DNA from: Paramacrobiotus metropolitanus
Lineage: Eukaryota; Tardigrada; Eutardigrada; Parachela; Macrobiotidae
DNA: 64,000 nt
Direction: 5' to 3'
Assembly: GCF_019649055.1 (NCBI RefSeq)
Contig: NW_026570302.1
Coordinates: 496,001 to 560,000 of the forward strand
Shown here: piece by piece, positions 1-64,000 of the stretch
Layout: each line of letters starts with the position of its first letter
Numbering within the stretch: position 1 is the stretch's first letter
The notes under the pieces: model-generated
What the model saw: only the letters and a program-made list of their open reading frames with translations
Database searches by the model: none
Told to the model about the DNA's origin: nothing
Translations under genes and position numbers: made by a program

Positions 1-1189
1 TTTCTAACTGTACGTTGTGACAATATTTATACAAACCTTATTGTTAAGGGAAGTGGGCCACTCAAATAATCGTAATACGAATAACTAAATGCGGTACAGA
101 TACCAGTACGAGTAACCTTCGATTCTGTGAACGCTTCAAGTACTGGGTGGCAGAAAACGATAGCGGTCTCCTCTTTTGGTTTTTCTCTTGCGGGCGCCTT
201 GTGGCACTGCCAACTAGACTCGCTCGATATGACATTTTAATTAGCTGCAAAAATAAACAAAACCATTAATTTAAAAAAATCGAGTCGTGCTCGTTTGCAA
301 TTGTGTCGAATGCTCGTTTGCAATGGTGTCAAATGAAATTGTGGGAATTTTTTTATGTCCAGCTCGCAAAACCGAGGTAGATTCTCATAGCATTACAGTA
401 ATGTTGATTTACTACTTGAAAACTGTCAACCGTTTCTTCGACAGCAGAGAATGACATCTCTTTTCAAAGGAAAAAAAGTTTATTCTTCGGTTTTATTTGA
501 GATTCTGATGATGTAGGTTTTCTGGCTTAATGTATGTACTTTGATGATATACGCTTAGGTTTTATTCTGCTGATGTAGCGAATACGATGTTTCGAGGGCG
601 GGAGATATGACGCAAGCATTTGGCAGCATCTCATACGATGTTTCGAGGGCGGGAATAACCAATGAAAGCAGGTGGCCTCAGCACTCTCATACTGCAGCAG
701 AAGATAAGGAATTCTTCGCAGTTGTCATGCTTCGGCATTCACGTTTTACAGCATCGAAATTCTACGTTTCATTCTCCATTTTGCAAATTCTGCTGCGTGT
801 TACGATAATTTTTGTTTTTGTGTTTATCGTATTGTGTCCTAGTCGGACGCTGATCATCCAGCCGGATCCTTTCTCATCAACACCGTACGTAGTCACAGCT
901 TATAGGCTTCAAAATCATGTACTGTACTTATTTTCCAGGGCCGCATGCCGTTTAGATCTATTCGTTCATTAAAGAAGATATCAAGTCGGATTTGGTGCGA
1001 AATTGTAGTTATACTAAATGCTAGTTCGAGTATAATTAATGTGTACATCTGTTTCTGTATCCGAAATCATTTTCCTAAAAGTAAACAAACTGCGAGCGCT
1101 GTTTTAAAAAAAAATAATACGAGTACGAATCGAAAAACTAAAGATCACTCAATCACATGCATACCTATTTTTGTGGAGTTTGGTTTTTA
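1..1189. other. host flank related to upstream regions of the F-box genes
   Basis: I see no convincing gene here. The stretch around 680-900 (a 'ctcatactgcag' motif, a T-rich stretch with 'ataatttttgttttt', then 'cctagtcgga' and 'caccgtacgtagtc') recurs in altered form near 47310-47540 and more weakly near 39870-40110, upstream of F-box gene copies. This is therefore probably a duplicated 5' flank or leader of the same family. A 22-bp direct repeat containing 'acgatgtttcgagggcggga' is present at 582-603 and 633-654. Confidence 0.5.
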
Positions 1190-1286
1190 CGATTCTTTGG
1201 CTTTCGCCAGGTGATTAGTCTGCTGACGACGGAGTATTTTCAACTTTCAAGCTATGGAGATATCGGACCCCGCCTATGTCGGCCCA
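1190..1286 (+). pseudogene. truncated 5' fragment of a Tudor-like/F-box family gene
   Basis: These bases closely match 48065-48165, the leader and start-codon region of the intact copy at 48145. Shared elements are 'tttttacgatt', 'tttggctttcg', 'caggtgat' and 'agtctgctgac'. At the start codon this copy reads 'gagatatcggaccccgcctatgtcgg' in outline where the intact copy has its ATG, so the initiator is changed to ATA. The similarity stops at about 1286, where the foldback minisatellite begins. This is a 5' remnant only. Confidence 0.6.
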
Positions 1287-1962
1287 TGCTCAAACTCGGA
1301 CTTGGACTCGGACTTGGACTACTAAAACTTGGACTTGGACTTCACTTGGACTCTAAAACTTGGACTTCACTTGGACTCTAAAACTCGGACTTCACTTGTA
1401 CTCTAAAACTTGGACTTCACTTGGACTCTAAAACTCGGACTTCACTTGGACTCTAACTTGGACTTGGAATTAGGCGTTCCTTATGTTTCTCATGTCTTCT
1501 TACGTTTCTTCATGTTTTCTTAGGTTTCTAGGTTTCTCAGGTTTCTTAGGCTTCTGAGGTTTCTTAGGTGCTTTTAGGTTTCTTTGGTGTTCTTAGTTTT
1601 TTAGGTTTCTTAGGTTTCTCAGTTTTCTTAGGTTTCTCAGGTATCTTAGGTTTCTTAGGTTTCTCAGAATACCAAAGAACACCCAGATAACGTAAGAAAT
1701 GTTAGTAATCTCAGAAACCTAAGAACACCCAATAAACCTAAGAAACCTAAGAAATCCAAAGAAACCTACGAAACCTGAGAATCCTCACAAAACATGAAGA
1801 AACGTAAGAAGACATGAGAAGCGCCTAAACCCAAGTCTAAGTCATAAAGTCCGAGTTTTAGAGTCCAAGTGAAGTCCGAGTTTTAGAGTCCAAGTGAAGT
1901 CCAAGTTTTAGAGTCCAAGTGAAGTCCGAGTTTTAGAGTCCAAGTCCGAGTCCAAGTCCGAG
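1287..1962. repeat. foldback (inverted) minisatellite
   Basis: The left arm (about 1287-1460) repeats variants of 'aaacttggacttcacttggactct', followed to about 1670 by 'ttaggtttct' repeats. The right arm holds the same material inverted: 'aacctaagaaacctaagaa' repeats to about 1820, then 'tagagtccaagtgaagtcc' repeats to about 1962. The symmetry centre is near 1672. The whole block could form a hairpin of roughly 680 nt. I see no transposase gene. It sits exactly where the truncated gene fragment ends. Confidence 0.75.
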
Positions 1963-2508
1963 CTTCAGCGCGGGCCCTTCTAAACCGGAAGAAAAAACAC
2001 CTGATATACGGAAAATCACATAGTCTTTGAGAAATTTTTACAAAAATAGTAGAAGCACCGTTACCCATTCCTTGTAAGCCCGCATTTACAAAAGGCGCCC
2101 GGTATGCTTTAGTTAAAATAAGTATAAAAAGTAAGCAAATTATATCTTTTCGTTTTGCGTGGCATTGTGTGTCATACCCAAGCAACGAGCTGACCAGCCC
2201 TTCATCCCTCATTTTTGTAACAAGAGTACACAGCTACGTGTGATGACCTTTGTGATATACGACGGTCTGATGACCTGTGCGGTGCTGTGAAACTGAATTC
2301 TGCACTTTTAATAAAATAAGAATGATTTGCTATCCTCTGCCGCTAGCACAATGCCACTATAAATGAGACCGTGTAGCCGCACGTCAGTTTATAGTGCATC
2401 CAGTTCAAATTTCCATCAACTGTCCCCTTGTTATCACACTTTCAAGCATATTGTAGCCGTACAAATAAGATCTGCAAGATCCGTAAGATCTGCAGTGTTT
2501 ACAGTAAT
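1963..2508. other. host sequence, no gene recognised
   Basis: I see no open frame with recognisable motifs. The only notable point is that it directly abuts the Polinton target duplication at 2509. Confidence 0.4.
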
Positions 2509-2514
2509 TAGGAT
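2509..2514. other. target site duplication of the Polinton, left copy (TAGGAT)
   Basis: TAGGAT lies immediately before the terminal AGAAGAGTACTC and is repeated at 38970-38975 right after the inverted terminus. Six-base duplications are the known signature of Polinton/Maverick integration. Confidence 0.9.
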
Positions 2515-2638
2515 AGAAGAGTACTCGGGGGAAAGAGCATGGATTTTCCCCGTCAAATAGCATCCCCCGCCCCTTTTATCCCCGTCAAATAGCATCCCCC
2601 GCCCACGCTCGTACAAATAGCCTGGACTTCCGGGCGGC

Positions 2639-2725
<87 letters not shown>
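2515..2725. repeat. left terminal inverted repeat of the Polinton
   Basis: The first ~125 bases match the inverse of the right end almost base for base, including a doubled 'gtcaaatagcatcccccgcc' motif and 'tacaaatagcctggacttcc'. A (CT)n then (GT)n microsatellite follows. The inverse (CA)n(GA)n is at the right end but shorter, so the arms differ in length by microsatellite slippage. Confidence 0.9.
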
Positions 2726-2727
<2 letters not shown>

Positions 2728-2795
2728 TGCGCATTTTCCCTGTCTGTGCTGTGTCTGTGTGTCGGACAGAGGGCAGTGGTGTGCACCTGCTTGCT

Positions 2796-3549
2796 ATGCA
2801 CCTGCTTGTTAGGCTGGCTTGCATAACATTAGTTAATGCAAGCCAGCCGTTGCAAGCGCCATTTTTCCACCGTGTGGATGCAAGTTGGTTTTTTGAATCT
2901 CCTCGATTCAAATCGCTAAAAGTAAGTATTTAATTATTAAATTTTGTATATTTGTATGATTATAGTTTATATAATATTATTCTGTTTTCAGATTCCGTGT
3001 GTATGTGTTTGGTGTCGTTTGTGGGAACGGATTGTCGTGCGTGAGCTCCGTTTGGAAAACGTATGTGCAATTTTTTCTTCCATTTATTTTATACATATAT
3101 AATTATAATAAAGTTAATATTTGATGTTATATGTTATAATATGATGTTATAAATGTTACAATATGATATTTTATACACTAAAATGAAAATAACACAAGAT
3201 TTCTTATTTACAGTGCGTATTTGCGTTTTTGTACACAAGCATTCGCTGTGTGTCTGTGTCTGTGCGTCGTGCCTTCCGACCACGTTTCCGCCAACGGAAT
3301 AATGTTAGTACCATTTAAATTTAAATACATATTATATATATTTCTACTGTTTTCTTGTCCACAACAGAAATCCTTCTTCACTTCCGTTTTTTTTGCCGTC
3401 TATATCGGAACCATTCCGGATCGCCAACGGACAGACGTTAAGGTAAAATCAATGAATTTCCTATGGTATTTTCACACGACTTTTATTTCTTAATTTTTTC
3501 GCAGAAGCATTATTTCTTTATTTATAACATTATAGGATTTTCTTGGTAA
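2796..3549 (+). CDS. candidate five-exon small secreted-like protein
   Basis: Candidate model: exons 2796-2921, 2992-3060, 3214-3303, 3368-3442 and 3505-3549. Every intron has GT...AG ends with good donors (gtaagt, gtatgt, gttagt, gtaaaa) and pyrimidine-rich acceptors. The internal exons are 69, 90 and 75 nt, all multiples of three and all phase 0, and the spliced frame stays open for 134 codons to a TAA. The N-terminus (MHLLVRLACITLVNAS) looks like a signal peptide. The remainder is Cys- and Arg-rich with no family I recognise. The symmetric mini-exons recall helminth micro-exon genes, but that is analogy only. It lies just inside the left terminal repeat and may instead be a spliced noncoding leader for downstream genes. 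Confidence 0.4.
2812..2848. other. short perfect inverted repeat
   Basis: 'ggctggcttgcat' is followed after 11 bases by its exact inverse 'atgcaagccagcc', a 13-bp perfect stem. It lies within the first exon of the candidate small gene, so it may be an mRNA hairpin. Confidence 0.7.
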
Positions 3550-3920
3550 ATCTTCTATTAGAATATAAAAAAAACCAGTTGCATATAACATGGATACAAA
3601 TTGCAGTAGAATATTTAATTTGAATGACTGCGCCGGAAGTGTGTGCAGTTGGTGTTCTCAACTGGAAATAGAACCAGTGTTCCCGACCTCCGCATTTCAA
3701 ATAATGTTCGCTCAGGTTTCACGGAAACCGAGGAAAATAAATTTTTTGAATGCAGCAGGGAGGCGAGGAAATCGGGTTTTGGTTTACCCGAATGGGGAAA
3801 CCTCTGCCCGATTTTTAATGTGAGGGCACGTTCACGTATCACGGTGTAGTCTAGGGGGCCCCTGCGGGTCTCTCATTTCCAGGGGTCATACAAGGCCTCG
3901 ACTCGTTACTGTTAAAGCAA
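3550..3920. other. spacer with one weak open frame
   Basis: An ATG at 3590 opens a frame of 77 codons that is Cys-rich at its start. An overlapping frame of similar length is equally open and neither resembles a known protein. I treat the stretch as noncoding leader between the candidate small gene and the minisatellite. Confidence 0.3.
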
Positions 3921-4514
3921 CGTCTGTGGGCGGTCGCCATTGAGTTTCTATGCAAGTACAAGGGAACTCAGGGGCTCATAGGGATTTCTATCCGGCATGG
4001 CCCCCAATGACGATACCAACGTCTGCGGGCGGTCGCCATTGAGTTTCTATGCAAGTGCAAGGGAACTCAGGGGCTCATAGGGATTTCTATCCGGCATGGC
4101 CCCCAATGACGATACCAACGTCTGCGGGCGGTCGCCATTGAGTTTCTATGCAAGTGCAAGGGAACTCAGGGGCTCATAGGGATTTCTATCCGGCATGGCC
4201 CCAATGACGATACCAACGTCTGCGGGCGGTCGCCATTGAGTTTCTATGCAAGTGCAAGGGAACTCAGGGGCTCATAGGGATTTCTATCCGGCATGGCCCC
4301 CAATGACGATACCAACGTCTGCGGGCGGTCGCCATTGAGTTTCTATGCAAGTGCAAGGGAACTCAGGGGCTCATAGGGATTTCTATCCGGCATGGCCCCC
4401 AATGACGATACCAACGTCTGCGGGCGGTCGCCATTGAGTTTCTATGCAAGTGCAAGGGAACTCAGGGGCTCATAGGGATTTCTATCCGGCATGGCCCCCA
4501 ATGACAACACCAAA
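3921..4514. repeat. 99-bp minisatellite, six copies
   Basis: Units start at about 3921, 4020, 4119, 4217, 4316 and 4415 with 'cgtctgcgggcggtcgccat' and are 98-99 bp long. Copies are almost identical; the first differs at a few bases and one has a single-base deletion. The last unit decays into unique sequence at about 4505. The array sits upstream of the first long coding frame, between the left terminus and the replication genes. Confidence 0.95.
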
Positions 4515-4664
4515 TTCTGCTGGCCTCGAACCCGGTTCTCGACCGCGTTATGTACTGTATTTGCTCAGCGTGACATAACGGGTCGAACTGAAGTTTTTTT
4601 TTGTGCCTTCTATTACAGGCATATCAACTTTTCTTTTTTTCGTTTTTAAATAGTGGGTACCGTG

Positions 4665-5849
4665 ATGGTACGCCCAAAGCTAACTCCGGTTCGTAACCGG
4701 AGTGTGCAGGCAAATGTTTTGCTGGAGAAGAAGAAGAACAACATCATCCGAAAGTCTATGACCCCATCGTCACAAGAAAATATGAAAAATTGCCCAAAGT
4801 GTCGTCAAAAACTTGTGGATAACCATATAATTCGAAACTGCCCTGAACTCTCCAACCTGTTTGACCAGCTAGTGACAAAAAATCCAACCGAAGCTAAGTA
4901 CAATGAAAACGCCCTTAACGAACTTGATTGCCCCACCACGGGATTAACTGGATGTTTGGATCAAGTTACCAGGGCTCTTGCCCGCCGTTCCGGAATAAGG
5001 TGCACCAACATGTACGATACCAAACGATACAACTCACATATCCCTGGTCGCTTGTTCGGCGACAAGTGGGATCTCGACTTTCTCGCGAGTTCACTCAAAT
5101 TCCCTAGCGTTCTCAAAATGTTTGAAGCTTTAACCTTGAGAGGGAATTTCATGATTTTCATGAAATGCAGTAGCCGACAAATGCTGAAGAGAAACCTTTT
5201 TCACTCTGCAGTTATGGTTTACTCGAACACAGGTTAGTAGATTTCTTTCCGTTCTATTATCTTTTTTAAACAACGAAAAAAAAAAAAAAAAAAATTTGAC
5301 TGTTTTAGGAACAAAAATCAACATTTCAGTTTTCGATGGTAGCGGAAGTTATGGCTCGATCTCCAGCCAAATTGTGTGGGATTCATCAGGACAGTCCTGG
5401 AAGAATCTAAGGTGTTTCCAACTCTTCATAAATTCTTCGCGGATCAGTGGCTACCGACAATTCCGCGGAAGTTCCACAATTTTCTGCCGGATAGTGTCCA
5501 ACACGAAAAGCCTGTACTTGGAAAAGCCTGTACGTACCTTTCCAGATATTTTGTTCATACCGTTATGGAAAAGGTCATGGCAGGCCATGACTTGCAAGCT
5601 TCTCTCCGCGAAGTCGGCGTCAGTGTTCAGTTGATGGGGCACCGAGTAAATTTTAGCCGTCAAGTCACATCGCAACAGATTACCGAGATCTGTAACCATA
5701 TCCGAAGTGCAATAGGAGGCGACTACTTCAGAAGGGCGTATGAGAAACTAAGGTTGGTAGATCGGAATCTATTTCGCTATGCTAGAAGGCATTTAGTACA
5801 TAATAGATATGGTTTGCAGACCTACAACCGTGTCCTCGGCAGCATCTAG
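4665..5849 (+). CDS. hypothetical zinc-binding protein upstream of PolB
   Basis: The first exon runs from the ATG at 4665 to 5232 and contains a C-x2-C-x7-H-x4-C cluster (CPKCRQKL...HIIRNC, about residues 42-58), a possible zinc-binding site. A donor (gttagt at 5233) and acceptor (ttttag ending 5308) join it in frame to a second part. A different frame, open from about 5343 to 5849, has a more protein-like composition (helical, basic, ending RHLVHNRYGLQTYNRV), so either a further intron or a frame change lies near 5343-5400. I do not recognise the family. The position before the polymerase is where some Polintons carry a lineage-specific early gene. Confidence 0.5.
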
Positions 5850-5871
5850 TTGTCAGATCGTCCGTACGGAG

Positions 5872-8800
5872 ATGAACCACGAAAACGATCCAATGAACGA
5901 TGATGGATTTGAATTCCATTTATTCACAAATCCTTACTCGCCGCCTGGTCAACAGCCATCCACAACACATTCACCAACCAATCCATTCCGATGGTCGCAA
6001 GTCTACACACCACTGCCGCAATCCCCAGCAGCTACTGAGGCTAATAATCAGTCTCCTCAATCACCGTCTCAGGATGTCGATTCTAGCATGCATTGGTCGC
6101 AGGTCTTCACCCCGCCTCAATCTCCTGCCGCGGTGGCACAGTCTGCTGGTGGTGGTGCACAACCCGCGAATAATAATCAACTAAACGCCGATGCGGCTGC
6201 AGCCATTGCAGCGAATATGGTATCGGACAAAGAACTGCTTAGTCCGGCTGTTCAAGAGCAAGCCGGAACGTCTAGCCCCCAGCCAGGACCGTCAGCGCCT
6301 CCAACCATACACGACTGGTCTGATACGTTTACGTTAAAAAAGGTGGCCCACAACCGGAACAAGAAATTCAACCACGATCAGTACTTTTACAGCCTAAAGA
6401 TCAAATCGCTCCCGCAAGAGTTTGACACGGTGACGTCTTTGCAAGCGCTTCCGGAAATTTTTCAGGCCGTATGGGAGCTTTGCTCGAAAGATTTCAACCC
6501 CAGTGATGCTGTCTGTGTGACGATATTTACGAAAACCATGGAAAATCCCATGCATCTCAAGATGCAGTTTTTCAGTAATTTTAATCCGCGTGACCTGACA
6601 GAAATGGTGATGAAGATAAACTCTGGTGGCCTTTTTTGTATCGACGACTCGTTGCGCTTGATTATTCAGCGTACCGTTATCCCTGCCGGAGGCGCTGCGA
6701 AGCGTAAGCATATTCACTCATCACACGACCGGAAAAGGTTTGCACGATCTATTGTGCAGGTGAATGTGGGAAAAAATCTTTGTTTGCCAGCTTGCCTTGT
6801 CCTCGGGCAATGTCATCACGACCCGAACAAGGATCGCGCGTACTGGCGCACTCTCACCAATAAGACCAGCTTGAAATTAGAGAAGAAAGCCTGTGAACTT
6901 GTTAATGAAGCAGGTCTGGATGTCGGGAAAAAATTCTCAATCCTGGACATTGATAAATTCCAGAAGACGGTCTTGAAGGACTACCAGATCAAGGTAGTCG
7001 GGGCTGAGCAAGGAAATATAGTGATTGCCAAATTCCCCGAAAAGCAAGAGAAGCGCAAGGTCATTTATTTACTCTACGAAGATGGCCATTTTGATTTAAT
7101 CACCACACCGTCTGGATTTCATCAGCGTGCATATTATTGTCACAGCTGCGATAAGGCCACCGACCACAAAGAAGAGCACCGCTGTCCAGGATATTGTCCA
7201 AAATGTTATCGGCCCCGAGAGCAGTGCCCGGAACCGGAGCCAAAGGATCGCGTGTTCTGTCAAAAGTGTAAGCGGGAGTTCAACAACAACGACTGCTTCG
7301 ACATTCACGAAAAGCAGCGTCAGAACGGACGCACCTATTGCCAGGATTTGTTTATATGTCCCAAGTGTGGAGTTTTTGTCAGTTTCCTTACTCGTAAATT
7401 CAAAATTCATGAATGCGGTGAGATGTTTTGTCACCCATGCCAAGAGTGGGTGAAACAGGCTACCCACAAATGTTACCTGAAACCGTTGGAACCACGCATG
7501 CACGGAGAGCAGAACCGTTTCGTTTTCTTTGATTATGAAACTTATTTGGACACGGAAGGGATACACAAGCCTTGTTATGCAGTCGCGCAATATTCTACTG
7601 GAGAAGAGTTTCGGTTTCCGCCTGACGGGGTTCCGATGGCAGGATACGACGTTCAGAAAGAATTTGGTGAATGGGTTTTTTCCGAAAAGCATCGTGGAGC
7701 CACATTAATCGCCCACAATTTCCGTGGCTACGACGGACACTTCCTGTTATCTTATCTCATTGAAAACAATCTTAAAGGAGTGGAAGTCATACGACGGGGG
7801 AGTCAGATTCTGGACCTTCGGTATCCTGCCCTAGAGATCTGCGCTCGTGACACCTTAAACTTTGTCATGACAAAACTTTCGAACTTTCCGAAAGCCGTGG
7901 GTCTAGCCGAATGCGAGCAGAAGGGGGACTTTCCCCACCGTTTTAATAAGCCGGACAATTGGGATAAAGTTCTGCCGTTTCCAGACCTTGAAGACTACAT
8001 GATCGATGGTTTGAACCGCGCGGATAGACGAAAGTTTGAACAGTGGCACACCGAGGAAAAACACGCGAAAGGTTAGACTGTGAATTTTATTTTTCTAAGG
8101 TTTTTGTACCGTTTTTTCAGTTATTTCTTCTACAGGTGTTTTTGATTTTCGTGCGGAAATGGCAGGCTATTGTTCGAAAGATGTTACAATCCTGAGGAAA
8201 TGTGCTCTGCAGTTTCGAGACAACTTTATTGCCATGACGAACGTTGATCCTTATCAAAGCGTTACGATCGCTGCTGCTTGCTCAACTTATTTCAAGACTA
8301 AAATTCTTAAAAAGAAGGAAATTGCTGTCATATCCGCAAACGGATACCAGCCGAATCGTAAGACAAGTGCAGAGGCGACTCAGTGGCTTGAATGGCTACG
8401 GTTGGAACATCCGAACATTGAGCACGGACGGAACGGCAAAGAACGGAAATTTGATCGGTATTTTGTTGATGGTTTTGACCCTGATACGAATACGATTTAT
8501 GAATACAACGGCTGTGTCCACCACGGACATCCTACGTGCACCAACGAAGATGACCGGACACCGTTTTCGCTCAAGAAAATGTCAGAAGTGTACGAGCAGT
8601 GGATACGTAAGAAGCTATATTTGGAAGGAATGGGGTACAATGTGGAAGAAAAGTGGTCTTGCGAATGGCTGCAGGAAAGAAAAGATCCGGACATCCAGCA
8701 GTTCCTGTTCAGTCAGAATCTGCGCGATCCTCTGCAGCCTCGTGACGCGTTTAAAGGAGGCCGCACCAACGCGTCATGCTTATTCAAAGAAATTCAAGAC

Positions 8801-10305
8801 GATGAGCAAATTCTTCACTACGACATCGTTTCCCTGTACCCATTCATCAACAAGACAGCCGAGTATCCAATTGGACATCCAAAAATAATCGTATCCAACT
8901 TCAAACCCGTAACTGAATATTTCGGTCTTGTTAAATGCAAGGTCCTGGCACCGACCAGGATTCGATACCCCGTGTTGCCAGCAACCGTAAACAATAAGCT
9001 GATATTTACACTTTGTCGAACGTGTGCGGAAAAAGGGTTGAACGATTACTGTTCGCACTCGGATGAAGAAAGATCATTCGAAGGAGTGTTCTGTACTCCG
9101 GAATTGCACATGGCACTCAGACAGGGATATCAGGTCAAGGAAATATATGAAGTGTGGCATTGGAGTGAGACTCGGGTTGGCCTGTTCAAGGAATACGTGG
9201 ATAAGTTTTACAAAGAGAAGTTGGAAGCCAGCGGATTTCCTGCAGGCTGCACCACACAGCGACAGAAAGAGTTGTATGTTCAAGAAGTTGCCCTCCGCGA
9301 TGGAATTCTTCTCGATATCAATCGTATTGAAGATAATCCTGCCAGGCGCGCCGTTGCTAAACTCATGTTGAACTCTTTTTGGGGAAAATTTGGTCAAAGA
9401 GATAATTTGCAACAAACCGTGTTCATCTTCTGCGTGAAAAAATACCTCGATCTGATACGATCCAAGTCCGTCGAAATCCACAATGTTCATGCCGTCACTG
9501 CTGAGTGTATGATGGTAACTTACTCTCAGAAAGATGACTATAACGAAGGTAGCAACTGTGCCAATCTCGCAATCGCAGCATTTACGACCAGTCATGCCCG
9601 CATCCAGTTGTTCAAAACCATGGCCAAACTTGGCCCTCGGCTTCTCTATTTCGATACAGATTCGGTAATTTTTGTCCATAAAGAAGGGCGTTGGCTTCCA
9701 GATATCGGCAGCGGTCTTGGCCAATGGAGCAGTGAGTTAAAGCCAGATGAGCACATTGTCCGGTTTGTATCCTGCGGTCCGAAGGTATACAGTTACGAGA
9801 CCAATACCGGCCGAATCCAGTTGAAGGTTAAGGGTATGACACAGAACGGATACACTGAAGATATCTTGAACGACGATCTTCAGCGCACCGGACAGAAGCT
9901 GGATTTCGCCAAACTAACCGAAATCCTAGAGGGCGCTACGCTACCTGTATGCATTAAAACAAAACTTAAAAACTTCTCCAGTAATTACTATCAATTTTTG
10001 CGCAGGTTGTGTACCCAGAGTACATTAAACGGAACTTTAAAGCACAAGAAATTTCCACCATTCGTCTTAAAAAGCATCTACGTATGGTGTACGACAAGCG
10101 TGTGCTACTGGAGGATTTCACCACAGTACCTTTCGGTTTCAAGAACCCGGTAAGCGTGTTCAGTCACGTCTGTGCCGCTGTGTCAGATCAATAGTCAGAT
10201 GTTAATGAAGAATGCGATGATACAAAACACTCAGGACGGCGTGCAGACTTTTATGCTTATATTTAGTTTTCATTTTACTACTCACAGGACCCGCAGCCAC
10301 CGTAA
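5872..10305 (+). CDS. polB: protein-primed family B DNA polymerase (Polinton PolB)
   Basis: Four exons: 5872-8071, 8136-9946, 10006-10149 and 10288-10305. All introns are GT-AG and phases agree, giving about 1390 residues. The ATG at 5872 is preferred over 5809, because 5809 overlaps the upstream frame. The N-terminal ~190 residues are Pro/Gln-rich and probably disordered. A Cys/His-rich block follows at about 424-540 with several CxxC pairs. Exonuclease motifs are FDYETY (about 554), AHNFRGYD (about 615) and YCSKDV (about 745). Polymerase motifs are A, YDIVSLYP (about 962); B, LMLNSFWGKFG (about 1143); and C, YFDTDSV (about 1238). A late KGM motif and a VYDKR C-terminal block also fit. This is the replicative enzyme of Polintons and uses a protein primer. 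All catalytic residues are present and the frame is intact. Confidence 0.95.
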
Positions 10306-10715
10306 TGGACTTGTATCTGGAAGACGCAACGACCGTGTGGTACGAGATTAAACGTGACTCGTACATGGGATTTCACAAGAAGACCAGTGCCGTATCATTC
10401 TGCAAGACCTTTTCGACTGAAGCTGACCAACGCTTTGTGTATACTGCCATGGAATTATCTTCGTCCGTTGTTTCGCAAATACTTCATCACATTTCTGATG
10501 GCACTATTCAGGATCTTTTGGATTCTTCAGTGTTAAAATGTAAGCCGATGGAACTTTTCTTGCATGGTGATGGGGCTAATGATAATCTTAAGATTACTTT
10601 CAAGACTGGAAAATTTTTCTGCATTTATTTTTCTCAAGCCAGGAATAAAGCTGTGTTGAAGTTTTCGCACGATAAATTCTCTACTATTTTTTCAACTCTT
10701 CGTTTGATGTTTTGA
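10305..10715 (+). CDS. small accessory protein, Polinton family member 1
   Basis: 136 codons; the ATG overlaps the PolB stop (TAATG). The start VWYEIKRDSYMGF matches in pattern the starts of the proteins at 11833, 35811, 36436 and 37073: an aromatic pair, then alternating polar/hydrophobic residues, a Gly, and a beta-like stretch. The C-terminus (NKAVLKFSHDKFSTIFSTL) also has the family's strand-then-helix ending. The fold is unknown; a PC4-like single-strand nucleic-acid binder is a weak guess from this strand/helix layout. The frame is intact. Confidence 0.7.
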   Translation: MDLYLEDATTVWYEIKRDSYMGFHKKTSAVSFCKTFSTEADQRFVYTAMELSSSVVSQILHHISDGTIQDLLDSSVLKCKPMELFLHGDGANDNLKITFKTGKFFCIYFSQARNKAVLKFSHDKFSTIFSTLRLMF

Positions 10716-10890
10716 TGCACTTATTTTTATAAAAAAGAGAAAAAAGCCCAAAAAAATTAACAAAAGAGAAAAAATTACAAAAAAAAAGCCTTGTTTAAAA
10801 AAAAATAAAAATGGAAAAAAATCAAAAAAAAAAGCAAAAAAAAAGGTGTGGGGAAAATGATAAAAAAAAAATGGGGAAAAAAGGGCAAAC
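10716..10890. repeat. A-rich low-complexity intergenic tract
   Basis: Long runs of A are interrupted by 'gag', 'gccc' and 'gggg'. Similar A-rich tracts occur at 27240-27295 and 36865-36930, in each case directly before a hairpin. They probably mark the 3' ends of transcripts or a repeated regulatory block. Confidence 0.6.
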
Positions 10891-10951
10891 CCCCATCTGT
10901 ACCTGTGTTAGGGATGCCTGTTAAGGCAATCTGACACGGCTACAGTTGAGG
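10891..10951 (+). other. intergenic hairpin 1 of the Polinton
   Basis: The 21-nt arms pair at 16 positions, and the loop holds a second perfect stem (tgcct...aggca). It stands about 210 bp upstream of the BIR gene. Together with hairpins at 27304, 28857 and 36936 it forms a recurrent intergenic structure of 58-69 nt. Confidence 0.65.
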
Positions 10952-11158
10952 AATCATTGCTCGAAAATCTGTAATTTCAGTTACTGATTTACCAGTGGCA
11001 GAAGTTTACGAAGATTTACAAGTCAGACACAGTCGCAACTTACGTCAGAATTGAACGAACTAACATATTTGAAAATATATCAGGGACAGGGTGGTGTACA
11101 AAGTAAGTTTGACTCTCTCTTTTTCTTCGGATTTTTTCTGTTCAATTGCAAAAAAAAA

Positions 11159-11750
11159 ATGGTGGATCCTAAAGATTTGGAACCTACGTATACGCATTAT
11201 CGTCGTGACTATCAGGACGAGGTAGTCCTTTTCAATTCGAACATGATGGACGTGAATAAGCGCATAGAGACGTTCTTTGGCTTTTTTAAATCTGTTCCCT
11301 GGTCAGGATATTTACCAGATGGCTGAGGCAGGGTTCTATCACCGCGGTGCTGGTCGGTTGTATTGTTTTACTTGCGGATTGGGGGTTGAAGATCTCCTAC
11401 CTTTTGAGGATATCAGTGTGCATCACGCAAGATACAATTACACGTGTGAGCATCTAAATACTGTAGTTAGCAAGAAATTTATAAAGAATGTACTGGATGT
11501 GCAAGAGCAGCTAAGCGGATGGATGCTTAGTCGATGGAATCGGAGAGTTTTGAATTTCCACTGTGGTTGCGATGACTCCGAGGATCAAGTTGATGGGCCA
11601 TATGCTCATTCCGATATGGAACTGGACAATCTGCCGGATGTCAGTGAAGTGAAACCCGTTGATGGTGTCGATATCTGTCCCCATATCCTTAATCATACTT
11701 TTCTTATGGGTAGAGGCGAATATGGCAGAAGTATGTTGAAAGTTATCTAG
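11159..11750 (+). pseudogene. BIR-domain (IAP-like) protein with a frame change
   Basis: The frame from ATG 11159 (MVDPKDLEPTY) reads into the beginning of a BIR domain (RIETFFGF) and stops at about 11325. A second frame, overlapping from about 11277, continues with AEAGFYHRG and the zinc-binding pattern C-x2-C-x16-H-x6-C (codons 11364-11447), exactly the BIR spacing. The C-terminal ~100 residues are acidic and no RING is seen. BIR proteins bind caspases or other partners, and baculovirus and entomopoxvirus IAPs block host apoptosis. Whether this one does so is unknown. The frame change lies in or after a T6 run at about 11281-11290, so it may be a real lesion or a homopolymer error. The presence of a BIR domain is very secure. 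Confidence 0.85.
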
Positions 11751-11832
11751 CACGGCGTTTGTGACACATATTTTACACTTGCTTTTATTTTTGTTCTTCT
11801 TGCAGTCAATAATATTTACCTTATCTTACACA

Positions 11833-12264
11833 ATGGATTTTCCCGAACTGAAGTACCAGTTTCAGGACGGCAACGTCAAGTGCTATGAGATCACCAGCAA
11901 ATCTTCATTATGGTTTGATACAATCGGTAACACTGTTATTCTTGCCCGCAGTCCCGCTTCTGACGGACTTAGTACTGCCCGGCAGAAAGGTATTATACTG
12001 GACTTACCTGCCATTAATAATCTACTCCTATTGCTAAACGAAGGCAAAATTCGATTGGGTTTGGACGCTGCGTGCATTGGACAAACCCCAAAGTACGCCC
12101 ACATAAAAGATGCCAACGATACGGTTATCGATATTAAACTGGCTTACCACGCCTCCTTTGGACGTACGATCTCTATCTCGCTTGAGGGAGCCTTAATTAT
12201 GCTGGGATACCGGAATTTTCGGAGCGTGTGCAAACTGCTTAGCCAACTTATTCCTAAACCGTAA
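11833..12264 (+). CDS. small accessory protein, Polinton family member 2
   Basis: 143 codons from the ATG at 11833. An acceptor-like 'cttcttgcag' ends at 11805, so a leader intron is possible. CYEITSKSSLWF aligns in pattern with WYHLTDNIRVGV of the protein at 36436. KGIILDLPAINNLLLLL recalls the strand-helix segment of PC4-type coactivators (a resemblance, not a proof). It ends with a second strand-helix unit (ISISLEGALIMLGY). It is the last left-half gene before the LTR insertion and is intact. Confidence 0.7.
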   Translation: MDFPELKYQFQDGNVKCYEITSKSSLWFDTIGNTVILARSPASDGLSTARQKGIILDLPAINNLLLLLNEGKIRLGLDAACIGQTPKYAHIKDANDTVIDIKLAYHASFGRTISISLEGALIMLGYRNFRSVCKLLSQLIPKP

Positions 12265-12297
12265 ATAAATTTGTTCGAACTACTTATTTCCTATTAT

Positions 12298-12301
12298 TAT
12301 T
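12298..12301. other. target duplication of the LTR element, left copy (TATT)
   Basis: TATT directly precedes the left LTR, and TATT directly follows the right LTR at 27234-27237. Four-base duplications are usual for Ty3/gypsy-type integrases. Confidence 0.75.
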
Positions 12302-12392
12302 TGTGGAGTGTAGCGGATGGGAAGGCTACTTCCACATATGGAGACGCACGGAACCAGCGGCGGCCCCGCCTGCATGCAGCTAATAATAATCT

Positions 12393-12420
12393 CTCCGCCG
12401 CTTAGCATGAAGCGGCGGAG
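12393..12420. other. perfect hairpin inside the LTR
   Basis: An 11-bp GC-rich perfect stem with loop 'agcatg', repeated unchanged at 27013-27040 in the other LTR. It lies upstream of the TATA-like box and could be a protein site or RNA structure. Confidence 0.75.
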
Positions 12421-12504
12421 GGATATAAACATGTTGGGATGCTTTGTGTTGGTGCCCGGGAAGTCAGTCAATAAAAGTGAGAAAAGCCAGTCAGCGCGTT
12501 TGTC

Positions 12505-12512
12505 TATAAATA
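12505..12512 (+). promoter_or_regulatory. TATA-like box of the LTR
   Basis: 'tataaata' within 'gtctataaataagcc', about 105 bp before the LTR end and identical in the right LTR (27124-27131). This placement suits a core promoter driving full-length RNA; no start site is shown. Confidence 0.55.
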
Positions 12513-12616
12513 AGCCTCAGAAAGTCGTAAGATCACAAAAGTATCGGTCAGAAGCAGAAAAGAAAGAAAGGGAAAGTGTGCAGAGAGTTAGTCCATCGTC
12601 AGTTCCGGCCTTTACA

Positions 12617-13315
12617 CTGTAGCCCACCACGGAGGATTGCCATTGAAAAGCACAGAAAAATTGCCTGGAAACGTAGCCAACGCCAAATAACGGGAAAAAG
12701 GTAGGAAAAAATATCAGTAATGAATAAATTTTTTTTTTCTCTCCATTTTGAATACAATCTAATCGGATTATTATTATCTGGTTAGTATGATATATGGTGT
12801 GCAGTAATACGGCACTGTTGTACGATCGATTTTAAAGGCATAATTCCTCTGTATTTTCGACAAATATCGGTGTTATTGGCATAATTACGGCTTATTTACG
12901 CATGCGGCATAATTCATCAGTAATTCTTGGATATATTGTTATTATTGGCTTAATGTTTTATGGTACATATCCCGTGGCCGGTAATAGTGCAGTATATGAT
13001 TTATGGGCACATCAGCGGTATATTATTAATCTATAAGTGTGTTCATTATTTGCTTGTGCATTTTATCATCAGTATATTCCGTGTATTATAATTATAATCT
13101 TTAGCGCTGTATGAATATTTAACCATAATTACAAGCTGTATTCAATTAATTACGGGTGTGTTGAGATATCCGGCAAAAATAACGTGTTAATGCATGGAAG
13201 TCATAATGCGCCAGTCATACTTCGAAACTATGGGGTGCGCATTGAGTCAGTGTTGAGTTGAATGTATGGAGTGCGCATTGGGCCAGTGTTGACGTTAGTC
13301 TTTACCATTATTCAA
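12617..13315. other. retroelement 5' leader, AT-rich part
   Basis: There is no gene here. Just after the LTR comes 'ctgtagcccaccacgg'. It lacks the usual TGG at the start of a tRNA primer site, so I cannot assign the primer. The rest is AT-rich with no clear structure. Confidence 0.6.
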
Positions 13316-14280
13316 GGGGCGGTTGCCCGTGTGCTGCAATATTTTTCCCGGGGTTTCCAGTTTCATTGCAGCTGTTTCGAGGGGCGGTTGCCCGTGTGCT
13401 GCAATATTTTTCCCGGGGTTTCCGGTTTGATTGCAGCTGTTTCGAGGGGCGGTTGCCCGTGTGCTGCAATATTTTTCCCGGGGTTTCCGGTTTGATTGCA
13501 GCTGTTTCGAGGGGCGGTTGCCCGTGTGCTGCAATATTTTCCCGGGGTTTCCGGTTTGATTGCAGCTGTTTCAAGGGGCGGTTGCCCGTGTGCTGCAATA
13601 TTTTTCCCGGGGTTTCCAGTTTCATTGCAGCTGTTTCGAGGGGCGGTTGCCCGTGTGCTGCAATATTTTTCCCGGGGTTTCCGGTTTGATTGCAGCTGTT
13701 TCGAGGGCGGTTGCCCGTGCTGCAATATTTTCCCGGGGTTTCCGGTTTGATTGCAGCTGTTTCGAGGGGCGGTTGCCCGTGTGCTGCAATATTTTTCCCG
13801 GGGTTTCCGGTTTGATTGCAGCTGTTTCGAGGGCGGTTGCCCGTGCTGCAATATTTTCCGGGTTTCAGTTTGATTGCAGCTGTTTCAAGGGGCGGTTGCC
13901 CGTGTGCTGAAATATTTTTCCGGGGGTTTCCGGTTTCATTGCAGCTGTTTCGAGGGGCGGTTGCCCGTGTGCTGCAATATTTTTCCCGGGGTTTCCGGTT
14001 TGATTGCAGCTGTTTCGAGGGGCGGTTGCCCGTGTGCTGCAATATTTTTCCCGGGGTTTCCGGTTTGATTGCAGCTGTTTCAAGGGGCGGTTGCCCGTGT
14101 GCTGCAATATTTTTCCCGGGGTTTCCGGTTTGATTGCAGCTGTTTCAAGGGGCGGTTGCCCGTGTGCTGAAATATTTTTCCGGGGGTTTCCGGTTTCATT
14201 GCAGCTGTTTCGAGGGGCGGTTGCCCGTGAGCTGCAATATTTTTCCGGGGATTCCGGTTTGATTGCAGCGAGGTTTAGGG
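13316..14280. repeat. 64-65 bp tandem array in the retroelement leader (about 15 copies)
   Basis: Units begin at about 13316, 13381, 13446, 13511, 13575, 13640 and so on to about 14215. Each contains 'ggggcggttgcccgtgtgct', a T/C run with 'cccggggttt', and 'gattgcagctgtttcga'. Two diverged partial copies follow to about 14345. Some copies carry short deletions. The array lies between LTR and gag, the position where Drosophila gypsy has its repeated zinc-finger-protein binding sites; a similar role here is inference. Long open frames on both strands inside it are by-products of the repeat. Confidence 0.95.
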
Positions 14281-14602
14281 GTGAATTCCCTGTGTGTTGC
14301 CATAAGTTTTTCCAGGTGTTCCCGGTGTGATTGCAGCCAGGTTTAGGGAGTACATTGGTAGTTAGCTGCAAGCATTCAGGTGATTAAGGTAGCGTTTTGA
14401 TTAGAGTTAGTGGATCCTGATTGGGGTTCAAGTTCAGGGTCAGTACGCAAGCAAGTGCGACATCGGAGTCTGAGTCATCAGGCTTAATTTATAGATTCTC
14501 GCTGCGCTCTTTTAGTTCTGTGTTATAAGGATTGCCTTATAAGGGCACGGTAGGCAGTTCAGAGATCTAAGTCAGAAGCGATTACGATCATTCAGGGCAG
14601 AA
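14281..14602. other. retroelement leader before gag
   Basis: This holds two decayed repeat units, then unique sequence up to the ATG at 14603, whose context (agaaATGgcg) is good. No other feature is seen. Confidence 0.5.
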
Positions 14603-17600
14603 ATGGCGAATGACGATGATGTGTATCCTAATCTGGACGAAAGCGTGCATGAAGATGAGCACCATTCTGTGGATGGTGATTCGGTGCTAAATGCAGCAGA
14701 TAATCGCAACGAGGATCCTCGTGGATTTGACGACGCTGCAGCACAAAGAGCTATGGTGAATTTAGTCAACCTAAATGAAAAACGTTTTGCTGAAAGCATT
14801 GCCAAAGCTCTTGTGTCGGCACCAAAGGGTCCACCTCCGGTAGCGCCGCCTACATTTTCAGATGATGCGGAAGAAGATATTGGGATCTTTTTGAAAGACT
14901 TTGAGGTGAAAACGGAGGCACAGGGTTGGACTGAACAGCTCATGGCCGATCGCCTGCCGTTGTATCTCAAAGGTACAGCTTTGGCTTGGTATCATAGGAA
15001 TAAGGCTCTAATTCCTAGACCAGCTTCTTGGAAGATTTTAAAGGCGCTTCTTACGCGCCAGTTCCGTCCTCCAGGTTATCTCGAGCATCAGATCCGGGTC
15101 CTTAATCGTCGAAAGTTTAAGTCCGACGAATCAGTTCATGACTATTTGGCTGAGGTCATGAAGCTCTTCGATATTCTAGAAGAGTTAGGAAAGACGTACT
15201 CGGATAAGGAAAAAGCGGATAAATTGGTTGAAGGCCTCAGCGGTGAGCTATTAAAATATGTAACTTTATTGCAGCCAGAAACGCCGCAAGAGTTTTACAA
15301 ACATGCAAACACTGCCGTCCATCTTATCAAAAAATCAATTCAAACACCGCTTCCGGTGTTAAATGCCCCGGTAGCTGTAGATCTACCGTTAGAGCAAATT
15401 GAAAGTATGGTTTCGCGGGGCGCGGCAAGAGCTCAAACGCGGGACAGAGGAAATTTTCAACCGAATCGTGATGGTCCAAGGCAAGGACCTAACCAGCGTA
15501 ATGGAAATCAAAGATCAGACCAAAATTCCAGGAGTTCCGACAGGAATACAGGAAATGGTTTCGGAAATTCAGATAGGAATTTTTTTAATCAGGATAATAA
15601 CGGTAGGTATCAAGGGCAGCGAGGTTTTCGAGGACGAGGAATGAATAATCGTTATATGCGAGGCAGGAATAATGATTTCAACCAGTATAGCCATTACGGA
15701 CCGCCTCCACCTTGGGTCTACAATCGGAACCAGGGCAATGATCAGCACAACAGTAACAGGTCCGATCAGCAGCAGGCCCAGCAACCGGTAGATAGATTCG
15801 AGACTCAACAACTTCAGAATGCGCTTCCGGCGCCTCCGCAGCCTCGTCAGTTAACAATAACGTGCTTTAAGTGTGGAGGTCCACACTATGTTGCTCAGTG
15901 CCCGGCACAGCAATCTTCTGCGAACGGACCGGTGGCCAGAAGGGAAGCTTCACGGACTTTTATGATAAAGGTAACACGGAATGAGTCTTCAGAAAGTTCG
16001 GTGAAGGATATTGTTATGGCAAACGAGCATCCGGTAATTAACGTACAAATTTTAGCAAAGGAAGTCAAGGCCTTGCTAGACACGGGCAGTGCCATCACGT
16101 TGGTGTCAGAAAACTTTGTGAGTGGCCTTTTGCTCGAGGAATATATCAATCCCAGAGACGTAGTCGAAGGCCAAACCTTCAATGGGCATGGCTTTGTGAC
16201 AAAAGGATCTATCTTTTTACCGGTAACCATCGGAGCGCAAACTTTTGCCATTAAAGCCGATGTTTGCAGCGAGGTTTCGAGTCAGTTTGAAGTCATTATA
16301 GGCTGGCCAGACTTACAGAAGTTTTACCCCGCGAAAATGGTAAATTTAATTAAGAAACTGGAAGCAACGGAACAAGATAGTCAAAGACTCGTAACAGGTC
16401 ATTCGAAACAGGACCCAGTCGAAGGGTCGTGGCCAAAAGAGGAACTTCAGGTCGCTTCGCCCACCTCTCCGAGTACCACATTGGGAAAGGCAAAGGTCGG
16501 TGAAACTTTGGATTCAGGAGCCAAACGCTTAATAAATCAGTTGAGAAAAGGGCCAGTAGATGAAAAAGGACACCTGACGGAATTAAAAGACCACTTTACA
16601 TGTGGTTGTGGCCAGGTATTGACTTCGAAATACCAGTGGCGTATTCACAGGTTTTCCTGTAAACATACGGAAGCAACCGAGGAAGAGTTGCAGTATAAGT
16701 GCGCTTGTTGCCATAAATTCGGTACGAAAGAGAAATTTTTGAATCATTTAAAGGATTGTCCAAAAAATAACTTAACTACTGAACATTGGAAAATCTGCCC
16801 GTTTCCTTATTGTTTTTTTGTAACGGACTCGACTAAAATTTTCCAAAGTCACAGGGAAGATCATTTTCGTCAAAATGAAGATTTACTAGCTCCATTCACA
16901 GTTGAAAAGAGCTTGGAAACTGAGAAACCAGAGGAGAAATTGGGTTTTTACGAAAATCAGATAACTTTAGGGCATCAGTTGACCCCCGAGCAAAAGGAAC
17001 AGTTGCTTCAGGTTCTTCGCGAATATGCCGATCTGTGGCCGACAGAGGAAGTCCCGATGGGAGGAGCTTTAGTCCCTCCGATAACCTTGGAGACAGAGCC
17101 AAATTGTGCCCCAGTTTGGCAGCCAGTGAGACGTTTAGCTGAAAAAGAAAAAGAGATCGTCGACAAGGAGATTAAAAAGCTAATAAAACAGGGGATTTTA
17201 AAACCTAGCAAGTCTCCTTGGGCGTCGCCCATTTTATTAGTTAAAAAGCAAGGGCAAAAGGATTCTTACCGTATTTGTGGGGATTTTCGTCGTTTAAATA
17301 CTAAACTAAAATACGATCGATACCCTATGCCTACGATTCATGAAATTTTGCAAAATTTAAAAGGATCGTATTTTACAGCTATTGACCTTTCTCAAGGTTT
17401 TCATCAGCTTCCCATTGCGGAAGCGGACCAAGAGAAATTAACGATTATAACAACTTCCGGTAGCTTTAAATATGCACGGTTGCCATTTGGTGTCCATTTA
17501 GGACCTAGTGCTTTCCAGCGAACAATGCATAATCTCTTTGAAAAGTTAATTCTTGAAAAGAAAATGCAAGTCTTCATCGATGACATTACAATTACAGGAG

Positions 17601-20600
17601 ATACGTTCGAGCAGCATTTAAAAAATCTTGAAGAAGTGTTTGAGATCCTCCGCGAGGCAAATTTTACAATCAATGGCAGGAAATCAAAGTTTTCCATGCC
17701 GTCCTGCAAGTGTCTTGGTTTTATAATTTCGTCGGAAGGGATCTCACAGGACCCGGCGAAAACCTTAGCCGTCGAAAAGTTTCCGGTCCCAAGGGATTAT
17801 ACCGAGTTAGCCCGATTTATCGGTTTAACTTCGTTTTATAGGTGTTTCATACCTGGTTTTTCTAAAATCTGTGGTCCGCTCCACGATTTAGCGAATAAAT
17901 ATTGCAATAAAAAATCTGCTAAATTGCCCTGGGATCCAACGCATCAGCAGGCCTTTGAGAGCTTGAAGACCTTGATGACCAATGCACCAGTTTTAAGTTA
18001 TTTTGAAACAAACTTACCAGTAAATCTCCACGTCGACGCCAGTGATTATGCTTTGGGGGTCGTGTTGGCCCAGAAGCATGACGTAGGCGAAAAACCTATC
18101 GCCTATGCTTCCCGGAAATTGGGAAAAGGAGAGTCGGCGCTCAGTACAACAGAAAAGGAATGTTTGGCGATCATTTTCGGTGCCGAAAAATTTCGGCAAT
18201 TCATTTTAGGCCATAATATAACGGTCTTTACCGACCATTTTAGTATGGTCTGGCTTCAGAACCTACGAACCGAAAATGCAAAACTCGCGCGATGGAGTTT
18301 GCGGCTTTCGGAGTTTGAAATTAAAATTATTCATAAAGCCGGAAAGGCAAATGCGGATGCAGATGCTTTGAGTCGGGCCCCAGTCTCGCCGGCGCCTCCC
18401 GAAGGAACTGATATCGATTTTCCAATTTTTACGATCAGTGCCATAACAAAGGTTCAAAGGATCGATTTACGGCAAGAGCAACTAAAAGACCAGTTTTTAA
18501 ATGCCATTATTAATTTCAAGGAAAACACGCCAGCAGTTTACACGGAGCGAATAAAAAGGATCGCATCGTTGTACTACTTGGATGATGGTATTTTGTTTTT
18601 TCTATTCAAAGATAACGGGATTGAAAGGTCGTTGCTTGCGATACCGCAGCATATGCGTCAGGAAATCTGTGAGGCAGTCCATGATTCACCGGTAGGTCTT
18701 TGCCACCTTTCGTATCGGAAAACGCTGCAGGTCATTATAGATCGTTTTTATTGGCCAAAGATGGCCAAATACATTCGGCAGTATATCGCGTCTTGTACGG
18801 TTTGCCAAACCAGAAATCCAGTCTACACTAAAAAGGTCGGCCAGCTCCTTAGCCTTCCAGTCCCAAATCGGCCTTTTGTCAGTTGGTGTATTGACACGGT
18901 AGGGCCGATTACGACCTCGTCAAAGCAAATGAAATATATTTGCACGGCAATCGACGACTTTTCAGGCTTCTTATGCGCAAAAGCTACGCGGACGCATACA
19001 GCATTGGAAATGGCTAAATTTCTGGTGTTCGAAGTGTTTTTGAAATTCGGATTTCCTCTGGCGATCAGATCGGACAGAGGAAAAGAGCAGTTAAACGATC
19101 TCATCAGCTCTATTTACCAGTTGTTGAAAATTAAGCACCTGAAGGGTGCGGGATGGGCACCTCAGACTAGCGGAAAGGTGGAACGAATTCACCGACCGCT
19201 GGGCGCAATGTTAGCCAAAATGTGCGCCGAATCGCAGAGAGATTGGAGCGATTTTGTACCGTTTGCGGTGTTTGCACTAAATAATTCTGTCAGCGACGTA
19301 ACAGGATATACTCCGTTCTTCCTAGCGCACGGAGTATCTTGTTTGTTTACGTTTGATAGTAAGTTCGATACAGCGTTGTTAAGCGATCCGTTTGTGGAGG
19401 ATCTGGCGGAAAATCTTGCTAATGTGCATGCTGAAGTTAAGCATAATTTGCAAGAAGCGAAAATTGATCAGGCGGCGTATTATAATGAAGGACGTAGGGA
19501 AAAGGAGTTTCAGAAAGGCGATTTAGTGTTACTCTTTAGTCCTATTAATAAACCCGGCAAATCAGCGAAATTAATGCATTACTTTCATGGGCCATACGAG
19601 GTACTGGAAAAAACATCACCGGTTAATTATAGGATATCTTATTACCGTTCGAGTACGGAAGAGCCGGCTGTGGTTAATGTCTCTCGCCTGAAGAAGTTTG
19701 TTAAACGCGAATCCGAAGAAGATGACCAAATAGGGGTGCATCCCTTGCTACAGTTAAATGTAGCAGATGCTGAGTCAGAGCCAGGGTCAGATGATGACTT
19801 ATTTTTAAATACCAGCGGTAGCGGGGTGCCTTGTGAATTAGCAGCGGCGGAAACAGCTTATAAGGAGACAGGCAGAGGATCGACAAAAATATCGCAGAAG
19901 AAGCAGCCTAAAAAGCCGACTTCGAGTTCAGCGCTTGTGCCAGTTAAACCGTTAGCAAAGCAAGTTCAGTTTGATAAACAACCGGTTTATATTGAGGCCG
20001 AACAAGAGCAGGTTGTACTGGAAGTAGAGCCTACACCACTAGTAGATACGCCTCAGAAAGTCCTGAAAGTATCGGATCCGGTGGTGCCCAAAGAGCCCGA
20101 AACAGCACAGGTACGTCGATCCGAAAGGCAGCGAAAAGCGCCGAACCGGTTGATTCAGACTATGGCAATTCAGATGGTTAGTCGAACGGTGCAGAAACCA
20201 CCATCGGCAAGGCCGAGGTGGAAATTGCATTTTAATATTGGAGCAGTGTCTGCGGTTTGGTTTTGGTTGATAGTCTTCGGGTTGGGATTCGCATTAGCAC
20301 CAGTAGAAGCTTTGTCCGCCTCTTTGTGTGATTGTTCACAGCAGACTTTTGTGGGGGTCCTTGACCTTCAGCGTTATAAGGCGTGCGAACCGCTTCCGCC
20401 GGATGCAGCCTCAATGGAGATAGATTACTCGTTGTACATGATTCGTAAACCGTCGACAATGTTCCCAGGTTTGGCTTGTTCAGCGGTCATTCGGGATATG
20501 GTTATTACAAAGAGTTTTTGGGGTACTCTCGACCATGTACCATCATCGACGGTTCGAGAACTATCAGAGGCCGAGTGTAGGACAATTGAATCCACAAAGT

Positions 20601-23032
20601 CGTGTTTCGGGAATCCGATGGTAAAGAAATCAGGGTCAGATGTTTTTGTGTTTAATGAGAATCCGAAAAATGATTATGCATGGTTAACAACGACCCGGAA
20701 TACAATTGTCAATTGTATTCTGGAACCAGTCTCGTTAACACAAGAATCGGAAACGTCCGATATTTACAGTTTTGCGGGGAAGTTACATAATGATCGCAAG
20801 AAAGGATACGCGCTACACTCGCATGTTACGTTCATATGGGCTGTAGCGGATCAGGGAAGAGAGGCACGGTGTATTGTTGACAAATTACCGGAGGCATCTG
20901 CTTTGTTAGTAGATATCGGTAATAATCAGTTTCGAATCAAGGATACAGTAAAGCAGATTGAATTACTTATCAGAAATGAGACAGTTAGTCATAATTGTAC
21001 CTTTCCAGAACCGGTGTATAAGATTTTAACTGGGTTCAAAGATGTTTATGTGGGGTTTCGAATAACGGCAAAATTGGAACGTCACAATATCTTGGAAGGT
21101 CTTATGCAGCCAGTCGTTGCACGACATGCCCGTAGTTTAGCCAGTGCGTTGCAGGAATTGGATGCTACGACGCATCAGCCTATTGTAGCACGATTTGATC
21201 TAGATGCACCGGTACAGATTAGTTCTAATGTCAACTTGGATCTAGACAGGCAGGAACATCGACCGGTTAGCATAACGGTAAACCTGGATGACGTAGGAAC
21301 GACAGCTTCAGCACGGGTCCAGGTTAGCCAGGTAATCAGACCGGCAGTAGCAATCACAACGCAACCGACGGTTATGGATACAACAGCTGAAATGAGTACG
21401 GAAAGGTACCCGGAGGATAGGGTTGAGGAAATGATGGAGACAACACCTGCAGCGGTATGGGAAAGACAGGAGATTAGGACACAGGAATCGACACAGCCAT
21501 CGGCTACGCAGTTTGTTCAGCAGCATGCAGTATGGCATAGTGATCAGGTTCAGCAGGCAAATAGGCGCAACGGACCTAGGAAGCGCCCGATTCCGCGTAG
21601 AACAACCATGTTCCCCCTGGCGACGTCAACACCGAATATTACACGGTTGTCGATTCTTCGTCGACTGTATATGCAGCGTAATATCTCTAAGCCTTGGTTT
21701 TCGATTCTGCCCACGCTTTCGCCGTTTTTTAATCCATTTGCTCCTCTGCAAAGTCGGCCGTCCAGACAATCGAATTCAGAAGAAGATGAGCAACTGTCAG
21801 AACCACTTCCGGTCGAGCAAGGTTTCTCAGGATCTTGGGTTCCTCCAGGAGCGTATTCGCAGTATACTGCTGATCATATGTCCTTAAATAGGGACTATTA
21901 TCTAGCAGCCCATTTACAGTATTTGAACGATTATCAGACAGGTGCAGCTAATTTATTAGTAACGGAAATTCATAATTTGGATTGCTCACAGCGGCAGAAT
22001 ACTGCTGCGTTGCTGCATTTACTATCCAAGCAGTCTGGCATACGAGCAGCCAAGCTAGTTGGATTAGATCAGTGTAAATCTATTGTCTCCCATGGTGCGC
22101 AGGCACTGGTGTATCAGTGTGAGCCGACCTATGTGGAGGTCAAGGCGAAATTAACGAAATGCGGTATGGAACCGCTTGTTCGGGAAAATTTTACGATAGC
22201 CAGTGATGGGCTGCAACTGTATAAATTTGTTCCGTGTCTGCACAACAATGGTTATGCTCAGATAGGTGAACATACTTTTCAGTATAATTCGTCGATTTTG
22301 GATTGGTCGTTGGCACAGTCGACGGTTCAGATTGACCACGCCCATTTAAAGTCGATTTTTCAGTATCAGGCAGATAAATCGGTAATAGAGGGACTTATTC
22401 AGCACGATCCCCCTAATCATCAAGCGCTTGATATGCTCGGGGAGTTGTCAGCAATGGCTGATAATACCCGATCAGGATCGTTAGCGGATGTCTTTGAACA
22501 GGAGTCGCAGAGAAACAATTTACCCAATATGGGCACATGGATGGTATATACCACGCCCCGTAATGTGATTATAGTAATTATAGTCTTACTGGGTATAGCG
22601 ATTATCATCCGAGTGTTATATCGCTACGGATTTTGGCATGCAATGTACAATCTATTTTTGGAAACGAAGAGTCAAGCTCGTAACACATCAACGTTGCAGC
22701 TAGCAGCAAGTCAGAACCCAGCTAGAGGAAGGCAGAATCCAGTGCGATTTCAGAATCGAGCCGATCCGAACGTTTATTTTGAAAGTAATAACCTACTAGA
22801 CAGTACTGTAAATTCCCAGCAATCGACGTTGAATTCGGAAAGGTCTACGTTACCACGAAGACAAGACCTTAATTCAGGTCGAATTGTGGTGAACCCGAAA
22901 CGAACCGGAAATAACTCCGGTCGATCAGGGAATCAGTCAGGAAAAGCAGGAACTATATCACCACGAGGAGTGCATAATCTCAACGGTGAGTTCCGTAACC
23001 TGAATTTCAACCCCAACGGAATCTGGGCCTGA
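14603..23032 (+). CDS. Gag-Pro-Pol-Env-like polyprotein
   Basis: A single open frame of 2809 codons. Retrotransposon Gag lies at about residues 90-230, then an Arg/Asn/Gly-rich nucleic-acid-binding stretch (about 275-400). A zinc knuckle C-x2-C-x3-H-x4-C spans 421-433, one residue shorter than usual. The protease DTGS is at 493. Three zinc-finger-like units (about 667-755) lie between protease and RT. The RT motif is FIDD (991-994), followed by RNase H (about 1140-1260). Integrase has an HHCC region and D1431, D1491 and E1527 with D,D35E spacing, then a GPY motif (about 1662). After a disordered linker come a hydrophobic segment (about 1880-1902), a Cys-rich ectodomain with N-glycosylation sites, and a membrane segment (about 2654-2676). 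Envelope fused in frame to pol is unusual. The ectodomain's Cys pattern weakly recalls class III-like arthropod virus glycoproteins. Confidence 0.95.
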   Translation: MANDDDVYPNLDESVHEDEHHSVDGDSVLNAADNRNEDPRGFDDAAAQRAMVNLVNLNEKRFAESIAKALVSAPKGPPPVAPPTFSDDAEEDIGIFLKDFEVKTEAQGWTEQLMADRLPLYLKGTALAWYHRNKALIPRPASWKILKALLTRQFRPPGYLEHQIRVLNRRKFKSDESVHDYLAEVMKLFDILEELGKTYSDKEKADKLVEGLSGELLKYVTLLQPETPQEFYKHANTAVHLIKKSIQTPLPVLNAPVAVDLPLEQIESMVSRGAARAQTRDRGNFQPNRDGPRQGPNQRNGNQRSDQNSRSSDRNTGNGFGNSDRNFFNQDNNGRYQGQRGFRGRGMNNRYMRGRNNDFNQYSHYGPPPPWVYNRNQGNDQHNSNRSDQQQAQQPVDRFETQQLQNALPAPPQPRQLTITCFKCGGPHYVAQCPAQQSSANGPVARREASRTFMIKVTRNESSESSVKDIVMANEHPVINVQILAKEVKALLDTGSAITLVSENFVSGLLLEEYINPRDVVEGQTFNGHGFVTKGSIFLPVTIGAQTFAIKADVCSEVSSQFEVIIGWPDLQKFYPAKMVNLIKKLEATEQDSQRLVTGHSKQDPVEGSWPKEELQVASPTSPSTTLGKAKVGETLDSGAKRLINQLRKGPVDEKGHLTELKDHFTCGCGQVLTSKYQWRIHRFSCKHTEATEEELQYKCACCHKFGTKEKFLNHLKDCPKNNLTTEHWKICPFPYCFFVTDSTKIFQSHREDHFRQNEDLLAPFTVEKSLETEKPEEKLGFYENQITLGHQLTPEQKEQLLQVLREYADLWPTEEVPMGGALVPPITLETEPNCAPVWQPVRRLAEKEKEIVDKEIKKLIKQGILKPSKSPWASPILLVKKQGQKDSYRICGDFRRLNTKLKYDRYPMPTIHEILQNLKGSYFTAIDLSQGFHQLPIAEADQEKLTIITTSGSFKYARLPFGVHLGPSAFQRTMHNLFEKLILEKKMQVFIDDITITGDTFEQHLKNLEEVFEILREANFTINGRKSKFSMPSCKCLGFIISSEGISQDPAKTLAVEKFPVPRDYTELARFIGLTSFYRCFIPGFSKICGPLHDLANKYCNKKSAKLPWDPTHQQAFESLKTLMTNAPVLSYFETNLPVNLHVDASDYALGVVLAQKHDVGEKPIAYASRKLGKGESALSTTEKECLAIIFGAEKFRQFILGHNITVFTDHFSMVWLQNLRTENAKLARWSLRLSEFEIKIIHKAGKANADADALSRAPVSPAPPEGTDIDFPIFTISAITKVQRIDLRQEQLKDQFLNAIINFKENTPAVYTERIKRIASLYYLDDGILFFLFKDNGIERSLLAIPQHMRQEICEAVHDSPVGLCHLSYRKTLQVIIDRFYWPKMAKYIRQYIASCTVCQTRNPVYTKKVGQLLSLPVPNRPFVSWCIDTVGPITTSSKQMKYICTAIDDFSGFLCAKATRTHTALEMAKFLVFEVFLKFGFPLAIRSDRGKEQLNDLISSIYQLLKIKHLKGAGWAPQTSGKVERIHRPLGAMLAKMCAESQRDWSDFVPFAVFALNNSVSDVTGYTPFFLAHGVSCLFTFDSKFDTALLSDPFVEDLAENLANVHAEVKHNLQEAKIDQAAYYNEGRREKEFQKGDLVLLFSPINKPGKSAKLMHYFHGPYEVLEKTSPVNYRISYYRSSTEEPAVVNVSRLKKFVKRESEEDDQIGVHPLLQLNVADAESEPGSDDDLFLNTSGSGVPCELAAAETAYKETGRGSTKISQKKQPKKPTSSSALVPVKPLAKQVQFDKQPVYIEAEQEQVVLEVEPTPLVDTPQKVLKVSDPVVPKEPETAQVRRSERQRKAPNRLIQTMAIQMVSRTVQKPPSARPRWKLHFNIGAVSAVWFWLIVFGLGFALAPVEALSASLCDCSQQTFVGVLDLQRYKACEPLPPDAASMEIDYSLYMIRKPSTMFPGLACSAVIRDMVITKSFWGTLDHVPSSTVRELSEAECRTIESTKSCFGNPMVKKSGSDVFVFNENPKNDYAWLTTTRNTIVNCILEPVSLTQESETSDIYSFAGKLHNDRKKGYALHSHVTFIWAVADQGREARCIVDKLPEASALLVDIGNNQFRIKDTVKQIELLIRNETVSHNCTFPEPVYKILTGFKDVYVGFRITAKLERHNILEGLMQPVVARHARSLASALQELDATTHQPIVARFDLDAPVQISSNVNLDLDRQEHRPVSITVNLDDVGTTASARVQVSQVIRPAVAITTQPTVMDTTAEMSTERYPEDRVEEMMETTPAAVWERQEIRTQESTQPSATQFVQQHAVWHSDQVQQANRRNGPRKRPIPRRTTMFPLATSTPNITRLSILRRLYMQRNISKPWFSILPTLSPFFNPFAPLQSRPSRQSNSEEDEQLSEPLPVEQGFSGSWVPPGAYSQYTADHMSLNRDYYLAAHLQYLNDYQTGAANLLVTEIHNLDCSQRQNTAALLHLLSKQSGIRAAKLVGLDQCKSIVSHGAQALVYQCEPTYVEVKAKLTKCGMEPLVRENFTIASDGLQLYKFVPCLHNNGYAQIGEHTFQYNSSILDWSLAQSTVQIDHAHLKSIFQYQADKSVIEGLIQHDPPNHQALDMLGELSAMADNTRSGSLADVFEQESQRNNLPNMGTWMVYTTPRNVIIVIIVLLGIAIIIRVLYRYGFWHAMYNLFLETKSQARNTSTLQLAASQNPARGRQNPVRFQNRADPNVYFESNNLLDSTVNSQQSTLNSERSTLPRRQDLNSGRIVVNPKRTGNNSGRSGNQSGKAGTISPRGVHNLNGEFRNLNFNPNGIWA

Positions 23033-23045
23033 GTTCAACGTTGCA

Positions 23046-23744
23046 ATGGCAACAATTAGTTTAGTTTTGTGTTTTTTGTTTTTTGTTGTGATGTTTTCCG
23101 GTGTTTTTGGTGGTCATTTTCCGCATAAGCAGCAGATCCCGACGCCGCCTCCAATAGATGAGGTGTTTAAGAATAAGACGCGTTCTCAGTATCTTCCTTA
23201 TTTGGCTGGGAGAGTAGCAGATTGTATGGAGTGTGCGTATAATAACTATATTTTGTCTCAGCATTATACGGAAAAAGATGAATTGAATGTGTTTTTGCGC
23301 TCGTTGCACCTGGAACATTATCGAATTCAGTATCAGTTGCATTTGGACGATGTCGTACGTATGAAAACGGTGCTGCCAGCATCTCCTTATAAGGAGACGA
23401 TTTATAACGGTACAGTTGAGGGGTTGTCGCAGTTACAACGTAACGTGTTGAAAACAGTGATTACGGATGTTCAGCATTTTACTCCTCCCTTAACTACTAT
23501 TTTAGAACTTGAGAAAGTTGCGCGGTTTATGAATCATCAGCGGTACCAGGAAATCTGTCATTTAATCCGTTTTGTTGGCCATGTTCCAGCGATCGTGTAT
23601 AAGTGCATTCAGTACTGGATGCTATATAATCCTACTTTGCTCCAACAGTATGGTACAGTTTCAGATGTGCAGTTGCATTCGACGGCGTATATTTCAGACT
23701 CTATGATCGCAGCCTTACGGGCGAAAGGTTATCGATACACATGA
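23046..23744 (+). CDS. secreted-like accessory protein 1 of the retroelement
   Basis: 232 codons starting 13 bases after the polyprotein stop. The N-terminus (MATISLVLCFLFFVVMFSG) is a clear signal peptide or anchor. The mature part has several Cys residues and N-x-T/S sites. The segment YKCIQYWMLYNP near the C-terminus resembles QKCLQYFILFDQ in the next ORF, so the two are probably paralogues. I do not recognise the family. It is likely made from a spliced or subgenomic RNA. The frame is intact. Confidence 0.75.
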   Translation: MATISLVLCFLFFVVMFSGVFGGHFPHKQQIPTPPPIDEVFKNKTRSQYLPYLAGRVADCMECAYNNYILSQHYTEKDELNVFLRSLHLEHYRIQYQLHLDDVVRMKTVLPASPYKETIYNGTVEGLSQLQRNVLKTVITDVQHFTPPLTTILELEKVARFMNHQRYQEICHLIRFVGHVPAIVYKCIQYWMLYNPTLLQQYGTVSDVQLHSTAYISDSMIAALRAKGYRYT

Positions 23745-23824
23745 GAGCTTGAGACAGTTTTAGAGTGAATAGTCTTGTTTGTGATCTTGTAACCGTTTAA
23801 ATACTTAAGGAAAATACCATAAAA

Positions 23825-24349
23825 ATGACTCCTATTGTTTGGTCCGTTAGTTTGGTCTTGAGTCTTATGATCGTGGGTGGTGTACATACCCGAGCGGCAG
23901 ATATGCCCTTTCATCTGCGACCGGATGTTGTTCGGGAGCTTTATTTACCGGAGAATCATCATATTTTCCATAAATTATATTTGCTTAACAGTGCTATGAA
24001 AGAAATCTCCTTACCTCCGCCTAAGAAATTTGGTACTTCTATTGGCCCAGGACCAACATCTCGCTGGGAAGCTGATATGCCTGAAATTGCAGTGAACGCG
24101 ACCTTCGCACCTTTGACATACGAAGAAATCTTTTTGCAAGATCGCCCTTCTCCGTATATTATTGTTTCAGACAGCCAAAAGGTGGCAGGTATTCTGGCCA
24201 AAGAGTTTTGGCATAATTATTGTACCAATACAGTGAAAATTAACAGTCGCCTGTTATTGCAAAAGTGCTTACAATATTTCATCCTCTTTGATCAAAAGAA
24301 AATCGGCAATTTACGGTCTCTACCGTTTGCCACTAAAGATGAATACTGA
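23825..24349 (+). CDS. secreted-like accessory protein 2 of the retroelement
   Basis: 174 codons with a signal peptide (MTPIVWSVSLVLSLMIVGG). The C-terminal QKCLQYFILFDQ matches the KCIQYWMLYNP segment of the ORF at 23046, and both have a preceding helical stretch. It is shorter than its neighbour and probably arose with it by duplication. The function is unknown; a cofactor of the envelope-like protein or a secreted effector are both possible. Confidence 0.75.
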   Translation: MTPIVWSVSLVLSLMIVGGVHTRAADMPFHLRPDVVRELYLPENHHIFHKLYLLNSAMKEISLPPPKKFGTSIGPGPTSRWEADMPEIAVNATFAPLTYEEIFLQDRPSPYIIVSDSQKVAGILAKEFWHNYCTNTVKINSRLLLQKCLQYFILFDQKKIGNLRSLPFATKDEY

Positions 24350-24436
24350 GCAATAGTCTCAGCGCGCGTGTGCAAGTATTTTGTTGTGGTTAGTTGTGAA
24401 ACTTACAAAACGCAAAAAATATCTTTGATTGTGTGA

Positions 24437-24844
24437 GTGAAAATGCCTACTCCGCCTGTGTTGGAGCAACCTTCATATTTACCCAGCATTAATAAATATT
24501 TATGCCTTTGTGGAGCGATAATTTCAAATTATTTAGATTTTCTTGTGCATTGGACGCGCCATCAAAAAGGGCGCATGGCTTCGCGTTTAACTCTGGATGA
24601 TAATCCTATTATGTGTGACTTTGATTTTTGTCATTACGTTTGTGATAATGCGCAGCACCTACGGGCTCATACGGAAAACCATAATCGGTTTTATATTGCC
24701 TTTCAACACAACCCGGCAGTTTTTGCCTTAAGACTTCCTTTATTTATCGAACCAGAAGCAGTCGATGTTGAGAGATGGGCTCTGTTATCGGCCCAAACTC
24801 CGTTGTTGACAACAAGTGCTGTGCCAAAAAGAAAAAAAGAATAA
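24437..24844 (+). CDS. C2H2 zinc-finger accessory protein A
   Basis: 135 codons. Finger 1 is C-x-C-x11-H-x4-H (CLCGAIISN...H) and finger 2 is C-x4-C-x12-H-x3-H (CDFDFCHYVC...HTENH). The same pair of unusual spacings, C-x-C and C-x4-C, appears in the fingers inside the polyprotein (about residues 667-755), suggesting descent from that block. It may bind DNA or RNA of the element. It is intact. Confidence 0.85.
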   Translation: MKMPTPPVLEQPSYLPSINKYLCLCGAIISNYLDFLVHWTRHQKGRMASRLTLDDNPIMCDFDFCHYVCDNAQHLRAHTENHNRFYIAFQHNPAVFALRLPLFIEPEAVDVERWALLSAQTPLLTTSAVPKRKKE

Positions 24845-24908
24845 AACGTTTCAAATGGCCAAAAATATTTGGTGTTAATATATTTAGATTGATTTGTTTT
24901 GTTATAGT

Positions 24909-25178
24909 ATGCCAAAAATTACAAAAAATCCTCGTATTCGATGTCGATTATGCGAATCCACTTTTGCCCGGAGCGAAGATTATCGAAGACATAAGGAAGA
25001 ACGTCACTTGCGGTTAAATCGGGTAAAATGCGGTGTGTGTAAGAAAGTTATTCTGCGAAGAGTGATGTTAAGACATCTTCGTACGCATCCAGAGTTGGAA
25101 TTTTTTTGTTCGAAATGTTATGGTGGATTTCAGAACGACCTGCAGTATCGTTGTCATTTATGTGAGAAGTGTCCGTAA
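24909..25178 (+). CDS. C2H2 zinc-finger accessory protein B
   Basis: 89 codons from the ATG at 24909, almost entirely zinc fingers: C-x2-C-x12-H-x4-H (CRLCESTF), C-x2-C-x11-H-x3-H (CGVCKKVI) and C-x2-C-x12-H-x4-C (CSKCYGGF). It is basic. Such a compact three-finger protein is most simply a nucleic-acid binder. It lies 64 bases after accessory protein A. Confidence 0.85.
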   Translation: MPKITKNPRIRCRLCESTFARSEDYRRHKEERHLRLNRVKCGVCKKVILRRVMLRHLRTHPELEFFCSKCYGGFQNDLQYRCHLCEKCP

Positions 25179-25274
25179 ATTTTGCCCACATGGTCAGTTA
25201 TACCGGGCGCTAAATTTTTTTTTTTCTGCCTAATAGTTATTTGTCTTTCGTCGTCCTTATCCGTTGTATTAATA

Positions 25275-25721
25275 ATGTTTCAATTCTTTTGTGTGAAATG
25301 TGGATTTTGGACGGATCGATACTTTCTCGCGTCACAACATCATCAAGCTCATGCCAGAGGACAGTTCCTTATGAAGCAGAAAAAATGGAGGATTGACATG
25401 CCTCATGTTTGTTGTCATAACATAATGCAATACAAAAACGGGAAACTGTCCGAAAAAGAAGGTACAACGTGTACTTTTGTCCCGCGGGATTGGTCCGAAT
25501 GTGTCTCACATATGAAGTTACATACTGCTTATTTTATTGCGGTGAATACTTGTGACAACTGGCGCACTATTAAAAAAGAAATGAAGAAAATTACTATGGA
25601 AAGACGCGCAGAAAGTTCGCGCCGACGGTATATCCAGTTACAGATCGAGCGACTGGATTCAGAAATCGTCTCCTTGACCAAACGTCGCGATAAGTTCAAA
25701 AATTCCATATTCTTGGATTAG
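25275..25721 (+). CDS. zinc-finger plus coiled-coil accessory protein C
   Basis: 148 codons from the ATG at 25275; the frame is open upstream to about 25182 but without an ATG. It opens with a C-x2-C-x12-H-x3-H finger (CVKCGFWTD), then a Cys/His-rich middle that may hold a second, degenerate finger. The C-terminus is basic and heptad-like (IQLQIERLDSEIVSLTKRR), so dimerisation is likely. It is intact. Confidence 0.8.
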   Translation: MFQFFCVKCGFWTDRYFLASQHHQAHARGQFLMKQKKWRIDMPHVCCHNIMQYKNGKLSEKEGTTCTFVPRDWSECVSHMKLHTAYFIAVNTCDNWRTIKKEMKKITMERRAESSRRRYIQLQIERLDSEIVSLTKRRDKFKNSIFLD

Positions 25722-26275
25722 TTTCTCTTTATTCACAATACTGAAAAATGGTAAAAAATAAGCAGGTACCTATGGATACGTTATATCCGGTACATTAACT
25801 ATTTTTATTTTGAGTAATATTGAAGTTTAAGTTCCAATTTTCATCCTGGTGAAAACTGGAATTTGAATTGATTTGGTGTCATGAAAGTATTTATTTTATC
25901 CAGCAACTATGAAAGATATTCTGCAAAACATCATGCCGAAATATCGGTAATAAAAGTTTGTTTTGAGAATGGTGACCAATCGTCGAAAAACATCACCATG
26001 GTCTGAATAACTCAAGAACTAAATTACGTATGAGGTGTTTGAATTGCTGAATGTCCTCAAATTTCGTTTAGTTGACACCAGATATGGTGTTAGTATGCAT
26101 TTTTCGATCAGTACCATTGGATTTTTATATCCGGTACAAATGTCGTAATTTTAGTTATTTTTATTTACAGTTTAGTCTGTGGTGTTACTTATTTTATTAG
26201 ATTTTTCAAGTTGGCCGCAGTTCGGGCGTATTTTATCACACATATCGACTAATAAGTCATACTGTTATGTTATAG
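25722..26275. other. retroelement spacer, no gene recognised
   Basis: About 550 bases of AT-rich sequence with no long open frame. It ends 'tatgttatag' directly before the next ATG, which resembles a splice acceptor, so part of it may be an intron. Confidence 0.4.
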
Positions 26276-26722
26276 ATGTGGCATTGCGACTGTGGATTTG
26301 TCACCAGTAAACCGAATATGCTCGTTGAGCATCAGCGCCGCCACGATATGGGACGGTATGATAAGAACAGTCCTAACAAATGCAAGATACTGTACGGATT
26401 GTGTAATTATGTGGGTTGGACAAAAGCGGAAACGACAGCGCACCAGCAGGTGCATCAGACGCACGAACAGGCCCGCCAACCTTACCTGGCTACTACTACA
26501 CAACACGACACACACATGTTGAAATTGTCGAATGATTGCGCGAAACTCTATGCAAAATACCAGCCACTTAACCCGACGCGGAAGCCAATTAAGTATCATC
26601 CAGCACTGATGGTAACCGAAATCGAAACTGAACCGGAACCGAACCAGAACCGAACCGATGACGAACCGGAACCGGAAGTTCCGCGAGAGGGAGACGGCCA
26701 TGAACAGTCGCCGGAGTTGTAG
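26276..26722 (+). CDS. C2H2 zinc-finger accessory protein D
   Basis: 148 codons. Finger 1 is C-x-C-x12-H-x3-H (CDCGFVTSK) and finger 2 is C-x6-C-x12-H-x3-H (CKILYGLCNYVG). The C-terminal third is a low-complexity Glu/Pro/Asn stretch made of 'EPEPNQNR'-type repeats. A splice acceptor-like sequence touches the ATG, so it may have an upstream exon. It is the last gene before the 3' LTR and is intact. Confidence 0.8.
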   Translation: MWHCDCGFVTSKPNMLVEHQRRHDMGRYDKNSPNKCKILYGLCNYVGWTKAETTAHQQVHQTHEQARQPYLATTTQHDTHMLKLSNDCAKLYAKYQPLNPTRKPIKYHPALMVTEIETEPEPNQNRTDDEPEPEVPREGDGHEQSPEL

Positions 26723-26909
26723 TTGCAGTGAAGTGAACGTGTTGTATCGTGAAAACCGGGGGTTTGTAATGGTTCAGTATTTTGTAATGTATTTGCTCAG
26801 TATTCTGTTGAAGTCTTGCCGTTTGATAGTATTAGTGTTTAAGTCTTCGTAATTCTGTTGATTGTTTTTAACTAAGCTGCCATTATATCGCACGAGGACG
26901 CGCGGCTCT

Positions 26910-26920
26910 GAAAAGGGGAG
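26910..26920 (+). promoter_or_regulatory. polypurine tract
   Basis: 'gaaaaggggag' ends 3 bases before the 3' LTR, the expected place for the plus-strand primer of reverse transcription. Confidence 0.75.
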
Positions 26921-26923
26921 CAA

Positions 26924-27233
26924 TGTGGAGTGTAGCGGATGGGAAGGCTACTTCCACATATGGAGACGCACGGAACCAGCGGCGGCCCCGCCTGCATGCA
27001 GCTAATATATCTCTCCGCCGCTTAGCATGAAGCGGCGGAGGATATAAACATGTTGGGATGCTTTGTGTTGGTGCCCGGGAAGTCAGTCAATAAAAGTGAG
27101 AAAAGCCAGTCAGCGCGTGTGTCTATAAATAAGCCTCAGAAAGTCAAAGATCACAAAAGTATCGGTCAGAAGCAGAAAAGAAAGAAAGGAAAGTGTGCAG
27201 AGAGTTAGTCCATCGTCAGTTCCGGCCTTTACA
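26924..27233 (+). repeat. 3' LTR
   Basis: TGTGGAGTG...GGCCTTTACA, matching the 5' LTR except for about two substitutions and four 1-2 base indels, several in short homopolymers. It is followed by the target duplication TATT. Confidence 0.95.
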
Positions 27234-27303
27234 TATTTATAAAATCATCTAAGAAAAATGTAAAACCATAAAAAAAAATAAAAAAATAAAAAGAGGGCGT
27301 TGC

Positions 27304-27365
27304 CCCAAAATCTGCATTACTCTTAGCTTGTCTGCGGCCAAGCTGAAAGTATTGTGGTTTCTGGG
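27304..27365 (+). other. intergenic hairpin 2 of the Polinton
   Basis: Arms of 27 nt (ccc...tagcttg and caagct...ggg) pair at about 20 positions with a 'tctgcggc' loop. It follows an A-rich tract and 'ggcgttgcccc' and stands about 205 bp before the TBP-like gene. The 'ggcgttgcccc' prefix and the 'tagcttg' stem recur at hairpin 4 (36936). Confidence 0.7.
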
Positions 27366-27482
27366 TAGCACTCTAAATTAGAAAGTTCCAGATTTCTTTA
27401 GAAGGCGGATCTTGACTTCTGATTGGCTTACGGTGCACGGAAATTCCTGCTTCTGCTCCGCAGATATGAACGATGAAATGCA

Positions 27483-27490
27483 TATAAAAA
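27483..27490 (+). promoter_or_regulatory. TATA-box-like element before the TBP-like gene
   Basis: 'tataaaaa' in 'gcatataaaaaaggg', about 80 bp before the ATG at 27571, with an initiator-like 'tcagtctcactt' about 35 bp downstream. The spacing fits an RNA polymerase II core promoter. Confidence 0.6.
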
Positions 27491-27570
27491 AGGGTATGAA
27501 GGAACAGGTCTGAAATCAGTCTCACTTCATTTTCAGTTTTGCACGGTTCTTATTTCATTCTACTTGGAAA

Positions 27571-28161
27571 ATGATTCACCATATCATAACTGTTGTTGTG
27601 TTTGACTGCAAGTTTGATCTGCAGAAAATTGCATCGTCCACTAAGTGTACATCTGTGAAGGATTTTAAGGCGCTCAATCTTACATCTTATGATGGGAGCT
27701 ATTGCCAAGTTTTCAGTTCGGGCAAAGCGATCATCAATGGTGGTACTTCTGAAAAAGAAGTACGCACACTGTTGAAGCGATACCGTTTTCGCTTAACCCA
27801 TCTTGGTTTTTCGGCCAAAGTTCTCAGCAAGCGCATTGCAAACATCATGGCGACGTACAACCATCAGCATCCTATTAATCTGTATAAATTTGCGAAAGCC
27901 AACAGCCTGTATTACGAGCCAGAACTGTTTGATGCGGCCAAAATGCGATACGACGATCTTGGAATCACGGTTAAAGTGTTTAGTTCGGGAAAGTGTACGA
28001 TTTTAGGCGCCAAGAGTGTCAAAGCAGTAAACACTTGCATTGACCGCCTCCGATCCACTCTCCCTTCTAATCCGCCACCGTCTCCTGACTTTGATGTAAG
28101 TGCCGTGCGCAAAAACGAAAATCTGCTACCTCGGACATTGACGAGTTTGTCAGGAACTTGA
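27571..28161 (+). CDS. TATA-binding-protein homologue encoded by the Polinton
   Basis: 196 codons from the ATG at 27571, forming a tandem pair of TBP half-repeats. Half 1 begins VVVFDCKFDLQKIA and has VFSSGKAIINGG (about residue 47). A linker runs through LTHLGFSAKVLSKRIANI. Half 2 has YEPELF (about 115) and VFSSGKCTILGAKS (about 135). In eukaryotic TBP the FSSGK, YEPELF and TGAKS segments form the DNA-binding saddle and include the DNA-inserting phenylalanines. Both halves are recognisable, though half 1 is shortened and several DNA-contact positions differ. The C-terminal ~45 residues are Pro-rich and non-homologous. It probably redirects or specialises transcription of the element. TBP-like proteins are known from some large DNA viruses; I do not know of one described in a Polinton. 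The frame is intact with its own TATA-like promoter. Confidence 0.9.
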   Translation: MIHHIITVVVFDCKFDLQKIASSTKCTSVKDFKALNLTSYDGSYCQVFSSGKAIINGGTSEKEVRTLLKRYRFRLTHLGFSAKVLSKRIANIMATYNHQHPINLYKFAKANSLYYEPELFDAAKMRYDDLGITVKVFSSGKCTILGAKSVKAVNTCIDRLRSTLPSNPPPSPDFDVSAVRKNENLLPRTLTSLSGT

Positions 28162-28171
28162 GGCGGAGCTC

Positions 28172-28636
28172 ATGTGTGAGTCACTGGTTGGTGCCACCCC
28201 CACCACTGCTACTCAAGGTACACAGACCACACCTCGCAAGCGCAAGCGGCTGCCGGAGGCAGATATGATGTGCGAGTTCAAGATTAGTACTAAATCTGTT
28301 AGTCGAAATACGCAGACCACACCTCAGAAGCAAAATCGGACCAATCCGGTTAAGGCTGATTTGAGTCAGCCTGTTCAGGAGGAAAAGTCCAACGAGTTGG
28401 AAGAATGGCTGAATGAAATTGACAAATGTGGAGAGGAGGAGCCAGTCCTTACTTTATCACAATGCGATAAACTGGTTGCACAATGGGAAAATAATTCCAT
28501 CGGAATCGACCAGCGTGACGAGTGCAAAACGGAAGAAGATGAGCCAATTTTTACGTTAACACAGTGTGAGAAACTGGTTGCGCAGTGTCCTAATAGAACT
28601 GTCGGCTTGTTTACCTTGCCCGAAGAATTGTTTTGA
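28172..28636 (+). CDS. acidic repeat protein next to the TBP-like gene
   Basis: 154 codons starting 11 bases after the TBP-like stop, in another frame. Two internal duplications are visible: TQTTPRKRKR / TQTTPQKQNR, and LTLSQCDKLVAQW / FTLTQCEKLVAQC. The first includes a likely nuclear localisation signal (PRKRKR). The rest is acidic. Being adjacent to the TBP-like gene, it may be a partner or activator, but I recognise no family. A fusion to the TBP-like protein through a frame change cannot be excluded. Confidence 0.65.
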   Translation: MCESLVGATPTTATQGTQTTPRKRKRLPEADMMCEFKISTKSVSRNTQTTPQKQNRTNPVKADLSQPVQEEKSNELEEWLNEIDKCGEEEPVLTLSQCDKLVAQWENNSIGIDQRDECKTEEDEPIFTLTQCEKLVAQCPNRTVGLFTLPEELF

Positions 28637-28856
28637 AAATTTCAGTTAATTTGCACGATTCTATTAAAAAAATGAGTTTTTCCATCGCAAACTTTGACTT
28701 TTACGACTTGACGTTTCCGTTGACTCTGCATGCATTGCTACACATTTTCTGAGTTTTCCACATACATGTTAGGCAGTTATTTGTATTCATTGTTCTGTTA
28801 AGAAAAACTCCATATATTCGTTTCAAGAAAATGCGAAAAAAGAGAGCTGAATTGCT
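28637..28856. other. spacer, no gene recognised
   Basis: AT-rich intergenic sequence leading to hairpin 3, with no supported coding frame. Confidence 0.4.
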
Positions 28857-28914
28857 CCAAATCGGTAGAAGTTTTAACTTGCCTGCGGTCAAGTTGAATC
28901 TACTGCTGTTTTGG
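28857..28914 (+). other. intergenic hairpin 3 of the Polinton
   Basis: Arms of 25 nt (ccaaa...aacttg / caagtt...ttttgg) pair at 19 positions with an 8-nt loop. It lies 77 bp before the ATPase ATG. The arms share the 'ccaaa' ends and '(t)aacttg' stem pattern with hairpins 2 and 4. Confidence 0.7.
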
Positions 28915-28990
28915 TAATTTGCTCATTAAGCTGGTACAGGCTGCTAGGTTGCGTATATGTTGTAAACACAGTGTTGCAACTTAACAAGGA

Positions 28991-29619
28991 ATGGAGCGTG
29001 TAAATTTTGATTTTCGTTTCAAGACACCGTGTTCGGTGTACGTTTGTGGACCCACAATGTCTGGCAAATCTACTTTGATTATAAAGTTACTGAAAGAGCC
29101 GCACAAGTACTTTTATCCTTGCCCCAAGCGTATTGTATATGCATACGGCAGTTGGCAGAATTTGTTCAAAGATTTCCCATCTTCTGTTGAATTAATATCT
29201 GATTTCAATAAACTGTTTGAAGAAGGATTTTTCAACCCTGTTGTCCCAACGTTACTCATTCTTGATGATTTGATGGAAGAATTAGCAAATAATGTAAAAG
29301 CCTCAACACTGTTCACGCGAGATGTGCATCATAAAAATGTGACTGCCATTTTATTTCACAAAACTTGTTTAAACAAGGAAAAAGCATGCGTGATATAGCA
29401 GTGAATTCTCAATATCTGATTTTGTTCAAAAGTGTGAGAGACATTCAACAAATTCGTGTCTTGAGTCGGCAACTTGGCATGAAACATTTAGAGGACGCAT
29501 ACAAAAAGGCCATTAAGGAGCAATACGGATATCTGATTATAAACTTGCGACCTGAGACTCCGGATAATCTACGACTCCAATCGCATATTTTTAATCACAG
29601 ACGTATTTATACACCATGA
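28991..29619 (+). pseudogene. genome-packaging ATPase (FtsK/HerA, A32-like) with a frame change
   Basis: The first frame (28991-29398) holds Walker A GPTMSGKST (about residue 20) and Walker B TLLILDDLM (about residue 90). The conserved C-terminal part (LFKQGKSMRDIAVNSQYL..FKSVRDIQQI) is in another frame, read to the stop at 29619. The frame changes near 29350 in a short T run. Total coding length, about 210 codons, fits Polinton ATPases. The enzyme is thought to pump element DNA into virions. The first frame alone would give a protein lacking the C-terminal part. A homopolymer assembly error is equally possible. Confidence 0.9.
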
Positions 29620-29935
29620 ATCCATCAGAAATTTTTGATATAGTTCGCGCATTGCAAACAATGTCACCCATACAACGCAGGAACTATTTTGCACGATGTA
29701 CCAAGAAACAAATGAGTGCTATAGAGGAGGCATGTTTAAATTTGCTAAAAATTCAGCCAGTCTTAGCAAAACAGAAGTCCACCAAGCTAGAAAATATGCA
29801 GCAAGCATTAAGCGACTGGCAGACCGCGATATTCCGCGAAAACGGAAACAGAAAATTTTGCAGCAAAAAGGCGGATTTCTTGGTGCCTTACTACCAATAT
29901 TAGGAACACTGTTATCTACATTCATTGCAAAATGA
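29616..29935 (+). pseudogene. small basic/hydrophobic minor virion protein (pX-like), frame-changed
   Basis: It starts at ATG 29616, overlapping the ATPase stop (ACCATGAA), as MNPSEIFDIVRALQTM. The conserved C-terminus (RKRKQKILQQKGGFLGALL then a hydrophobic tail) is in a different frame ending 29935. The frame changes near 29730-29745. The basic stretch plus GGFL and hydrophobic end is shared by many Polinton/adintovirus proteins placed after the ATPase and likened to adenovirus pX; function there is not established. Confidence 0.7.
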
Positions 29936-31051
29936 AGACGTATGTGCTCGTACCGGAGACAGAATATAATACGGTGATGAAGCCGTGTCCAACACCCTGG
30001 ACGAAAGCGTATCAAATTCGGAGCGAGATCGAAAGACATTTGCAGCACCAAGACAACACCGAAAGAAACCCTAGTGTACAAAGCCTCTCAATTGGATCTC
30101 GTAGCCTCGCAACCGACACCGGTATCAATCCAAACGGAAATCCCTAGTGCACCGTTGCGGTCAACCATTACTCACGATCATGCCGCACAAGTGGATACCG
30201 TACCCATGGTTCAGTATTTTCCCGAACCTAAACCTCTAACGGTAGACACTCAAGCACAATCCGATCCAATCGAACCTACGGTTCAGTATATCGAAAAGGA
30301 AAAGCCTGTATATTATCCGGTGTCCGTGCCTCAGTATATCAATGTACCGGAAGACCAATTGTGCGGCATGTTTATAAACCTCAGCCAAAGAATAAACGGA
30401 TTTCCAAGCAGGCCCGTATTAAAAGTACATCTAGCACGATGCGGCAACCAAATCTGTCTAAAATAACTAAAGGACCAGCATTACCTGCCCTGTCTTACAA
30501 CACCCTAAACCCGCAGCCTGTGTATCAAAATGTTCCAATGCCCACAGCAAGCAATCCGTACTGGGAATTACGCAGTCCTTCTCCTACGCTGGCTTTAGCT
30601 GATAACACTACTGTACCGAATGTTGAATGGCCAGAAAGTGACGATGATTTAGATTCTTTATATGCGATACCATCCGCAGCCTTAGTACAGCCTTTAACGT
30701 ACGAGCAGCCGCAGCTACCTACTAGTTCAAGCCGGAAAGCTATCACATATGCGCAGCCACAATTGCCAACATCTCAGCAATTGGAAGCTTTGACCTACGA
30801 GCAGCCAAGTATTGCAGCACCTGCGGCCTGAAAAGCACTTACTTTTCAACAGCATAGTTTGCCAGCACCGACAGTCACGCCAGCATTGACATATAGGGCA
30901 CCAAACAAAACCCCGTTCCAGCAATTTTATACAAGCCAGAAGAAATAGTGCGCTGCGAAGCAAGAAAGCCAGGAGTGATAACCAGCCTCCAACAAAGAAA
31001 CATAAAACACAACACCAGACAGGCGGTGGTGGTTGGATATCTTTTGCATAA
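29932..31051 (+). pseudogene. repeat-rich structural protein, several frame changes
   Basis: It starts at ATG 29932 (MKTYVLVPETEYNTV), overlapping the previous stop. The reading continues in other frames: 30074-30466 (Pro/Gln-rich with VQYFPEPK / VQYIEKEK), then 30361-30831 with repeats of LTYEQPQLPTS. An in-frame TGA at 30829 is followed by more of the same repeat (ALTYRAP). Another frame change follows before a basic tail ending GGGGWISFA. The stop at 31049-31051 overlaps the integrase ATG. A protein starting M-x-YVLVPE in this position is common in Polintons, and its role is unknown. At least three disruptions are present. Confidence 0.6.
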
Positions 31052-32117
31052 TGGTTTCATTGGATGATTTGTATTTGGACCCCTCTAACCCAGGTAGCTT
31101 GGGCGGAGTTCAGCGTCTGTACGCGGAAGCTAGTAAACACGGAATCACAAAAGAGCAAGTTGAACGATACTTGCAGTCAAAAGACACCTACACCGAACAC
31201 CGGCCGCACCGCTCAAAATTCGAAAGAAGAAAAATCATATGTGTCGGCGTAAACGATCAACATCAAATTGACCTTGCCGATATGCAGAAGTTTTATAAGG
31301 AAAACGATGGAGTGAAGTACCTGTTAACCTGCATAGATTGTTTCTCACGATATGCATGGGCGATTCCTGTAAAATCGAAGAAACCAAAGGAGATCGTTCG
31401 AGCGTTGGAAAAAATCTATGGAGATTTACGTACACCGCCGCTAAGATGTCAGAGCGATAATGGAAAAGAATTCACAGCAAAGGAAGTTAGAGATTTCTTT
31501 CGCGACTGTGGAGTTAGTTTTTTCACCACAAAGAACGACGATATAAAGTGTGCGATGGTGGAGCGCTTCAACAGAACGCTCAAGGACAGACTTTATGTCT
31601 ATATGACAGAGAAGCAGACCTACCGATACCTGGATGCACTGGATAATGTAGTATCAGCATATAATAACAGCGTGCATTCGGCTATAGGTTTTGCACCAAG
31701 TGAAGTGGACGTAGAAGAAGCTCGCGTTATTCGGGGAAAATGCTTGAGGATGATGAAAGGATACAATGAAACCTCCTGTTTTTGCTGTTAACGACTATGT
31801 GAGACTTGCCAAAAAAAAAACTTACGTTTGAGAAAGGCTATGAAACAAACTACACGGAAGAGCTATTCAAAATAGTAAAAGTTGTCAAGAAAGGAAAGCA
31901 ATGGTTGTATGCAGTTGAAGATTTATCAGGTGAAGCAGTGGACGGCCTGTTCTATCGTCAAGAGTTGTCGAAATTTATTATGACTGAACGACCAGGTCAT
32001 AAAATATCACGCATATTAAGGACGAGAAAGCATAAAGGAAAGGAACAATATCTCGTGAGATGGTACGGTTACGGACCAGCTTATGATTCATGGGAAGATA
32101 AGGAGAATCTAAAATGA
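31051..32117 (+). pseudogene. retroviral-type integrase with C-terminal chromodomain, frame-changed
   Basis: The ATG at 31051 opens a catalytic core with all three acidic residues: D in QIDLADM, D in QSDNGKEF and E in VERFNRTLK. The N-terminus (YLDPSNPGSLGGVQRLY) is typical of Polinton integrases. After 31765 the reading moves to a second frame (PPVFAVNDYVRL) and, at an A10 run (about 31811-31820), to a third. That third frame ends with a chromodomain (ISRILRTRKHKGKEQYLVRW...SWEDKENL) and stops at 32117. The chromodomain may guide insertion to marked chromatin. The catalytic region is intact; the C-terminal part is frame-disrupted or misassembled at homopolymers. Confidence 0.93.
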
Positions 32118-32944
32118 GTTTTACATGTCATTACAAGTTCTGCATCCAAGACGATATTCCCGGATAATCGTCCTGGCTGCTATACGACACAACTCGTCCG
32201 TTCGATTGACTTGGACGGATCGTGGAGGTTGGACTTTCTGAACTAATTCTCCGCCAATGGAAATGCGTTTTCAGTCAGATCTAAAGGTTGGGATAAGCAA
32301 ACCATATATGCCGACTTTTGAAGTTCGTACGCTGCCAAGAAATTATTCTACAGAGATGAATATGATTTAATCAGTAGCGTAAACGAAATGCTCACATACA
32401 ATCCGCGTTTCGCTCGCAATTTGGACTTTCGCTACAGCAACCACGACTTGATTAACAGAGAGCCTAAAGATTTACCCCAAACAACGGAAGACGAAAAAAG
32501 CAGTATGAAAAACTTCCTTTGCAGCCATCAAAATTCAAGGAGATCATGGACAGCTTTTCGTGCGCGGTGACAGTCAAGTTATATTTGAAGGAGCGGAGTA
32601 TACGTGCCCTTGGATTACACGATAATTATCCTTATATGGGGATCGAAAAGGAACCTTTCGTGTTACGTCCACCAAAACATTGTCGCATTGTGAACATTTA
32701 CTGTGATTTAGTGGAATATCAACTCGTAGGGGATGCAATGGTCCCTGTTCTGCGCACGTTGTGTACCGAAGCCAGTTCGTACGATGGTACTGTTCTGCGC
32801 TTTGAGAATCCGCATTACTTGCCTGTTCAAAAACAGACATTTAGCTCAGTGGAGATTGAAGTGACTGACGACAGAGGAGAAGAAATACGATTTCATAGCG
32901 GAGTAGCAGTGATTAAGTTACATTTCAGACCAAAAAGATATTAA
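32114..32944 (+). pseudogene. minor capsid (penton) protein, frame-changed
   Basis: The ATG at 32114 overlaps the integrase stop. N-terminal signatures FPDNRPGCYTTQLVRS and VGLSEL lie in successive frames between 32150 and 32260. The C-terminal half (32519-32944) is one open frame with IVNIYCDLVEYQLVG, FENPHYLPV and a closing LHFRPKRY, the usual hallmarks of the Polinton single-jelly-roll penton. At least three frame changes lie between 32160 and 32560. This protein would form capsid vertices. I infer the family from motif order. Confidence 0.85.
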
Positions 32945-32946
32945 CC

Positions 32947-33360
32947 ATGGTACTGAAAGAGCACCATTTTAGCGAATCTCGCTACACAGATTTATTTGCC
33001 AAACAGCATGGCTTCGGTATGCCAAAATACCGAGGCGCCCCAGTTTTGGCGGCAGCTTCTGGGGCGGGTGATTGGATTTGCTAAAGGTCTATTTAGCAAA
33101 GCTGCACCATACATTTCGAGCCTTGTAACCAAAGCACAACCACATATGAAGACAGTTGCTTCTAAGGCAGTGGAGTCGGTCATCGATACAGCAGTAGAGA
33201 AAGTTAACAAAAGCTAAAAGAGTCCGCCGGCGAAGAAATGGGCATTGGGAGGACGCAGGCGACGGAGAGTACGAAGACACAAAGCGCAGAAAACACGTCG
33301 ACAAACAAAACGCACGCCAAACGAAAAGGAACAAGAAAACGAACCAAGCGACAGTTAGCT
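32947..33360 (+). pseudogene. basic pVI-like minor virion protein, frame-changed
   Basis: From ATG 32947 the protein begins HHFSESRYTDLFAKQ and reads GFGMPKYRGAP, a common start of Polinton proteins in this position. A frame change near 33035-33045 leads to an amphipathic helical segment (VIGFAKGLFSKAAPYISSL) ending at 33217. An Arg/Lys-rich tail in another frame continues to about 33355. The arrangement of amphipathic helix plus basic tail recalls adenovirus pVI and DNA-condensing proteins; this is inference. Confidence 0.6.
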
Positions 33361-33391
33361 ATCGACGCTATCGCTAATAGATTTTGACAAA

Positions 33392-34739
33392 ATGGCAATG
33401 ATCGAAGCAAACTCGGAGCCTTCAATGCTACTGGAAAGCCATCTATTTTACCTGCCGGCAACACTGACAGAAAGATGGAATACGAAGGACTATGACATTG
33501 GACCAGCTCAAGCAACATTCGATTCAGCAAACGATATTGTTTTTACTATTGCTCCCTCTCTGAGTGAGTTGGTGAGCCTAGCGGATATTAGATTTAAGTG
33601 TGACTTGCACGTTACGAATAAGGATGGCGCAGATTTGAAAGACTCGGACTGTCTGGCACCAATTAACAACATTTTGCACAGCTTATTCCAATCTGTTACC
33701 GTTAGTATCGGTGGCAGGAATGTCACGGATACAAGCACGCTGTATCATTACCGTGCGTATCTAGAGTCGCTGCTCGGCTTTACGGATCAAGCTCAAAAAT
33801 CGCAGTTAACTCTATCAGGATTTGCATTGGATAATAACTGGGAGAAGAAACCAGGTCATGTAACATCAGCGGATGCGGCGAAAGTGAACCGTTTCTGTAG
33901 CGATGGAGCTAACAAACGGCGCGATTGGCTACAGAATATGAAACCGTTACAATTGTCAGGCAAGCTGCACTGTGATCTGTTTCAACAAGAAAAACCACTC
34001 CTGCCTGGAGTTGAGCTCACAATTAAATTGGTGAGGAACAAAAATGAAGTGGTTTTGTTGCTGACAGTGATAACAACGCCCCAAAGCTGTGGCTATAAGA
34101 AATCCACGTTTGCAAGTAAGAAAATTTGAGCCATCTCCGGATTATTTTACCGCAATGAGCAAACAACTACTCAGCAACACAGTCAAATATCACATTGAGC
34201 GAGTGGTGATGCGTGAACATACACTTATTCTTGGACAGCAACAGGCTGTTTGGTCCAATATTGTAATGGGACAGTTGCCGAAAATTATGATTTTTGGCCT
34301 AGTGCCTAGTCGCTCGTTTGCCGGGAATATGCATCATCACCATTTAATTTCACGCACTGCAATTTAACGAACATTGTTGCCGAGATTGACGGTCAGCTAT
34401 TTCCCACACAAGGCTACAATTTAAACTACGAGAAAGGCAGCTCTATACAAGGCTATGAAGGCTTGCTTGATACACTTGAACGTCTTAACGAAGGAGCGGG
34501 TGAATTGCCAATAGACCGCGAACAGTACAACAAGGGGATTCTGCCTATACGGTTTCGATTTCACACGTGGACACACAGGACGAGGAGCAATGTCCTTATC
34601 GCGTCATGGAAATCTGAACATACATTTGAAATTTGCTAAGGGTTTGGAGGAAAATGTTGTTTGTGTTGCCATGCTAGTATTCGATAACGTTATAGAAATC
34701 AACAATAATCGTCAAGTCATTTTTGACTTTGCACCATGA
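33392..34739 (+). pseudogene. major capsid protein (double jelly-roll), frame-changed
   Basis: About 449 codons between ATG 33392 and the TGA at 34737-34739. The first frame (to about 34050) carries the conserved N-terminal half: PINNILHSLFQSV, NVTDTSTLYHYRAYLESLL and a WEKKPGH segment. The middle (YFTAMSKQLLSNTVKYHIERV, GQLPKIMIFGLV) is in a second frame (34089-34367). The last third lies in further frames and ends with FDNVIEINNNRQVIFDF, typical of the MCP terminus. I see at least four frame changes (about 34055-34095, 34085, 34325, 34540). This would be the main shell protein. With this many breaks it is hard to see a functional product unless the assembly is at fault. Confidence 0.9.
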
Positions 34740-35409
34740 ACAACATACAGATCCAAGACGCGCTACAGAGAGATCCGAAAATCCGCGAGATTTTTATCGG
34801 AGTGTATTCTGCCAACAGAATCCCAGACAAGGAATTTCCCGGCGCTTACATTGTCAATACGGAGGTGGAGGGCGATCCCGGACAGCACTGGGTTGCATTC
34901 TACTGTGTCTCACCAGGCATACTTGAGGCTTTCGATTCATACGGTGAAAACCCATCCGTTTACTCGCAGCATATCAAGAACTGGATGGGGACGACTTTAT
35001 TATTTTATCTAACACGGAGCGACAAAGCGTAAACAGCACAGTATGCGGCCAATACTGTATGTTTTTTGTTACGCTACGCTGCTACGGATATACATACAAG
35101 GATGTCATGTCAGCGTTAACCAAGCATAAAGGAGTGAACGATGTGTTCGTATGCAAATTTATTAACAAGTTTTTCAGTATGCGAACACGAGTGAAAGACC
35201 GGAACTTTATAAATGGACTTCTCAAAATTAACAGAAAGCAGGTCGCAGGTACCGTTTTCTGGGTGATTATGTTTGGCCTCCTACTCAGTTTCTATTCCTG
35301 CAAATCTATCAATCCATTAGGGAAACAGAAATATAACGGAAATCGATATCAAGGCATCGAAGGACGTGACAGAAGCGTTTCTAAATACTCTGAGATTAAC
35401 GTCAGATGA
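34736..35409 (+). pseudogene. adenain-like cysteine protease, frame-changed, with a C-terminal membrane segment
   Basis: The ATG overlaps the MCP stop (ATGA). The catalytic His is in GQHWVAFY and the Asp/Glu-type residue in FDSYG (first frame, to 35032). The catalytic Cys (CGQYCMFF) is in a second frame starting at about 35000. The frame changes near a G run at about 34985-34995. This enzyme would mature virion proteins. The second frame runs past the protease end to a hydrophobic segment (VFWVIMFGLLLSF, about 35254-35295) and a basic tail, an unusual extension or a fusion with a small membrane protein. Confidence 0.88.
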
Positions 35410-35810
35410 AATCGGCGGAAACAATTCGACAAGCTACAATGGATAAAAAGATTTCATATTCTACAGCATTGTCTCGACATTGTGCATCATTTTGTGGACG
35501 TTGGAAGTGTATGTTCAAATCAAGATGACATCACAGCTGCCTAGTGATCCGGTTATGATCCCTGAAGTCATGTTCAACAAAATTTTTCATAACGTAACTA
35601 GCCTACTGGGTGGACGACAAATATACAGAATAACCGGGTACGGACCTTTGACTGTTTAAATAAAAAGGGCAGATGTTAAGCTACTCTCAATGTGCAGATC
35701 CATGAAGGTATGAGTATGTCAGAAGACAACCAGGAAATAGCAATACGTATCATTACGGTGGACATTCAGTATTAAACAAACCAGTTTTCTCCCTCTCACT
35801 AGAGCTAAGA
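35410..35810. other. spacer with one tiny ORF
   Basis: An ATG at 35525 opens 44 codons (MTSQLPSDPVMIPEVMF...) ending at 35659, directly followed by a polyadenylation-like 'aataaa'. It could be a remnant of the preceding frame or a small protein. I see no known family, and nothing else is recognised. Confidence 0.35.
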
Positions 35811-36293
35811 ATGTCCTCAATCAAGCCACAACCTGAAGACGCTATGTCCGTTAACACAGAGGAGAAGGACGGTGTGAAGTATTATCATTTTACCGATACT
35901 CTGTGCATGGGGTGGCGTGCGGCTAACAAGTCGTTTATGCTTGTACGGGTATGCCCTGGCGGTTTGGTGAATAATGATCCCAATGAAGGTTTTGAACAGT
36001 CTGTTGAGAGTATGGATGAGTATGATGTGCGTGTGGCTCGCAAACTTATTAGGATGGAACTCTCCGGTGAGATGCCCCAGACACTTGTCAAATCGATTAA
36101 TCGTTGGCAACCTGTTGTTCGGGTAATCACTGATGCCAAGCGTAAAGATTTGTTCATCAAAGTGAATGGACGTGCGATGAATAAGCAAGCACAGATCTGT
36201 TTTATACGTCCAGCCAATGGTGGACCCGTGGAAATATCTGTATTAGAGTTCCGGATGCTTTGTGCAACTCTCATGACACTGATCGATCAGTAA
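35811..36293 (+). CDS. small accessory protein, Polinton family member 3
   Basis: 160 codons. YYHFTDTLCMGWRAANKSFML aligns with WYHLTDNIRVGVRIQDGHLI of the next gene, and DEYDVRVARKL with GEYDKAVVIRM, so the two are paralogues. The end (VEISVLEFRMLCATLMTL) repeats the strand-helix ending of the family. The two-part layout, each part strands then a helix, suggests an internal duplication. The frame is intact; the function is unknown, with a PC4-like nucleic-acid binder a weak guess. Confidence 0.75.
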   Translation: MSSIKPQPEDAMSVNTEEKDGVKYYHFTDTLCMGWRAANKSFMLVRVCPGGLVNNDPNEGFEQSVESMDEYDVRVARKLIRMELSGEMPQTLVKSINRWQPVVRVITDAKRKDLFIKVNGRAMNKQAQICFIRPANGGPVEISVLEFRMLCATLMTLIDQ

Positions 36294-36435
36294 TGGTAAG
36301 CGGCATAGTCAGAAGTTGTACAGAAGTAACATAGCCACTCTGAACGTCAGAAGTGTAGCGGTTACACACTTGTATCGCTATCTAGGAAAAACTAAGAGTC
36401 TATAATCACATATCTCGCCTTCTGCAGCCGCCAAT

Positions 36436-36864
36436 ATGGAGCGCCTATCTTTACCGTTGTTATGCCTTTCCCATGGCGTGCTATGGTATCACTTAACGGA
36501 CAACATTCGCGTGGGTGTCAGAATACAAGATGGGCATCTTATTATCGGATCATTAGCAGCTCGTGGATCCAGTTGTAGTTTTATGCAAACCATCGGCGAG
36601 TATGATAAAGCAGTTGTTATACGGATGGCAAAGTTGTATGTGGACGGTACAATTCTTCGGATGTGGGATCGGGCTTTTACTTCACGGAAAACTCAGTGCT
36701 ATCGAATCAGGACCGACACAGGGAGAACCGTTCGGATCCGTCTCAGACCACACTTATGGGACACAAACTGCTTCCGCATCACTAGTGCTGGGGCAGTGCC
36801 CTTGGATCTAACTTTTGTTCAGTTTAGTGGCCTATGTGCCAAATTAGCTGTTCTAACACTCTGA
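36436..36864 (+). CDS. small accessory protein, Polinton family member 4
   Basis: 142 codons, the clearest paralogue of the protein at 35811 (WYHLTDNIRVGV / YYHFTDTLCMGW; GEYDKAVVIRM / DEYDVRVARKL). It ends LDLTFVQFSGLCAKLAVL. A TATA-like 'tctataatc' lies about 35 bp upstream of the ATG. It is followed by an A-rich tract with 'aataaa' and hairpin 4. The frame is intact. Confidence 0.75.
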   Translation: MERLSLPLLCLSHGVLWYHLTDNIRVGVRIQDGHLIIGSLAARGSSCSFMQTIGEYDKAVVIRMAKLYVDGTILRMWDRAFTSRKTQCYRIRTDTGRTVRIRLRPHLWDTNCFRITSAGAVPLDLTFVQFSGLCAKLAVLTL

Positions 36865-36935
36865 ATAATTTTTTTTCCTATGAAATAAATAAAAAGCAAA
36901 AAAAGTTTCAAAATGCAAAAAAAAAGAGGCGTTGC

Positions 36936-37004
36936 CCCAAATTAGTGACGGTCTTAGCTTGTCAGAATAATTGACAGACAAGCTGACATCGTCACTATTT
37001 TGGG
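36936..37004 (+). other. intergenic hairpin 4 of the Polinton
   Basis: The best of the four: 28-nt arms pair at 24 positions (ccc...tagcttgtc / gacaagct...ggg) with a 13-nt loop. It is preceded by an A-rich tract and 'ggcgttgcccc', as at 27295. It lies 69 bp before the next ATG. The length and fold resemble a miRNA precursor or a termination/regulatory structure. Confidence 0.8.
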
Positions 37005-37072
37005 AACCTTTTTTGCATTAAGGATCGGCACTTGGATTAGAACTAGACTGAAAGTCAGCACAATTACTTATA

Positions 37073-37476
37073 ATGGAGGCGGCTTTGGTAGAAGTTAGTT
37101 ACCCCGGTTTTGAGGGGATCCGAACGTACCGGTTTGGTAATGGTAAAACAATTATTTTCTGGCACTACACAGTCGGTAAAATGGTCATTGCAAATAATAT
37201 TTCGTCAGCTGACGAGCAAGGCTACACTCAGGCCAAAAAGATTGGAGTGATTCTTACCAAACGAGATCTAGAATTTTGGAATGGTTGGTTCACATGGACC
37301 GCTATTCTCCTGATCTGGACCAAACCGAACATGTTTACAAAATAAACCAAAACCTAGAGATTATTTTGAAACCAGTGACTTCAATGTACACTCCTACTAT
37401 AGAATTTAGACAATTGGATCGAGCAATTTTGTTGTCAGCATTCACCCTTATTCAAATCTTAGAAGTTGCAAGTTGA
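37073..37476 (+). pseudogene. small accessory protein, Polinton family member 5, frame-changed
   Basis: The first frame (37073-37345) has TYRFGNGKTIIFWHYTVGKMV and KKIGVILTKRDLEFW, matching the family layout. Its expected end (TIEFRQLDRAILLSAFTLI) is in a second frame to 37476, so the frame changes near 37276-37310. Like the others it has two strand-plus-helix parts. It is downstream of hairpin 4. Confidence 0.65.
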
Positions 37477-37568
37477 GGTATTAATGTGTTTTTGTGACGT
37501 TGTTTAATGCAGTACTTGGTTCAAGCGCTGCTGTTATTTCTTGTTACATGTTTTTAATTTTTTTCTAG

Positions 37569-38466
37569 ATGAATCCAGTGAAGAAACCGACGAAACCGAC
37601 GAAGCCGACGAACGCTGTGCAGCAGCGTGTGGACGAGCTCGAGCTACAAGTAGCTCGACTGACCTCGCAAAAAAATACCCTGGAAGCGCGCTGCAGTGCA
37701 TCGGAGGACAGCTACGCCTCTCTGCTCCGCAGAACCACTGCGGAGCGCGAAGCCCTCCGGGAAAAGGAAGTGGAGGAAGCCAAGCGTCTTGCCGCTGAGA
37801 AGCGTGCGGCAATCAAGGAGGTCGCCGAAGGCGCACCCACCGTGGCAGCGGCAGTGAATGCCCCGGGAGTAGCGGCCGCCGGGGTGGCGGTGGCCATGAC
37901 TGCAACGTCGACTTCAACGTTGCAGCGAGCCGACCTGTTCCTGACACTGGACGGTGAAGTCCAGCGTTATTCGAAGCAGTTAATTGAACTGCTGGTGCGT
38001 AAATTAAAGTGTACAAAATATATATGTATAGATACATTATATACATATATATGGCTGTATTACAGGGTAAGCAGGAGAAGTGTCGAAAGGTCATCGCGGA
38101 GCACGTGAACGCTGCCTTGGCTTTCAACCGTGGTGAAGTGCCACGGACGCTGAAGAAAGAATTCCGCTGGATTGCAGCGGAATATGTCCCCATCTATCCG
38201 GACGTTGCCAACCTGGAGCGCGACCAGAAGATCCGGGGCTGGTTTGGGAGTTGCGTAAGAGTGTGGTGGAGGCCGGCAACAAGGATGCCCAGCGGAAGTA
38301 TGCGATGCTACAGGAGGAGGAGCGCAACCTGCTGCGCGGTGTGGCCCAGACGTTCGGAGAGTGGCGTGCGAAGCGTCTGCAGCAGTTGTGTGCGCCGCTT
38401 CGTGGAGCGCAAGCACAACAAGCGAGCACACCCGTACCTGGCGTTCTTGCCTCCACGGATAAATAA
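37569..38466 (+). pseudogene. coiled-coil protein near the right terminus, one frame change
   Basis: Exon 1 (37569-37994) encodes KKPTKPTKPT repeats, then a long coiled coil (VDELELQVARLTSQKNTLEA...EEAKRLAAEKRAA) and an Ala/Val-rich linker. A GT-AG intron (37995-38065) joins it in phase 0 to exon 2, another helical charged segment. At about 38235-38250 the reading moves to a second frame (SVVEAGNKDAQRKYAML...) ending at 38466. The base composition is clearly more GC-rich than in the other Polinton genes. I do not recognise the family; Myb/SANT-like transposon-associated coiled-coil proteins look superficially similar. Confidence 0.6.
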
Positions 38467-38784
38467 TGTGTGCCTGTTTTGAGCGGAGAAATGGCGGCGT
38501 CGGCGGCGGCGGCGGCGGTGGCGGCGACGCGGTGGTGGGTCATTGTCGTTTGTTTGTTACATTGTTATTTTGACTGTTGCGTTGGTATGCAGTAAGTTGT
38601 GCATGTAGTTGTTTTGTCATTAGTGGTGTCGCGCATGTTGGTAATTGCCATTATTGTTTGTTAGTTTTGTTAGTGGGGAAATTTGTTGTGGTGACGGTAA
38701 TAATTATTGTATTAATGATAATAAATTAATGCCGCCGACTGTTGGTCTTTGTTAAACAAGAAACGGAAAGTAACACGGTACAGC
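38467..38784. other. subterminal spacer with a CGG-rich tract
   Basis: (CGG)n-like sequence at about 38490-38540, then a GT-rich stretch. No gene is seen. Confidence 0.5.
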
Positions 38785-38810
38785 ACACACAAACACACAC
38801 ACACACACAC

Positions 38811-38848
<38 letters not shown>

Positions 38849-38969
38849 GCCCGGAAGTCCAGGCTATTTGTACGAGCGTGGGCGGGGGATGCTATTTGAC
38901 GGGGATAAAAGGGGCGGGGGATGCTATTTGACGGGGAAAATCCATGCTCTTTCCCCCGAGTACTCTTCT
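38785..38969. repeat. right terminal inverted repeat of the Polinton
   Basis: (CA)n(GA)n followed by the inverse of the left terminus, including the doubled 'ggcgggggatgctatttgac' motif. It ends GAGTACTCTTCT, and the target duplication TAGGAT follows at 38970. Confidence 0.9.
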
Positions 38970-38975
38970 TAGGAT
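38970..38975. other. target site duplication of the Polinton, right copy (TAGGAT)
   Basis: Identical to 2509-2514, directly after the terminal CT. Confidence 0.9.
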
Positions 38976-40679
38976 GAGCATTTCATTGATGTTAGTTGAA
39001 GCGGAAACATCTGAATGTGTAATCGTACGAAATCTACGAATGTTCACTTTTATCGTGGATTTATAGACTGGTTTGGGAAATGTCTAACTAAGATTGTTCT
39101 TGCTCTTGCCCCTGCCCTTGCTCTTCCTCAATGAATTTCAGCTGATTAAATTTGTGTGCATACGCGTTGAGAATGAGTTCCGTTGCCGACTTTCGTTAAT
39201 GGTTAATTACATAAGCGATCTTAAAATAATTCGTTAACACCACCAGCACTTCCGATCTTGGTAAGGGTGTGTAACCCACTCCACTAGGGACCGCTTAGAA
39301 GTGTCATTGCAATATGCACAACAAGTGTACTAAAGACAATCGGTGCAATTCTCATGAATTATGACACATAAAAGTTAGTTATTCAGTGGCATGATCCACA
39401 AGGGCACGCGCCGGCTGTGAGCATTCACACGGGACTGGCGACGCATTGTTAGTGTTTATAGTTAGCGGTACTTCCTCAAGTTATCTCACTTTTTTCAATA
39501 ACAGAGCGTGTCATCTGGCAAACTCGACCGGTCAAGCGTGTCATCTGGCAAACTCTGATCACCTCCCGGTGCATTTCGTGGAAGCGATGTGGCGTACATC
39601 TGCGGCTCTTCTATCGGTATATCGCTAAGTGACGCTAACTGGTAAGAGAAAATTATTCATATGTTTTACAGACCTGTTTATACGATACTTCTACTTCATA
39701 CGAGTATAAACGACACCAGTGTGAGTGCCGATGTATTGCCCACGAAGGCGGGGGTATCCAATGGGAAGCTTTCTTTGCATAGTACGTGCGTTCTCGGTCT
39801 TGCGCTCTGCAGTTCGTCCTCGGTCTCCTGGTGGAGTCTGCACTCAGATGCATCAGAAGGCAGAAGCTGTGCTTTCATACTGCAGCAGGAGCTCTTCGTA
39901 AAACTCCGACTTCCTCAGTTTTTGCATTTTCTGGTTTTCTTAGGTTACAGTAATCGTCCTCCTTATCCTTTGGATTTTTGCAGATTCCGTTGTGATAAGG
40001 TAATTTTTGTGTTTATGTTCTTCGCGTCACGTCTCGGTGTGCGCTCATCGGAAGCTGATCGTCCAATCGATTAGCGGACCCATTCCGATCAGCGCCGTCC
40101 GTAGTACGGATGCGCCACTTCTCCGCATTTATTTGAGTATTACTTAGGCATGTAATGACGTCTACATGCATGCCACTTAAGAGTTAGGAGTACTCATTAC
40201 TTGCTCATTATTACTCATACAATCGTGCTGAAGATATTATAAGATGGAAGATGGCTTCAGAAAACCTTTAGAAAGCCAAACCCAAGTTACTATTAGCGTA
40301 TAAAATCATTTTCAGGAAAATAAACAGACTGAGACAGCGCGTTTGCCGAAAAATATTATTACGTCGAAGAACTGGTCTACAAGTTGTAGGTGAAAGCGTT
40401 CAGGGTCTGTACTTTGTAGTTTGTAGATACATATTTATGTATAAGTAGGGAATCAGAGACTGAGGCCTTAATGATTTACACTTGTTTTTCAGTGCGAAGA
40501 TTAAGTTATCTTTTGAAGTTTTGGTCTGTTTTTAAACCTGAATTTACGCCCACTGCTACAGGAAATTACCGAAAGCGGTGTAAGAAGAAGGCAATTTTGT
40601 TTTATTTTTATGATATTTTATTATGTTTGCCAGGTGCTGGGTCTCTTGGCTTAAGGACCTTTTTCAAGCTATATCCGTG
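38976..40679. other. host flank and 5' region of the first F-box gene
   Basis: There is no gene apart from leader sequence. A tandem duplication of 'gcgtgtcatctggcaaactc' lies at about 39505-39556. The stretch 39770-40110 is related to 680-900 and 47280-47540. An acceptor-like 'tgtttgccag' ends at 40633, 46 bases before the ATG at 40680. The gene at 48145 has the same arrangement, so a 5' untranslated intron is likely. Confidence 0.5.
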
Positions 40680-43047
40680 ATGTCTGACCAGGGCTACCAA
40701 GACAACTACGTCGATGTTCTGGGCGACGATAATCTGTTTCGCATTGGACGTGTGGTGGACATAGCGGACAACGGGCTTTTTGTTGACTTCTGTCCCAAAC
40801 GACGACAAGAATTCGCCCCGTTTAATCGAATCTTCCAGGTTGTGAGGTCGCTGATTAACGAAGAACAGCTTGTCTATGCGTGCGGTTATGGCAAACCCCA
40901 CGCGATCATACTCGTGGACGCTCTAATGCGCGAGGCACCCTCCGGTCCGTGGACCTGGTTTCCCGCTGGAATCATCAGTTTGACGCGTGGTATTCGCCAC
41001 AAGCGGTGCAGCGTAGCCGTTGTTGAATGGTTTCATGGCCAGCCACGTACAGATCTGGTTCCCCTGGAGCGACTGCGCTGGAGAGTGTCAGATGATTGGT
41101 GGGCCACTATAGGCCGGGAACCTCCAGCCGAGCTTCCAGCACGGGATAACTGGCATCATGATTACTCTCAGATGCACAGAGTGGCCACTCGACTTGAGCC
41201 AGTCCGACCAGGGATTTTCGAGAAACGAAGTGTGCCATTGCCGAAAGAATGCCGCCATATAGATACCGATAACCTGCTGCGGCAGTTGAATGGCAGAGCG
41301 TGGCGTCGGGCTGAGCCCGATAATCGTGCGATTTCGTTCGTCAACATACATGACGGAAATGTATCCTACATTTGGCGACGTCCGACTGAAATCGAGCACC
41401 AGAATGACTACTGTTTTGACCTCGCTCAGGTAACCGAAAGAAAATTCATTTTCTGGCTAGGGATTTGAATGTTTCCGCCCGAATAAAAACTTTTTTAGAA
41501 GAAGGTTATTGAAGTATTATGGTGAATTTAAAATTTGTGACTTGTGCCATTATTCAAAAATTTCGGATGGTGAAGAACAATCCTGATTTCTAGTTCTGCT
41601 CATAGTTAACGGCAGCCTACTTTATTTTCCAGAACAAGATCGATGAGTGTCGTTCCGCATTGACCGCCCATATACGCAGCATAACCTGGATGTTGACCGA
41701 AGGAAGCGCACAATCTGCTGAACGCGAGGAAACGGATAATGTGCGTGTGCTGACGTCCGATGTGATGCTGGAAGTGTTTTCCCATTTGGACACTTGTACG
41801 CTGACCAGGTTGCGGACTGTTTGTGCTGTATGGAGTGGCATCTTAGAATCGCCTGAGTTGTCGGCTTGCATCGTGGTTACAGCCTCCGGAAATTCCACTC
41901 CCTCGATTCGCGAAACATCGCACTACTTTTTGATGGCACCAGTTTTCAAATGCCTCCGTCCTTCCACGCAGCATATGGTGGTTGACGCTCGTAACAGTTC
42001 GATGGACATTGGCGATTTTCTTAGGCTGACGGATATGATACACTATGTTGGACAGACTACAGGGAGTAGCTTGCGAACGTTGCATGTGGTGGGGCTTCGC
42101 ATAGATCTGGAGTTAGGCAACGCGATGATTTCCTATAACGACATGTATAATAAATGCAAACTGCATCGTAACCACCCTGAGTTCGATCCTTTTGCTTCCC
42201 CTATGACTCGTATCGACGATTTCATCTCCGCTTGTGATGGTCTGCCCTGCGATGCCATGCACCTGGTCAATTGCACTTTCAATTGGGAATTTTATAAAGC
42301 ACGCAAGTGGGCTGAAGTCAAACTGGCGGTTGACCTTTCAAGGGTTCGGCTCTCGTTGAATGGGGATGTGGACAGTGCGATGTGGGATGCACTGGAGAAA
42401 TGCGTGCCGAAGCCCAGTGCGAAAGATCTACGAACGTTGTCCATGTTCTTGGCGTTCGTTGCGGCTAATGAGGGCCATTCTCAACGAGAATGGTGCAACG
42501 TAAGTTTAGTCGAGAATATGCGTTTTCATACCTTTGGTTTAGTACTGATAATGTGCGTTTTCATGCCTTTGGGATTCCGTTTGCATGTTAATGCTTTTGC
42601 GTTAACTCATTTTTCATGGCGTCATTGACATCGGAATCCCTGTCATTTTCATCTTGTTCAAGCTCCATGCGGCATGCGCTACTGGACGGTTTACTTAGAT
42701 ATTGACACGAGCTAAACGAAATACAATAATTATGTAATTGGATTTTACCTGTAATTTTCAAAATGAAGAAAATATTCCATAGAAAACCAAGCGAATCCAT
42801 AAACCTCACCAGACACGACTGGTTCTCTTGATAACGGTAAAACAAGAGCTTTAAATTTAACGCTTTGATATTGTAGGCATTGTGCGCGACGCAGTCAGCT
42901 GACCCGCGTCTTTCCTCGCATTATCGTGGCAAGGAGTGGTGCGCTGATGGCCTGAAGGATCTGCGGTTGGAGAAACTGTCTTCGATTGCGCTGTACTTCC
43001 TGGTTGAAGTGTATAAATTTGTTGACGGACTTTCGATGAGCGATTAA
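40680..43047 (+). CDS. Tudor/Agenet-like plus F-box protein, copy A
   Basis: Exons 40680-41429, 41633-42499 and 42877-43047 (all phase 0, GT-AG) give 595 residues. Exon 1 has two related beta-rich units: RVVDIADNGLFVDFCPKRR...PFNRIF (about 20-55) and WFPAGIISLTRG...VAVVEWFHG...TDLVPLERLRW (about 100-140). Their pattern is that of tandem Tudor/Agenet modules, which bind methylated or unmodified tails; this is inference. Exon 2 has an F-box (LTSDVMLEVFSHLDTCTLTRL, about 290-325), normally the Skp1-binding part of SCF ubiquitin ligases, then a conserved ~200-residue region. Exon 3 is a conserved tail with HYRGKEWCADGLKDL. It is the first intact copy right of the Polinton. Confidence 0.85.
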
Positions 43048-44900
43048 GGTGATGACTGGTACGGCGAGGCCACTCACCGGACCGATGATGAGTTCGAAGA
43101 CTTTTGAAGACTGTTGAACTGACTTTGAGTTTGAAGACTGTTAGGAAACCCGACTAGTAATAACGACTCGGATAGGTCGGATTATCGGCGGCTGCATGAC
43201 ATTTGAAAACGCTTCGTTTTTGAATGTTTGCTCGTGAGACGAGAGTTGTATATTTTTCTTTTGTTTTAGAATAAAATTGCATTTTATTTTAGAAAGATAT
43301 TGTCCAGCATTATCCTGTTATCATTCTTAGAGCACAATCTTCTTCCTGTTGTTTTATATTGCTACTTTTATTGTTGTAGCCTTACAATATACGTGTAGTG
43401 TACAGATCTGTATATTCTACCTAAACGCAGCGATATAATAGCATAATGGTACTGTACATAGTATATGCCTATGTTAACTGATGTACATACTTTGAATAAG
43501 AAACTGTACTTTGAATAAGAAGCGCCTTCCTTTTCGCCTCCGCTTTTCTTGTACAAAATAGTATATCATATTTTAAGTTCACCTTCATTACTTGAAACCA
43601 GCTTACTCCGGTAATCCAATCTGTGCTTTCAAATATTTTAGAGATAATGAATGGTTATCAGTATGCTCGCTTTGCCAGACTACCGTACTCATTTAAGGCG
43701 TAGTGCATATGAAGCCCAGTATTCATATGCGGCTTCATATGCACTACGTTTAAGGCTCTCCTAGCGCTCATTGTATGCACAATACAGAGGCTACCGCGCG
43801 TCCCCTCTTTCAAAATTTATAAACACAGAGATACTCCGAAGTTCGGCCCACCCGACAGTGGTCGACTGTAGTGGCAGATCAGTACATGTGCTTTAGCCCT
43901 CGAATTAGCAACCTCCACCTCGGCAACAAAATAAACGTAAGGTCAGTATGTATCGAAAATGTTTTTGCGAGACGATAGTACAGAATGTACGCTTTCGCTA
44001 CTATGGTATTACCGAGCGAAAATATCTTTGTACTCCGCACTTGCGAAAATATCTTCGTACTTGTTACGTAACGAAAATTCTGCTAAATCAGATAAAAAGA
44101 TTTTTTAATGAACGGCAGTTCTACGCTGCTGTCCTACACTTGTCCCAAAATCATGCTTCCGGTGTACGAAGTGGCAATTAGCCAATTGCCTGTTATTAGC
44201 CAATTACTTATGTTGTAAACTAAAAACTAAAATAATTTGTTGGGGAACGTTCGTTGACAGACATTAGTTAAATCATTTGGTTTCAAAACGTTGATCCATT
44301 ATGCACACCATTACAGTACAGAGTACGTACTTCGGCATAAATTTTCTCAAAAGGTATGCGCCTTACGTACAGTACTAGTACTTGTATAGCTCATTGATTT
44401 TAAAATCAGACTCGCCCAAGCTCATCCCGAGTGGTAGGTTACAGTACTTACTTAAACGAGGAACTGCCGCATGTTGCTGCTGCAACTGAATGGTATGGGC
44501 ATTTTAGCTGCCCGCTGGTAGCGGACAACAGAGCCTGTCATCACATGCATACGACAGCTGAGTCGGAATTTGTCATGCTTCCAGCTTGAAGTAAATGTCG
44601 TCATATAAGGAAGTAAAGAAAATTATGTCGTATAAGGAAGCCGGAAATGACGTCACATAAGGAAGTAAAAATGATTTTCAGAGAAAGGTCACCTCAAAGG
44701 CTCAAAGGAGTACCAGCCGTAGTAAGGTCTCCGTAAAAATTGAGATTTGCAGCAAACATTTCTTTATTAGCCCTGCTACCTGCCCTTTGAAAGGTTTGAC
44801 ACGGGTCTGGCACAAAGGTTGCCGAGAAATACTTACGAGGGAGATACCCGAACACGTCCGCGTCAGATCAGCATACACTTGGTACCATTAGAATCCTTAG
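43048..44900. other. intergenic
   Basis: No supported gene. It holds a small palindrome (43699-43748) and short repeats of 'ataaggaagtaaa' at about 44605-44670. Confidence 0.5.
43692..43755. repeat. perfect 18-bp palindrome flanked by a 7-bp direct repeat
   Basis: 'tttaagg' (43692-43698), then 'cgtagtgcatatgaagcc', a 14-nt loop, the exact inverse, and 'tttaagg' again (43749-43755). The direct repeats look like a target duplication, but the insert is only 50 bp. A template-switch origin is also possible. Confidence 0.75.
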
Positions 44901-45419
44901 AATTTCAGCTATTTTCTTTGATAATCAAAATACCCCCAGATAAAGAACTCGAGTTTTGGGATCCCTGAGAAGCCAACACAGATAAGATGGCTGATTTCCA
45001 TCGAAACGTCAGCAGACGCCATACAGAGCTATACGGCGCGTCTGTACGGATGCGAGATTGCGCAACCGTCATTCAGCGAGAAGTTAAATAGCGCTTTATC
45101 GATAGCTATCGCAGTTTTTTAACTCATTAAGCGCAGCAGCATCGACTATAGCTGCAAAGAGATCAATGCAACCGCGGATGCTGTGCGCGCGATAGGGCAA
45201 AACGGTGAGACAGCCGTCAACAAAACCAATACAGAATAACAGATTGCAGCCAGACTATGCGTAACGCATGGCGCATCTAGGCTGGACAATGCGTATGGCG
45301 CCTGCTGACGTTTCGATGGAAGTCAGCCATCATATCTATGCTGGCTTCTCTGAGATCACTAAACTCGAGTTCTTTATCTGGGGGTGTTTTGATTCTCGAA
45401 GAAAATCTAGCTGAAATTT
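44901..45419. mobile_element. MITE-like element with ~115-bp terminal inverted repeats
   Basis: The left end reads 'aatttcagct...' and continues through 'acccccagataaagaactcgagtt' in outline. The right end carries the inverse with about 85-90% identity. A matching TTAG flanks both sides (44897-44900 and 45420-45423). The arms end at about 45015 and 45300. There is no coding capacity, so it would depend on a transposase elsewhere. Confidence 0.7.
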
Positions 45420-45423
45420 TTAG

Positions 45424-46281
45424 CTTTACTTTGGTGGTATGACGTTGGCGAAGCTTTCTGTTTATGTTAAGGTTGAGCTCAAAAACCGTTTCAGTCAGTG
45501 AAACAGCAAGCCGGTTTGTGTTTTCTTTTGGAATTCAAAAATCAGTCTTTAGCTTTTGATAATAAGAATACTATCTATACGATCTACATACAGCTCGTTT
45601 CAGTTTGGCTGACGTCCATCACTGCTAATGAGAGCCAAATTTCCGCACGGAGCAAGGCCTGTTGGGAAGGTATCGTACTACTGTATGTACGAAATCTGAT
45701 GCACACTTTGCGTTGTGCGTTTTGGCACTGGAGACTTTTCCTTAGAATTCCGTTTGCAGCTTTCGTAGAAATTGCAAACGGTACGTAAGCATTCTAGATG
45801 ACCGTACGAAGAAAATTATGGGTGAAGCCAAAACTGTGTGAATAAATGATATCTGTATTCCACATTTCCAGAAATCTGAAAATCTGGAATAAAATATTTC
45901 AGTCATTTTTATTCGTACCACAGTCTGTATTATTTTTTTATAAGTCTTTCATCCAGATATTGCTTTATTTAACAGAACCAAGTTCTCAGACACTTGCGAT
46001 TGGGAAACTTCACTTGCGAATTTCGAGCCGTAAACCGTATCGAACCATCTGTAGATTTTCTTTAAAAAATAGTTATGCATGCAGCTTCCCATATGGTACA
46101 GGGTCTCATCACTTCCTGTTCACATTCCCATCACATCCCACGTACCGAACTTTGGTGGGATGACAACCCTATCACCCGATATCTTGGCTTACAGTTACAA
46201 GTTAAACGAACGTGGTGTTCTACTGTAAATGGCGCTTGGAATTAGGAGTGCTTGCCCGTGCCAATCGGTTTTGCAATGCAG
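45424..46281. other. intergenic
   Basis: No supported gene. The last ~30 bases are the intron end preceding the exon-3 remnant. Confidence 0.4.
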
Positions 46282-46430
46282 TTGCTGAACGCGACGCAGA
46301 CAGTGGACCCGCGTCCGTTCTTGAATTACCGCGGCAAAGATTGGAACGCTGATGGCTTGAAGGATCTGGAACTGGCGAAATTGTCGCCGGTTACGCAGCA
46401 CTTATTGGTCCGTCTAAGATTACTTTTTAT
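46282..46430 (+). pseudogene. isolated third-exon remnant of the F-box family
   Basis: After 'ttttgcaatgcag' the frame encodes LLNATQTVDPRP...YRGKDWNADGLKDL...KLSPVTQHLLV, clearly the family's C-terminal exon. It lacks the usual stop and diverges after about 46430. No exon 1 or 2 precedes it within 3 kb, so it is a solitary fragment of a lost copy. Confidence 0.8.
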
Positions 46431-48144
46431 CGAAAGTCGATGGATAGTGACGTCGGCGTCGGCGACGACGTGGAAAAAGCACCAATGGAACACCTATGTT
46501 AGGAATTTTAAGATCGTTCAGTTAACGATTGTTCGCCTCAGACTGCGTAATTGTTTTCACAACTGGATATACATTTTCTTTTGTTGCCCCCATCACTATG
46601 TACGGTACGTACATAAAAATAGTGTTATGTTATAGTGTTAACATTACTATGTTGAACTGATGAAGTGGCCCAAAGGCGGTATAATTATCAGAGTCCTTAT
46701 ACAACTGTATGTACTCGTATCATTCTGAACGCTATTTAGTTACTTAACAAAATGGCGGTCAGCCCTTCTGACTCGTTTTTTTGCAGGCCACGGGTCGCCT
46801 AGAAAACAATTTAGGCTTGTTCGGTAGACCATTTAATTTGCTACTAAACTAGCGAAATCTTGCTCTTAAAAAATTAAGCCGTGCTGGTTTGTTATGATGC
46901 CAAATGGAATTGTGTAAAAAGTTTCGGTGTGCCAGCTCAAAAAGCCCAGAACTGCTTGGCATTTCTCTCCTGTACAGACTAACTGAATCAGGGCAACGGT
47001 TTTATGTAGAGAATGACATCTAATTTCAATAAAAAAAATTGAGGCATCGTGCGTGCGCGGGACGAGTTATGGAGTTATTACAATTCGAAATTTTCCCAAA
47101 ATGGCGGCTGTTTATTTGATTTTTATGCGTACTTGGTACTTGGAGTTAACATTCATTAGTCATCACTCATCACCACAACAATCTGCTACAACAATGACGC
47201 AGATGCAGTATTGCAGGCTTAATTTGCAGCGAATAGGATGCTTCGAGGCGACGTTATCTCTGTAGCACGTGCGCTCTCAGTCTGAAGTCGGCCTCAGAGT
47301 CAACACTCATACTGCAGTAGAAGAGTTTTTGCGTAGTGACACGGTAGTTCTTACTTCTTCGCACTCACTGGCGTAGTTCTTGCAGTTCTCGGAGCTTCTA
47401 CATTTACAGCACGAAAATCCGCCGCTTTGAGCATTTCCGTTTGCTAATTCCGGTGCGTATTTTGATAATTTTTGTTTGTTTCATTGTTTCTGTGTTCATC
47501 GTGTTGTTTCCTAGTCGGATCCATTCTCAGCACCGTACGTAGTCAACAGGTTTCTGAGAATCTCAACGAGTCTTAGGAATGCAGGCCATTCAGGTCTGCT
47601 CATAAAAGCAGAAATAAATTAGATTTGATTAATGCTTAATCAATTACTATTAGATTCTGTGCCCATACATAAGCATTTTCCTAAAATAAAACAAACTCCC
47701 GAAGAAATACGAAAGGAAGAAGTAAGAACCATATGCCCCCAGTGCAAGTGCAGCCCGTTGGCAAACAAGCTATAGGTATGAGCGTTTCCGAGCACAGAGT
47801 GAACTCCCGATCTTGAACACCCTCGGTACGCAATTTTTTGTTCAGTGGTGTTCACGGCTCAGAGGTTACCGCCAGTGTTATGCATTACGACGATACAAAA
47901 AAATCTGTTCAAGGTTCAGAGGTGTTCATCGCTTAGAGGTGTTCAAACTCGGAGGTTCCACTGTACATTCCCTGTTTAGCACGAGTCACGACGATTGTTA
48001 ACTTTGGACGGGCTAGGAATTACAGGGAATCACTAAGGCGGAGCTGCCGGAGCATGATTGTTACCGATTGCTTTATTTTTACGATTTTTTGGCTTTCGTC
48101 AGGTGATAAGTCTGCTGACTACTGGATACTTTCAAGCTACGGAG
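46431..48144. other. intergenic and 5' region of copy B
   Basis: 46860-47060 and 47200-47540 resemble the left-flank sequences at about 270-460 and 680-900 (for example 'gccgtgctggtttg...tgatgccaaatg' and the 'cctagtcgga' segment). This shows that long upstream segments were duplicated with the genes. An acceptor-like 'tttcgtcag' ends at 48101. Confidence 0.5.
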
Positions 48145-50733
48145 ATGTCGGACCCCGGCTACGTCGACGTTTTGGGCGACGACAGCCTATTCCGCAGGGG
48201 GCGTGTAGTGGACGTATCTGACAAGGGGCTTTTCATTGACTTTTGTTCCAACCGACGACACGAATTCACCCCGTTTAACCGAATCTTCCAGGTTGAGAAG
48301 TCGATGAACGACGAAGACCGTCTTGCCTATGCGTGCGCTTATGGCAAACCCGATGGGACCATTCCTATTGACGCTCTAATGCGTGCCACACCCTCCGGTC
48401 CGTGGACCTGGCTTCCCGCTGGAATTATCAATGTGGCGCGCGGTATCCGTCACGAGCGGTGCAGGGCAGCTTTAGTGCAATGGGTGCAGGAGGAGCGGCG
48501 CACGGATCTCGTGCCGGTGGAACGTCTGCGTTGGAGAGTGGCGAGCGACTGGTGGGCCACTGAAAACCGCGTCACTCCAGCTCAGCTTCCATCTTCGGAC
48601 AATTGGCATGATTACTATGGGAATCATGGATTGGCCACTCGGCCTGAGCCAGTTGAACCAGGATTGTTCGAAAAACGTACCATGCCGTTGCCGGACGACT
48701 GTCGTCATGTAAATCTGGATAAATTGCTGCAACAGTTGAATGGCAAAGCGTTGCGTCAGACGGCGCCTGATAACTGTGCGGTTTCGTTCGTGGGCATCAA
48801 AGATGGGACTGTGTCTTATATTTGGCGATGTCTGCCCAAAATTCAGTACCAGGATGAGTATTATCTTGACCTCGCTCTGGTAACTGAAACAGTAACATCT
48901 AGTGCGCACTAGGAGCAACATTCTGTCATGGCAGCAGGGTATCTCTCTATAATGTTATTTAAATGGCTACTGAAAACGTCATGATCTAAAAAAATTTCTT
49001 GACTAAGTGGCATTATTTCTAAATTTGAAGTAGTGCAAAATTTTAGATCAGTGCAGTGCGAATTGTTTTTCTGTTGCCGTTTATCGTGCGTTCTAACGGT
49101 AGCTAACCTTATTTTTCCAGTACGAGAGCCGTGAATGTCATGAGGCACTGACCTCGCGTATACGCAACATTACCTGGATGTTGACCGAAGAAAGCGCATT
49201 CGCGGAGGAGCTGGAGGAGAGCGACAACGTGCGCTTGCTGTCGTCAGCTGTGTTGCTGGAAGTGTTTTCCCATTTGGATACTCGGACGCAGAGCAGTTTG
49301 CGCGCCGTTTGTTTTGGATGGAACGCTATCTTGGAATTGCCTGTGTTGACGGCCTGCATCGTTGTAACACGCCCTGAAAATTCCGATGCTTCGACTCGTG
49401 ACAAACTGCATTACTCTCTGATGGCACCTGTATTCAACTGCCTCCGTCCTTCCACACAGGATATCGTCGTGGACGCTCGTAAAAGTTCGATGGACACCGG
49501 GGATTTTCTGACGCTGACGGATATGATACACTATGTCGGACATAAAATAGGCTGTCGATTGCGAGCAATCCACGTAGTGGGACTGGACATCAAAGTGCAA
49601 TTAGGCAATCGTATGGTTTCGGAAGATCACGTGTCTGCGAAATGCGAACTGCACGGTAACAACGCTGACCAGTTCAGTGGATTTGACCCGCTCAGCTATC
49701 GCCTGGTTGATTTCATAGCAGCTTGTAGTGGTCTGCCGTGTGATGCCATGCATCTGGTCAAATGTACTTTCGACTGGGATTATTTTAAAGTCGATGAGTG
49801 GAGGACGATTCAGCTGTCGGTCGATCTACGAAACGTGTGGGTATCGTTGAGTGGTGAGGTGGGCAGTGCGATGTGGGACGCACTGGAGAAATGCGTGCCG
49901 ATGCCACGTAAGACGGAACTTGACGCGTTGTCGACGTGGTTGGCATCCGTCATTGCTGACGAAGGCAAGGACTTCGAGCGAGAATTGTCATGCAACGTAA
50001 GTGTACAGATAGTCGATGATGCTGAGGTTCGTATGTTGAGTTCGCAGCAACTGGTTACCGTATTTTTCGAATTAGACTAAATTGTCCGAGGTGCCCAGGG
50101 GAGGCTTATACCTTTTCAAAGCTTCTGAACTAGCGCTACTGCTATGCAGTGTTTATAGCGGGATGCTTCTAATGCGAAGGAGGTTACTGAATTTTGAACA
50201 AAACCGGAAGAGGCTTATCTCGGAGAGATGGGGCTTGAAATGTGAAAAATACAGTAGTTTCCGTCCCGGTTTACCGCTTTCATCGGGAACTAATTTTATT
50301 TTCATCTGTGAGATATGGGTATAAACAAGTTACATGTAAGAAATTAGATAGGTGTGCGGAGCATTAATAGAGGGCAAAGAAAACGTTCGCCAGAACTAAA
50401 TTCTCTACGCAGTGCGTAGGTTTTGTCCGTTTCTGTTAGTGAATGCTGATCGCGAGTGGAAATGGTATGATGGGAACCTTTGAGCAGATCGGTTTTGCGT
50501 TTTAGGCCTTGTGTGCGACGCAGTCAATCGACCCGCGCCCGCCCTCGCATTACCGAGGCAAGGAGTGGTGTGTTGACGGTTTGAACGGTCTGCAGCTCGA
50601 GAAATTGTCTCCGATTGCGCTGGACTTCCTGGTCGACTTGATGGATTATTTCGATGAGCTGGAAGATCACGATACGGACAACTATTGCGGAGGGGCGTAC
50701 TATCGTTCGGATGATGAGTTCGAAGACTATTAA
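48145..50733 (+). CDS. Tudor/Agenet-like plus F-box protein, copy B
   Basis: Exons 48145-48879, 49121-49996 and 50506-50733, all phase 0 with GT-AG introns, give 612 residues. It has the same architecture as copy A: RVVDVSDKGLFIDFCSNRR...PFNRIF and TDLVPVERLRW in exon 1, the F-box LLSSAVLLEVFSHLDTRTQ in exon 2, and HYRGKEWCVDGLNGL in exon 3. Its C-terminal tail is longer and acidic (DHDTDNYCGG...DDEFEDY). In copy A similar sequence lies just beyond an earlier stop, so copy A may be slightly truncated. This is the best reference copy of the family. Confidence 0.88.
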
Positions 50734-53700
50734 ATGCCACGGAGCGAGTGCTGGCGACACTTGTAGGATTTTTTTTGGCTTTGTAATTTTTTCTTTTGTC
50801 TTACAAAACAACATATTTCTCCGCTGTATGGCGGTTGCCTTCATGGACTTTTTAAAAGTCATTTGAATAGATAGTTATAAGCGCTATTCTAGTACTTTCG
50901 CTTCTGTACACATTCACTGTTACATTTAAAGTCTGTTTGTTTTTGGAATGTTCGATAGTACAGATATATGGCGCGACTGTTGTGTTTGTTTTTTGGATGA
51001 GTAGCCTTATTATAGCTTTTTGTGTTTTCTGTTATAAATGCAGTGCATTAGTGTATACATACTGTAATTTTGTCTTACAATTAATAGAATCAAATGCATA
51101 GCTAACATGCTAGCGCATAGCTGACAGTTTGAATTTGGTGGCCGGTCAATGATTATGCTAACCGGAAAAAAACCACCTACGAAATTTCAGTCTTCAACAA
51201 ATTAAAAGAATTAGTTAAGACACCGGTACGCGCAACCACTCCTTGTTAATCGACATTCCCTTTGTATTATGAAGTGCAATACAGATAGTGCTTTGTAATA
51301 ATTACGTACTGAACAGCTTACATTCATAATTATAGTAATTTCAGAATATATTGCGGTTAGTGAGAACTAAGAACTTGCGCAAAATATTTATTACAGAGTA
51401 CTCTGCGCACTGCTGTATACAGAGTACTCTGTACAGTTCTGACCACAAGTCGTAACTCGTAATTGAATTGATACAAATTATATTATCATAACTGCTCGAT
51501 AGTGCTATTCTCTAGTGCGATTAAGTATGCGTACTAGGCACGTACGATAACTTTAATACAGTACTACATAGTATTTGATTTTATAGTACGTACTTAACTA
51601 ATGCTAATGTAAGTACTACTTATTATATTCATCGCTATTGCCCAGTATTTCTTGTGTTATGTCTGGTTTCTGGATCCGATGTTGTCATATCGACGTCTCT
51701 GAAAAGAGACATTTGACTTGGAAATTTGTTACAAATTGCCAATGCAATGTGACCTCACAGAATATTATCATAACGCCTGAATGATGACTGTAATACAGCG
51801 CATTGAATTTCATAATAATTTTCTGTTGTTCACGGGAATAACATTTTAAAGTAAAACGGTTGGGCTGGAAGGGAATCAAAGCCTTATGAATTTCATGACG
51901 ACTTTATGTTGAATGCTTTAGGATGGAAACGGGATTTGTCCTTGTTGTTCTGTATTTATTGATTTGACGGCGTACTACAGCTGATCTGCATTGTTAAAAA
52001 TAATGCATTTTGATATAATATTTTATCAGCAGCATATAAGCCAAGATATAATTTGCACACTGCCAAGCTGAAACCGGACTAGCCCCAGCCCCAGCAGGGG
52101 AGAAACGAGTATTGCAATCGGGATTATGGATAATAGTTAATTTAGTCAGAGTTTAGTATGAGCGAGCTAATGAAACGTGAGACTCGTCTTTTCTTGCCAA
52201 CCTACACATACGACAGGAATTTTGGGTTGCCATGCAGCCAGAAGGCAATATTTTCTCCTGGAGAAATTCCCATGCTTCTAAGTGTCGTGCTAGTACATCT
52301 ATGGAAGTACTGTATTTTTAAAAAGTTCCAAAAACTGCATTACTAGTACATTCTGTTCGTTTATCTCCCAGAAATTTTACGCATCGAATTCTGACACTGC
52401 GCTCGGTGCAAGGAAACATGTCAGTACATTATGGTAATATAAGTTATACGTACCGAAAATCTGCGATTCTACACGTTAAATAATTACCATTAGTATGTAA
52501 AACGAAGCATTTTATAACGGGTGTGCCGTATGCTAAACTATACTTACAGTACTCTGTACATAATCACATAATCACGTACATAATCACGTACATAATCACG
52601 TATACTTACAGTACTCTGTCATTATAAAATTTCAATTTAAATGAGATTCCGATTTCGATTTCGATTGTTAAGTTTCTGAAGCGCCGTAATTTTTGAGTCA
52701 GAGGGAAAGGCAATGAGGAGATTGTCCAAATATTTTTAGCAAATAAAACAAGCTTTGAACGCTAAACGAAATGTTTTGTTCAGCGTCAGTGCAATTCAGA
52801 CGCTCTAAATTCAGAAAAATCCAAATTTTTGTAGATAGTGTGTTGCGTTGCGTTGTAGATAGAGTTTTTGGAAAAGCGCTTAGGAATGAAGACTGCAGAA
52901 GAGCTTGCATTGCACTAAATAGGTCGTTAAACAACTGATGGTGAGAACTTCACTGTAGACTTGATGCCAGTTGATGGTAAAACTGTAAACTTCGGAAAAT
53001 AAAGAATATTTATTATCACGTTCTTTTGCCGGTTTCGTTATGCTTTCAAGGGTTATGCCAATCCTTTCGGCCACACTCCCATTTGGTCAAATAGCCGCTT
53101 TCGGCCGCCGTTCACTTCGGCTGTCCTTCAATCGGCCAGCTATTCGACCACACAGCGACACAGGTACATTTCAGCCTAGGCTCACATCGGCTACCGTGCA
53201 TTTCGGCCACAGATCGGTAGTATCGGTACGAGACTACTAGTACTTATATGCAAGACGTTTGCTAACAATGCTAAAGTTCAACAGCCAAAAGTGAACACAG
53301 TGCTCCAAAGCGTTTTTACTGAACATATTGTGAAATCAAAAAGAAAGCCGACGAAAATAAGAAAAGCATGTGAAACATCAGAAATTGATAAAAATAAAGA
53401 AACCCAAGAAATCTAGAAAAACTTGAGAAAATATGGTTTTAAAACGAACTTTTAAATGTCAAGTAGTAGCGCCTTGAATGATGATCGCTGATGGTACTTA
53501 ATCTCGATCGCTTATCCACCAGCGATCGCCACTACATTGTATCTGGCGAAAAATTGGCTACAGTAGTGGAATAATAATAATTATAATTAAAAAGCGGCAT
53601 TCTCATGGTTTCTTCCGAAGAAGCGGCACTATCACGCTTTGATATCGTGCTATAAAGGAGCGGCATGTTTAGCCGCTTTGTTAGCAAGCGGCGAATCCAG

Positions 53701-54047
53701 TACTTTGAAGGCGGAGACAGTGAATGGAAAACTCCTGCGTAGCACGTGCGCCCTCCGCATAAATTTGCTGCAATATCTCTCCGCAAGGTTTTCAGTCTGC
53801 CTGGGTAGCTGTAGTTGTGCTCACCTTCGAGGTCAGTGATAGTTCGAACTTCGAACGCTAAAGTTGGAATACCCAGGTATTAGTAAGCCAGTTTGCAGTA
53901 TTCCTGGACGACAATGCGTTTATTTTCTGTAGGGTACGCCAAAGATTTCAAGCAGACCACTTTATCCAGCGGTTCTGCAGGATTGTTCCATTTTCACGAT
54001 TTTCATACAGCAATTTTCACGTGTCAACGAGTGACGACGCTACAACC
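50734..54047. other. intergenic
   Basis: AT-rich with no supported gene. Small features: 'tacttacagtactctgt' and 'acataatcac' repeats at about 52545-52620, and a stretch at about 53060-53220 with many 'tcggcc/ttcggcc' motifs. Confidence 0.45.
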
Positions 54048-56259
54048 ATGTCTGACAGTGTACGCAAAACTGTGCGCGTCGATGTTTTGCACGACAACCA
54101 TGTGTTCATCCGCGGCCGCGTGGTGGATGTTGTTGACAACGGGCTGTTCATCGATTTCTTCTGTCCCAACCGTCGACGGGAACTAATCCCGTTTAATCGA
54201 ATTTTCCTAAGCAGGAAGCCACTGGCGGATAGAGAGCTGGCCGTTGCGTACGCTGACGCCAAACCCGGCCTGACAATTCCGGTGGAAATGCTGATGCCCC
54301 AGACATCCTCTGGTCCATGGGCCTGGCTACCGGCAGAAATCGTCAATGTAACGCGCGGTATGCGCCCCACAGCGTCCTGCGTAGCCGTTGTCCAATGGAT
54401 GCATAATGGCGAACCCTGTACGGATTTGATTCCGCTGGAGCGATTGTGTTGGAGAGTGGCAAGCGATTGGTGGGGCACTGTAGGCCAGGAGGCTCCAGCC
54501 CAGCTTCCTTCCTCATACAACTGGCATAATGGTAGCGCTGTCCTGAACAAACTACTGGCCACTTACTTGAAGCCAGTTGAGCCCGGTTCCTTCGAAAAAC
54601 ATAGTGTAGCGTTGCCGGAAGACTGTCTCCATGTGGATGTTGATAAACTGATCCAGTACTTAAATGGCAGAGCCTGGCGACGCTCAGGTTCTGACTGCCG
54701 ACCAGCATCTTTCGTGGACGTAATGAACGGACGCGTGTCGTATATTCGGCGATGGAGTCAAGATTGGAATCATTTTCTAATTGATGAGGTAATTGCTGAA
54801 ATAATGCTATTCTGTGTTTTAGCGGTACTTGGTTTTTGAAGAAAATAATATTCTGAAGGCATGTTATAACGTTACTCGTAATTCTCTTGCCAAAATCTCA
54901 TCATTTTTCTGCAGGCCGACGCTGCCGAATATCATAAGGTTTTAACTTCACGTATACGGTATACGCAATATTTGTGGGATGCTGACAGAAGAAATCACTC
55001 GATTTGTGGGAATTGACGACGTGGGTGTGCTACCGCCAGCAATGCTGCTGGAAGTGTTTTCCCAGCTGGATACCATTACGCAAACCAGATTGCGCACCGT
55101 TTGCGCTGCGTGGAACTGCATTCTGGAATTACCGACGTTAACGGCCTGCATCGTGGTTACCGGCTTTTACAATAACCTTGCCTATTTGGTGGTTCGCAAC
55201 CAGGCGCTTTACTTTCTAATGGCAACTGTTTTCAAGTGCTTTCGTAAATCCACGCAGCACATCGTTGTGGACGATCGCAAACACTGGATGGACACCGGCG
55301 ATTTTCTGATGCTGACTGATGTGATACGCTATGTGGGCCGAACAACAGCGAGCCGTTTGCGAGCGATCCATGTACTGGGGCTGCGCTTGGAACTGCGGTT
55401 CGGCAACGCTTTTCGCTATAAGGATAAATGTCAAGTGCATCGCTATAAGGCCGAAGATTCAAGGGATTTCAAGTGGGTGACGTATCGTCTGTTCCATTTC
55501 ACCGCAGCTTGTGGGGATCTGCCTTGCGATGCCCTGCATCTGGTTAACTGCACTCTCGATTTGGAATATGCGTGGAGAGATGAAGAGTTGGAGAAGGCTG
55601 AGGAGCTGGAGCTGTCGGTTGAGCTGGCAGCGGCGCAGTTGCCGCTGAGTGATGATTTGGGTAGCGCGTTGTGGGACGCGATGGAGAGAAGCCTGCCACT
55701 GTTGGATGGGAAGCAACTCGCCAGATTGGCAATGTGGTTGAAATCGGTCACTGCTGGTGAAGGTCGAGGTTATCAGAGTGGACTAGCTGGCAGGGTAAGT
55801 GCTACCACGGGCTCGCTTATTTGTACATACACTGCCGTTTCAGTTCGCTGGAACTCTTAATGTAAGTTTCTATCATTTTATTTTTTTCCTTCCAAGTCTC
55901 ACTTTTTAAAAGCGGACTTTTGACACTTGTATGAAGAGCATTCAGTAGAAAAATAACATACTAGATAGATAACAGCGAGAGCATTGATTTAGTTTTCCGT
56001 TGAAATATGTACGGCGTTACGAGCGACAAGTCTTTCGCCATGCTGATCGGTTTGACGTTGCAACTTGCAGGTGCTGTGCGCGACTCAGACAGCCGACCCG
56101 CGTCCTACTTCCCATTACCGCAAAAAGGAATGGTGTGTTACCGGCCTGAAGGATTTGCAGCTGGATAAACTGTCTTCTGTTGCGCTGCATTTCCTGGTCG
56201 AGCTTATTGATTTTTTCAATAGACCGTCGACAAGCGATGACGACTCGTACGACAGCTAG
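54048..56259 (+). pseudogene. Tudor/Agenet-like plus F-box gene, copy C, frame broken by a 7-bp duplication
   Basis: Exon 1 is 54048-54788 (247 codons, intact; RVVDVVDNGLFIDFFCPNRR, WLPAEIVNVTRG, TDLIPLERLCW). Exon 2 runs 54915-55794 and exon 3 56071-56259. Near the start of exon 2, at 54952-54965, the heptamer 'gtatacg' is doubled compared with copies A and B, so the exon-1 frame does not continue into the F-box frame (LPPAMLLEVFSQLDTITQ), which stays open to the exon end. Either the copy is a young pseudogene or it uses another splice site. Exon 3 is intact (HYRKKEWCVTGLKDL). Confidence 0.75.
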
Positions 56260-57674
56260 GGCGAGACATGCCATTGGGCGGATGACGAGTCAGATGACAC
56301 TAATTTCAGAAAACTTTTTTTCGAGTTTTTAATGTGTGTAAATAAGTCTGTAGGTCCGTTTTATCTTGTGTTTTTCTTTTTATGTTTAGAATAACACCGC
56401 ATTATGAGGCGTCTGTTTTCGCTTATATTCGCTAGTTGCAGTCTGTTAATTAAGATAAATATTGTACTTTTTTTCCTCAATGGCAGTGAATGATAAGATA
56501 CAAGTATCGATATTAATTTTACCTGTTGCATGCCTTTGTGAGGAAGAAGTTTCTTTTTATCGGATTTTGCGTCTGTGACGTCGGCACTACCAGTAACAAT
56601 GAGTACTCGTAATAACTTACGGAGTGATTCGTTCGCGTTGTAATAAGCTTGCGCAAGGAATTATTAATCTGATAAAAATTTTTAATGTTAAAAAACAAAA
56701 CATCAAACAGTGAACTGGGCTTCGAATGCTGTTGACAGTGAATTTTAACAGAGTAGTACATTATATGCCGTGCCGGCCTGCACGGTTTTACTGGAGAACT
56801 GATTCTGGTGAGTCATTTTTACTCGTACCTTTGACGTTTATCTGCTTTTATGTGCCATTTCACTCCGCATAAGAAGTTTTTATCCTTGCCGTGGGAATTC
56901 TTTATTAGTTCACACTGTTTACGATGAAACATTATCCATAGGACCATATTGCTATTTAATTGAAGTTTACGCTATCTTAGCATAATTATTATGTCAACAG
57001 TAAAACAACGTAAAATTTAAAGATATCTGTAGTGCACGGCACGAAGAAAGCTTGCAACTGACGGCACTATACTGAGTGTTGAAGCTCCACTATTCTTGAA
57101 CCGCGTCAGAAAATTTTGAAAGCTGCTATTGCTGCATGGTGCTTGTATTAAATTAGGATGTTGAAGGGTATCCATGGCGGCGGAGGAAAAGCCGCAAAGG
57201 TGCAGTCAAAAGAGTAAAGATAAAATGGCCGAACCCATTGAGTGGACCGGGTGCTTAAATACCGACCTCATTACATAATTAATACAAGTGCGTCATACTC
57301 AAACATATATTAGGAAGAAGATCAATAGTACGCGCGGCCTCCCCACAGTCTGGGGATCTCTCTAACCAGAAACTTTTAGCAAAATCTGATACCACAGTTA
57401 GATCGGCCGTGGTCCAGAACTTCGTCACATGACTTTTGTTTTTGAATACGCTCAATCAGAATCGTGCCGGCACGATGCCGCAAACGATCCAACCCAGTCT
57501 CAAGGTGACCTTGGAACTTAGAAAAATTTTGCCTGAAAACAATACGCAACATAAATTATTATATACGCAAATTTAACGGAATAAATTGAACTTATTTTCG
57601 TACAACACCAACCACGTAATTAAGTAATCACAAGGTAGCCTATCGATTTTCGTTGCCGGCACATTTGTAGTATC
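56260..57674. other. intergenic
   Basis: No gene recognised. AT-rich, leading to the satellite. Confidence 0.4.
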
Positions 57675-58470
57675 GCTACTGTTACTGTCCAGCGTGCAAA
57701 ATCGCTAAATGAGTGAGTGAGTTACCGAGTTACCACTACTGTCCAGTGAGCAAAATCGCTAACTAAGTGAGTGGGTTACCGAGTTACCACTACTGCCCAG
57801 TGAGCAAAATCGCTAACTAAGTGAGTGGGTTACCGAGTTACCACTACTGCCCAGTGAGCAAAATCGCTAACTAAGTGAGTGAGTTACCGAGTTACCACTA
57901 CTGTCCAGTGAGCACAATCGCTAACTAAGTGAGTGAGTTACCGAGTTACTACTACTGTCCAGTGAGCACAATCGCTAACTAAGTGAGTGAGTTACCGAGT
58001 TACTACTACTGTCCAGTGAGCACAATCGCTAACTAAGTGAGTGAGTTACCGAGTTACTACTACTGTCCAGTGAGCACAATCGCTAACTAAGTGAGTGAGT
58101 TACCGAGTTACTACTACTGTCCAGTGAGCACAATCGCTAACTAAGTGAGTGAGTTACCGAGTTACCACTACTGTCCAGTGAGCAAAATCGCTAACTAAGT
58201 GAGTGAGTTACCGAGTTACCACTACTGTCCAGTGAGCAAAATCGCTAACTAAGTGAGTGAGTTACCGAGTTACCACTACTGTCCAGTGAGCAAAATCGCT
58301 AACTAAGTGAGTGAGTTACCGAGTTACCACTACTGTCCAGTTAGCAAAATCGCTAACTAAGTGAGTGAGTTACCGAGTTACCACTACTGTCCAGTTAGCA
58401 AAATCGCTAACTAAGTGAGTGAGTTACCGAGTTACCACTACTGTCCAGAGAGCCCGATCGCTAACTGACA
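57675..58470. repeat. 54-bp satellite, about 14 copies
   Basis: Unit: 'cgctaactaagtgagtgagt' followed by 'taccgagttaccactactgt' and 'ccagtgagcaaaat'. The first units start at 57703 and 57757, and the period is constant at 54. Variants (gtgggtt; gcaca; tactac) occur in runs, showing local homogenisation. Diverged half-units continue to about 58510. Confidence 0.95.
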
Positions 58471-59061
58471 TAGTGAGTGACCGAGCTACCACCACTATCT
58501 AGTGCTCAAAACGCTACGTGAATGTCTAATCCCATCTGTTTCTTCGCATCTAGCCCATCTGTTTCTTCTAAGCTAATGCCAATACTAACGCTGGCTAGCT
58601 TCTAAGACCAAGTTAACGCTGCTGTCCGGTGTACGGAGCCCGTTAGGTAAACGATTGACCGAGCTAATATTCAATCTAAATCAAATAAAGTAGCTAAGGA
58701 TCACAAGAAACGCGGAGGCGAAGCCGCAGCTGTTTCTTGTATATATACGTACGACCGGACACTACAATCGTACAAAGATTTGCTGTTAGCTTCAGCCTTC
58801 AGGTATGGGTTTATAACTAAGTGTAGCAAATATCGGAATGTGGCGCCTCGATGGCGGAGATAACGAATAAAAAGCTGCCGCATTTGTGACGCCTGTGAAA
58901 CATATCAGTTTGAGTTTTCGGTAAAGTTGTCAGTTCTAATTTTTAGCAGAGCCAACGAGGACCCTGCAATCATTTAAATTCCGCAAATTCGGACTAATTC
59001 GTTCCAAATTTGTGATTTTGTAATTCTTGGGGTTCTGAACTTGCTGATGACTGAACGGAAG
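58471..59061. other. 5' flank of copy D
   Basis: No gene recognised; presumed promoter and leader of copy D. Confidence 0.4.
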
Positions 59062-61385
59062 ATGTCTGGCTGTGTCGACCAAACTTCCCGCGTGGATATT
59101 TTGGGCGACGACAACCTGTTTCGCAGCGGACGGGTGGTAGACGTTGCCGAAACCGGGCTCTTCGTTGAGTTATGTCCCGGGCGACAGCATGAGTTCTACC
59201 GATACAACCGCATTTTCCAGGATATAAAGTCCGTGATGCGCGAAGATGTTCTGGCTACTGCATGTACTTTTGCCAAACACGACGTCACCATTCCCGTAGA
59301 CGTGTTGGTGCCCGAGACACCCTCCGGTCCGTGGGTCTGGTTCCCCGCTGAAATTGTAAATATTCCGCGCAAACTTCCGCTTAAAAAGTGCAGCGTAGCC
59401 GTCGTCCAATTTCTGCATGGGGTGCAGTGTACGGATCTCGTTTCGCTAGAGCGACTGCGGTGGAGAGTGGCAAGTCACTGGTGGGCCTCCGCAGGCCGAG
59501 AAGCCCCTGCCCCACTTTCGACGGTGGGCAACTGGCTTGATGAAGGCTCTCAATTAAGCGGATTGGTAACTTGGCCTCAGCAAGTTGAAGCAGGGACTTT
59601 TAAGAAGAACAATCTGGCATTGCCGCAGGACTGTCGCCATGTGGATGCCGATAGACTGCTGCATCACTTGAACGGGAAAGCGGATAATCGCCAAAAGCAC
59701 TACGGCCATCCGAATGATCCGATTTATTTCGTGGATGTACTGGACGGCCGAGTATCTTATATTTGTCGAAATCGATATAGCGAACCGCCTCAGAAAAGAA
59801 AGGTAACCGCAAAACACTGTTTGAATTTGTTGCAATTTGCCGATGTAGCTTTTCTCCGAGAAACCGTTTTAAAATTAAAAGCATATAAAAATCTGCATTT
59901 AGTTGGAATTTCCATAAAAGAGCGTTTCTAATTTGTGAATTCTGGCAACTCAAAAACTTCGTCTCGTTTTTTCCCCGCTTGTGATGGTCTGACCGAATAT
60001 CGCTGTATTTTGTAGTACGGGATGGATGAATTTGACGCAGTGACAGCATACATCCTGAAAATTACTCGGATGCTGACCCCCGAAAGCACATTATCGGTGG
60101 AACGCGAGGATATCGTTGATATGCGCGAGCTAACGCCCGCTGTTTTGCTGGAAATATTTTCCCAGTTGGATACTAGGACGCAGACTGGTTTGCGCACCGT
60201 TTGTTCTGCATTGAACCGCATCTTAGAGGAGCCTGTATTAACGGGCTGTATCGTTATTACAATCTCCCATACCTCCTTGTATTGGGATCGTAGCCGGCTG
60301 CAACGCTTACTAACGTTTCCTGTTTTCAAACGCCTCCGCAAAACCACACAGCACATCCTTGTAGATGGTCGTAACAGTTATATGGATAGTATTGGATACC
60401 GGCGAATTTGCGCTGCTGACTGACATGCTGCGGTACACTGGCCAGAAAAGAGGGAGTCAACTGCGAGCGCTCCATTTAGTGGGACTCCGTCTGACACTGC
60501 CATGTGGCAATCCTGCGGATTATCCCTCTGACAAATGCCAACTTCATCGTTACAGCTCTGACGTGGCCAGACGCCAGTGTTCCACCTACCGCCTTGCCGA
60601 TTTCATCGCAGCCTTGGGTGATCTGCCGTGCGCTGCCGTTCATCTGGTCAAATGTACTACCCATTTGGATTATGTTAAGATCGACCACTCGATGGGCGCT
60701 ATTGACGAAATCCAGCTGCGGGTTGACCTACTAACAGTCAGGTGGCCGTTGGGCGGTGATGTGGCCAGCATTGTGTGGAACGCATTGGAAGCAGGTGTGT
60801 TAACGCCTAGTGGGAAGCAACTGGACATGTTGTCGACATGGTTGTCATCCATTACTGCCCAAGGGAGCCAGCCTTTTGACCTGGGACTGGCCTGCGCGGT
60901 GAGTGCGGTCGTAGCGGTGGGTTTTTATCGTTAGCTCAATTGGCACAAGCCCGTCTGACAATTTTGCATGCATGAATACTGCAAAAGAAACAGATCAGGA
61001 ATTACGCCGTATTACTGTAATTTTTAACTCCCTACTGGAGTTAACCAATAAATAATGTTAATAATAATTTCAAAATTACGAAGTATTGAAGATTTCGAAT
61101 TGTCCGGTGTGATAACTGTGTTCTAATGGCCATTTTCTTTAAGTTTTCAGTACACCCCAGCTTTTCGGTTTCACAATGTAGGTGTTGTGCGCGATGCAGT
61201 CAGCCGACCCGCGTCCCTCTTCGCAATATCGTGGCAAAGAGTGGTGCACCGATGGCCTGGTCGATCTGCAGTTACGTAAACTGTCTCCGATTGCGTTGCA
61301 CTTCCTGGTCGAATTGGCTGAATTCTTTTATCGAACGTCGGCGATGGATGACGACGTCGACAATCTCTTCACTTTTGAGTATTAG
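59062..61385 (+). pseudogene. Tudor/Agenet-like plus F-box gene, copy D, frame broken by a 10-bp insertion
   Basis: Exons 59062-59802, 60016-60898 and 61182-61385. The ATG at 59062 (MSGCVDQ) fits the MSD-type start of the other copies; an in-frame ATG lies at 59047. Exon 1 (RVVDVAETGLFVELCPGRQ) and the F-box (LTPAVLLEIFSQLDTRTQ) are in register. At about 60383-60392, ten bases including a repeated 'ggat' interrupt the sequence compared with copies A-C, and the frame stops at 60423. The rest of exon 2 is open in the next frame. Exon 3 is intact (QYRGKEWCTDGLVDL). This is a probable young pseudogene. Confidence 0.75.
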
Positions 61386-62602
61386 TACGTGTTCTGTGGT
61401 ATGGCGTATTGTACGTACTCGAATGTTTCCTTGTCGGCATTAGCGATTGACTTTAGAAACCCCTTAATTGGTTTTGTGCTGATGAAATCTAAGACTTTCA
61501 TAATTACTGTGCTTTATTTCGAACATGCATCGGGCGAATCTTTTTTGTTGCCACTGTTAATTCCTAACGTCCTTTTATTCTTCTATTCTAGCTGACCACG
61601 GCGGCATAATTATTCTTTGGCGTTTCAGCACTTTTCATTTTTTTGCAAATCCTGACTTTTGTATGAGCTCTGAATAATAAATAATTCCAATATTATTTTC
61701 TTCGCTTAACTGTAGCGAAAGCACTGATAGTTCGGAATTGTTAATAATTTTGTAGTATTAACGATCTTGCGATTTCAGCTCAAGTGTGTGACCTATCATC
61801 TTATCGTACATTCGTACTTACAAAAAAAAACGTTTCAGCACGAGTATTAGGTACCACCGTATCAGTACAAAAATAATTTCAGTCGATTTTTCGGCCTTTT
61901 GTCTTTTGACCATCTTTTAGATTTTGAAGCGTGTTTGCTAATGCACTCGTACTAAGTCTTATAAAAGTAGTAAATGCGTTGCCATCAGGACTGGGATAAA
62001 GAATGAAATTGCGCACTAAATACGAGTAGCAACGTTAGGAAGTGTGCCAAATCCGAATGAATGTTTCATTTATAAGACTACCCCACCGGCACCAACGGCT
62101 TCAATACGCATTAAAATGTTAGTCAGAATTTCAATTCGAAATTTGCGAACGAAGATCCTGTTCTACATGCATCATTCATTTGCCCACATTCTGGAACACT
62201 CGGTAACAGTACAAAAATTTTCGTCTCTGTTGTTATCGTTTTATGGTGGCATTATACACCAGTCCGAAATACGAAAACAGCTGATTTTCCAGCCGCCTCT
62301 GCTACACAGTGCTCGTAGGTAAGACTGATCAAAGCATCCCCACATGTACAATACTTCAGGTACCCGTGCATTTAGGCCAACTGCCTGCTTTTGTCACAGC
62401 ACCAAATTTCCTGCATTAGTTTGCATGTATATTTTAAGCAGTTTTACTTTAGTAAGTACTTCTATTATCATTATATTATGAGTAGTTTCGCAGAAACAGA
62501 TTGTCGAAAAGAGATTTCCGAAATCGAAAACCCGACACCTGTACCAAACTTCTGCAGCACTGTTTTCACAGGTGAATGTTCGATAGTTTGGTCTCTCTTG
62601 CA
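61386..62602. other. intergenic
   Basis: No supported gene. Copy E's missing exon 1 would be expected here but I do not find it. Confidence 0.4.
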
Positions 62603-63205
62603 TCGCCCTTCATCTGGTCGACTGCACTATGAATCTGCATTATGGACCCCCTGGAGATGGAGGTATCGGTGGGACTCTTTGCTGTTCAGTTGCCGTTGAA
62701 TGATGCTGTGGGCAACGCGGTGTGGAACGCGCTGGAGAACGGCATGGTGAAGATTACTAGGGAGCACCTGGACACGTTATCAGAATGGTTACTGACGGCT
62801 ACTGATAATGAGAGCTGGCGCTTCGAGCGGCTCGTTGCATGCATGGTAAGTGTGGCCTTGAACCTTGAATAGTGTAGTCTTGAACAAATTATAAATACGT
62901 CTTCCGGAAAATCAGAAAGGACAGCCTCAATTTGTTTTTTGTTGTTACAACATGCTTTAGTTTGCTTTTTGTTCAAAGACGGCAAGACGCTCATGCTGAT
63001 CGGTTTTTCATTGCAGATGTTGTGCGCGACGCAGACAGCCGATCCGCGTCCTTCTTCCAATTACCGAGGCAAGAAATGGTGCGTTGCCGGCCTGCAAGAT
63101 CTGCACTTGGATAAACTCTCATCGATTGCGCTGCACTTTTTGGTCGAACTGACGGAATATTCTCAGAGACTGTCGTCTAACGATGACGACCCGTACGACA
63201 GCTAA
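62603..63205 (+). pseudogene. 3' remnant of an F-box family gene, copy E
   Basis: The end of exon 2 (62603-62845; ALHLVDCTMNL, then after a frame change MEVSVGLFAVQLPL...VWNALENGMV) has a normal donor (gtaagt). A correct exon 3 follows at 63017-63205 (NYRGKKWCVAGLQDL...DDDPYDS). Exon 1 and the F-box are missing. Exon 3 is closest to that of copy C, sharing the DDDSYDS/DDDPYDS ending. Confidence 0.8.
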
Positions 63206-63986
63206 AGCGCGGCATGTTGTCGGACAAATGACGAGTCTAAGGTCCGCTTTTTTCGAGACATTAGTGCGCGCAACGCAAGTGGTTTTGTTGTGTGGTTAAC
63301 GCTGGTGTTGTGCTTCTGCTTAGAAAATACCGTATTAGGCTTTTGGCTTTCAGCTAGATGCTGTGTGTTAATTATAATCAACGTTTCTTACGTGAAAAGT
63401 TAAAGTTTGAGTACAACTCTGCAGTACGAGTACGAGGTACTTTTAGCTACGCAGTAAGGTCATTTTTTTGAATTTGGTTTTATAAAGTGGGTACTGCGCG
63501 TACCAGTGCATGATGGTTTTAAAAGATGATTCATTTACGTTCTGATAGGTCTGCGCAGTGAACTGGTATCCAGAATGTATATACTAAACACATCGAGCAT
63601 TGACTTTTGCGTGGGGTGATTAAACCGATTAAGTTAAAATTAAAATGTAAGCTTACGAAAGCTGCCATTGGCTGAGCCGTAAATAGCCGTACAATTTTCT
63701 CAGTCAAATACTGTAATTTTACGGGCAGAACGTGTACTCATACAGTCGTACCACTACAGACCGATTTTAAGCCATTTACTACTTAAGTTTCTTAATTACT
63801 CCCGATTAAGAAATTTCCGATTTGCAAAATTTGTAGATTTTCTTAATCGGACGGATTACCGGGTTAAGTGATGAAACGATTTAACGAGACACAAAACTGC
63901 CTGAACGTTTAATTTGCGTGTTCGTTGCTTACTCGGTTTTCGCCTAGTGCTCACGATTCACGCCGAAACACGCGCACCCTACAACG
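63206..63986. other. intergenic, 5' flank of the next copy
   Basis: Nothing recognised; short repeats 'acgagtacgaggtac' and inverted 'ttaatcgg' motifs only. Confidence 0.4.
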
Positions 63987-64000
63987 ATGTCTGACGATGT
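63987..64000 (+). CDS. start of a further F-box family gene (cut by the window end)
   Basis: 'acaacgATGTCTGACGATGT' repeats the start context of copy C (acaaccATGTCTGACAGTGT). Only four and a half codons are visible, so this rests on context and position in the array. Confidence 0.5.

Follow-up and report, generated by a model that had tools for sequence, protein, structure and literature searches.

A TATA-binding protein encoded by Polintons of the tardigrade Paramacrobiotus metropolitanus

Introduction

Among the core factors of eukaryotic transcription, the TATA-binding protein (TBP) is as a rule strongly conserved and present in low copy number. Viruses also encode TBPs. According to the available portions of the papers cited, TBP is known from giant viruses (PMC11464507), African swine fever virus B263R is among the known viral TBPs (PMC5825884), and TBP is a mirusvirus core gene present in 59% of genomes (PMC10132985). 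The accessible text on a green alga places sporadic TBP genes in putative mirusvirus-related elements and not in its Polinton-like viruses (PMC10675990); these too are repeats that have integrated into the genome of a eukaryote, but they are not Polintons. A laboratory variant with altered specificity, TBPm3 (Xenopus I250F V259T L261V), reads TGTAAAG (PMC2731028) and gains TGTAAA recognition (PMC2731028, PMC4466886), as given in the parts of those papers at hand.

A term search found no TBP in the Polinton, Maverick or PLV papers PMC10120064, PMC8097293, PMC4642659, PMC4028283 and PMC12220804, and no report of a Polinton TBP was among the matches listed in a full-text literature search that left most subscription papers and all preprints outside. 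The available part of a paper on tardigrade repeats mentions Maverick once and Paramacrobiotus not (PMC11071193). A Polinton is an unexpected carrier for a viral-type TBP. Here we describe such a gene in a 64,000-nucleotide stretch of P. metropolitanus DNA, called the window throughout: a diverged TBP carried by a virus-like element in which no RNA polymerase gene was detected, in a genome with at least 184 TBP-like loci besides the host gene.

Results and discussion

The open reading frame at 27571..28161 of the plus strand runs from ATG to stop over 196 codons. A preliminary description, made from the sequence alone, had read it as a TBP with two half-repeats marked by VFSSGK, YEPELF and GAKS. 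Direct reading found VFSSGK twice and the other two motifs once each, and PF00352 matched both half-repeats in two stretches (E = 1.9e-26; 92.2 bits against a cut-off of 22.9), which bears out that reading. The saddle fold, for which it had proposed a structure prediction, was predicted by AlphaFold for residues 1-166 (pLDDT 96; TM 0.92 to human TBP on DNA). The nearest solved structures are cellular TBPs, and identity to the TBP structures listed was 22-30%. Compared with the cellular TBP core (human 1cdw, yeast 1ytb and the host gene on contig C4), the window protein has the same two-repeat saddle (TM 0.92), the kinking phenylalanines and the EPEL stirrup, whereas it differs in its replaced DNA-floor residues, in being encoded by a Polinton and, in the window subfamily, in an acidic C-terminal tail. 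The TBPs of giant viruses (Nucleocytoviricota) and mirusviruses are likewise virus-encoded TBP folds (best BFVD match, TM 0.87), but by TM the window model resembled cellular TBPs more than it did any of the giant-virus TBP models listed. The closest database protein was annotated as 'TATA-box-binding protein-like [Paramacrobiotus metropolitanus]' (92% over 87% of the query), and a matching copy lies on contig C147 of the assembly. These data confirm that the frame encodes a TBP.

The surrounding element is bounded by a 6-bp target-site duplication, TAGGAT, at 2509..2514 and 38970..38975, and by 124-bp terminal inverted repeats (TIRs) at 2515..2638 and 38846..38969 that are 99% complementary. 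The genes described here lie on the plus strand. They include a DNA polymerase B of the organellar/viral type (PF03175; 5809..10153), broken into two frames (5809-8076 and 8159-10153), and a BIR-domain protein (11319..11750; PF00653, 27.2 bits against a cut-off of 22.9). Downstream of the TBP are a packaging-ATPase-like gene broken in two frames (28991..29619), with a Walker A motif GPTMSGKST recognized by eye and weak AAA matches below cut-off, and an integrase region (31051..32117) with an rve domain (31051-31791; PF00665) and a chromodomain in the next frame (31803-32117; PF00385). Pox_A32 (PF04665) matches below cut-off were found in two longer relatives of the ATPase, at loci L010 and L019. 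The N-terminal part of an adenovirus-type cysteine protease (34727..35032) was recognized through relatives: the window frame itself has no Pfam match, and the L025 relative matches PF00770 above cut-off and that of L012 below it. Polintons are characterized by a double jelly-roll major and a single jelly-roll minor capsid protein. From gene order and the usual Polinton gene set we take the frames at 32546..34639 to be candidates for the minor (32546-32944) and major (33392-34129 and 34310-34639) capsid genes; similar frames adjoin the TBP gene at a conserved position in other copies, and profile and structure searches with the window proteins and relatives gave them no Pfam, PHROG or PDB support.

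Thus the element shares with Polinton/Maverick elements the TIRs, the 6-bp duplication, PolB, an rve-chromo integrase and, partly by way of relatives, the adenovirus-type protease and an A32-like ATPase. Mirusvirus and megavirus TBP carriers have their own RNA polymerase subunits, as far as the available text of PMC10132985 and PMC11464507 goes, whereas a Pfam scan of 16 Polinton ORFs of the window detected no such subunit. A nested LTR retroelement on the plus strand (12302..27233; LTRs at 12302-12616 and 26924-27233, 97.8% identical) is not part of the TBP unit, whose frame begins about 340 bp downstream of its 3′ LTR. These coordinates agree with the earlier placement of the TBP gene inside the Polinton TIRs and outside the nested element.

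The 196-codon frame is real, although it is not the whole gene. It contains the core and the start of a C-terminal extension that goes out of frame in this copy. An acidic frame at 28172..28636 of the plus strand had been regarded as a neighbouring protein and a possible partner; instead, in the five relatives whose downstream sequence was read (contigs C201, C44, C133, C74 and C19), the TBP frame stays open into this acidic-tail sequence, making it the C-terminal part of the same protein. Because the frame is continuous in these relatives, the window copy is frame-disrupted between core and tail; its PolB and ATPase are broken as well. In the tail a basic patch, PRKRKR or GKRKR, precedes an acidic half with 21-25% D+E, which holds two LTLSQCDKLVAQ-like units; the C19 tail is longer and different from the other four and has DLFDWF/DLFEWF units instead. 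Judged at the sequence level, from composition and repeats, the acidic tail of the window subfamily could be a built-in activation domain that would replace the recruitment of a separate activator.

We surveyed the DNA-reading surface and the TFIIB contact in 146 Polinton and metagenomic rows and 19 cellular rows, using yeast numbering. We took F99, F116, F190 and F207 to be the DNA-kinking aromatics, L114, V122, T124, V203, L205, V213 and T215 the minor-groove floor, and E186 and E188 presumably part of the stirrup that faces TFIIB. The Polinton rows fall into two clades described below, clade A, which contains the window gene, and clade B. F99, F190 and F207 were kept in nearly all of the 146 rows, and position 116 was mostly F in clade A and Y in all 37 clade-B rows; the window protein has F at all four positions. 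Its floor reads Q, I, N, T, K, T and L at the seven positions above, which is not the canonical TATA-reading floor. The Polinton and metagenomic rows replace five floor residues at which the cellular rows hardly vary, L114, T215, V203, T124 and L205. L114Q was found in 142 of 145 rows, T215L in 139/146 and V203T in 127/146. T124N was present in 23/27 clade-A and 37/37 clade-B Polinton rows, and in five of 24 metagenomic clade-A kin. L205 was mostly replaced by V in clade B and by K, N or H in clade A, and N69 by H in 11 of the 27 clade-A rows. N159 and E188 were mostly kept in the Polinton and metagenomic rows. The window stirrup has E at both 186 and 188, matching the TFIIB-facing residues; clade B keeps E186 in 10 of its 37 rows, against 28 of 28 in clade A, and may therefore contact TFIIB differently. 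These alignments show that the kinking phenylalanines were retained and the residues that read the minor groove replaced, with the TFIIB-facing stirrup residues retained in clade A.

When residues were equated by spacing and presumed yeast numbering, two of the three TBPm3 changes occurred naturally: V203T in most Polinton and metagenomic rows and L205V in clade B and its kin. The Ile-to-Phe change of TBPm3 was absent from the Polinton rows listed, and the N-terminal half of the Polinton proteins is altered too (L114Q, T124N).

The ORF is the core of a Polinton-encoded TBP that is under selection and common to many Polinton lineages of this genome. In line with the earlier suggestion that this lineage controls its own RNA polymerase II promoters, the protein would probably act as an element-specific Pol II initiation factor. 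It would stand in for host TBP at element promoters, bending the DNA there and recruiting host TFIIB and RNA polymerase II, and its changed floor would steer it off host TATA boxes and onto element-specific core promoters. In clade A, host TBP might start the TBP gene early, which is possible because that gene mostly has a TATA box. In the most speculative step, the Polinton TBP would then drive late expression of element genes that lack a TATA box.

Promoter sequences were compared with these expectations. The window gene has its own TATA box, as had been noted: TATAAAAAA at 27483..27491 of the plus strand, 88 bp before the ATG. A TCAGT pentamer at 27516..27520 on the same strand, 33 bp after the TATA start, is presumably an initiator-like motif. 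Of 25 clade-A TBP loci, with the window's own box left uncounted, 22 had TATAWA in the 130 bp before the gene, versus 2 of 47 other loci; these counts include many near-copies, and the 47 include fragments with an internal start, a few of them from clade A. TATAWAW preceded 4 of 70 Polinton gene starts within 200 bp, no excess over the shuffled mean of 3.1, and it occurred in none of 44 such regions before capsid-candidate, protease, ATPase and integrase genes, a set with starts guessed by homology and with near-copies included. Upstream of 153 Polinton ORFs of at least 90 aa, some of which may be spurious, hexamer and heptamer counts revealed no dominant motif, TATAAA (17, shuffled 6.7) and TCAGTT being among those mildly enriched. 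TGTAAA was tried as a promoter element because V203T and L205V are present, and was rejected since it was not enriched before these ORFs (6 versus 9.1 in shuffled sequence). TATAWA also lies about 70-76 bp upstream of single PolB ORFs in L009 and L024. With TGTAAA flat, TATAAA mildly raised and TATAWA before PolB, the retargeting idea has no matching motif, and TATA use extends beyond the TBP genes.

The TATA boxes of the clade-A TBP genes and of some PolB ORFs, the mild TATAAA excess and the overall fold shared with cellular TBP would all suit a protein that merely supplements host TBP, reading the same boxes and raising the TBP dose during element expression. We nevertheless regard this as unlikely, because most or all Polinton rows carry substitutions at floor positions where the cellular rows hardly vary. 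A host shut-off factor, which would occupy TFIIB or other general factors without binding promoters productively and thereby deplete the host machinery, would agree with the preserved clade-A stirrup, the changed floor and the failure to find an element-wide promoter motif. However, conservation of the four kinking aromatic positions in nearly all rows would be superfluous for a decoy and the acidic tail found in the window subfamily points to activation, making this reading rather improbable. The element-specific initiation factor remains our preferred interpretation.

We scanned the 169.8-Mb genome for further copies, as had been suggested, and the gene recurred in many Polintons, which marks it as a genuine Polinton gene. 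All 150 loci scored with the TBP profile, the best of 493 first-look candidates, exceeded the cut-off. Together, the window-protein and profile searches yielded at least 185 merged TBP-like loci, one being the host gene on C4 and at least 184 others; the total may include allelic duplicates, as L003-L006 carry identical TBPs on four contigs. Integrase matches were scored for the best 149 of 1018 candidates, and 110 of the 185 TBP loci lay within 15 kb of one: the integrase was downstream on the same strand at 58 loci (2.2-4.4 kb), upstream on the same strand at 41 (mostly about 6 kb) and on the other strand at 11. Conversely, a TBP lay within 10 kb of 106 of the 149 integrase loci, where about 3.4 would be expected under uniform placement. 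The regular spacing in these two main architectures would fit a role in replication or integration, with the protein bending DNA at the termini or using TBP-binding factors to bring the integrase to host promoters. The linkage, however, is to the whole element and not to the integrase alone. Twenty of the 75 TBP loci without a scored integrase nearby were fetched, and 19 carried further genes of the Polinton set, which comprised ATPase, integrase, capsid candidates, protease and PolB; the twentieth was the host TBP gene, which had none. Retention of the TFIIB-facing residues in clade A also speaks against such a role, to which we assign a small probability. Two elements (L084 and L085) extend from PolB to protease with no TBP within 9.9 kb, showing that some Polintons do without the gene; L086 has none either, but that stretch ends shortly past the protease.

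Phylogenetic analysis compared cellular, Polinton and metagenomic TBPs; giant viruses and mirusviruses were compared by structure search. Fragmentary loci (L008, L011, L015, L017, L020, L031, L037, L047, L048, L061 and L074) and host duplicates (L001 and L002) were dropped, and the 171 rows were clustered to 108, of which 56 entered a bootstrap tree. Support in the latter was 100/99 for cellular TBPs including that of the host, 100/99 for clade A and 96/90 for clade B; in the 108-row quick tree it was 99, 98 and 87, respectively. With the root placed among cellular TBPs, clades A and B formed one group, and they share L114Q and T215L (0/19 cellular rows each) and V203T (2/19). Metagenomic kin had been collected by profile at E ≤ 0.001 as the best 120 of 207 and the best 120 of 1439 matches, with ordinary eukaryotic TBPs taking over lower in the larger list; those in the 56-row tree fell within clades A and B. 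No free viral relative was found in IMG/VR in two scans with TBP alignments and one with a candidate capsid protein. The window protein is 31% identical to host TBP over residues 47-148 (L013).

dN/dS was 0.031-0.239 in the 21 pairs with finite dS among 29 chosen pairs, which are not mutually independent; dS was saturated in the other eight, giving no ratio, and exceeded 2.6 in five of the 21, whose ratios are rough. A search with the L010 protein gave 19 matches at ≥91% identity, 18 of them without an internal stop. Because dN/dS is low and near copies are mostly free of stops, the Polinton TBP must do something for the element. The alignments, trees and dN/dS values show that Polinton TBPs are deeply separated from cellular TBPs and under purifying selection. 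The preliminary description had named near-identity to host TBP as the mark of a recent retrocopy, and although cellular TBPs are the nearest solved structures, a functionless retrocopy or chance capture is refuted by the deep, supported clades apart from host TBP, the recurrence in many Polintons and a dN/dS far below 1. From these data we conclude that the Polinton TBP of this genome is real, widespread, old and under selection.

A broader proposal, which we hold tentatively, is that the Polintons of this tardigrade and their metagenomic kin may possess an orthogonal core-promoter system. A dedicated TBP, its floor rebuilt before the A/B split and an activation domain fused to it in the window subfamily, would read promoters ignored by host TBP while using host TFIIB and RNA polymerase II. 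Such a system would be the natural counterpart, in the virus-like elements of an animal, of a laboratory altered-specificity TBP. If the Polinton TBP directs host Pol II to element promoters, viral gene expression would become independent of host promoter recognition; this would help to explain the timing of Polinton genes and would supply naturally occurring variants with which to study DNA reading by TBP.

Additional observations

Upstream of the genes of a sister TBP subfamily is a 21-pair inverted repeat whose loop contains TATATAAA without variation (alignment A4: 14 of the 15 loci L034-L036, L049-L058, L016 and L021, with L054 left out; for example, L034:104-194, L035:104-194 and L036:593-683). 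In this structure, derived from the same sequences, 96.7% of cells were paired, 11 pairs changed on both sides, and none of 500 shuffles reached the covariation score; the number of further pair types was ordinary (187/500 shuffles). The repeat may serve as an operator, or it may fold as a DNA cruciform or an RNA hairpin. When the surroundings of the TATA box of the window TBP gene were scanned, no comparable repeat was found.

In L019 (3986-4690 − and 4689-5207 +) and L022 (3989-4690 − and 4689-5207 +), the ATPase and TBP ORFs are head to head and their first start codons overlap; if translation begins there, no room remains between the genes for a promoter. A public P. metropolitanus gene model, LOC129590691 isoform X2 (P0080), combines a partial Polinton TBP with an ATPase of Polinton type, the latter recognized by eye, and is an element annotated as a host gene. 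The host TBP gene itself (L001/L002; G000:C4:406165-406662) was found exon by exon with one stop inside the first repeat, possibly an intron edge or an assembly error.

A gene family near the TBP of clade-B Polintons (L009:6271-7254 + and L025:3104-4006 −) gave weak PC4 coactivator matches below cut-off (E = 2.6e-4 and 6.9e-4), and some of its members have a TATA box. A PC4-like reading of the window ORFs at 10305, 11833, 35811, 36436 and 37052 was rejected: three of the ten members of alignment A5 matched PC4, with even the best match, that of L009, below cut-off, and this is no evidence for the ORFs of the window. With a pLDDT of 49, the AF2 model of 11833-12261 was left unused. BIR (inhibitor of apoptosis) matches similar to that of the window adjoin the TBP gene in L003-L006.

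The nested LTR element has several extra ORFs (23046-26722) after its 2809-aa polyprotein, some of which look C2H2 zinc-finger-like by eye; three were scanned and none had Pfam support above cut-off. At 40623-60934 the window contains four tandem copies of a gene pair, a 255-294-aa protein followed by an F-box-like protein; the F-box-like ORF at 41690-42628 matches PF00646 and PF12937, and the other copies were judged by eye.
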